This document shows positions 1-33,754 of a stretch of DNA of 33,754 nucleotides, piece after piece; position 1 is the first letter of the stretch; each line of letters starts with the position of its first letter. The position numbers and the translations under genes are program-made. The stretch spans positions 1-33,754 of the IMG/VR virus record IMGVR_UViG_3300028844_003583; one strand, given 5' to 3'. The notes under the pieces are model-generated. The model searched no databases. It was not told the DNA's origin and was given only the letters and a program-made list of their open reading frames with translations. This stretch comes from a virus.

Positions 1-1
1 T

Positions 2-436
2 AAACTAGATAACATTACTACGCACTACGATGGTATAAGTAGTAACGTACCTGATTACGATAAAGAAAACTTCATATCAAGGATGGAGGACTGTGTAAAT
101 AACGGTACAGCTTATATGATAGCTGATGGCAGTTGTTTTATATATTATGACAAAGATACTGAGTCACCTGCTTTCGCAGCAGGAGTAGCGTTATACGGAG
201 CAGGAAACCCATTGAAGATGATAGCGCTGTTTACATACGTATTCACACATGTAGATAGCAAAGTACTGTTCATGAGGTTAAGTCCTCACTCACCTACCTT
301 TGTGAACGAATGTAAGAGCTTACTAACGATAAACTCTGTTATAGACTACAGTATCAGCAAAGACTATCTTATGATTAGAGTAGACGAAATTAGGGATAAG
401 GTTAACAAACTTATAAAGAGTAGACTTGTGTTATGA
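2..436 (+). CDS. 3' part of a virion-region protein, cut by the window edge
   Basis: The frame is already open at base 2 and runs without a stop to the TGA at 434-436, so the first ATG inside it (83) is probably internal and the real start lies outside the window. At least 144 C-terminal residues are visible, with short mixed alpha/beta segments and a lysine-rich end. I recognise no motif. Position just before the ejection-protein genes is where T7-like phages keep the small gp13-type protein, but this is only positional. Its stop overlaps the next start as ATGA (433-436), so the two are probably translationally coupled. Confidence 0.75.
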   Translation, partial: KLDNITTHYDGISSNVPDYDKENFISRMEDCVNNGTAYMIADGSCFIYYDKDTESPAFAAGVALYGAGNPLKMIALFTYVFTHVDSKVLFMRLSPHSPTFVNECKSLLTINSVIDYSISKDYLMIRVDEIRDKVNKLIKSRLVL

Positions 437-2925
437 GCCACGCAGTAAAGATAGCAAAAGAGATAGAAAAATCGATATTTAAAGTAGTAAAGACAGTATG
501 GGATGAACTTACAGTTCCAATGCTCGAGCAGGTATTCGCTTTAATAGGTATTGTGGATGAGACTGTAGTAACAGCACAAAGAATATCCTCTCCTATATTT
601 AGTACTTATGATGGTGATGCTGTACATGATGCTACAGTAAAAGCAGTTATCACCAAAGTAAAAAGTGGTACAGACTTCTTTCCTACTTATATGGAGGAGA
701 TGTACCAAGCTAAGGCCAAGGTAAGATCTTACTACAACTATGCTAACGGTGGTTCTTACGTACACGGACTACCTACCATGACAGTGTCAGGTATAAAGAT
801 GACATCTGACCAACTAGCTACTATCGATAGTGCTATAGAGAGTAGTGTAGGTTTCCCTATAACTACAACATATACTCACTCAGGATACATAACAACTGAA
901 CAACACTTTATAGGATTACTTCAAAATAGTCATGATTACTTACCATACGCTAATACTTTAACTAAAGAGGATAAGTATGGAGTGTTAAGAGATGACTGGA
1001 TACTTAATGGTAACTACTTATTTGATACGTCTATTTCAGCATATGAAATAGATATAAGCAGGTCAGCAGCTTTAGCTGTATTTTGGGTTGAAGGCCCAAA
1101 TGTTGTAAAAGAGACTGATACTGCAGTGTTTACAGTAACAACAAACAGGGAAGTACCTGCAGGTAAAAGCTCAGCAGTAGAGTTACTTTATAGTTTCACT
1201 AAAAAAGACGGTACTGCATACAGCTATACAGGAACAGTTACAATACCAGAATTATCTAAATATGTAGACGTACCCCTTACAATATCAGTAGCAGATAGTA
1301 TAACGTCAATTTTGGTAAAGATAGTCTCTATCGCTAACACAGGAGGAGTATTCGAAGACGTAGAAATCAGCAGTGATAATACTGTAGTATGCAGTGTGAC
1401 AGCTCTTGTCGAGGAAGAAGTATATACACCTCAGACTGTTGAAGGTTCACTGACGGTATTCTATCAAGCCACAAATGAAACGCTAAGAGACGTTATATTA
1501 GGTGATAACTTTACACCTGAAAGACATCTAACTGTTAAGTACCATAGGGCAGGTGGATCACCTTCAGAATGGTTTTACTGGTTCTACAACCACAATGACG
1601 GCACTTATGATATTGAGCCTCAGTCTGAAAGTCTGCACGATTTAGAAATGCTACCAGTAGTAATACTGAGAAAAGACGGACAATTCGTTAACACAGACAA
1701 GTCATCACAGACTTACCTTACCACTAAAAGGATAATGGAATTTCTATCGTTTGACGTTGATCAGTTTATAGATAACATAGCAAGTAGTCCTGGAGCTGAT
1801 GTAGATAGTATATCAGATGCATACGTACATTTTTCAATGATGCCAGCAAATACAGACCCTACAGTATCTAAATTGCTGTATCACAGTTTCTATAACATAA
1901 TAGTTACAAATGGCCTATATTCAGAGCTAGAAGAGTACAACGCTATATTTAAAGAGGGTGACGTTAACAACAGTATAGTGTGGACAAAGCACACATACGA
2001 TCAGAACATAGAGGGAAGTGTCACTACTGTAGGCGAGTACAACCATTACGTTCAGAAAACTGTTGAAGGTAGTATTCTTTATTTAAGGTACCAGAAATCA
2101 TCCGGTCTGTATGATATGTTAAGTGTGTACAACTTAAACACTCTTACATCTATTGAGTATAACGGTTATCACCAAGTTGCTACTGCTAGTTTGTGGAACA
2201 AAGATACAAACTCTGTAGATGAGAGCTTTGGTATAGCATTATCATGGTTAGTATTCTCTAAATTAACAGCTCAAGAACAGACAGGGGTGTACAAGTGGGT
2301 TTGTAGGATGGATTTGTACTCACTAACTGTAACTGAATTAAGGTGGTATGAGACATCAGCGTTTGCAGATTTGTTCCAAATAGTTATGATAATTCTGGCA
2401 GTTGTTACTTTTGGTCAAACGTTAGTACTGTACGGAATAATTGCAGCAGCAACACAGCTATTGATAAGTTATGCTATAGGTGAATTGATAGTATTCGTTG
2501 CTGAAAAAACAGGAAGTGCAGTGCTTGCAGCTGTAGTAGGGTTTATAGCTACAGTACTTACTAGCGGTAAGTCAGGCACTAGTTTTTTCGATATGGTAAA
2601 CGCTATCGACTTAACAGACCAAGTAAGACTGTTCGCAGATAACTTTATAGCTGGTCAGTCTGCTATAGACGCTAAGACTATTGAAGAACTAGTTGAAGAT
2701 GGTATGGAAATAAACGCTGCTAGGGAACAATGGGAGGCTGATGAGGAAGCTAGGGCTAAAGCTGAGTATGATTCACCTATAACTATCGAGTTCCTACAAG
2801 GACTTAAAACACTAGAAACGCAAATTTCATCAGCAATTGAATCACAGTACAGGTTTGAGGATACATTCGGTTATGGTAAAGTAGGGAACTATCACGAAGC
2901 ACTATTAAGAACAGAAATAACATAA
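433..2925 (+). CDS. Large virion structural protein with Calx-beta/Ig-like segment and C-terminal membrane helices
   Basis: An 830-residue protein of no family I can name. Residues about 217-322 are a beta-rich stretch (FWVEGPNVVKETDTAVFTV onward) that reads like a Calx-beta or Ig-like domain. Residues about 330-640 are mixed, rich in Tyr and Thr. Residues about 648-712 hold two or three strongly hydrophobic helices, followed by a charged helical tail (about 730-800). It is coupled to the preceding gene by ATGA and is followed 16 nt later by the next virion gene. Size, lack of enzymatic motifs and position in the late block suggest a tail or ejection component; hydrophobic helices in a virion protein would fit membrane insertion at infection. 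Function inferred from context only. Confidence 0.75.
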   Translation: MSHAVKIAKEIEKSIFKVVKTVWDELTVPMLEQVFALIGIVDETVVTAQRISSPIFSTYDGDAVHDATVKAVITKVKSGTDFFPTYMEEMYQAKAKVRSYYNYANGGSYVHGLPTMTVSGIKMTSDQLATIDSAIESSVGFPITTTYTHSGYITTEQHFIGLLQNSHDYLPYANTLTKEDKYGVLRDDWILNGNYLFDTSISAYEIDISRSAALAVFWVEGPNVVKETDTAVFTVTTNREVPAGKSSAVELLYSFTKKDGTAYSYTGTVTIPELSKYVDVPLTISVADSITSILVKIVSIANTGGVFEDVEISSDNTVVCSVTALVEEEVYTPQTVEGSLTVFYQATNETLRDVILGDNFTPERHLTVKYHRAGGSPSEWFYWFYNHNDGTYDIEPQSESLHDLEMLPVVILRKDGQFVNTDKSSQTYLTTKRIMEFLSFDVDQFIDNIASSPGADVDSISDAYVHFSMMPANTDPTVSKLLYHSFYNIIVTNGLYSELEEYNAIFKEGDVNNSIVWTKHTYDQNIEGSVTTVGEYNHYVQKTVEGSILYLRYQKSSGLYDMLSVYNLNTLTSIEYNGYHQVATASLWNKDTNSVDESFGIALSWLVFSKLTAQEQTGVYKWVCRMDLYSLTVTELRWYETSAFADLFQIVMIILAVVTFGQTLVLYGIIAAATQLLISYAIGELIVFVAEKTGSAVLAAVVGFIATVLTSGKSGTSFFDMVNAIDLTDQVRLFADNFIAGQSAIDAKTIEELVEDGMEINAAREQWEADEEARAKAEYDSPITIEFLQGLKTLETQISSAIESQYRFEDTFGYGKVGNYHEALLRTEIT

Positions 2926-2941
2926 CTTAGAGGTAATAACC

Positions 2942-3415
2942 ATGCAGTCACTTGCAGGAAATCAACAACCTAATGCTTACACTGGAGGTAGTGGCTACTC
3001 GCTACAACTTCCAGTACAGAATACCTTAATGAGCAGCTTATTAGGAAAAAACAAAGTAGCATCACCTACGTCTGATCTGTCTAACTTAGATACTAGTAAC
3101 ATGAACTTTGATTTTTCAGGAGGTGGTCTAGCTAATAATGGCTACACTACAAACCCAGATACATCAGCTTTCAACTGGAAAAACCCAGATACTGGAGGTT
3201 TCGATTTTGGTGGTATAGGTGGTCTGGCTAACACTGCTCTTGGTGCAGCTTCGCTGTTTATGAACTATCAGTCTATGAAGGATGCCAAAGAGTATAATAA
3301 TAGAAATATGTCACTATTAGAAGAACAGCAAGGTTTAGCTAAACGAGCTGCAGATACTAACTACCAGAACCAACAACACATGGCAGAACAAATGGGTGGT
3401 TACGTAAACGCTTAA
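2942..3415 (+). CDS. Small putative internal virion (ejection) protein, gp14-like position
   Basis: A 157-residue protein with a Gly/Asn/Ser-rich first half of low complexity, a short Gly/Ala hydrophobic stretch around residues 88-105 (GGIGGLANTALGAASLFM) and a Gln/Asn-rich coiled-coil-like C-terminus (about 108-150). This pattern of hydrophobic patch plus helix, and its place directly before three ever larger proteins, resembles T7 gp14, the small ejectosome protein. That comparison is positional and compositional, not by clear sequence match. The start is backed by AGAGGT 8 nt upstream of ATG. Confidence 0.65.
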   Translation: MQSLAGNQQPNAYTGGSGYSLQLPVQNTLMSSLLGKNKVASPTSDLSNLDTSNMNFDFSGGGLANNGYTTNPDTSAFNWKNPDTGGFDFGGIGGLANTALGAASLFMNYQSMKDAKEYNNRNMSLLEEQQGLAKRAADTNYQNQQHMAEQMGGYVNA

Positions 3416-3458
3416 TACTGCTCAGCATTTTACCTTATTGTAATCAGGACTAGATATC

Positions 3459-5171
3459 ATGGCTTTAAAAGAAAATATGCCTTCAGTTGGAGGCTTCCTT
3501 AACACAGCACAGTACGCTAAAAACTTTAGTGATATGCTTCAACAAAATAAAATTAACGAGCAAAATAGGGTAAATGCTGAGAATACTAAAATATTCAATA
3601 CTCGACGTTTAGACCAAGCTGATGCTGCTGCAGAAAGCTTAGGTATTCAACGTGGAGTAGAGAACGAACAAAACGCTCTAAGGCTTAAGTACGATCAAGA
3701 AAACATGCTTCGTGACGATAACAGAGCTGCAGCTATGGACGCATGGAATAGAGGTGCTGCTGCTAGAGATGCAGCTAGAAAGCGTCAGAATAACCTTAAG
3801 TTTTATGAAGATTTAAAAGCTGCTAAAGCTAGTAGCCCAGAAGCAGGTAGAATATTTGGAAGGTCAGACTTAGGAGCTATAAACGGTTTAGGTGATGGTC
3901 AAGGCCCACTAGTTGAAGGTAGCCAAGGTTTCATCGATAAAATGAATGCTCCAGGAAACCAAATAAACTTCCAAAACCCTAAAAAGATAAGTAATGACGT
4001 TATGGAGCATTTCCTATCTAGAGGTTATTCTATTGAAGATGCACAAAGAGCTAGTGGCTTTGCGTTAAAGGATTATGTTACTAACTCACCTGAAAGTGTT
4101 AAGGCCGGATTAGAGAGTAGTAGTGCGAGAACTGAAGCCTTAACTAAAGCTATAACAGGTGGTAGTGGTAGTGGAGGTAGAGGCTCTAACGGTCAAGGAA
4201 GTGGTACATTTGGCGATAGAGCCAGTAGTACAAAATACGTAGAAGATTACTTAAAAGACACTACTGAGCCAGGTTTCTTAGACTCTGTATTTAACGTTAT
4301 AAACCCTGCCAATGACCCTAACATGTCAAGATCTCGTCTAATACCTATATTAGCGTCATTTGCTGCTGAAGGTATCGATGCAAGATCAGCTATAATGGCA
4401 CTGGAAGCTAGAGGTAATGTCAGAGGTGGAGAGTTTGAAGGTACTAAACCATCTGAACTGCTTGACCCTGAGAATAGTGGTGAGATGCAGGAGCTTTACG
4501 CTATAGGTAAAGCTGTACAGTCTAACTCTGGTGGTATGACAATGGAGCAGAGGCTAAGTGGTATCAACGCTGCATACGACGATAAGCTAGTAAGAGACAG
4601 CAGTATAGTTGCTAGTGGTTCACCTTCAGCGTTAAATAACCAACAACTAAGTAAAACGTTTCAGACTTATTTGTCTCAAAATGCTATAGATGTATCAGGC
4701 GATTCAGATAGCGTTATAGAAACTGGTGATAGTAACAATGCTTCTATAACCGAAGCTAGTTCTGGTGCACCTGTACCTAAACCTTTTAGTAGTCTTAACC
4801 AGTACATAAAAGATAACAGTATTGCCACAAAAGAAGCAGCCTACAACGCTAATTTGGATGCAGTAGTTGATAATCGTAAGGCAGAGTTAAAACCTCAACA
4901 GCTAAAAAGATTCCAAGCTCAACGTGCTCGTGATAACGAAGCTGCGAATAACGCACTAGAAAGACTTGGCCCTAAGAACATAATATCTAGAGCTGCCCCT
5001 GAAGAACAAGAAAGTATGATAGCTGAAGCTGAGAAACGTATGGCAGAAATTAAGGCTACTAGAGGTAAAACGGATGAAGAGAAAAATACTTTTGCAAACT
5101 TACGTAAATTAGTACAAGACCACTATGAGCGTGAAGAATTAGAAGCTAAGCTGACACAACCACGTAGATAA
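3459..5171 (+). CDS. Putative internal virion (ejection) protein, gp15-like position
   Basis: A 570-residue protein, very rich in Ala, Asn, Gln and Arg, with a long helical N-terminal third (about 20-140), a Gly/Ser linker near 230-252 (GGSGSGGRGSNGQGSG) and a helical, charged C-terminus (about 480-565). No catalytic motif or signal peptide is visible. Large helical proteins of this make-up in the late block of podoviruses are usually core or ejection proteins. The start has AGGA about 10 nt upstream. Family not identified; the role is inferred from order and composition. Confidence 0.65.
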   Translation: MALKENMPSVGGFLNTAQYAKNFSDMLQQNKINEQNRVNAENTKIFNTRRLDQADAAAESLGIQRGVENEQNALRLKYDQENMLRDDNRAAAMDAWNRGAAARDAARKRQNNLKFYEDLKAAKASSPEAGRIFGRSDLGAINGLGDGQGPLVEGSQGFIDKMNAPGNQINFQNPKKISNDVMEHFLSRGYSIEDAQRASGFALKDYVTNSPESVKAGLESSSARTEALTKAITGGSGSGGRGSNGQGSGTFGDRASSTKYVEDYLKDTTEPGFLDSVFNVINPANDPNMSRSRLIPILASFAAEGIDARSAIMALEARGNVRGGEFEGTKPSELLDPENSGEMQELYAIGKAVQSNSGGMTMEQRLSGINAAYDDKLVRDSSIVASGSPSALNNQQLSKTFQTYLSQNAIDVSGDSDSVIETGDSNNASITEASSGAPVPKPFSSLNQYIKDNSIATKEAAYNANLDAVVDNRKAELKPQQLKRFQAQRARDNEAANNALERLGPKNIISRAAPEEQESMIAEAEKRMAEIKATRGKTDEEKNTFANLRKLVQDHYEREELEAKLTQPRR

Positions 5172-5195
5172 CATATAAACATAAAAGGCAATCTG

Positions 5196-8100
5196 ATGTC
5201 TGTATCTGATATATTTCAAGATTTACAAAACCCTGCTACACGGGGTTTAGCAATACAAAGTGCACCATCTCTGTTCGATACTAAGATGGGAGCTATAGCT
5301 GCTGCAGGTGCAGAAAAGCAAGGAAGACTTGACCCTGCAGCACAGGTGCAGAGTGAAGTTAACCAGATACTAAGCCGTGGTATAAGTGGTTCTAGTTTCC
5401 TTGGTGGACTATCTAGCTTAGCTGATGCTTCTATAGATAGAGAGTTTGAGGATATATCTAACTTCGCTACTGGTGAATCTAATCCTAATCTAATGGCAGA
5501 AGCAGATGCACGTAGTGGTGTTGACCCTGCACTTAGAGCAAAACTGCAACAGTCGTCTAGCGATAGTATAGATTCTCTTGCAGAAGCACGTATAGACTTT
5601 AGTGACGGCAACTATCTAGACTCAGCAGGTAATGTACTAGATGCAATAGTCACTACCGGTAAAGTGCTCCCTGAATTAGCAGTAGATAGTTTAGCAGGTT
5701 CAATTGCGTCAGGTGTTGCTGGTACAGTACTTACAGGTGGCATAGGTGGAGCTGCTGCACTAGGTAAACGTATATTTAGTGCTGGTAAAACAGTAGGCAA
5801 TATAACTGATTCTGTAGATAAAGCCGTAAAAGCTAAGAACGCTAAAAGTAGAGCAGGTAAAATTACTACTGCTGTAGGGAACGTAAGTCTATCAACTGCT
5901 GCAGTACTGCAACGAAATGAAGAAGCGTACATAGCCGAAAATGGTGAAGCATCTTCTACCCTACATAAAGTAGTAAACGCTCCTGCAGCAGTAGCTCTTA
6001 TGTTATGGGATAGAAAAATATTCATGAGTGCTGTCCCTACTATAGCAGGAGCAAAAGCAGCAGCTAAAGCAAGAAAAGAGTTTGTTAAAGGTGTTACCTC
6101 TAAACTAGACCCTATACCTAAAAAATATGCTGTAGCTGTAGCGAAGAAAACATTAGCAGCAGCAGGTAAAGCAGCTAAGATAGGTGGTGCAGAGGCAACA
6201 CAAGAGTACTTGCAGTCATGGCACTCTATACTCCAATCGAAGATGGACGATGCATCACTTAGATCTGCTATGGATCAGTTACTTGACGAAGGTAACATTG
6301 ATGAAACCAACTATGCTGGTTTAGTCGGCGCAATGGTAGGTGGAGCTTCGAGAGGTGCTACAAGTGTTCCTGGTATCGCTGCAACAGCAGGTACAGGTGT
6401 TGCTGTAAATACAGGCAGGTCTGTAGCTAAAGTTGCTGGTAAAGCTTATGACAAGTCTTCAGAAATAGTTAAGGACTCAGCTACAAGAGCAAGTTTGAAG
6501 CTATACACTGCAGACGAGAGAGCAGCACAAGCTGAACGTAATGCTATAGCTCAAAAAGAAGCTGATACCAGTATTGAGAAAAGTAATTCAGATATAGCAT
6601 TTGTTAACCGCTCTAAGTCAGTTTCGGACATTTCTGAAAACACTAGTATGAAAGCTAGGCTTGAGGATGTTCAGAGAAAGTTAGAAATTACTACCGAAGA
6701 GCTTAATGATCCTGATGTCCTATCGTCTGTAAAAAATAGACTGATAAGTGACATGAAAGGTGAGCAGGCAATCACTAAAGCTAGATTAAAAGCTAACAGT
6801 GCTTTACGTGTCATGAAGGATATAGGCAACAACGTAGCTGATAAGTCTATTACAGCAGCACAAGAAGGACTTGATAAAGTTACTTCTAATGAGCTGGCTA
6901 AAACAGCTATCGCTAAAGGTGTTGAAGGTATAGCAAGTGTACGAAATATCAAATCTAGTACTGCTAGAGGTGTCTTAAACTTAGCTTTGACAGAAGGTAA
7001 TAATGCATCTAAGCGTGTAGTAGCAGCGTCTAGAAACCTTGATGTTGATGACATAAAAGTTATTGCCAAATCAGTAAAAAATTCAAACCCTGAGTTGGCT
7101 GAAAAATTAGAAAAAGTATATAACGCTAAGGTATCTAGTCTTAAAAACTTAGGCAGTACAAACGATAATATAACAAGTAGTGAAAACTTAGATAAAGGAC
7201 TTAAAGCAATAGCTGAAGGTGCTAACATTGATGCCAAGGATTCACCAAAAGTACTTAAAGCTGTTAGTGCAGTTATAGGTGGAAGGATAGGAGATGTAGC
7301 TACGCTAGAAGTAGCTGAAAAGGTACTAGCTAAGTATAAAGAAACTGATGAGTATATTAATGGCTCTAATAAAGCTACTGTCGATGTATTAGAGAAAAGA
7401 CTAACCTCACAAGGAAAACGTCTACGTAAACCTGTGTCTAAAGAGATTAAGAAACGATTAGGTGAGTTAGGAGGTAAGCTTAAAGAAGCATTCCATCCTG
7501 ACAACAACGCTGATGTTCTTAAGACACTACATGATATGGTTGCTGATAATACTCCTGAGCAGTTCAAGAAAAAAGCTAATGAGTATTTACTACAGTTAGA
7601 TAATATAACTTTACCTGATATCACTACTGAAAAGGGTCAAGAAGAGTTAGATAAGCTAATTGGTGATGCTTATGACTCTGTAGTGAGTGGGTTACAGGAA
7701 GCTGCTAAGTCCACTAAAGATTACGCCAAAAGAAGTACTGACATATCTAATAGGCCTAGTAAGTCAACTAGGAGTACTAAAGCAAAACCTAAAGATGAGA
7801 CTAAAGATAAGCCTGTACCTGATACTGAATCTGATGTTGTCAAGTCTGAAGAGTCTGCTGCCAAAAAAGCTAAGTACGAAAAGTTATTAGGTACGTTGGA
7901 CAAGCATATGACTGAACAAAAAGATGTCGATGTTATTAATGAGTCTATCACCCCTGCTATACCAAAACTGATAAGTATGTTTAAAGATTTAGGTGCAACT
8001 TCTTACAGTGAAGTAGAGACTATTATCAACGATTATGATACTTTAAAAGACATTAGTTCTCTGGTAGAAGCACTTAAAAAAGAGTTCCCTGACGATAGAG

Positions 8101-8222
8101 TTAAAGACGAGTCATTTTTTGAAGAGAACGATGATGGTCTTGAGCTTAACCAGCTACCTACAGAAGAAGTAGTAGATGAGTACAAACGTAAATTTCCTCA
8201 GTGCCCTGTAAAATTTAAATAG
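5196..8222 (+). CDS. Putative large internal virion (ejection) protein
   Basis: A 1008-residue Ala/Lys-rich protein. It has a Gly/Ala hydrophobic stretch near 160-195 (SLAGSIASGVAGTVLTGG), a second near 370-410, and a EATQEYLQSW segment near 333; runs of this sort occur in internal virion proteins of other podoviruses. Residues about 430-900 are mostly helical and highly charged, probably coiled coil. I see no transglycosylase motif. It lies 24 nt after the 570-aa gene and 11 nt before the 2067-aa gene, so it is probably co-transcribed and co-packaged with both. AAGG sits 7 nt upstream of the ATG. Confidence 0.65.
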   Translation: MSVSDIFQDLQNPATRGLAIQSAPSLFDTKMGAIAAAGAEKQGRLDPAAQVQSEVNQILSRGISGSSFLGGLSSLADASIDREFEDISNFATGESNPNLMAEADARSGVDPALRAKLQQSSSDSIDSLAEARIDFSDGNYLDSAGNVLDAIVTTGKVLPELAVDSLAGSIASGVAGTVLTGGIGGAAALGKRIFSAGKTVGNITDSVDKAVKAKNAKSRAGKITTAVGNVSLSTAAVLQRNEEAYIAENGEASSTLHKVVNAPAAVALMLWDRKIFMSAVPTIAGAKAAAKARKEFVKGVTSKLDPIPKKYAVAVAKKTLAAAGKAAKIGGAEATQEYLQSWHSILQSKMDDASLRSAMDQLLDEGNIDETNYAGLVGAMVGGASRGATSVPGIAATAGTGVAVNTGRSVAKVAGKAYDKSSEIVKDSATRASLKLYTADERAAQAERNAIAQKEADTSIEKSNSDIAFVNRSKSVSDISENTSMKARLEDVQRKLEITTEELNDPDVLSSVKNRLISDMKGEQAITKARLKANSALRVMKDIGNNVADKSITAAQEGLDKVTSNELAKTAIAKGVEGIASVRNIKSSTARGVLNLALTEGNNASKRVVAASRNLDVDDIKVIAKSVKNSNPELAEKLEKVYNAKVSSLKNLGSTNDNITSSENLDKGLKAIAEGANIDAKDSPKVLKAVSAVIGGRIGDVATLEVAEKVLAKYKETDEYINGSNKATVDVLEKRLTSQGKRLRKPVSKEIKKRLGELGGKLKEAFHPDNNADVLKTLHDMVADNTPEQFKKKANEYLLQLDNITLPDITTEKGQEELDKLIGDAYDSVVSGLQEAAKSTKDYAKRSTDISNRPSKSTRSTKAKPKDETKDKPVPDTESDVVKSEESAAKKAKYEKLLGTLDKHMTEQKDVDVINESITPAIPKLISMFKDLGATSYSEVETIINDYDTLKDISSLVEALKKEFPDDRVKDESFFEENDDGLELNQLPTEEVVDEYKRKFPQCPVKFK

Positions 8223-8233
8223 GTATAAAAATA

Positions 8234-11200
8234 ATGTACTGTCCCTCAATAGAGTCGTATATAAGATATCATCGAGAACTTAACGGTATCGATATTAATC
8301 CTGACACGGAAAAGAACACTAGATTTGATGTATGGAGTGTTACACCTAAAAACATACACGAAATGATCAACAGTAACAGTTCTGCAGAAATGCCAGGCAT
8401 TGAGGCTTCTAGGTACGTTAAGTCTAAAATAAATAATGCACTTAGTCGTGTTGCAAAGTCTAAAGTAGATATATCTGATTTTCTTGCTGATATTATAGGT
8501 AACGATAAAGATAATATTGATACTGCTAACGCTGACAAATCGATAGCTTTACGTGAAGTTATGGAAGCTATTAAAGGTGAAGCTGATAAAGCTCGTAACA
8601 ATGATATCGATATAGCTTTATTAGAGGTGGAAGGTATATTGCCTGCACTTCCTCTTTCACGTATTGCTGCCAGTATAGGCAGAAAGTCCCTGTACTTTGA
8701 CCAAATTAGATTTAAATCTAACGATGAAAGTGTTAAAGATGCTGCAGAAATTGAACAGCTCTACTACACACATGGGTTAATTATACTGAGACAGCTAGAA
8801 GATAAAGGTTACGTAAACTTCCACGAAGATCACCCAACTATTCGTGATTATACTGACAGTGAAATTGCTGATAACAAGTTTAGTACTGCTGCTACAGTAG
8901 TTACTGACGTTCGTAGTATATCCCTAAACACTGACAAGTTAGGTGTGTCTAAGTTCGACAGTAAAAAACCTACAGAATTGACACAAGAAGCTGCCTTCTT
9001 TCTCAACCGTACTGAGTCTGACATTAAGGGCACTAAGTTAGGTAAGATTGTAGACGTTATGACTGCAGTAGGTCATGTAACACAAGCCTCTTTAACTGAG
9101 TTACCGGATACAGTAGAGGCTGACCCTAACAGAGTTTTATCTGATAATGACCCTAAAAGTAACGTTAATGACCCTATATCAGATAGTGCTAGACAGAAGC
9201 TTTACGACAACCCTCTTAGAGTCAATAAGTCTGTACATGGACTTATAAAACTTCTTAGTGAAGCTATGGAAGAGGCAGGACAGGATTCGTCTGCATCTCA
9301 GATCATAGCCAAAGCGTTTAAAGGTAGTCCAATTAAGTTTAACTCGCTATTCGGTATAAAGGCATCTAATGATTTCTCAGTTGACCGTAAAGAGAGTATA
9401 CAAGGTCAAAATTTGTCTAAGACTGTTCCTTTGGATGACGTAGTTGATGTATACCGTGCACTTATGGACAGTGAAGGTAATCCTGTAAATTTACATATGG
9501 CAATGAAAGGTGGCAGAAACCAGCGTCTTTACTACACGAACAGTGTCCTTAATGCTCATGCTAGCAAGCAAAGCAGACACATGTTAACTAGTGGTGAACA
9601 GACTATAGAAATAGGTTCTGACAACTTCAAACGCCTAGTTAATACTATGGCAGAAACGTTAGATGATGAAACTATTACATATAGTGACATTGTGGACGGA
9701 GGAAATGTTAAGCTTGAAAGAGCACTAAAAGCTTACAAGTCTTATGAAAATTCTAAAGATTTAAGTACTAAACTAGTAGCTATAAGTAGGCTACCTGTAG
9801 AGTTTCCAGGAGTAGACTATGCAGCTTTACTATCAGTATTAGCAGGTGTTTCAGACATTAGATCAGCTAAAGGTGAAACTCACGTTACTACAGAATTTAT
9901 GCATTCTGCAGATGCTACAGCTCAAGGTGGTACTTTAACCATTCAGCAGGCTTTAGGTACTAATGCTAACATTGAAGCACTTCTCCAGCGTTTAGGTATC
10001 ATTCGTGACAAGGATGGTAATGTCATAATAGATACTGAACAAAAATTAAATGATATATACGGTCTGATGTCTGAAGGTATCACTAACTTTATAAGTGGTG
10101 ATAACACCAGAACAATGGCAATAGAAACTAAAAGTGGACGTATTGAAGATAACCTTCAACAGACACTTAACTTATTGTTTGGTGGTGATGCTAAAGGTAC
10201 TCGTAATCTATCTAAAGATGCAACCATGCCATTCATATATGGTCAAGGTGAGGTAGGTGCAACATCATCCATGTCAGACTCAATAGCCCAAAGAGTTATC
10301 GATAATCTAGATCGTCCTGACACTATATCTTACCTAGCTGATTTATTAGATGATAACTCTATAAAAACAGCAGGTCATGAAAAGCTTAAAGATACTAGAG
10401 GACTGTACCCAGCTATAAAGAAAGCTCTTAATACAAAGGGTGTACCACTTCAGTTGTACAGAATAATGGAATCTGAGATAAACAATCAGTACCTTAAAGA
10501 GTTTAAGGCTGACAGTAAGGCTGTGTTTGAGTTAGCTAACAGTGTCAAAAATCCTCACAACCTTAAAGTGCTACCAGCAGGTGCAGTTTTAGCAGGTATC
10601 GAAGTATCTGAAGTTCAGAAGTACGGAATGCCATTGACTAAAGTTGTAGAGGTATCTAGTGCTGTAACTGGTAACGCTAATGATCCTCTTATGTCTGAAG
10701 GTGGACATACTGTACTGACTCGTAAACAGCAGTTGTTTAAAAGTATTATGGACGTGTCTGTAATTCACGGTATTGACTCAGGTCTTATGTACCATGCACT
10801 TGATAAAGTTATAGGTACTGTTGAAGGTAACAACGGTGCCATAGTAGTACACGACCAGGTAATAGGTTCTGTAGAGCTGGTACGTAGAGTAGAAGAAGAG
10901 TACGTAAAACTTAATTCAAGGATGGTAGCTGAATACGACACACATCAACAAGTGATGTTATCTATAGCACAACATGACCCAGCAGTTGCTAGAACTCCTA
11001 AGTTCAAGGCACTTATGGCTAAACTAGATGCAAGATTAGCTGCTAAAGCCAAGTTTATAGCAGAAGAAAGGTTCAACGAAGATACTGACGCACTTATCGG
11101 TGATGGTGACAGCTTTAAAACATTTTCTGAAGGATATGTTCACGCTAGACCTACTACAAAATCAAAACCAAAAGCTAAGACTACAGTAAAAACAAAAGAA

Positions 11201-14200
11201 AAAGTCAGTACATCAGATATCGGTACTGATATGACAATTCTGCTTGAAGGTCTAAGATCTAAATCTACTCTTATAGATAGGTTCTTAGATAAGTCTAGTA
11301 AACCTGCAATACTGGGTGCAGTTAACTCTTTTGATACTGAAAATGATCAAGTAGTAATTCAAGCTGATAATATTAGTGTAGAACTTATCGAGCATGAGAT
11401 TGTTCACCACAATACTGCAGGCTACATAGCTAAGGCATTACACCAAAGAAGTAAAGGTGAGGCTACAGAACTTTCTACAGACGTGGAGTACTTCAGGAAA
11501 GCTACGTTTGTTTTGAGAAAGTATCTTACAGATGTAAGTGAAGAGTCTGCTGTAAATAAGATGGGTCAAAAAGCTTATGATCGTGCTGTCTACATGGTAA
11601 ATTCTGACCATGACCCTGCAACACAAATAGCTGAATTCGTAGCTATCATGTCTACAGAGTCAAAAGTATCTGAAGAAATCTATAAAGTAATAGCAGGAAG
11701 GGTACCTACTAAAACTCTGAAAGCTAGAATCTCTGATTTCGTTAAGAAAGTAACTAAGTTACTAACGACTCTTAGCGCTGAAGATTTTACAGCTACTATA
11801 GACGCTGACAAACTGCAGGATGCTTTAGTTAGAACTTTAGAGAATGGTAGGTCTTTTAAGGAGGATAAAGCAGAAGAGGCTATGAGTTACCAGATTGCGT
11901 TTAAAACTCTTAATGCTGGCCCAGGTATATCAGAATCTATGCGTTACATGAATGATTCGGTATCTAGTATGCTAGAAAGTCAGTTTGAAAGACGTGGTAA
12001 ATCTATAGCAGGAAACATTCATAAGATTATGAGCTTAAGATTTCCTATGTATGTTGATGCGGCTAACAAGCTTAAGTCCTCTTATGAGGGTTCTGAAGCT
12101 ATGCAGCAGTTAATCCATACAATCACTGGTGAAGGTACTAATAAGACCTCAAAAGCTGATCTATTAGCTCAGTCAGCTAAAGTAGAGAGTGATCATAGAA
12201 GCTCTATTGCACATCAGCATCAGGAGTTTAAAAAAGCTCTTAAAGGTGTGGATGATAGCACTAAAGAAACTATTGGGAGATTTGTTACACAGTTACCTCT
12301 ACATGACTACTTCGTACTAGCTAAAGACTTCAATACTGCAGCTAAAATTGACGCAGAAGTTGCTAGACTTGAAAGTGTTATGAGCAAACAGATAATGTCA
12401 GATATTGATGGTATTATTGACCGTAATGTTAACAGAAAAACTGAAGGTGATAGTTCAATATACAGCCTAAGTGTTAAGTACAGGCAGGGTTCTGAAGACA
12501 AGCACGGTAATGACATTAAAAGACTGTTAGCTCTTAAGTCTATACAGACTATTGGATCTAGTGATTTTGAATCGTTCTTAGGTAATACAGATCTGGTCAA
12601 CCTAATAAAAGATAACGTTATGGCTAACAAGCTTAACTTAATCAAAATAGGTGGTGCTAGTAAGATGAGAGATAGTCTACTTCCTGACTACTGGAAAGAG
12701 TCTCCTCAAATGTTACCTGTTACTATTGAAGAAGCTAGACGTTATGCTATTGGAGAAGAGACTGGTTGGAAAGTTCTACGTGAACCTACTAAATCTAGTT
12801 TAGGTATAGTGTATAAGGAGATGGTCGACTCTACGGAACTGCAAGGTTCTCATACTGACATAGGCCTTAAGTCTACTGACATAGACATTAACACTAAAGC
12901 TCATAAAGCTTATAACGGCATACTAGAGACTGCAGACGGTGGTTATAAACTAGTCCTTACTGATAAAGAACGAGCTACTGCAGGTATTGAAGATGACTTC
13001 GTTGATACGCTTATTAGAGGTACCGCTCATAGTATCGCTGTTAATGATTCACAGTACATTAGAGACGCTATCATTAAGTCTGAAAACAGGTTTGATGGTA
13101 CGGATGCAGCTAAACTAGATAAACTAAATCAGATTCTTAAGTCTAAAAATGCAGATGCACCTTGGTTTGTTAAACTAAATAAAGACCAAACTTACAGCAA
13201 CTTAAAGCACTCTATAAGAGCTAAATATAAAGTTATAGATGATAGAGCTTCAGACGTTATAGGTGAATCTGGTAATAAGTTTAGTGATGAAGTTCATCTA
13301 GTCCGTAAGGATATGTCACACTTTCTTGTTGGTGGTCACTCTTCGTCACCATTCCAAAATAAGAAAATGAAATGGGCTGTACGTATCGTTAAAGACATTA
13401 TGGCAGGTACAAAAATAGGTATGGTAGTTCTTAACCCGGTTAAGATCGCTATGGATAACGTATCTAATTTATCGTACTTGAGTGTATCTGGTGCATCACC
13501 ATTGTTTATTGCAAAACAGTACAGGGATATATCAAGGTCTTATAACGATTACCAGAACCTAGTTCATCAAATGGTAACGTATAAAGTAAGGTTGGCTGCA
13601 GACGAGAATAACGAAAACATCAAAGCTAAAATAGCTAAATTGCAGAAGAGTATAGATGCGAATCCTGTAGGTGACTTAGCACATAAAGGTTTTGTTAACT
13701 CATTAGGTTCTGATCTAGTTGCTAGAAGTTCAGACGTATCGTCAGGGTTACAGGTCGATATGGAAACAGCTTTAACTTATTTATTGAAAGATAAAAAAGG
13801 TGATATGAATGTTGTAGGACAATTCATTAACAATTTACATAAAATAGGTTTTCAGAGTGAGGATTTTGTTAAGTATTTAGGAGGTATAGTTGGAAGGGCT
13901 AAAGATGGTAAGGCTGCTCATCAGCAGTTAGATTTGACTGTTGAACGCATTAAAAGCATAAAAACTGAAGATGACATTGTGAGTTATGTTTCACAATACA
14001 CTACAAGTCCAGGCAGTGAACTAGTTAGACTAGGTTCAAGTATGACTGACTTAACTGACGTTTTAGCTAAGGAGACTTTGTATCGACATGCTATGCAGAA
14101 TGAGGGTATGAGTGCGGAAGCTGCTCGTGTTCACGTACTAGATTCGTTCCCTGACTATAAAGAGAACTTACCTATGGCAGTGAAGCAGTTGAGTGATGTT

Positions 14201-14437
14201 GGTATTATAATGTTCCCTTCTTTCTGGTTAAGAATACAGAAAGCTATATACCGTATGGCTAGGGATAAACCAGTAGGTCTTAGTACTGAATTGGCTGTTG
14301 AGCATTACCTGACAGGAAGTGTTAACACAGTGTTTGACGCTAACATCATTAACAAGTCTGAGTCATTCGGAGGTGTATTCCATATGCCACTTGAATCTTC
14401 AGGTCTTGGTAGTGCTATACCGTTGAATATACTATAG
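8234..14437 (+). CDS. Virion RNA polymerase-like giant protein (T7/N4 single-subunit RNAP core) with HExxH motif
   Basis: At 2067 residues this is the largest gene in the window. The middle carries motifs of the single-subunit RNAP family in the right order. R428 (KGGRNQRLYY) resembles the T/DxxGR motif, but with Met in the first position. D560 in DATAQGG is motif A (T7 DGSCSG, D537). R657NLSK661 then seven residues then Y669-G670 is motif B, exactly the T7 R-x3-K-x7-YG spacing. D848 in IHGIDSG is probably motif C. D560-R657-D848 spacings (97, 288) are near those of T7 (90, 275); R428-D560 (132) is near that of N4 vRNAP (135). Further on, H1054-E-I-V-H1058 is a zincin-type HExxH. The C-terminus (FPSFWLRIQK near 1994) resembles ends of other giant phage virion proteins. 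N4 vRNAP is injected to transcribe early genes; the same role is inferred here. N4 vRNAP is about 3500 residues, so this is a compact version. Confidence 0.75.
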   Translation: MYCPSIESYIRYHRELNGIDINPDTEKNTRFDVWSVTPKNIHEMINSNSSAEMPGIEASRYVKSKINNALSRVAKSKVDISDFLADIIGNDKDNIDTANADKSIALREVMEAIKGEADKARNNDIDIALLEVEGILPALPLSRIAASIGRKSLYFDQIRFKSNDESVKDAAEIEQLYYTHGLIILRQLEDKGYVNFHEDHPTIRDYTDSEIADNKFSTAATVVTDVRSISLNTDKLGVSKFDSKKPTELTQEAAFFLNRTESDIKGTKLGKIVDVMTAVGHVTQASLTELPDTVEADPNRVLSDNDPKSNVNDPISDSARQKLYDNPLRVNKSVHGLIKLLSEAMEEAGQDSSASQIIAKAFKGSPIKFNSLFGIKASNDFSVDRKESIQGQNLSKTVPLDDVVDVYRALMDSEGNPVNLHMAMKGGRNQRLYYTNSVLNAHASKQSRHMLTSGEQTIEIGSDNFKRLVNTMAETLDDETITYSDIVDGGNVKLERALKAYKSYENSKDLSTKLVAISRLPVEFPGVDYAALLSVLAGVSDIRSAKGETHVTTEFMHSADATAQGGTLTIQQALGTNANIEALLQRLGIIRDKDGNVIIDTEQKLNDIYGLMSEGITNFISGDNTRTMAIETKSGRIEDNLQQTLNLLFGGDAKGTRNLSKDATMPFIYGQGEVGATSSMSDSIAQRVIDNLDRPDTISYLADLLDDNSIKTAGHEKLKDTRGLYPAIKKALNTKGVPLQLYRIMESEINNQYLKEFKADSKAVFELANSVKNPHNLKVLPAGAVLAGIEVSEVQKYGMPLTKVVEVSSAVTGNANDPLMSEGGHTVLTRKQQLFKSIMDVSVIHGIDSGLMYHALDKVIGTVEGNNGAIVVHDQVIGSVELVRRVEEEYVKLNSRMVAEYDTHQQVMLSIAQHDPAVARTPKFKALMAKLDARLAAKAKFIAEERFNEDTDALIGDGDSFKTFSEGYVHARPTTKSKPKAKTTVKTKEKVSTSDIGTDMTILLEGLRSKSTLIDRFLDKSSKPAILGAVNSFDTENDQVVIQADNISVELIEHEIVHHNTAGYIAKALHQRSKGEATELSTDVEYFRKATFVLRKYLTDVSEESAVNKMGQKAYDRAVYMVNSDHDPATQIAEFVAIMSTESKVSEEIYKVIAGRVPTKTLKARISDFVKKVTKLLTTLSAEDFTATIDADKLQDALVRTLENGRSFKEDKAEEAMSYQIAFKTLNAGPGISESMRYMNDSVSSMLESQFERRGKSIAGNIHKIMSLRFPMYVDAANKLKSSYEGSEAMQQLIHTITGEGTNKTSKADLLAQSAKVESDHRSSIAHQHQEFKKALKGVDDSTKETIGRFVTQLPLHDYFVLAKDFNTAAKIDAEVARLESVMSKQIMSDIDGIIDRNVNRKTEGDSSIYSLSVKYRQGSEDKHGNDIKRLLALKSIQTIGSSDFESFLGNTDLVNLIKDNVMANKLNLIKIGGASKMRDSLLPDYWKESPQMLPVTIEEARRYAIGEETGWKVLREPTKSSLGIVYKEMVDSTELQGSHTDIGLKSTDIDINTKAHKAYNGILETADGGYKLVLTDKERATAGIEDDFVDTLIRGTAHSIAVNDSQYIRDAIIKSENRFDGTDAAKLDKLNQILKSKNADAPWFVKLNKDQTYSNLKHSIRAKYKVIDDRASDVIGESGNKFSDEVHLVRKDMSHFLVGGHSSSPFQNKKMKWAVRIVKDIMAGTKIGMVVLNPVKIAMDNVSNLSYLSVSGASPLFIAKQYRDISRSYNDYQNLVHQMVTYKVRLAADENNENIKAKIAKLQKSIDANPVGDLAHKGFVNSLGSDLVARSSDVSSGLQVDMETALTYLLKDKKGDMNVVGQFINNLHKIGFQSEDFVKYLGGIVGRAKDGKAAHQQLDLTVERIKSIKTEDDIVSYVSQYTTSPGSELVRLGSSMTDLTDVLAKETLYRHAMQNEGMSAEAARVHVLDSFPDYKENLPMAVKQLSDVGIIMFPSFWLRIQKAIYRMARDKPVGLSTELAVEHYLTGSVNTVFDANIINKSESFGGVFHMPLESSGLGSAIPLNIL

Positions 14438-14441
14438 ATAC

Positions 14442-14467
14442 AGTAGGGGGTTTTTATTCCCCCTACT
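14442..14467. terminator. Bidirectional terminator between convergent blocks
   Basis: A perfect 9-bp stem, AGTAGGGGG (14442-14450) with CCCCCTACT (14459-14467), encloses the 8-nt loop TTTTTATT. It starts 5 nt after the virion RNAP stop and ends 6 nt before the stop of the last minus-strand gene. TTTT follows on the plus strand; on the minus strand the downstream T-run is poor, so it may work better for the late operon. Confidence 0.75.
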
Positions 14468-14472
14468 TTTAC

Positions 14473-14661
14473 TTACTCATCCATATCAAACCAGTCAACT
14501 ACCTTATCCCTGCTAAAGTAGAGATAAGCTAAACTACCTACAATAGCCACAACGACTATTACAAGAATGACATAGGCAGTATAGAAAGATGCGATAAGTA
14601 TAGCGACAACAACAATTACTGTCGCTATAACTTTAAGCAGAGTAAATATACTATTTAGCAT
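14473..14661 (-). CDS. Small two-helix membrane protein
   Basis: A 62-residue protein made almost wholly of two hydrophobic helices (about residues 4-27 and 28-49, split by SFYTAY), with a charged tail RDKVVDWFDMDE. The open frame extends upstream to 14754 inside the SSB gene, but that part is only the SSB C-terminus in another frame, so I start at ATG 14661, overlapping the SSB stop by 11 nt. No strong Shine-Dalgarno is visible; coupling to SSB is likely. Two helices and a small size would fit a holin or an inner-membrane accessory protein, but its place in the replication block does not favour either. Function unknown. Confidence 0.6.
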   Translation of the reverse strand: MLNSIFTLLKVIATVIVVVAILIASFYTAYVILVIVVVAIVGSLAYLYFSRDKVVDWFDMDE

Positions 14662-15346
14662 TTTTATTAGAGAATCGTTTAGCTGCGAAAGATGGAGCTT
14701 TCTTAGCTGTTCCTTTAGTACCACCAGATGCACCACCAGTACGACCACCAGCAACCCATTTAGCGATATCTTCAGGAGTTAGATCATCTTTGTATGTGAT
14801 GTTATCAGCATACTTCATGTCTTTCTCTAGTCCTAGACCTGCTTCAGACTCGTTTACGATCTCTTCAGCAGTTGCACCATCACCAATACGGTAGAAGTCA
14901 CGAATGACTTTCTTTTCTTGGATCTTACCGTTGTACATAGAGTATTCAAGTTGTATACGAACCTGAACTTCTACGTCTGCGAAATCTTCCAGTACACTAA
15001 CGATTTTGTCTTTACCATCTTTACCGATAGGAAGTTCCATTTCAACAGGCATGGAAACTTCATCTAAGTCACTAACTACGATTAAGTGGTTAAAAGTTTT
15101 ATCACCAATTTCGTTAACTACTGGCTCACCATCAGGTCCAGTTTTGTTAGTGATACGTAAGTTACCGTAAAGAACTTGGTTCTGACCATTAGATTCAACG
15201 AAGAAGTCTATTACTTCTGAACCTGATGCTGAAGTAGTTACGAATGCTGCAAGAATGGTAAGAGGGTAAACACCAGATGCATTAATGTAGTTACTGCCTG
15301 AAGCTTTTACTGATGCTTTGTCTGTTTTCTTTTTAGCGAATGCCAT
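14651..15346 (-). CDS. Single-stranded DNA-binding protein, N4 SSB-like
   Basis: A 231-residue protein with a basic N-terminus (MAFAKKKTDKASVK), a beta-rich core (about 25-150) consistent with an OB fold, and a Gly/Lys-rich basic tail. Many SSBs end in an acidic tip and this one does not (it ends KRFSNKNAK). The call rests on overall look, on close association with a Sak4-like annealing ATPase, a RecB-like nuclease and DNA polymerase, and on being the last sizeable replication gene and convergent with the virion RNAP gene, as I recall for N4. N4 SSB also activates late transcription by host RNAP, so a similar second role is possible. AAAGGA precedes the ATG by 9 nt. Confidence 0.6.
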   Translation of the reverse strand: MAFAKKKTDKASVKASGSNYINASGVYPLTILAAFVTTSASGSEVIDFFVESNGQNQVLYGNLRITNKTGPDGEPVVNEIGDKTFNHLIVVSDLDEVSMPVEMELPIGKDGKDKIVSVLEDFADVEVQVRIQLEYSMYNGKIQEKKVIRDFYRIGDGATAEEIVNESEAGLGLEKDMKYADNITYKDDLTPEDIAKWVAGGRTGGASGGTKGTAKKAPSFAAKRFSNKNAK

Positions 15347-15361
15347 GTGATTATATCCTTT

Positions 15362-15397
15362 AGGGCAGTTAGCCCTTATTGTTGTGGGAATTTTCCC
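15362..15397 (-). promoter_or_regulatory. Pair of small hairpins in the SSB leader
   Basis: Between the Sak4-like stop and the SSB start lie two hairpins: AGGGC/GCCCT around a 5-nt loop (15362-15376) and GGGAA/TTCCC around 2 nt (15386-15397). They sit just upstream of the SSB ribosome-binding site (AAAGGA). They could attenuate transcription, stabilise the SSB mRNA or act as a translational operator; the sequence does not decide. Neither is followed by a real T-run. Confidence 0.35.
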
Positions 15398-15431
15398 GGT
15401 TATCTTTTACGAGTTAGAGCTAGTTATTATA

Positions 15432-15671
15432 CTAGAACTTCCACTCAGAATTGTCAGTTTGTGTGCTGAGAATCATATCTATGTGTTTTTGCAAGTCATA
15501 GTACTCTTCACCAGGTTGAAGCTTTTTGCTTTTAGCAGGGTTAACATCGTTCATTATATACTGCGTATCCGGTAAGTCAGCTAACAAAGTTCTAGCCTGA
15601 TTATCAGAACCACGGTGAGTAACTTTCAAGTTATTCACGTATATAGCATGATCGACTTCAGCGTAGAATCC
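15432..15671 (-). CDS. Sak4-like annealing ATPase, exon 2 (C-terminal 79 aa)
   Basis: This exon follows the group I intron 15672-16735. Before the first ATG here the frame reads GFYAEVDHAIYVNNLKVTHRG, which continues the exon 1 protein at KFKDKG. The splice gives ...GKFKDKG/GFYAEVDHAIYV..., matching the usual course of Sak4-type AAA proteins, which run on from a GKF segment to a DxAIYV strand and then HRxSxxQARTLLxDLPDT. Taken alone it looks like a 68-aa ORF from ATG 15638, but that start is internal. The full spliced protein is 245 aa. Splice-site choice follows the rule that exon 1 ends in U and the intron ends in G; GGATT occurs at both borders, so other cuts give the same protein. Confidence 0.8.
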   Translation of the reverse strand, partial: GFYAEVDHAIYVNNLKVTHRGSDNQARTLLADLPDTQYIMNDVNPAKSKKLQPGEEYYDLQKHIDMILSTQTDNSEWKF

Positions 15672-16735
15672 CGTTCTGTTCTAGTAGTGTCGTTAGTACT
15701 ACTACGGCAAATCATGTCTCACGACATTACATACCTGCTATATGTTTCCATATAGACCAGACTATATCTTCACCTAGTTGGGATATTTCCTACTACTGCA
15801 CCTACAAACCTGCCTCTTTGTATAGGCTTACCGCTCTTCTTGTTTTGTGCTCTGATACTAACGTATTGTTTCATATTCAGACCATCAAGTAGAGCTTGTT
15901 CGTGCATAGTAGTGTCATAAAACAGATGTGTTACATAAGGATAGGACAGAAACCAAGGACTAAACTTAGGGTTATTCGTACCTTTAACTTTACCGCTTAA
16001 GGATAAGCTATCCCTACTCTTTTTTACAGAGTAAGCAGGTCGTTTAACACCAAGTTTAGCTTTAGCTATCTTGTCTTTAGTATCTTGTGAGCATACTCTT
16101 CCTTTCAAGGCTTTACTGCATTTCAGTTTATGTTCCTCTGTGAGAACTGTGCCAGAGGTATCAAAACCAGTAGAAGTTTGGATAGCCTTATTGTAGTAAC
16201 TTTCATTTGTTACTACGTTGTGCTTTCTTTGCAAGTACATTTCGTACTTTACTGCTTCTACCCTACTGCTGAACCTTTTCAGTATAACCTTTTCGTGTGT
16301 AATCTTTACGTCATCAGGAAGATACTTAGAACTTCCCCAGTAACCTGTATCATCTTCTGGTTCACACTTAGATGACCTAACACCGATGTATTTTTTATCT
16401 TCTGTTTTATGCTGTATCTCATAGATGTAGTGATTCATAGTATTCCCTTCGGTAATTTATAGTACTATACCTTAAGTCTACTTCACTGTACATCAACTAG
16501 GGTTCCCCATTTCCACTCACTTGAGTGTACGTCTTTCGACTAGTCGTTGAACCTTCTCCATTTTAAAGGAGCTTGGCTGCTGATTGCCTAATGTCAGTAA
16601 TTTTTAAACATTCACGCTTACTGTTTCCAGTTACGTTGTAGTTTACTGACCTTAAAGGTATCCCAGCAATTAGAGGAATATTTACGTATTTCAACGTATA
16701 ACTGCGTATCACTACGCAGCAAGGCTGACTAATCC
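15672..16735 (-). ncRNA. Group I intron in the Sak4-like gene, carrying a GIY-YIG endonuclease
   Basis: The 1064-nt intron has recognisable core elements on the minus strand: a P-like AATTGCTGGGATACC (about 16659-16673), R-like GGTTCAACGACTA (about 16541-16553), S-like AAGATATAGTCT (15759-15770) and a P9 hairpin CTATATG-GAAA-CATATAG with a GNRA loop (15738-15755). Near the 5' end is a CTGCGTA/TACGCAG hairpin. Exon 1 ends ...GGT and the intron ends ...G. The endonuclease ORF lies between R and S, in the P8 loop: CCCTAGTTG before it pairs with CAACTAGG at its 3' end, and its TGA abuts S. Much of the core is nearly the same as in the 328-nt intron at 19211-19538. Confidence 0.85.
15770..16438 (-). 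CDS. GIY-YIG homing endonuclease, intron-encoded
   Basis: A 222-residue protein. The N-terminus has a GIY-YIG domain: MNHYIYEIQH then KKYIGVRSS (Y-I-Y and Y-I-G blocks), with a following basic stretch and E at YEMYLQRKHN. Two NUMOD3-like DNA-binding repeats follow at about 110-135 (HKLKCSKALKGRVCS, KDKIAKAKLGVKRPA). The C-terminal third is basic and probably holds more DNA-binding sequence. It has its own ribosome-binding site (AAGGGA, 6 nt). It probably cuts the intron-less Sak4-like allele to spread the intron. Its stop codon region is also part of the intron core (P8/S), so gene and ribozyme overlap. Confidence 0.88.
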   Translation of the reverse strand: MNHYIYEIQHKTEDKKYIGVRSSKCEPEDDTGYWGSSKYLPDDVKITHEKVILKRFSSRVEAVKYEMYLQRKHNVVTNESYYNKAIQTSTGFDTSGTVLTEEHKLKCSKALKGRVCSQDTKDKIAKAKLGVKRPAYSVKKSRDSLSLSGKVKGTNNPKFSPWFLSYPYVTHLFYDTTMHEQALLDGLNMKQYVSIRAQNKKSGKPIQRGRFVGAVVGNIPTR

Positions 16736-17233
16736 ACCTTTATCTTTGAACTTGCCTTGACCAACAGGTATAAGACCTTTCTTATCATTATCCATTACGT
16801 GATTTATGATAACTACATTCATACCATTAGCTACTAGACCTTCCTGTACGAATTTCGTCAGTATGGCAACTTCTTTATTTATATTAGAATGAATATCAAA
16901 GTTGGTATAGTTTATATTGGCGTTATCTATGATGTTTTGCATTATCGTAGAGGCAGAATCAATAGCGATAGTTTCAGGGTAGTGACCCATCTTTTCGTTG
17001 TATTTTTCTACTTTCTCGTAGAAACCTTCGATGTATATTTCGTCATCTTCAACTTCTACACTACCGCCATTGATAAGTATATCCATACCATGAAACTCGT
17101 TCACAAGCATATGAGGAATGTTTAACGGAAAGTCTTTACCATCACGAGATATGACAAACGCTTTCTTTAACGGTTTAAGCAGGTTAGTTTTACCACTACC
17201 ACTTTTACCGTTTATAAGTATTTTAGCTCCCAC
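16736..17233 (-). CDS. Sak4-like annealing ATPase (AAA_24/RecA-like), exon 1
   Basis: The first 166 residues of a 245-aa spliced protein. Walker A is G9KSGSGK15T; Walker B is ETIAID92SAST; a further strand NVVIINHV ends in H145, as in Sak4-type RecA-like core proteins. This family (phage nucleotide-binding protein, AAA_24) promotes single-strand annealing together with an SSB, and here the SSB gene is directly downstream. The start is GTG 17233, with AGGAGA 6 nt upstream. Without splicing the frame runs seven codons into the intron (GLVSLAA) and stops, so an unspliced product would lack the C-terminal third. Confidence 0.85.
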
Positions 17234-17242
17234 GAACTTCTC

Positions 17243-17392
17243 CTATTCTAAATTTAAAAAATCTTGATCAGCTTCATAATTTCTTATGGCATTCATCAAG
17301 GACTGTTCTTTTTCTTCCTCAGACATCTCATCTTCATGATCAGGATGCCTGTCATCGTAAATGTGTTGATAGTAATCATCAGGAACGTTCAT
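17243..17392 (-). CDS. Small acidic protein, 49 aa
   Basis: A short ORF filling the gap between the RecB-like nuclease and the Sak4-like ATPase. It starts at ATG 17392, overlapping no coding sequence, and ends 9 nt before the GTG of the next gene. The protein is rich in Asp, Glu and His (DDRHPDHEDEMSEEEKEQ) with no recognisable motif. An intact frame with tight spacing in an otherwise gap-free operon supports it being a gene; there is no strong Shine-Dalgarno. Confidence 0.5.
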   Translation of the reverse strand: MNVPDDYYQHIYDDRHPDHEDEMSEEEKEQSLMNAIRNYEADQDFLNLE

Positions 17393-17395
17393 ATA

Positions 17396-18226
17396 CTAGA
17401 CCTTAAGACGAGGATCATTCCACAATAAGTGAGTCAGCTCAGGATACTTTTCAGTCGCTAATAGTGTTTCCTTAGCGTGATTTAACATACCACTAATGAA
17501 TTCTATGTCTTCATCTGTGATAATTTCAGTCAGTACTGTCACTTCAGAAGGATAGCTTTTCAGGGGCTTATTAGTCTTTTCACTTATACCACCATCAATA
17601 TACCTATTGACGTAAACAAGCCTCATACGAGTAGGCTTGTAACCATTAGCTATAAGTAAGAACGCATAAACTAATAATTGATACTTATAGTTCTGCGGAA
17701 TGTACTTAGGCTTAGTTTTTGAGTTGTAAGTCTTGTAGTCGGTTATACAGCAATCGTCTTTAGTACCTTCAAGAAGATCTAGTTTACCACTTACATAAAT
17801 ACCATCATCTAAATCAGTGACAAGTACTTTCTCAACTTCAAGAAAGTTCTGAATATTGACCAGTACATAGTCGTTTATCAAGGCACTAGCAGGCTGTTCA
17901 AACTCACTAGTTACTAAGGAAGTGTCAACATCTTCATGCTTGTCATACGACTTTATATAAGCGTATATAGCATCCTTATCCACTTCTATCTTCTTGCCTA
18001 CGCATTCAGCTATATAGTGAACTACTGTTCCTATAACGCTGGCAGTACTTCCAGTGAAACCATCTTCACCTAGTACTACTTCACGATACCATTTGTACTT
18101 TTTATCAATGTAAGTACTAAATTTACTAGGACTTATATTGATGTCACAATCTTCAGGCAGATACGCCTTTTCATGATCGTAAGCTAGTGGATTTTTACCA
18201 CCATACGGTTCTGTTTTTTCAGTCAT
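17396..18226 (-). CDS. PD-(D/E)XK nuclease, RecB/Cas4-like
   Basis: From ATG 18226 the protein has 276 residues. RecB-family motifs are clear: H70 in GTVVHYIAE, D150 in SGKLDLL, D163-Y-K165 in ITDYKTY (the D-x-K catalytic pair) and Q183 in YQLLVYAF (QxxxY). No cysteines of a Cas4 Fe-S cluster are arranged as expected, so this is a plain exonuclease of the PDDEXK_1 type. Placed between DNA polymerase and the Sak4-like ATPase, it probably makes single strands for annealing-type recombination or degrades host DNA; N4 has a comparable nuclease near its SSB. The open frame extends to 18241, but AGAGGT lies 5 nt before the ATG at 18226. Confidence 0.85.
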   Translation of the reverse strand: MTEKTEPYGGKNPLAYDHEKAYLPEDCDINISPSKFSTYIDKKYKWYREVVLGEDGFTGSTASVIGTVVHYIAECVGKKIEVDKDAIYAYIKSYDKHEDVDTSLVTSEFEQPASALINDYVLVNIQNFLEVEKVLVTDLDDGIYVSGKLDLLEGTKDDCCITDYKTYNSKTKPKYIPQNYKYQLLVYAFLLIANGYKPTRMRLVYVNRYIDGGISEKTNKPLKSYPSEVTVLTEIITDEDIEFISGMLNHAKETLLATEKYPELTHLLWNDPRLKV

Positions 18227-18240
18227 ATTGACCTCTAACA

Positions 18241-18507
18241 TTACACCAGTTGCAAGAACCCTATAGGGCTTACTTCCATTTCTGGTAGTTCAGTTTCAGG
18301 GTAAATGAACGCTTTCCATAGCAGTGATGGTACTGATGTTGTACCACCTGAATAGAGTGTCACAAACCCACCTTTAGCATTGGCGTACATAGTAGACTCA
18401 CGTTCATAAACATCAACCTGTTTCTGTACACCTCCACTCATTATAATTACTTGAAGACTATCAACCTTACTAAAAGGTTTAGTGTTCATCGGTTTTTTCT
18501 TCTTCAC
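18241..18507 (-). CDS. Hypothetical protein, 88 aa
   Basis: No family recognised. The N-terminus is basic (MKKKKPMNTKPF); the rest is beta-like with a segment GGFVTLYSGGTTSVPSLLW. The GTG at 18507 is preferred because AGGAGG sits 6 nt upstream, which makes it overlap the previous gene by 29 nt. An inner ATG at codon 7 is the alternative. It ends where the nuclease gene begins. Confidence 0.6.
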   Translation of the reverse strand: MKKKKPMNTKPFSKVDSLQVIIMSGGVQKQVDVYERESTMYANAKGGFVTLYSGGTTSVPSLLWKAFIYPETELPEMEVSPIGFLQLV

Positions 18508-18685
18508 CTAGTGCCTCCTGTATCCAAGCCATAGCAGTGTTTATATCATCAATAGGTACGTGTATTTCATGCTGTTCAGCAAGAGTTTCGTACTTGCCTA
18601 TAGCATCCCACACTACCTCTAACGCATTTCTAATTCTGCTATCTGTTAAAGTCTCTACTTCGTTAGTATTTCCTGTGCTATCCAT
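18479..18685 (-). CDS. Hypothetical protein, 68 aa
   Basis: A small acidic, helical protein (sample: RIRNALEVVWDAIGKYETLA) ending in EEEKTDEH. The ATG at 18685 overlaps the polymerase stop by 8 nt and has GGAG 7 nt upstream, so it is probably coupled to polymerase translation. No motif recognised. Confidence 0.65.
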   Translation of the reverse strand: MDSTGNTNEVETLTDSRIRNALEVVWDAIGKYETLAEQHEIHVPIDDINTAMAWIQEALGEEEKTDEH

Positions 18686-19210
18686 GTATTTTCTCCAATA
18701 CTTTAGATATGTCTTCTACAGAAGCTTCGTTCTCAACTTTGAATAAGTCAGCCCAGTTAAGACCAATTTCACCTTTAGCAACGTTAGGAACAACTTCTTC
18801 TTCTAGCCACTGTACACATAAAATAGGTACGATATTATCGTTTAACCATTTTATTAGTTCAGGGTCTTCATCAACGGTAAAGTATATGCTGTCATATATA
18901 GTAGATATGACACTTATACGATCTGTATAACCAGCTTCCCTTATACGATGATTAATCTCATTTACAGCTATCAGAGTTAGTATGCTCCAAAACTGAACAG
19001 TCGCATTATTGATTGACCTTATTTGTTGATCAGGGTCATCAGAATACATTCTGCAACCTAGACCTAGATGTATGTAACCATTCTCTTTGGTGGACGGTAA
19101 TACATAGTTCTCACGGTAATCAGTTATACCTGGGTAAAGTATATTGTGATAATTATCAAAAATTTCTTGAGTAATTACACCACCAGTGTGTGCATCAGGA
19201 TAGCCACCAT
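18678..19210 (-). CDS. DNA polymerase family A, exon 3 (fingers end, palm motif C)
   Basis: The exon begins with the Y-G of motif B: exon 2 ends RFNSKAPTFKLA and exon 3 goes on YGGYPDAHTGG, giving the R-x3-K-x3-F-x3-YG O-helix pattern of family A polymerases. Then come GLGCRMYSDDP, the conserved RSINNATVQ helix and motif C as TIYDSIYFTVD, with YDS in place of the common HDE; the Asp is the catalytic one. A separate 123-aa ORF could be called from ATG 19049, but coding sequence clearly extends upstream to the intron border at 19210. Total spliced protein is about 604 aa. Confidence 0.85.
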
Positions 19211-19538
19211 CGCTTATGTTCAGTATGAGTCGTTAATTCATACCCGCATCATTACATGCAGCTAGTATTCTCATACTAGGCCAGACCATATCATCATCCT
19301 TGCAGGATGCTGTATATTTCCACTCACTTGAATGTACTCCCTCTTCAGGGATGGTCGTTGAACCTTCCTCATACCAATTTGGGTTAGAGGCTCGGCTGCT
19401 GATTGTCCAATCCTAAACTTTTCAAACCTTCGTACACTGTTTTCACGTGTACTGTGGTGTTTAGGCTCTAAGGAGTTTCCAGCAATTAATACAGTTTTCG
19501 ATACGCATTACTGCGTAAAGGCGCTCAGTGTTTCTTTC
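19211..19538 (-). ncRNA. Group I intron without endonuclease, in polymerase motif B
   Basis: A 328-nt intron. Exon 2 ends ...CTTGCGT and the intron ends ...ATAAGCG, fitting the U/G rule and restoring FKLA-YGG. Minus-strand core elements: P-like TAATTGCTGGAAACTCC (about 19472-19488), R-like GGTTCAACGACC (about 19353-19364), S-like GATATGGTCTGG (about 19280-19292), and a P9 hairpin CTAGTAT-GAGA-ATACTAG with a GNRA loop (19262-19279). A TACGCA/TGCGTA hairpin near the 5' end parallels the one in the Sak4 intron. It has no room for an ORF, so it is either an ORF-less form or depends on an endonuclease encoded elsewhere. Confidence 0.85.
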
Positions 19539-19890
19539 ACGCAAGTTTGAAAGTTGGAGCTTTAGAGTTAAATCTAATTTTACCTAGAACAGCATTGTCT
19601 GGGTCATCATCATCTTCAACTTTGCGGTAGAACTCTTTAACATAAGTTACGTTGTCAGTGTTCTCTCCCATTATTTCAGCTATCTTATCAGGGAAATAAC
19701 CACATGCATTAAGTGAGTGACCATCTAGATCTTCAAGAAATATATTTTGCTTATTAACATCACCTGAAAGATTAGCTATACCTCTATCTTCTAAAGCACC
19801 TAGATCTATAGCATATATAACTCTGCCTTCAGGGGCTATAAAACACTTTTTAAGAGGTTTTGCGTATATAGATCTAGAACTAGGCATGTT
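19539..19890 (-). CDS. DNA polymerase family A, exon 2 (palm motif A to fingers)
   Basis: The exon reads NMPSSRSIYAKPLKKCFIAP, then motif A as VIYAIDLGALEDRGIANLSGD (catalytic Asp in AIDLGALEDR, the DYSQIELR equivalent), then an insertion-rich part with DDDDPDN, and the first half of motif B, KIRFNSKAPTFKLA. It joins exon 1 at SPNL/NMPS, the conserved PNLQNIP-like turn, and exon 3 inside motif B. Its length (352 nt) is not a multiple of three, and only the joined exons keep the frame. TTG 19893 could be called as a start but is intron sequence. Confidence 0.85.
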
Positions 19891-20828
19891 CAATCGCTGT
19901 ATTCAATGAGGCTCGTTAGCTCCTCACCAGTTCTCTTATGAACTTCTGCATGTTGCCATGCAGGCTAGACTATATCAACGCCCACTTGGGGCGATATCCG
20001 TTTCGAGTCACTTGACCCTACTTCCTTTTCAGGAATAGTCGTTCGGCATTTATGTAATAACATTTTTAGGTCTGTCGGTAAGACTTAGTTCGTCAATAAT
20101 CCAGTTAACATGTAAAGCAGCATCCTCTTCAGAATCGAATCTTTTAGGAAACATATTTCTACCGTTAACTCTTATTGTTGCAGCCCATTTACCTCTACTT
20201 TTATGGAAAGTCACGTTGTGGTATTTAGAGTGAGTATTAGGTAAGTGTTTTTTACCTAACGAATTTTTCATCTCAAATATTTTATCGTAAGTTCCTGTAC
20301 GTATACTGTGCTGCTTATTCTGTGAACTAGATACCCACTCTAGATTAGAAGCTGAGTTATTATACTTATCTTCATCTATGTGGTTTACTTCTCTCAACCT
20401 CTTCGGATTCTCTACGAAGGCTTTAGCTACTAATCTATGTATTAGATGCGATGTTCTTACACCTGATACAGCGAATTTTAGTGCTTCGTATCCAGAGTTT
20501 ATTTTATAAGTTTTCAGAATCTTATTTCGAGAATTCCTTACACGACCTAGATTCGAAATCTCATATGTTTTTTCAAAACCTTCTACAGGTTTCCATGTTT
20601 CGTTATTACAATTTAGCACGGGATTGTCCTTTGGTATGTTAGTGTATGTACAATAGTACATTGTCTGACATACCGTAGCAAGGAGTTTCCCCGTTTAGGA
20701 TATTTTAGACATAAGATTGCTCTTATGAATCCCTATAACGTTAAAAGTATTGGGCTAAGAAAACACCACTCTATCATTTGTTTATTATCATCAAGTGAGG
20801 TTTTCGTAGTCTTTCTTTTAAAGTCGTT
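19891..20828 (-). ncRNA. Group I intron in DNA polymerase, carrying an HNH endonuclease
   Basis: A 938-nt intron. Exon 1 ends ...AACCTT and the intron ends ...GCGATTG, giving PNL/NMP after splicing. Minus-strand core: P-like GGGGAAACTCCTTGCTACGG upstream of the ORF, R-like GCCGAACGACTA just after the ORF (about 20036-20047), S-like GATATAGTCTAGCC (about 19963-19976), and a P9 hairpin CTGCATG-GCAA-CATGCAG with a GNRA loop (19946-19963). The endonuclease therefore lies upstream of R (P6 region), unlike the P8 location in the Sak4 intron. The unspliced frame runs 31 codons into the intron. Confidence 0.85.
20050..20619 (-). CDS. HNH homing endonuclease with NUMOD4 and AP2-like domain, intron-encoded
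   Basis: Domains in order: NUMOD4 (WKPVEGFEKTYEISNLGRVR), an HNH core (IHRLVAKAFV, then VNHIDEDKYNNSASNLEW with the paired His and Asn) and a C-terminal AP2-like DNA-binding part (YHNVTFHKSRGKWAATIRVN). The open frame reaches ATG 20661, but that codon has no ribosome-binding site; GTG 20619 has AAGGA 8 nt upstream and gives 189 residues, so I prefer it. It probably cuts intron-less polymerase alleles. HNH enzymes of this build are frequent in phage polymerase introns. Confidence 0.87.
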   Translation of the reverse strand: MLNCNNETWKPVEGFEKTYEISNLGRVRNSRNKILKTYKINSGYEALKFAVSGVRTSHLIHRLVAKAFVENPKRLREVNHIDEDKYNNSASNLEWVSSSQNKQHSIRTGTYDKIFEMKNSLGKKHLPNTHSKYHNVTFHKSRGKWAATIRVNGRNMFPKRFDSEEDAALHVNWIIDELSLTDRPKNVIT

Positions 20829-21758
20829 AAGGTTAGGGCTGTTAGACGTTGGTCTGAAGCTCTTAGCGCCAAATAACTTTATGTTTCCATACAGTACACC
20901 GTCAATAGTGAAGCTATCAAATGCTGCTAGGAAGTTATTTTTAATAATACCACTAAAGCTATGATCTACTATTGCATCAAGTACTTCAGTTAACTCTTCA
21001 TTACCTTCATTCATTTTTTGAAGTATTTGAATGTTGTCACGATTCCAGCTAGCCTCAGAAGTCTTCTTACTTGTTGTGATAGCGGGTATCCCCAACATTT
21101 TAAAGAATTCTTGTAGCTGTTTAGAACTGCCAGGGTTCATTGGAGGTACTACAACCTCTTTCTTGCTTTTATCTATACGTGGAATATTCCACAACCTAGA
21201 TTTTTCCTCAGCAAGTTCTCTGGCACCTTCAATAGCAAATTTATTATCTGCAGGAACAGTACTCGTTATAACTAGGTCAAGAAACCTAGCCTTAATGAAT
21301 ATGTTAAGCTTTTTGACTTCAGCTATAGTCCATTTAGGTTTAACTTTATCGTCTTTACCATTAGCTCTAAGGTACGCATTTACAGCAAACGTTCTGTGTG
21401 ACATATTCTTATTGTCGTACTCTTTCAAGTAGTAAGTATAGTCACGAACACTAGCCAACGCTGAAGCTTTATGTGCAGCTACTAATGCTGGATGTTGCTG
21501 TTCTTGATACTGTAAAACTAATGGATTAGATGCCAACCTTTCATCTACAGACTTAAGTACTTTGTCGATTACATTACGTAGATCTTCAACTGCATCTTGA
21601 TCAATCGTCAAACCTGTCGTAGTCATGTCAATCATGTCAGGTATCATAGGTTTGATAAAGTTTTTGTAGAAGTAGTCAGGCTCTTCCTCTGAAGGATCAA
21701 AGTCTCTAGGATGTGGTACAGGAAGCAAGTTCCACGGTCGTATTTCTTTTTCACACAT
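20829..21758 (-). CDS. DNA polymerase family A, exon 1 (thumb and start of palm), no exonuclease domain
   Basis: The first 310 residues of a 604-aa spliced polymerase. The N-terminal part is short (about 40 residues before the helical thumb) and has no DEDD exonuclease motifs; the exonuclease is a separate gene 440 nt upstream. Typical features are NPGSSKQLQEFFKMLGIPA and FTIDGVLYGNIKLFGAKSFRPTSNSPNL, the latter like TGRxSSxxPNLQ. ATG 21758 is chosen because AGGAGG lies 5 nt upstream; the frame also offers GTG 21764, which would sit on the ribosome-binding site. The next exon begins at NMPS. In the cell it copies the phage genome. Confidence 0.9.
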
Positions 21759-21767
21759 AAACACCTC

Positions 21768-21986
21768 CTATACCACTTCCACTTTACACTCATGTACTTG
21801 GATAACTTCAACTACTTTGTCCGTGACGTAAGTTACCTCTACCTTGTCGTTAGAGACTAATTCATCTAGTATTTCCGAGTCGTCCATACCTTTACCTTTC
21901 AAATCTGAGTATTCTTCAGAATCTACTAGGTAATCAACGTCTTGATAAACTATTGCGCTGACTTTTTGTGTTTTTGTCAAAACCAT
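21768..21986 (-). CDS. Hypothetical protein, 72 aa
   Basis: A small acidic protein with beta-rich C-terminus (KVEVTYVTDKVVEVIQVHECK). Not recognised. It ends 9 nt before the polymerase ATG, with the AGGAGG of the polymerase between them, and begins 2 nt after the stop of the upstream 70-aa gene. Tight packing supports it as part of the exonuclease-polymerase operon. Confidence 0.65.
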   Translation of the reverse strand: MVLTKTQKVSAIVYQDVDYLVDSEEYSDLKGKGMDDSEILDELVSNDKVEVTYVTDKVVEVIQVHECKVEVV

Positions 21987-21988
21987 AA

Positions 21989-22201
21989 CTAATCACCTTC
22001 ATTAATTTTATTTGATGCAAGATTACCACCACCTAACCTTACACTTTGCTTTGAACCTCTGCCTATACCGTCAGCTTTAGTCACGTTAAAGAAAGTAGCG
22101 GTAGACTCAGTATCTCTTTGTATACGTTGAGCTTCTTCAGCAGCTTCTTTATGACTACTAGCATCAACAGATATCTGCCAAGTAACTATGTACTCATTCA
22201 T
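21989..22201 (-). CDS. Hypothetical protein, 70 aa
   Basis: Starts at ATG 22201, whose ATGA overlaps the exonuclease stop; AAGGAG lies 8 nt upstream. An in-frame upstream codon (22228) exists but falls within the exonuclease gene and has no ribosome-binding site. The N-terminal half (MNEYIVTWQISVDASSHKEA) reads like a small beta-alpha unit seen in several phage and plasmid proteins (DpnD/PcfM-like look), but I cannot assign it. Confidence 0.65.
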   Translation of the reverse strand: MNEYIVTWQISVDASSHKEAAEEAQRIQRDTESTATFFNVTKADGIGRGSKQSVRLGGGNLASNKINEGD

Positions 22202-22851
22202 GGTTTGTGCTCCTTTAGTTGATTCCACAGTTTAACAACAGCTGCACCATCAATAGCACAATACTGTAAGAAATTAGGGTCATTAAAATTCTTGATATTG
22301 TAATCTTCGAACATTGACCATTTAGGTGTGTAATACCCACCAACTAGCTCTTTAAGTCCTGTCTTTGCTTTCCAGTTCTCAGCATTGTTAATATAAGTTT
22401 TAGCTAGCAACATAGTGTCTTCAAAGTCAACTGGAAGCCTACCTGTACGCTCTTTGCAAATCTTAAGGTCAAACATAGCATTGTGGATTAAAAGCTTACC
22501 TTTGTACTCTACAAGCCAGTTCCATATAAGCATTTCTGTCTTATCGTCATGTGCAATAAGAATCACACTTTCTTCTTCAGACAGTCCGAATATAAAGTGG
22601 GTTGTTCTTATAATAGATGGGTAACTTAATCCTGACGATTTAGCTACTAATTTCATATGCACTATATGTGCAGCATCTAGCAGTTCAGGCTTCTTAAGTA
22701 GATCTTTAGCTTCCTGTATCTCTTCAGCAGTGTAAGCAGACCTACACTCCACATCAAACCCAAGTACAGGTGTTAATCTTAACCGTCTTAGCTCCTTTGT
22801 TATAGAGTACAAAGTGTTATGTACAGTGTACCTAACTGATATAATTGACAC
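22198..22851 (-). CDS. Stand-alone 3'-5' exonuclease (DEDDy) acting with the DNA polymerase
   Basis: A 217-residue protein with all three exonuclease motifs: ExoI D33-x-E35 in GFDVEC, ExoII N124 to D128 in HNAMFD, ExoIII Y197CAID201 (DEDDy type). Size equals a lone proofreading domain. In most family A phage polymerases, including T7 and N4, this domain is fused to the polymerase; here it is a separate gene three positions upstream in the same operon, so it probably proofreads in trans. The start is GTG with AGGAG 8 nt upstream. Confidence 0.88.
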   Translation of the reverse strand: MSIISVRYTVHNTLYSITKELRRLRLTPVLGFDVECRSAYTAEEIQEAKDLLKKPELLDAAHIVHMKLVAKSSGLSYPSIIRTTHFIFGLSEEESVILIAHDDKTEMLIWNWLVEYKGKLLIHNAMFDLKICKERTGRLPVDFEDTMLLAKTYINNAENWKAKTGLKELVGGYYTPKWSMFEDYNIKNFNDPNFLQYCAIDGAAVVKLWNQLKEHKP

Positions 22852-22862
22852 AGGTAAATCTC

Positions 22863-23108
22863 CTAACTAGGGTTATTTATTGCATGTTGAAGTGCTTGTT
22901 CATACATCCTAACACGGTCTATTTTGTTATAGAGCATATATTTAGGAATACTGTACATATCGTTCATATGCATTGTAGATTTACGTTTAAGAGGTCTAAT
23001 TGTTCTAGCTACTACCAGTGATCCACCTCTCATGAAAGTTGAGCTAGTGACGTTAACTACTAGAACGTTACGTTCTACTGGTTTTTTGTCGCTTAAGGTT
23101 TTCTTCAT
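22863..23108 (-). CDS. Hypothetical basic protein, 81 aa
   Basis: A basic protein with no motif I know (sample: SLVVARTIRPLKRKSTMHMN). ATG 23108 has GAGAGA 6-8 nt upstream. It ends 11 nt before the exonuclease GTG. Basic charge would suit nucleic acid binding, but that is a guess. Confidence 0.6.
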   Translation of the reverse strand: MKKTLSDKKPVERNVLVVNVTSSTFMRGGSLVVARTIRPLKRKSTMHMNDMYSIPKYMLYNKIDRVRMYEQALQHAINNPS

Positions 23109-23180
23109 AGTGATTTCTCTCTATTTTTGCTCTGCTACCTGCAATACCCCATATGTATTTTACAAGGTAGTAAGGAGCTA

Positions 23181-23573
23181 TTAGCATTGGTAATCCATTG
23201 GTATGTAAGCGTTTGGGTTTATCATATAATGACCTTGCTTAGTTCTACGTACTAAGTTTTTATCTTTTAAGATTTTATAACCCTTCCTGAACACAACACA
23301 GTTACTTTTACTTAGTACCCTACTTAAAGGTATAAAAGCTTCGTTATCTTGATTATCCCAAGCATAAGCATTTTTTATTGTAGTAATAACTAACTGTTCG
23401 GCTTTAGTCATTTTCATGACTTCATTTAACAAGTCTATAGACTCTATATTGTGCTTATTCATTGTTCCGTTACCTATTCTGAAGTAATTAGGCTGTACCT
23501 TTCGTCGAACTAGTTTTGTTTCTAGATACTCATCAGCCTCTAGGCTTGCTTGCATTACTATGCTTTTACTCAT
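23181..23573 (-). CDS. RepL-like winged-helix protein
   Basis: A 130-residue protein. The middle, KMTKAEQLVITTIKNAY, followed by FIPLSRVLSKSNCVVFRKGYKILKDKNLVRRT and YMINPNAYIP, has the layout of RepL-type plasmid and phage replication proteins: a winged-helix part and a wing ending in a xMINPxxF/Y signature. It could start replication or regulate transcription. It is the first gene after the 292-nt gene-free stretch holding the palindrome and long inverted repeat, which makes those candidate binding sites. No strong Shine-Dalgarno is seen. Family assignment is moderate. Confidence 0.55.
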   Translation of the reverse strand: MSKSIVMQASLEADEYLETKLVRRKVQPNYFRIGNGTMNKHNIESIDLLNEVMKMTKAEQLVITTIKNAYAWDNQDNEAFIPLSRVLSKSNCVVFRKGYKILKDKNLVRRTKQGHYMINPNAYIPMDYQC

Positions 23574-23618
23574 AACACTTCCACTGCCACTAGATTGTAA
23601 GCATACTGTACCACAAAC

Positions 23619-23635
23619 GTGTACGATTCGTACAC
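23619..23635 (-). promoter_or_regulatory. Perfect hairpin, 7-bp stem and 3-nt loop: candidate vRNAP promoter or operator
   Basis: The minus strand reads GTGTACG-AAT-CGTACAC. A 5-7 bp stem with a 3-nt loop whose middle base is a purine is the known shape of N4 virion RNAP promoters on extruded DNA, and the window encodes a virion RNAP-like protein. By N4 geometry the start would be about 11 nt after the loop centre (near 23616), leaving a leader of about 43 nt to the ATG at 23573. Imperfect symmetry extends outward to about 23608-23647 (GTAC...GTAC), which would also suit a dimeric repressor. Confidence 0.45.
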
Positions 23636-23722
23636 TCTTGTGTGTACTCTACAGTTACGCTTTTCTCTCTGATACTCCTATATACTGGGTTTTTCCCTAT
23701 TATATAATAAACATAAGGGTAA

Positions 23723-23840
23723 AAAGCTTCTCCACAACTACAACAAAACCTATTTGCAAATCTAGGCTACCCCTAAGGACATTAATAATATCACCCTATG
23801 GAGTAGCCTAGATTTAAGGAGTAGTTTGTGGAAAAGCTTT
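23723..23840. repeat. Nested long inverted repeat
   Basis: Outer arms 23723-23740 and 23822-23840 pair over 18-19 bp with one mismatch and one bulge (AAAGCTTCTCCACAACTA type). Inner arms 23758-23770 and 23803-23815 pair perfectly over 13 bp (AAATCTAGGCTAC). The 32-nt middle is AT-rich. As RNA or extruded DNA it would form a stem of about 118 nt. No T-run follows, so it is not a simple terminator. Confidence 0.8.
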
Positions 23841-23865
23841 GAGGTAGTTACTTACCGTTTGTTGG

Positions 23866-24315
23866 CTAGTCTAAGTTCCCTTTAAAGAAACTACCGAGTA
23901 TGTTTTGGTTATAAGATTGTTCGTCTTCTAGAACATCCTCTTGAAACAGCCTCTTAGCCTCTAGGTACGTCAGATAGCGTTTGCTATGCGATATATCAAG
24001 TATATGCTTTCCTTTCACTACAAGTTCTTTAGTGAGTTCTGAGCTACCTTTATACGTAAGCCAATCACTTTCTTTCAGTAGTACGTCGAAGTAGGCACGT
24101 TTACCTCCTTTGATCTTGCATATACGTTCAGAGTTAGGTCTTTGTTCACCGTTCTTAAGAGCAGGCAGTGTTACTTTTTTGAATAGGTCTTTCTTGCCTA
24201 CGTAGTACATATCGTCTTCATAGATTATGACGTAAACAAAACCGTAGGTACCTTCAGGGAGTTGATCAATAGAAGTAATCTCTTCATCTCCGTAGTACCA
24301 ATTAACTTTTTCCAT
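23866..24315 (-). CDS. Free-standing SegE-like GIY-YIG endonuclease
   Basis: A 149-residue protein. GFVYVIIYEDDMYYVGKKDL carries the two GIY-YIG blocks; WLTYKGSSEL follows, then the YLTYLEAKRLFQEDVL segment with the conserved Glu, and YNQNILGSFFKG at the C-terminus. This pattern fits the SegE-like GIY-YIG family of phage free-standing nucleases. It is in the operon, 11 nt after the primase gene, with AGGAG 8 nt before its ATG, and is not in an intron. It may be a homing enzyme that lives between genes or a domesticated nuclease. Confidence 0.75.
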   Translation of the reverse strand: MEKVNWYYGDEEITSIDQLPEGTYGFVYVIIYEDDMYYVGKKDLFKKVTLPALKNGEQRPNSERICKIKGGKRAYFDVLLKESDWLTYKGSSELTKELVVKGKHILDISHSKRYLTYLEAKRLFQEDVLEDEQSYNQNILGSFFKGNLD

Positions 24316-24326
24316 GTATAAGTCTC

Positions 24327-26546
24327 CTACATTTTACGAGTTATTGGGTTAACCAGAGTATTGTGCAGTCTATCTTCTTCAATAGGTTCTGCTAGATAAC
24401 CATTAATCTCTTCAGCTAGATTTCTGATGTAATCTTCATCAGCACCTAGATCAACAGCGTGCATTAACGCACGGTACATGAGAACGCTTCTCTTGCCATT
24501 CTCAGCTTCATACGCATATGTGAATGTTTCCCTTGGATCATCCAATAAAGCTCTCTTAGACGCTGCAGGAAGCTCTCGTGCTGGTTTAGGCTTGTCTCTC
24601 ATACGAGCACTAGCATTTTCAAGAATATTCTTAACTTCTAGGTCGTCACCTTCCAAGGTTTTAAGTATTTCTCTATTAGCATAGCTGTAAAATATTTGAG
24701 ACTTAGGCAGTGAATCAACTACTAAACCTAGCTCTTCTGCAACACACTGCACAAAGACTTTGTAAAGAGCTGGCTCAACATCCAATAGTACGTCAAGAGA
24801 CATAATTACACGGTACTTGTAAGCATTATCAGGGTCACTGCTTCTTACTACGTAATGTCTATACGACTCCAGCAATAGATGAACTTCATCATCCGTCATA
24901 TTGCCTTGGTCAATATCCATTACTAGCATTCCAGTACCGCCTCTGACGTTGTCGTTACCTCTAACACCACCTTCGAATCTGAAAGGACTGTAAACAGCAT
25001 TATGAGTAAGAAGATCAGCCATATCTGAAAAGTCCATGTCCTCTTCAAATTCGAAACCGTCCTTACACTTATCAGCAGCATATTCTTTAAACTGCTCACC
25101 ATCCATATCTATGTCAAATACCTTATGACTAACACCCACAGTTTCAGTGGTAGTTAATTCACGGTAAGATATTCCACCGTTCACAGAATCGTATGTACCA
25201 GTCTTATCGTAACTTATAGCAAGTGCTAACAACTCATCTACTTTACTTTTAGATGAGCCATTACCTACTATGTAACCTAGCTTACGAAGTTCATGTAGCG
25301 ATACTTCAGTGTAACCGTCCTCAGCTACCAGCTTACAGTAACTAACTAGATTCTCGTGCTGATCTTTAGCTAGTTCAACCTCAAATTCTTTTAGGTCTCC
25401 TGATAAAAGCTCAATAGTGTTAATCGCATAAGCATAACACTCACAAGTTATCTCACTATGTCCACCGTAGATTGCATAAGCACCAGAAACCTTCAAGGCT
25501 AACCACTGTTTGTGTTTTCTACTAAGTTTAGATATTGGATACCTACTAGATTCTTCATCAGACATTATTGCGTTATATTCCTGATAAACATCGAATAACT
25601 TCTCTGCTTCAGGTGATAACATCATCGGTTCTTGATCAGTAGAGTCAACTAGCAAGTCGGTAAGGTCTGCTAAAGCTTTTTGAGCACTTAGCACTTCAGA
25701 CCTTTCAGCATTGCGTTCTGCATATAGATCGTCGATACTTTCGATTCTCTGTCTTATAGGAGTGTTAGGTGTAAATACAAATAACGAACGCCTAGCTAAC
25801 TGAGTATTGAATAGTAGCTTAAACTTATTTTTGACATCTTGCTGAAAAAGAATTGTGTCAAATGAACCGAACAACAAACCATTTATAGGCATTGTCTTAA
25901 CACCGCTGGTTTGACTTTCACTAGATTTAATTACCTTGATAGGTAACTCACCTAGATCATAGCCAACAGACAGTATTTTTACGATTTCAGTAAAACTACC
26001 GTTAGTCTGCATTTCTGCTGATAACTCACTACATGAGAAACTACCAGCACCTAAAGGCTTAAATGATAGTTCTGCGATATGGTTAGTTATACCTTCGGGA
26101 GTACCTAAACCTGCTTGAAGAGGTATAGGTTTTTCATAATATTTTTCATAGTCAGACGAGCTTTCACCATTAGCTACAGCGAGTTCCATAGCCTTAGCTA
26201 CGGCATACTCTTTGCGCTTATCTTCTAGCTTGCTGTACGAACCTGACAGTGCTTTACGCACAGTATTCATACTCTTATCTTTACTACTCCCTGAAGGAGA
26301 TAGAATTACAGATATAGCATTCACGGGAACCAATGTACCGTCGAACAGTTTTATTGGTTTACGTAAATGACTTGCTAAAGTGATAAGTTCGGACAAGGCA
26401 ACACCAAGTTTTAACTTTGGTGATACACCTTGTCCTACTATGGTTTCTATAGCACGACTGACAACTTCAGGATAGTTAGCTAAGTATTTACATTTACTAT
26501 CAATGTAACTACGTAGTACATCGTTACCACCGTTGTCAACTCTCAT
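24327..26546 (-). CDS. Helicase-like P-loop / archaeo-eukaryotic primase fusion
   Basis: A 739-residue protein. The N-terminal half looks like the DUF3987 type of P-loop ATPase, with an unusual Walker A S83-P-S-G-S-S-K89-D-K-S (second Gly of the loop replaced). The C-terminal half has an AEP/RepB-like primase: MLVMD544-I-D546 is the DxD metal site, then YKYR579VIMSLD585 and LPKSQIFYSYA. Primase is thus after the ATPase, the reverse of T7 gp4. The last 100 residues are helical. The start overlaps the previous stop as TAATG. Together with polymerase, SSB and the SF1 helicase it would form the replisome. Which helicase unwinds the fork is not clear. Confidence 0.75.
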   Translation of the reverse strand: MRVDNGGNDVLRSYIDSKCKYLANYPEVVSRAIETIVGQGVSPKLKLGVALSELITLASHLRKPIKLFDGTLVPVNAISVILSPSGSSKDKSMNTVRKALSGSYSKLEDKRKEYAVAKAMELAVANGESSSDYEKYYEKPIPLQAGLGTPEGITNHIAELSFKPLGAGSFSCSELSAEMQTNGSFTEIVKILSVGYDLGELPIKVIKSSESQTSGVKTMPINGLLFGSFDTILFQQDVKNKFKLLFNTQLARRSLFVFTPNTPIRQRIESIDDLYAERNAERSEVLSAQKALADLTDLLVDSTDQEPMMLSPEAEKLFDVYQEYNAIMSDEESSRYPISKLSRKHKQWLALKVSGAYAIYGGHSEITCECYAYAINTIELLSGDLKEFEVELAKDQHENLVSYCKLVAEDGYTEVSLHELRKLGYIVGNGSSKSKVDELLALAISYDKTGTYDSVNGGISYRELTTTETVGVSHKVFDIDMDGEQFKEYAADKCKDGFEFEEDMDFSDMADLLTHNAVYSPFRFEGGVRGNDNVRGGTGMLVMDIDQGNMTDDEVHLLLESYRHYVVRSSDPDNAYKYRVIMSLDVLLDVEPALYKVFVQCVAEELGLVVDSLPKSQIFYSYANREILKTLEGDDLEVKNILENASARMRDKPKPARELPAASKRALLDDPRETFTYAYEAENGKRSVLMYRALMHAVDLGADEDYIRNLAEEINGYLAEPIEEDRLHNTLVNPITRKM

Positions 26547-27373
26547 TAGAATGTACCTGCCCCTGTCTCTTCAACTATTTTTTCAAACAGTTCTACTTCG
26601 TTAAATTCATGGCCTATATTCATACAGCCGCTAATTTCTCTAGGTCTGCCATAACCAGAGCTTAAATCATCTCTGTATAGGTCTTCAATGATAGCGAAGA
26701 AAAATTTACGCAACAGTTTATCATTAACAACTGATGACATAGTCTCAACAGACTTACGATCTTTGTGTGAGAACAAAGGTACTGATGCAAAGAAATCAGT
26801 ATCCCCATCACGAGTAACACCCTCTATAGGCAATACTAAACTCACCTTAATGAATATATGTCTACGCTCTAACTCTTCGATAGTAGCTAACAGCTTAGCT
26901 GCACTAGCTCTTATCTCCTCGTTAGTTATATTCCACGGATAACTAATACTGATGTATAGCTCGTAGAAAAAGTCTACGTACTGTCTTGAAGGTGTGATAA
27001 CACAATCAGGCTCACCAGCTGCATACTTGCCAACGTCAAATCCTACTGTAGTACCTTCAACATCGTACTTGAAGTTCTCATACACTTCTTCAGTGATAAG
27101 ACCACGCTTATGCAAGTTCTCACGAACAAGGTTACGTACCTGATCTTGAGCATCAGCATCGTAGTCAGCCTTACCAGATATAAGTCCTTTAAGTGCTTTT
27201 TTGTATGACATATCACAAGAACCGTCATTTATCTGACTAATCTTACTTACAGTATGTCGGAAGTGGTCAAGGTTACGGAATTTGAGGTAATCAAACGTAT
27301 CATTGTCTGAACCCCAATCTTTTGGAAATATAGGATCAAGCGGAAGATTCAGCTTGAAATTATCTCTAATCAT
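26546..27373 (-). CDS. Partner protein of the AAA+ ATPase (function unknown)
   Basis: A 275-residue protein with no catalytic motif that I can name. Alternating beta and helical segments occur (for example FKYDVEGTTVGFDVGKYAAG, HIFIKVSLVLPIEG), and SGYGRPREISGCMNIGHEF near the C-terminus. It overlaps the AAA+ stop by ATGA and has GGAG 7 nt upstream, so the two are coupled. N4 carries a MoxR-type ATPase next to a VWA-domain protein (gp24/gp25, as I recall); this could be the counterpart, although no clear MIDAS motif (DxSxS) is seen. Confidence 0.6.
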   Translation of the reverse strand: MIRDNFKLNLPLDPIFPKDWGSDNDTFDYLKFRNLDHFRHTVSKISQINDGSCDMSYKKALKGLISGKADYDADAQDQVRNLVRENLHKRGLITEEVYENFKYDVEGTTVGFDVGKYAAGEPDCVITPSRQYVDFFYELYISISYPWNITNEEIRASAAKLLATIEELERRHIFIKVSLVLPIEGVTRDGDTDFFASVPLFSHKDRKSVETMSSVVNDKLLRKFFFAIIEDLYRDDLSSGYGRPREISGCMNIGHEFNEVELFEKIVEETGAGTF

Positions 27374-28158
27374 GTTTTATCTCCATGTTGCTTAACACGA
27401 GCTTTTAATAAGTTGATCAAATCATCATAATCTTTACAACTGCTCACGTTTTGTTTTTTTGGAATAGCTTCAACTAAGCGGTTAAACTCATCCTCTGCTA
27501 CTTCATGGTTACGTACCAATTTTTTGACAAATCCCTCTATTAAGCCGAGGTCTTTACGTTTTTGGTAACGCATACTATCACGCATAGATATTACTACGGG
27601 TGTATTAGTTTTTTCTACAGCTTGTCTTAGAAGATCTATATACATAAGAGTTTCTTCGTCTACGAGACTACTCTCAAGCTTAGAATCTCTATCTACTGTA
27701 ACTTCATCGAACCTGTCAAGTGTCGCTGCATCGATCTTATTACGTCCAACGTAACTATGATGCATGTCTTGAGGGTTAGCTGTAGCCATAAATCTGAAGT
27801 CTTTATGAGGAGGTTCAGAATAACCATCAGGAAAGTACATAATGTCATTTTCTAATGAGTTGAAAATAAGCAATACGTTACTATCCATTGCGTCTATTTC
27901 ATCAATGTTGAAATAGTGTCCTTCAGTATAAGCTTTTCTGAACGGAGTAGAAGAATATTCACCGTTAACATTCATAAATCCAATGATGTGTGAAACGGTG
28001 GTTTGTCTTGTACCACTTATGAACGAGTAAGGTCTTTTAGCATTCTTAGCTGCGTTCATTAAAATTGTTGTCTTACCACTTCCTGACGGCCCTTCAAGCA
28101 GTACAGGAATTTTGTTATTTAGAAGTGTTTCAACTTCTTTCTGCTTTTCATGTTGCAT
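27370..28158 (-). CDS. MoxR/CobS-type AAA+ ATPase
   Basis: A 262-residue protein with Walker A G23PSGSGK29T, Walker B HYFNID86E87ID, sensor-1 N128 in ATANPQ and the ATLDRF motif typical of MoxR/CbbQ/CobS AAA+ proteins (AAA_5). These ATPases usually remodel a partner with a VWA-like domain, encoded next door; here the next gene overlaps by ATGA. The role in the phage is not known. AGGAA lies 9 nt before the ATG. Confidence 0.85.
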   Translation of the reverse strand: MQHEKQKEVETLLNNKIPVLLEGPSGSGKTTILMNAAKNAKRPYSFISGTRQTTVSHIIGFMNVNGEYSSTPFRKAYTEGHYFNIDEIDAMDSNVLLIFNSLENDIMYFPDGYSEPPHKDFRFMATANPQDMHHSYVGRNKIDAATLDRFDEVTVDRDSKLESSLVDEETLMYIDLLRQAVEKTNTPVVISMRDSMRYQKRKDLGLIEGFVKKLVRNHEVAEDEFNRLVEAIPKKQNVSSCKDYDDLINLLKARVKQHGDKT

Positions 28159-28164
28159 ATTTAA

Positions 28165-28794
28165 CTATTCCTGATTATTGAATGAAAGTAGGGCAGATAC
28201 TAGGTGCAGGTTTTTCAGAACCATTTGCTGCATGGTATAAGAACCATTTGCTGCATGGTATAAAATAAAACCACACAAATCACTAGAACTAGAGAACGTC
28301 TGTTCAAAATACATGTCATTAAAGTTTACGTATTTTCTGATATCGCTAAGAACTGAAACTTGCGTCTCACTATCAGTGAATACTTCAAGGTACAAAGAAG
28401 AGTACAAAGTTTTAGGATCGATAAGGTAACAGACATATAAAAATACCATAGCTTCTGCTTCAGACAGAGTACTTAAGAAATCATCAGATTTTTCGTAGTT
28501 ATCTTGCTTGAAATATTTTCCAGCTCTTAGCATCAGTTGAAGGCAACTACTAGATACAGTAACACTGCTAAAATTCTCTAAAATAGCATTTATAGTATCG
28601 TCTTCATCAGCAGATTTAGACACGTTATCGGAAATAAAAGACCTGACAGTAGACGGGCTATACCTAGATACGATATAAAATAGAGACGCTAATTCTTTAG
28701 GATGTACATTTTCTCCTGTATACCCTTTAACAGCGTTAAATAGGTCACGCTTGTCTGTGTCGTCACTAATGAAAGGTAAAAACTTCTTGGCCAT
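28165..28794 (-). CDS. Hypothetical protein, 209 aa, C-terminus altered by a tandem duplication
   Basis: A helical, Ser/Asp-rich protein of unknown family. A perfect 23-bp tandem duplication near the 3' end (28218-28263) is not a multiple of three, so the two copies are read in different frames: the first as LYHAANGS, the second as YTMQQMV. The present C-terminus (KNLHLVSALLSFNNQE) therefore differs from what a single copy would give (SEKPAPSICPTFIQ, then stop). GGAG lies 6 nt before the ATG, and the gene follows a strong terminator, so it needs its own promoter or read-through. Confidence 0.6.
   Translation of the reverse strand: MAKKFLPFISDDTDKRDLFNAVKGYTGENVHPKELASLFYIVSRYSPSTVRSFISDNVSKSADEDDTINAILENFSSVTVSSSCLQLMLRAGKYFKQDNYEKSDDFLSTLSEAEAMVFLYVCYLIDPKTLYSSLYLEVFTDSETQVSVLSDIRKYVNFNDMYFEQTFSSSSDLCGFILYHAANGSYTMQQMVLKNLHLVSALLSFNNQE
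28218..28263. repeat. Perfect 23-bp tandem duplication inside a gene
   Basis: Unit 1 is 28218-28240 and unit 2 is 28241-28263, identical over all 23 bases (starting GAACCATTTGCTGC on the plus strand). Identity of both copies suggests a recent slippage event. Confidence 0.95.
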
Positions 28795-28820
28795 ATCGAA
28801 CTCCAGTGGATTATAAATAA

Positions 28821-28853
28821 AAAAGGCTCTTAGAAATATCCTAAGAGCCTTTT
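28821..28853 (-). terminator. Intrinsic terminator after the 114-aa gene
   Basis: A perfect 13-bp stem, AAAAGGCTCTTAG (28821-28833) with CTAAGAGCCTTTT (28841-28853), 7-nt loop. On the minus strand it is followed by a T-rich run (TTTTTTATTT), so it should stop leftward transcription downstream of 28883. It is symmetrical enough to act on plus-strand transcripts too. Confidence 0.85.
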
Positions 28854-28860
28854 ATTGAAT

Positions 28861-28880
28861 TAACTAACTAACTAACTAAC
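28861..28880. repeat. Five TAAC tetranucleotide repeats (GTTA on the coding strand)
   Basis: Directly after the stop codon of the 114-aa gene, the minus strand has (GTTA)5. With period 4, TAG occurs in all three reading frames, so any frame-shifted or read-through ribosome is stopped before the terminator. Confidence 0.9.
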
Positions 28881-28882
28881 GA

Positions 28883-29227
28883 TTATAAGTAATCTAAATC
28901 GCTTTTGCTTACGATGTTACACATGTAACCGTCAAGCGAGATAAGCTCTTCGATTTTCTTGTTAACATTTGCACCAGTGTTATCACGAGAGAACTCGACT
29001 GCAGCTACACGGATACGCTGAGCTTGGTTTAAAAGTATTGCTACTTTAGAGTCGTCCATTAAACTTTCAAAGCTAACATCACCATGTGGAGTAGGTACGT
29101 CCGGTGAAGCAACTTCAGCATCCGTATTACCGTAAGAAGCACGTGCTTTAATTACTACTGCATTTACTGCTTCAAGTTTTTCAGCATCAGTTGTAGTTTT
29201 ATCTGCTAATGTTTTGATGATTGACAT
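28883..29227 (-). CDS. Hypothetical protein, 114 aa
   Basis: No recognised family. It has an Ala/Val/Lys helical N-terminus (SIIKTLADKTTTDAEKLEAV), a Pro-rich middle (VASPDVPTPHGD) and a helical C-terminal half. AAGGA lies 7 nt before the ATG. With a possible terminator before it and a strong terminator plus stop repeat after it, it may be a separate, highly expressed transcript. Confidence 0.65.
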   Translation of the reverse strand: MSIIKTLADKTTTDAEKLEAVNAVVIKARASYGNTDAEVASPDVPTPHGDVSFESLMDDSKVAILLNQAQRIRVAAVEFSRDNTGANVNKKIEELISLDGYMCNIVSKSDLDYL

Positions 29228-29248
29228 GGTTTATCCTTTTATAAAATT

Positions 29249-29273
29249 ACCCACTAAACTATGCAGAGCGGGT
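29249..29273 (-). terminator. Weak stem-loop after the SF1 helicase gene
   Basis: ACCCGCT and AGTGGGT (minus strand) pair over 6 of 7 positions around an 11-nt loop and are followed by AATTTTAT. It lies 8 nt after the helicase stop. It may attenuate rather than terminate. Confidence 0.35.
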
Positions 29274-29281
29274 TACTGCGG

Positions 29282-30676
29282 TTAATCTACTTCAGGAAGA
29301 TGCACAGCATTGTACAAATTCTTTATAGCTCTTGAACATGCAACATAATACAACCGTTTATCGGCTATATCTTGTTCACCACCGTCACCTTTACCATCGA
29401 GTACTTTTGATAGTAGTTGGTTTAGATCGTCGCATATGTGAACATCTCTCATTTCCAACCCTTTACACGTAAATGCAGTAGCAATCACTAGATCGGGATC
29501 TTCTTTGACATTTTTAGCACGTTTGTAAAGATCAAATATATTAATGTTACGAGACCTTAGATTAGCTAACAACGATACACCTGATTTAACTTCGTTATCA
29601 CCAACAACTTCAAGTATGTATGAATGAAAGCTACTGTGCTTCTTTTCATTCTTTTTATATTTTAAGTATTCTTTTTCAAGGTACTTGTATTTGTGTTGGT
29701 ACACCTTCTTACCTGCAGATGATGAAGCTATCGCTAACGCACATGCAAATATTTCAGAAGGATTTCTTAACAGTTTAAAACCTTTACCTAACTCCATAGC
29801 GTCGCTAATTCTAGCAACTATTTCAGAGTTAGTACAAGTCACATAAAGTGTACCTGTATTTTTAGTAGGACCATCTGTACCGATAAACTTAAAATTCTCG
29901 TCTAACGTTGTTTGCATGTATTCCTGAATTCTTTTAGCTATTCTCACACTACATCTAAATGATCTAGTAAGCGGGAATACAGGTACATCTTTTAGTTCAG
30001 TAAACCCACATTTAAGGTTTAAGAAAAGGTATATAGCTTGATGTTCTTCACCAAGCCCTAGTTTAACCTTAGCTTTAATTAATTTAAAAATTTCTAATGC
30101 AACTGCAGTCGTATCGTTTATTTCGTCTAGAATAACGATATCGTACTTTGTTACATGTCCTTCATGTAGTGACAGGTGGAAGTATTTCAGCATGAACCCA
30201 AATGACATTGGAAGTTCTTTATCTAGCATTTTGTAGACGTATTTCTCTGCTACGGGAGCAAGATCGTCTTCATAGTCTTTAAAGTATTCTTCAAAATACA
30301 GGTTCATGTCAACTGAGGCTGAAACGAAAAACGATTCAATACCTCTAAGTATGTAGGCCTTATTTTTGTAAGGTATATCTTCTTTAATATCGTTATAGCT
30401 TAGTTCCCTGACCTCACTAGGTTTCAGGTAGTTATAAGCTAACGAATGGAATGTTCTACACTCCATATTGTAAGCTTCCATTTTCTGCTTACTGTCTTCG
30501 ACAATTGACTTGTTAAACGCAGTGTATAACCCCTTTTTAGGGTTCATAAGCTTTACAACCTCTATTGCTGTACTTGTTTTAGCACAACCAGCTGAAGCCT
30601 TTACGAGCAGCATACCACCTATGTCTTGGACATAATCAAATATGTCTGACTGTTCTATAGTTGCTTTGTGTTCCAT
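29282..30676 (-). CDS. SF1 DNA helicase, UvrD/Rep-like
   Basis: A 464-residue protein with helicase motifs in order: I as K26ASAGCAK33TST (AKT in place of the usual GKT), Ia YTAFNKSIV, then TFHSLAYNYL, II as IVILD184E185INDT (DEIN in place of DEAQD), III as EEHQAIYLF, IV LTRSFRCS, V TAFTCKGLEMRD, VI RLYYVACSRA. It is shorter than UvrD, with small 1B/2B insertions, resembling the Fbh1/phage Dda-like size class. It probably translocates on single strands in replication or recombination. No strong Shine-Dalgarno; the leader holds two copies of CCCTTTAA. Confidence 0.88.
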   Translation of the reverse strand: MEHKATIEQSDIFDYVQDIGGMLLVKASAGCAKTSTAIEVVKLMNPKKGLYTAFNKSIVEDSKQKMEAYNMECRTFHSLAYNYLKPSEVRELSYNDIKEDIPYKNKAYILRGIESFFVSASVDMNLYFEEYFKDYEDDLAPVAEKYVYKMLDKELPMSFGFMLKYFHLSLHEGHVTKYDIVILDEINDTTAVALEIFKLIKAKVKLGLGEEHQAIYLFLNLKCGFTELKDVPVFPLTRSFRCSVRIAKRIQEYMQTTLDENFKFIGTDGPTKNTGTLYVTCTNSEIVARISDAMELGKGFKLLRNPSEIFACALAIASSSAGKKVYQHKYKYLEKEYLKYKKNEKKHSSFHSYILEVVGDNEVKSGVSLLANLRSRNINIFDLYKRAKNVKEDPDLVIATAFTCKGLEMRDVHICDDLNQLLSKVLDGKGDGGEQDIADKRLYYVACSRAIKNLYNAVHLPEVD

Positions 30677-30952
30677 ACTGATTCCAAGTTAAAGGGTTAA
30701 AGGGTTAGAGTATTACAATTTACATTAAATGATTACGTCACATGCTTTTACGCGTGAAAGGGCAAATCTAGACAGGACACCAGACACCAGCATTGTAATG
30801 TTAGACGACACTCTTCGGTCGTGTTTGTGATTAGCTCACCTATATTAAAGCACTACGGAATGTGAGTGACAACCTGCTTTATTTGGTAGTACTGTGACTG
30901 ACGTTTACCGTTTTTACAGACGATTTCAGTATCATGCACAGTACAAATTTTA
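30677..30952. other. Gene-free stretch between SF1 helicase and dNMP kinase
   Basis: 276 nt with only ORFs of about 20 codons, none with a good ribosome-binding site. Visible are a near-perfect 16-nt palindrome CTTTTACG/CGTGAAAG (around 30748-30763), a short direct repeat ACACCAG x2 (near 30776-30790), ACGAC/GTCGT around 8 nt (near 30806-30823) and two copies of CCCTTTAA near the helicase start. I cannot assign a promoter with confidence, though one for the helicase gene is likely here. Confidence 0.5.
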
Positions 30953-31489
30953 TTAGATGTGCTTATTAAGTATCAGCTCTTGTACCTGGTTATTTAGGTA
31001 CTCAATATCACCAGAGTTGTCTAAGACTAGATCACTGTCTAATTTATCTATACCAGATTCACTAGGATGATCACCTTCAATACCACCACGACCTATGACA
31101 TGAACAAGTTTGCCATGTTTACGAACCCATGCAGCTTCATTCTCATAGCGTACATCTGTTACGAGAACCTCCAAAGGTGTACTGTAGTTACTTATTTCAC
31201 GTTCTACAGCTTTTATCCATACGTCTTCACCTACGTGGGTTCTACCCCATTCAGTGCCTAACGTCTGCATCATCGTTCTTAAGGTAACTCCATAGGTATC
31301 ATCTACCTTACTTCTGTCACCTTCGTAAAAATCACTTAAAGGTATATTAAGACCTTCTGACAGCATACGTTTTAATGGATCAGCAAAAGCTATGCGTATA
31401 TGAGGTGTACAATCAAATATCAAACCTGCTGCAGTGTCTTTACCTGATCTAGCTAAACCAGCAATACCTATTACTTTTACATTCTTCAT
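30953..31489 (-). CDS. Deoxynucleoside monophosphate kinase
   Basis: A 178-residue P-loop kinase, similar in pattern to T4 gp1. The P-loop is G11LARSGK17DT; FADPLKRML is the substrate-side motif; MMQTLGTEWGR and VTDVRYENEA are typical of phage dNMP kinases. It converts dNMPs to dNDPs for phage DNA synthesis. It is coupled by ATGA to the small upstream gene. An ordinary member of its family, with no missing key residue noticed. Confidence 0.88.
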   Translation of the reverse strand: MKNVKVIGIAGLARSGKDTAAGLIFDCTPHIRIAFADPLKRMLSEGLNIPLSDFYEGDRSKVDDTYGVTLRTMMQTLGTEWGRTHVGEDVWIKAVEREISNYSTPLEVLVTDVRYENEAAWVRKHGKLVHVIGRGGIEGDHPSESGIDKLDSDLVLDNSGDIEYLNNQVQELILNKHI

Positions 31490-31656
31490 GACACATTCTC
31501 TATGTACGCAGATTCTTCCACACTTTCAGTAAGTAGCATACCTTTACTTTCAGCGTGTTTTGCCAATACATCTATACATAAGTTGTAAGCATCCTCATCA
31601 GCAAATACTGCTATCAGTTCTGCTTTACCGTTCTTTTCTAGGTAAACTTTTACCAT
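31486..31656 (-). CDS. Hypothetical protein, 56 aa
   Basis: A small ORF from ATG 31656 to TGA 31486-31488, whose stop overlaps the kinase ATG as ATGA. The protein (MVKVYLEKNGKAELIAVFAD...) has a beta-beta-alpha look and an acidic C-terminus. TAGGAG lies 7 nt before its start. Tight coupling on the kinase side and a good ribosome-binding site support it. Function unknown. Confidence 0.65.
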   Translation of the reverse strand: MVKVYLEKNGKAELIAVFADEDAYNLCIDVLAKHAESKGMLLTESVEESAYIENVS

Positions 31657-31667
31657 AGTACTTACTC

Positions 31668-31832
31668 CTACCTTAGTGGTTTCTGACCTTCATCTAAAGG
31701 CCAATCAATTTCTAACCTGCAGTTACCACAAACTTTTTTATTGTAAGTTTTAAGTAACAACAAATCTGTACAGCCACAACTAGGACATGCCTTCGTAGTG
31801 ACCTTTTTGTCTTCATTCTTTTCTTCATTCAT
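31668..31832 (-). CDS. Small zinc-ribbon protein, 54 aa
   Basis: MNEEKNEDKKVTTKACPSCG opens the protein, then CTDLLLLKTYNKKVCGNCRL. The pairs CPSC and CGNC, 18 residues apart, form a classical zinc ribbon (CxxC...CxxC). It starts at ATG 31832, overlapping the stop of the DUF1653-like gene (ATGAATGA), and ends 11 nt before the next small gene. Such proteins often touch nucleic acids or RNA polymerase, but nothing here proves that. Confidence 0.7.
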   Translation of the reverse strand: MNEEKNEDKKVTTKACPSCGCTDLLLLKTYNKKVCGNCRLEIDWPLDEGQKPLR

Positions 31833-32025
31833 CAGGATAAACCCTAGTAAATGATCTATGCCAATCTTCTACAGGTCTTGACCATACAGAAAAAGTTTTA
31901 ATGTTCTTATAAACTACGGTAGGCACATACTTATAGTTAGATGAATCAGTATTAGCTAATTCAATAACTACGTACTTGATGCCATTCCTATGTCGCCATA
32001 CAGAATTTTTATCAGGGTATTTCAT
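31825..32025 (-). CDS. DUF1653-like small protein
   Basis: A 66-residue protein with the pattern SVWRHRNGIKYVVIELAN...YVPTVVYKN...VWSRPVEDWHRSFTRV. The spaced WRHxNGxxYxV, P/TVVY and WSRPxxDW blocks are typical of DUF1653-like proteins, which occur in many phages and bacteria without a known function. AGGTG lies before the ATG. It heads the run of four small, overlapping genes that ends with the kinase. Confidence 0.7.
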   Translation of the reverse strand: MKYPDKNSVWRHRNGIKYVVIELANTDSSNYKYVPTVVYKNIKTFSVWSRPVEDWHRSFTRVYPDE

Positions 32026-32312
32026 ATTACACCTACTAATTTTAAGTGACTACTTGAAGTAGTACTCCAAGGGATTGAACCTCGACCTTACTACTGCAGT
32101 ACCAACTGATTTACAGGAATCGAACCTGACCATGCTATATGTGCACTTACACCACAGTACTACCACAGGTAACCACTAGATTAATTGTTAGGGCTTTTCA
32201 CCCTAGTTGGAAGTCTAATATTCTGAGTATTCGAATCTTGGGCTTAGATTTTGGCCAAGTATAAAATTCAGGAACTCTTGTCACTTCTAATTTCTGTAAA
32301 ACCTACTAAAAA
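32026..32312. other. Gene-free stretch with tRNA-like arms and short hairpins
   Basis: 287 nt upstream of the DUF1653-like gene. On the minus strand two T-arm-like hairpins occur: CAGG-TTCGATT-CCTG (32113-32127) and CGAGG-TTCAATC-CCTTG (around 32068-32084), the second after a D-loop-like AGTTGGTA. GTAGTACT and AGTACTAC (8 bp) flank the pair. No complete cloverleaf with an anticodon arm could be built. ACTACT-TGA-AGTAGT (32049-32063) is a 6-bp stem with a 3-nt loop; TAGGG-CTTTTCA-CCCTA is another hairpin near 32189-32205. These may be decayed tRNA genes or promoter hairpins. Confidence 0.35.
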
Positions 32313-32765
32313 TTAAAGACCGTAATCTGAAGTTTTAAGACCTAACACGTTACCGACTTCACGAAGTATAGCCATTTCAGAATCGTCAACTTCACCGTCA
32401 GCTTCAGCTATTGTAATCATAACTACAAACACTTCTTCAGCGTGTTCAGGGTTGTTTTTAATATCCGCAATTTCACGGAGAATTTTCAGTTTACCTATAC
32501 GGAAACCAGCACCAATAATATCTTCACAACGTTTAATTTCTTTACCGATTTCTGATCCGAAATCAGCCAACGCTGGATTTGAAGATAATATGCCGTCTAA
32601 AGCAATAATCTCGTCATCATCGATACTGCCATCAGCAGCAGCAACTAACATTGAACCTCCAACGATAGCTTCCATTAGATCACGATTTGTTACTTTTTTT
32701 ACTTCACCAGCTACATTGCTGGCCTTACTTTTTATAAAAGACATTAAGCCCATAATATTTACCAT
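32313..32765 (-). CDS. TerB-like domain protein
   Basis: A 150-residue protein with two acidic repeats, VAAADGSIDDDEIIALDGIL and IAEADGEVDDSEMAILREVG, which is the layout of the TerB (tellurite resistance B-like) helical fold with metal-binding acidic loops. The N-terminus (MGLMSFIKSKASNVAGEVKK) is basic and amphipathic. Start could be ATG 32765 (AGGA very close) or ATG 32753; the upstream ORF ends across 32759-32761, favouring coupling. TerB proteins occur in phages, T4 relatives among them, with no settled role. Confidence 0.75.
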   Translation of the reverse strand: MVNIMGLMSFIKSKASNVAGEVKKVTNRDLMEAIVGGSMLVAAADGSIDDDEIIALDGILSSNPALADFGSEIGKEIKRCEDIIGAGFRIGKLKILREIADIKNNPEHAEEVFVVMITIAEADGEVDDSEMAILREVGNVLGLKTSDYGL

Positions 32766-32947
32766 TTTCCTAAGTTATAAAAGTCCGAGAGTGAACTTTT
32801 AGTTACAGGTACTCTCAAGTCTTCTAAAGTTAGCTTATTACCGAGTACGGCAACTCTGAGTGCTAGCTTAGCGTGTAGTACACGCTTCTCAGCTCTAACT
32901 CTAAACGACTTGAAAGCAGCTTCTTTAGTTTTGTCAGCGAAGTGAAT
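32759..32947 (-). CDS. 62-codon ORF without a standard start (ATT start or +1 frameshift product)
   Basis: An open frame between the 117-aa gene and the TerB-like gene encodes a basic helical protein (ADKTKEAAFKSFRVRAEKRV, then LHAKLALRVAVLGNKLTLED, ending DFYNLGKW). It stops at TAA 32759-32761, overlapping the TerB-like ATG as ATGGTAA. There is no ATG, GTG or TTG in its first 40 codons. Either ATT 32947 starts it or it is joined to the upstream gene by a +1 shift at CGC-TGA-C, where skipping T after CGC leads into GAC AAA ACT. No Shine-Dalgarno is seen before the ATT. Coding-like composition and exact fit between neighbours make it real in my view; a sequencing or assembly error is the third option. 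Confidence 0.5.
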   Translation of the reverse strand: MHFADKTKEAAFKSFRVRAEKRVLHAKLALRVAVLGNKLTLEDLRVPVTKSSLSDFYNLGKW

Positions 32948-33287
32948 CCACTAGATTAGATAACCTAGACCACAATGTAGCACCTAGATTAACAACCTTA
33001 CAACCATCATTGCCAGTTTCAGATCTTCGTGACAAATCTTGTTTAACTCTGCGAAGTAAATCAATTTCTACCAGAGCGTAACCTTTAGGTAACTCGACTA
33101 AACCAGTCAAATCTATACCGCTTATAGCAGTGATTTTAAGATGGTTTACACGAATGTTTTTAGTTGGTTTTCCTGTGTCAGATACCATAACGGCAGCAGA
33201 GAATCCATAACGACTACCGTACAAGTTCTTAACTGTTCCAGTGTCACCTGTAGATTTATCAAGTACTGATATTTTTAGCTTTTTCAT
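32934..33287 (-). CDS. Hypothetical protein, 117 aa, possible frameshift donor
   Basis: Starts at ATG 33287 (AGG 7 nt upstream); an upstream TTG in frame lies within the previous gene and is not used. The N-terminal half is beta-rich (MKKLKISVLDKSTGDTGTVK...) and could be a small SH3/KOW-like barrel; the C-terminal half is helical and basic, ending NLVDSLR. The stop is TGA followed by C, a weak context, and a +1 shift there would add the 32759-32947 ORF for a protein of about 175 aa. Confidence 0.65.
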   Translation of the reverse strand: MKKLKISVLDKSTGDTGTVKNLYGSRYGFSAAVMVSDTGKPTKNIRVNHLKITAISGIDLTGLVELPKGYALVEIDLLRRVKQDLSRRSETGNDGCKVVNLGATLWSRLSNLVDSLR

Positions 33288-33295
33288 TTTGGTAC

Positions 33296-33727
33296 CTACT
33301 TTTCGTTTTCTGGTCGTTGATTCCAAGCAAGATTACATATAACCCTGTCGTAAGCTCCGGCATCTTCAAACATTTTAATCATTTCTTGTTCACCAGATTT
33401 AAGGTCATACTTATCAGTAAGAATTACATACCAACCAGACGATACAAAGTGTTTAGGGTTTAGCTTGTCTATCATACCTGCTGTGATCGGGTCACACTGG
33501 TCTTGAAGTTCTTTAGCTGTACAAGGTTTAATATCTGGATAATGAACCTTTTCCCATATTTCTTTACCATCGTTACAAAAAACAATAAGTGCTATTTGCC
33601 ATTTGTGTATTTGGTTGAATATAGCCAAATGTATTGATGGACTTGTAATGCCTATTATCTGCATCTGATCAAAACAATGAGCAGAGTACAGAACAACTTT
33701 ATCAAGTTCTCTACGCAGTGCTTTCAT
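33296..33727 (-). CDS. Hypothetical protein, 143 aa
   Basis: Not recognised. The protein has a hydrophobic middle (SIHLAIFNQIHKWQIALIVF) and a charged C-terminus (CNLAWNQRPENEK). The frame stays open to the window edge upstream of ATG 33727 (KGKKPNK), so the true start may be outside. It ends 8 nt before the 117-aa gene. Confidence 0.6.
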   Translation of the reverse strand: MKALRRELDKVVLYSAHCFDQMQIIGITSPSIHLAIFNQIHKWQIALIVFCNDGKEIWEKVHYPDIKPCTAKELQDQCDPITAGMIDKLNPKHFVSSGWYVILTDKYDLKSGEQEMIKMFEDAGAYDRVICNLAWNQRPENEK

Positions 33728-33754
33728 CTTGTTAGGCTTTTTTCCTTTACGAGA

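Follow-up and report, generated by a model that had tools for sequence, protein, structure and literature searches.

Is the RNA polymerase encoded at this locus a shortened, single-chain version of the virion RNA polymerase (vRNAP) of coliphage N4, or is part of it encoded elsewhere? The N4 enzyme itself poses two puzzles, namely how a polymerase of approximately 380 kDa passes through a tail channel of approximately 35 Å and why cysteine is banned from it. The window that we analysed, a 33,754-base virus fragment (IMGVR_UViG_3300028844_003583; all features given here are on the plus strand), contains an open reading frame at 8234-14437 that starts with ATG, has no internal stop and encodes 2067 amino acids. 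A first-pass annotation had taken this protein for a compact N4-type vRNAP of about 60% of the usual length.

The polymerase assignment itself was supported. Against PHROG 2206 (“virion RNA polymerase”), the 2067-residue protein (hereafter chain 2) gave E = 4e-36, most strongly in its C-terminal region, where the best stretch was the conserved part of C2 at residues 1731-2042 (13424-14359). Full-length relatives were recovered by tblastn in the Alteromonas phages R22Y and PT11-V19 (about 30% identity over 99%), together with C-terminal-only matches in many Schitoviridae; Pfam and PDB phmmer single-sequence searches with chain 2 gave nothing usable, and no relative was found in the bacterial and archaeal genomes searched. 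The structural comparison with T7 and N4 polymerases that the first-pass annotation had suggested was made on an AlphaFold model of residues 1-1000 (pLDDT 83, pTM 0.82), and the first nine Foldseek ranks were all N4 vRNAP entries, with the mini-vRNAP structure 2po4 on top (E = 2.6e-14); T7 and mitochondrial RNA polymerases came next. VIA-align gave Z of 18-19 to T7 and N4 polymerases (18.5 over 759 residues for 3c46_A), and model residues 5-960 covered residues 16-1065 of N4 mini-vRNAP, so the single-subunit RNA polymerase domain was placed at approximately residues 5-960 (8246-11113). These results support the identification of the protein as an N4-type vRNAP.

The catalytic residues were then read from an alignment of 16 relatives extending down to 22% identity. 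R431, D560, R657, K661, Y669 and D848 were invariant in all 16 rows, which takes the motifs far beyond chance. Motif A D560 (9911-9913) pairs with N4 D1556, and motif B R657-x3-K661-x7-Y669 (10202-10240) pairs with N4 R1663/K1667/Y1675; motifs A and B were also paired when a 16-sequence profile was aligned with N4 vRNAP by hhalign (E = 6e-6). The residues originally named for motif A, motif B and motif C (D848, 10775-10777) were all found where they had been placed, but two details had to be revised. The arginine of the T/DxxGR motif had been put at R428, which is conserved in 15/16 rows, whereas N4 R1421 (R424 of mini-vRNAP, in TRVGR) pairs in the profile alignment with R431 (9524-9526), conserved in 16/16, so R431 is probably the residue in question. 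G670 had been counted as part of motif B, but it is G in only 9/16 rows and otherwise D, K or Q. Order and fold are the basis for pairing D848 with N4 D1948, a part not covered by the profile alignment. Beyond the polymerase domain, residues 1054-1058 read HEIVH (11393-11407), a zincin-like motif of C1 and the counterpart of the HELVH that the N4 C1 domain carries at 2228 (PMC12633501); HExxH was present in 20/21 polymerase chains of the clade described below.

The figure of about 60% is correct as arithmetic, but it does not describe a shortened enzyme, since the N-terminal third is encoded by the upstream gene at 5196-8222. N4 vRNAP consists of an N-terminal domain (NTD) to residue 906, a 100-residue low-complexity linker, the polymerase (RNAP) at 1007-2101 and a C-terminal domain (CTD) at 2124-3500 (PMC12633501). 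Chain 2 corresponds to N4 residues from approximately 1010 on; its start is the start of the crystallised N4 polymerase domain, and the position of the break is that of the long disordered N4 linker. The upstream gene encodes a protein of 1008 amino acids (chain 1), and a gene for about 1000 residues lies between the gp51-like and polymerase genes in the window, R22Y and PT11-V19, and directly upstream of the polymerase gene throughout the split clade. No large gene was found between the gp51-like and vRNAP genes in N4, phCDa, LUZ7 and 17 other annotated single-chain phages. The remaining neighbours in the window are gp51-like (3459-5171, 570 amino acids) and gp52-like (2942-3415, 157 amino acids) ejection proteins, assigned by position from synteny with N4, phCDa and DSS3phi2, and a gp53-like tail plug protein (433-2925, 830 amino acids; phrog_2220, E = 3e-29) in the same position as N4 gp53. 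The polymerase gene thus adjoins the ejection genes and converges on the replication genes, which is an N4-type neighbourhood. N4-type vRNAPs recognise hairpin promoters in single-stranded DNA; the early region of this virus probably falls beyond the 33.7-kb fragment.

When a profile of 19 N-terminal chains was aligned by hhalign with a profile of 17 single-chain NTDs, the match was colinear with a probability of 96.4 and E = 1.1e-9, and the controls (reversed sequences; RNAP or CTD profiles) reached at most 0.3. In a second search with the N-chain profile, the 128 single targets comprised 17 NTDs, 34 further parts of vRNAPs and 77 other phage ORFs, and the best 12 were all NTDs (Mann-Whitney p = 1e-10). 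Judged from profile homology and synteny, the upstream gene is the one for the missing N4 NTD. The original reading, that the vRNAP is compact, has simply lost its NTD and lies beside an unrelated 1008-residue gene, does agree with the single-sequence searches, in which the upstream protein had no homologue in phage records beyond a weak match in PT11-V19 and no significant Pfam or PHROGs match. We nevertheless regard it as highly improbable in view of the profile homology with its clean controls and of a gene that is constantly present directly upstream in the split clade and absent from single-chain phages. The two chains in the window sum to 3075 amino acids (2835-3575 across the split clade), compared with 3022-4093 in single-chain vRNAPs, so the length is normal for the family and the polymerase is split, not compact. 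The AlphaFold model of chain 1 (pLDDT 54.8, pTM 0.29) was too poor for use. In the hydropathy profiles, most N chains had Gly/Ala-rich hydrophobic segments around residues 165-185, resembling N4 121-141, with low scores that do not amount to evidence.

Joining of the two ORFs by frameshift or read-through was also considered. The window, the relative L001 and R22Y share a frame relation of +2, whereas that of PT11-V19 is 0, and the gap between the two genes varies from -13 to +16 nt. Because frame relation and gap differ among relatives, a programmed event of this kind was rejected.

The cysteine-free nature of vRNAPs has been known since 2002, and it has been tied to their passage via the tail and periplasm (PMC3715699, PMC3915230, PMC2784036). 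We found no cysteine in the 71,993 residues of 21 single-chain vRNAPs; for comparison, cysteine makes up about 1% of the replication proteins of PT11-V19 and 0.4% of its other structural proteins. The expectation of a single-chain, cysteine-free giant vRNAP failed in the window, where two genes encode 1008 + 2067 residues with one cysteine per chain at the break. Cys1003 of chain 1 (TGC, 8202-8204) is its only cysteine and the sixth residue from the C-terminus, and Cys3 of chain 2 (TGT, 8240-8242), again the only one, lies in a disordered tail (pLDDT < 50 at residues 1-5). The same was seen among the 22 distinct genomes that we sampled from the split clade, 21 of them with intact polymerase chains. 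Exactly one cysteine, located 1-6 residues from the C-terminus, occurs in 22/22 N-terminal chains, and exactly one, at residue 3-8, in 21/21 intact polymerase chains, while the inner 66,130 residues of these chains have none and neither do the 11,062 residues of partial chains. Two of these entries depend on the start codon: L001 was taken to start at an internal ATG (MSCIP..), a GTG four codons upstream adding a second cysteine in the same tail, and the cysteine of L038 is at position 8 or 4. E333, E337, W342 and C1003 are the sole invariant columns of the N-chain alignment (A7); the residues flanking the terminal cysteine vary freely and the tails are otherwise unconserved. In the window the gp51-like and gp52-like proteins contain no cysteine, nor do those of the other split phages where they could be read, which leaves the two vRNAP chains as the only possible cysteine partners within the ejection set. 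At the level of the sequences, the split and its cysteine rule are thus shown. In the open-licence literature we found no prior report of the split or its cysteines, only general remarks on absent cysteine.

In a tree built from the conserved C-terminal 420 residues, all split rows formed one clade (support 98/95; 97% of bootstrap trees agree), so the first split is most simply read as one old event retained through deep divergence. With one ancestral two-way split, the 22 lineages show retention and not 22 origins. Two secondary breaks are nested within the clade, separate from each other. One contig (G001, IMGVR 3300010392_000731) has its second break in the RNAP-CTD linker. Its CTD is a separate protein of 1280 amino acids with one cysteine at residue 6, its RNAP chain of 1003 amino acids has exactly two cysteines, one at residue 3 and the other in the fourth position from the end, and its N chain has one, third from the end. 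The extra C-terminal cysteine of the RNAP chain had been expected beforehand from the lone Cys6 of the CTD chain. The RNAP and CTD genes of this contig are approximately 6.5 kb apart with tail-like genes between them, and its nearest relative in the tree (L039) is unbroken at the RNAP-CTD linker and has no cysteine there. A loss of the polymerase domain in L037 was considered and rejected, as the domain is encoded by a separate gene approximately 6.5 kb upstream. The other secondary break, in L119, falls between C1 and C2: the upstream chain, of which 491 amino acids with HELVH and a weak profile match to C1 are visible, ends in ..NCKG, the C2 chain of 957 amino acids starts with MAC.., and the visible part of either chain has no further cysteine. 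G001 and L119 are one metagenomic contig each, the latter incomplete on the upstream side. The sequences thus show the same cysteine signature at three different break sites, and the independent break events number three rather than 22, the secondary breaks being the sole independent repeats.

We consider it likely that this is a two-chain N4-type vRNAP whose chains are rejoined by an interchain disulfide between the cysteines at the cut ends, since a disulfide is the simplest chemistry for one cysteine on either side of a break. The terminal cysteines could also serve another function, for example metal binding between copies or the formation of like-chain dimers in a four-copy assembly. One cysteine per chain is compatible with same-chain dimers, and N4 virions carry about four vRNAP copies (PMC12633501), but the cysteines are in every case located on opposite sides of a break, the middle chain of G001 with a cysteine at each end fits a linear chain better than dimers, and the tails have no evident neighbouring cysteine or invariant ligand set for a metal. 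We consider this unlikely, and slightly more so a non-covalent association in which the tails would be docking or sorting peptides and the cysteine would have a local packing role. Short adjacent tails, the common hydrophobic residues beside the cysteine, and adjacent, often overlapping genes that would favour co-translational assembly all suit docking peptides, yet the cysteine alone is conserved in the tails, and a packing role leaves unexplained why exactly these residues break the family-wide ban. If protein splicing or thioester chemistry of the cysteines ligated the chains into a single peptide, the reaction would make use of a cysteine near each junction, but these stand at residue 3-8 instead of residue 1 and, in the other chain, 1-6 residues from the end, where the residues that follow are variable; no intein-like domain was seen or reported by the family searches, and in G001 the RNAP and CTD genes are approximately 6.5 kb apart, so we give ligation very little credence.

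The disulfide, its timing, joint ejection and reductive release are what we infer from this pattern and from work on N4, in which genome injection reportedly requires the NTD and encapsidation the CTD (unpublished data cited in PMC4496689), and the isolated NTD enters nanodiscs (PMC12633501). By comparison with N4, chain 1 would be the membrane-associated NTD and chain 2 the polymerase with C1 and C2, its C-terminal part serving packaging. An NTD alone would lose its link to packaging and an RNAP-CTD alone its injection leader; a tether would give both back, and the terminal cysteine pair would provide it as an interchain disulfide, re-establishing the connection from N to C. The linked N-terminal chain could then be packaged with the polymerase and lead it, by way of the tail, across the oxidising periplasm. 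As the cytoplasm of the host, where packaging takes place, is reducing, the cysteines could pair only at a late stage, following lysis or in the periplasm, or else within the capsid. Released virions and the periplasm are both conceivable sites of oxidation. After entry, cleavage of the bond in the reducing cytoplasm could detach the polymerase from its anchor in the membrane. Whether the tether is also timed by redox state is a more tentative proposal, which we hold a little short of even: the oxidised string would thread the tail in order, and cytoplasmic reduction would release the polymerase and start early transcription. In the three-chain form, reduction would also free the polymerase from an autoinhibitory CTD.

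The split clade is a natural experiment on channel passage and on the cysteine ban, as each evolutionary cut in the chain carries one cysteine per side and there is none elsewhere. Should the disulfide exist, selection would act on the very continuity of the covalent string that is ejected, the ban would be understood as a way of preventing wrong pairings, and a rule would follow for ordered delivery of multi-part proteins with release by reduction. Two sequenced isolates, R22Y and PT11-V19, make the disulfide directly testable.

These isolates are also the closest known systems, as both (R22Y, PP212876, 2083 amino acids; PT11-V19, OP751378, 2082 amino acids) have the split and the lone terminal cysteine in both chains, and their polymerase chains are 31% identical to chain 2. 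The R22Y homologue of 2083 amino acids has already been named vRNAP, in a paper (PMC11705849) where we found neither the split nor the cysteines mentioned; the PT11-V19 protein is annotated merely as vRNAP or RNA polymerase. The first-pass annotation had contained neither this earlier naming nor the upstream half, the HExxH domain and the cysteine pattern. With the N4 vRNAP (gp50, 3500 amino acids) and other single-chain vRNAPs of Schitoviridae, the system shares the order NTD-RNAP-C1 (HExxH)-C2, the catalytic residues, the neighbours gp51, gp52 and gp53 and a chain interior free of cysteine, but in the present system the NTD forms a protein of its own, and one cysteine stands at each cut end. 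T7 RNA polymerase has the same right-hand single-subunit fold and the R/D/R/K/Y/D catalytic set in the same order, but it is a cytoplasmic 883-residue enzyme, unpackaged and without NTD, C1 and C2. A two-chain T7-like polymerase is known from N4 itself in RNAPII, the gp15/gp16 heterodimer (PMC4496689), which is split within the polymerase and is not virion-borne, whereas in the present system the core is intact and the break lies between domains.

The split polymerase chain of L039 (1884 aa; positions 4841-10495), the nearest relative in the tree of the three-way split phage G001, has no HExxH motif and is without most of the C1 domain. In this relative, whose chain is intact in other respects, the zincin-like domain has thus been deleted naturally. 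In G001 itself, the genes for the RNAP chain and the CTD chain are separated by about 6.5 kb of tail-like genes (L072, reverse complement, 6615-13132), and three of the tail-like genes in between carry several Cys. PHROGs gave no name for any of the three large genes in this interval.

The single-chain, Cys-free protein of 3067 aa in the virus sequence L029 (5981-15184) matched the C1 region only. Its branch in the tree was very long and the gene order around it differed; it is possibly a distant vRNAP-like protein from another phage group.

The same 26-kb stretch was present in two IMG/VR contigs, L008 and L009, of 65,148 and 198,785 bases. Because the larger is close to threefold the size of the smaller, it may be a concatemeric assembly.

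On the minus strand of the window, the replication-side genes include those for an ATPase of the CobS/porphyrin-biosynthesis type (27370-28158), a dNMP kinase (30953-31489) and a protein with a TerB domain (32313-32765), and two ORFs encode GIY-YIG (SegE-like) endonucleases (15770-16438, with a NUMOD3 motif, and 23866-24315). The DNA polymerase gene (18684-21743, minus strand) is in three pieces, which are set apart by a group I intron (RF00028; 19262-19548) and by a second intervening stretch containing an HNH/NUMOD4 endonuclease ORF (20050-20661). Jointly, these pieces span residues 1-592 of the DNA polymerase of Alteromonas phage PT11-V19 (OP751378), a sequenced isolate of the split clade, with nothing missing.
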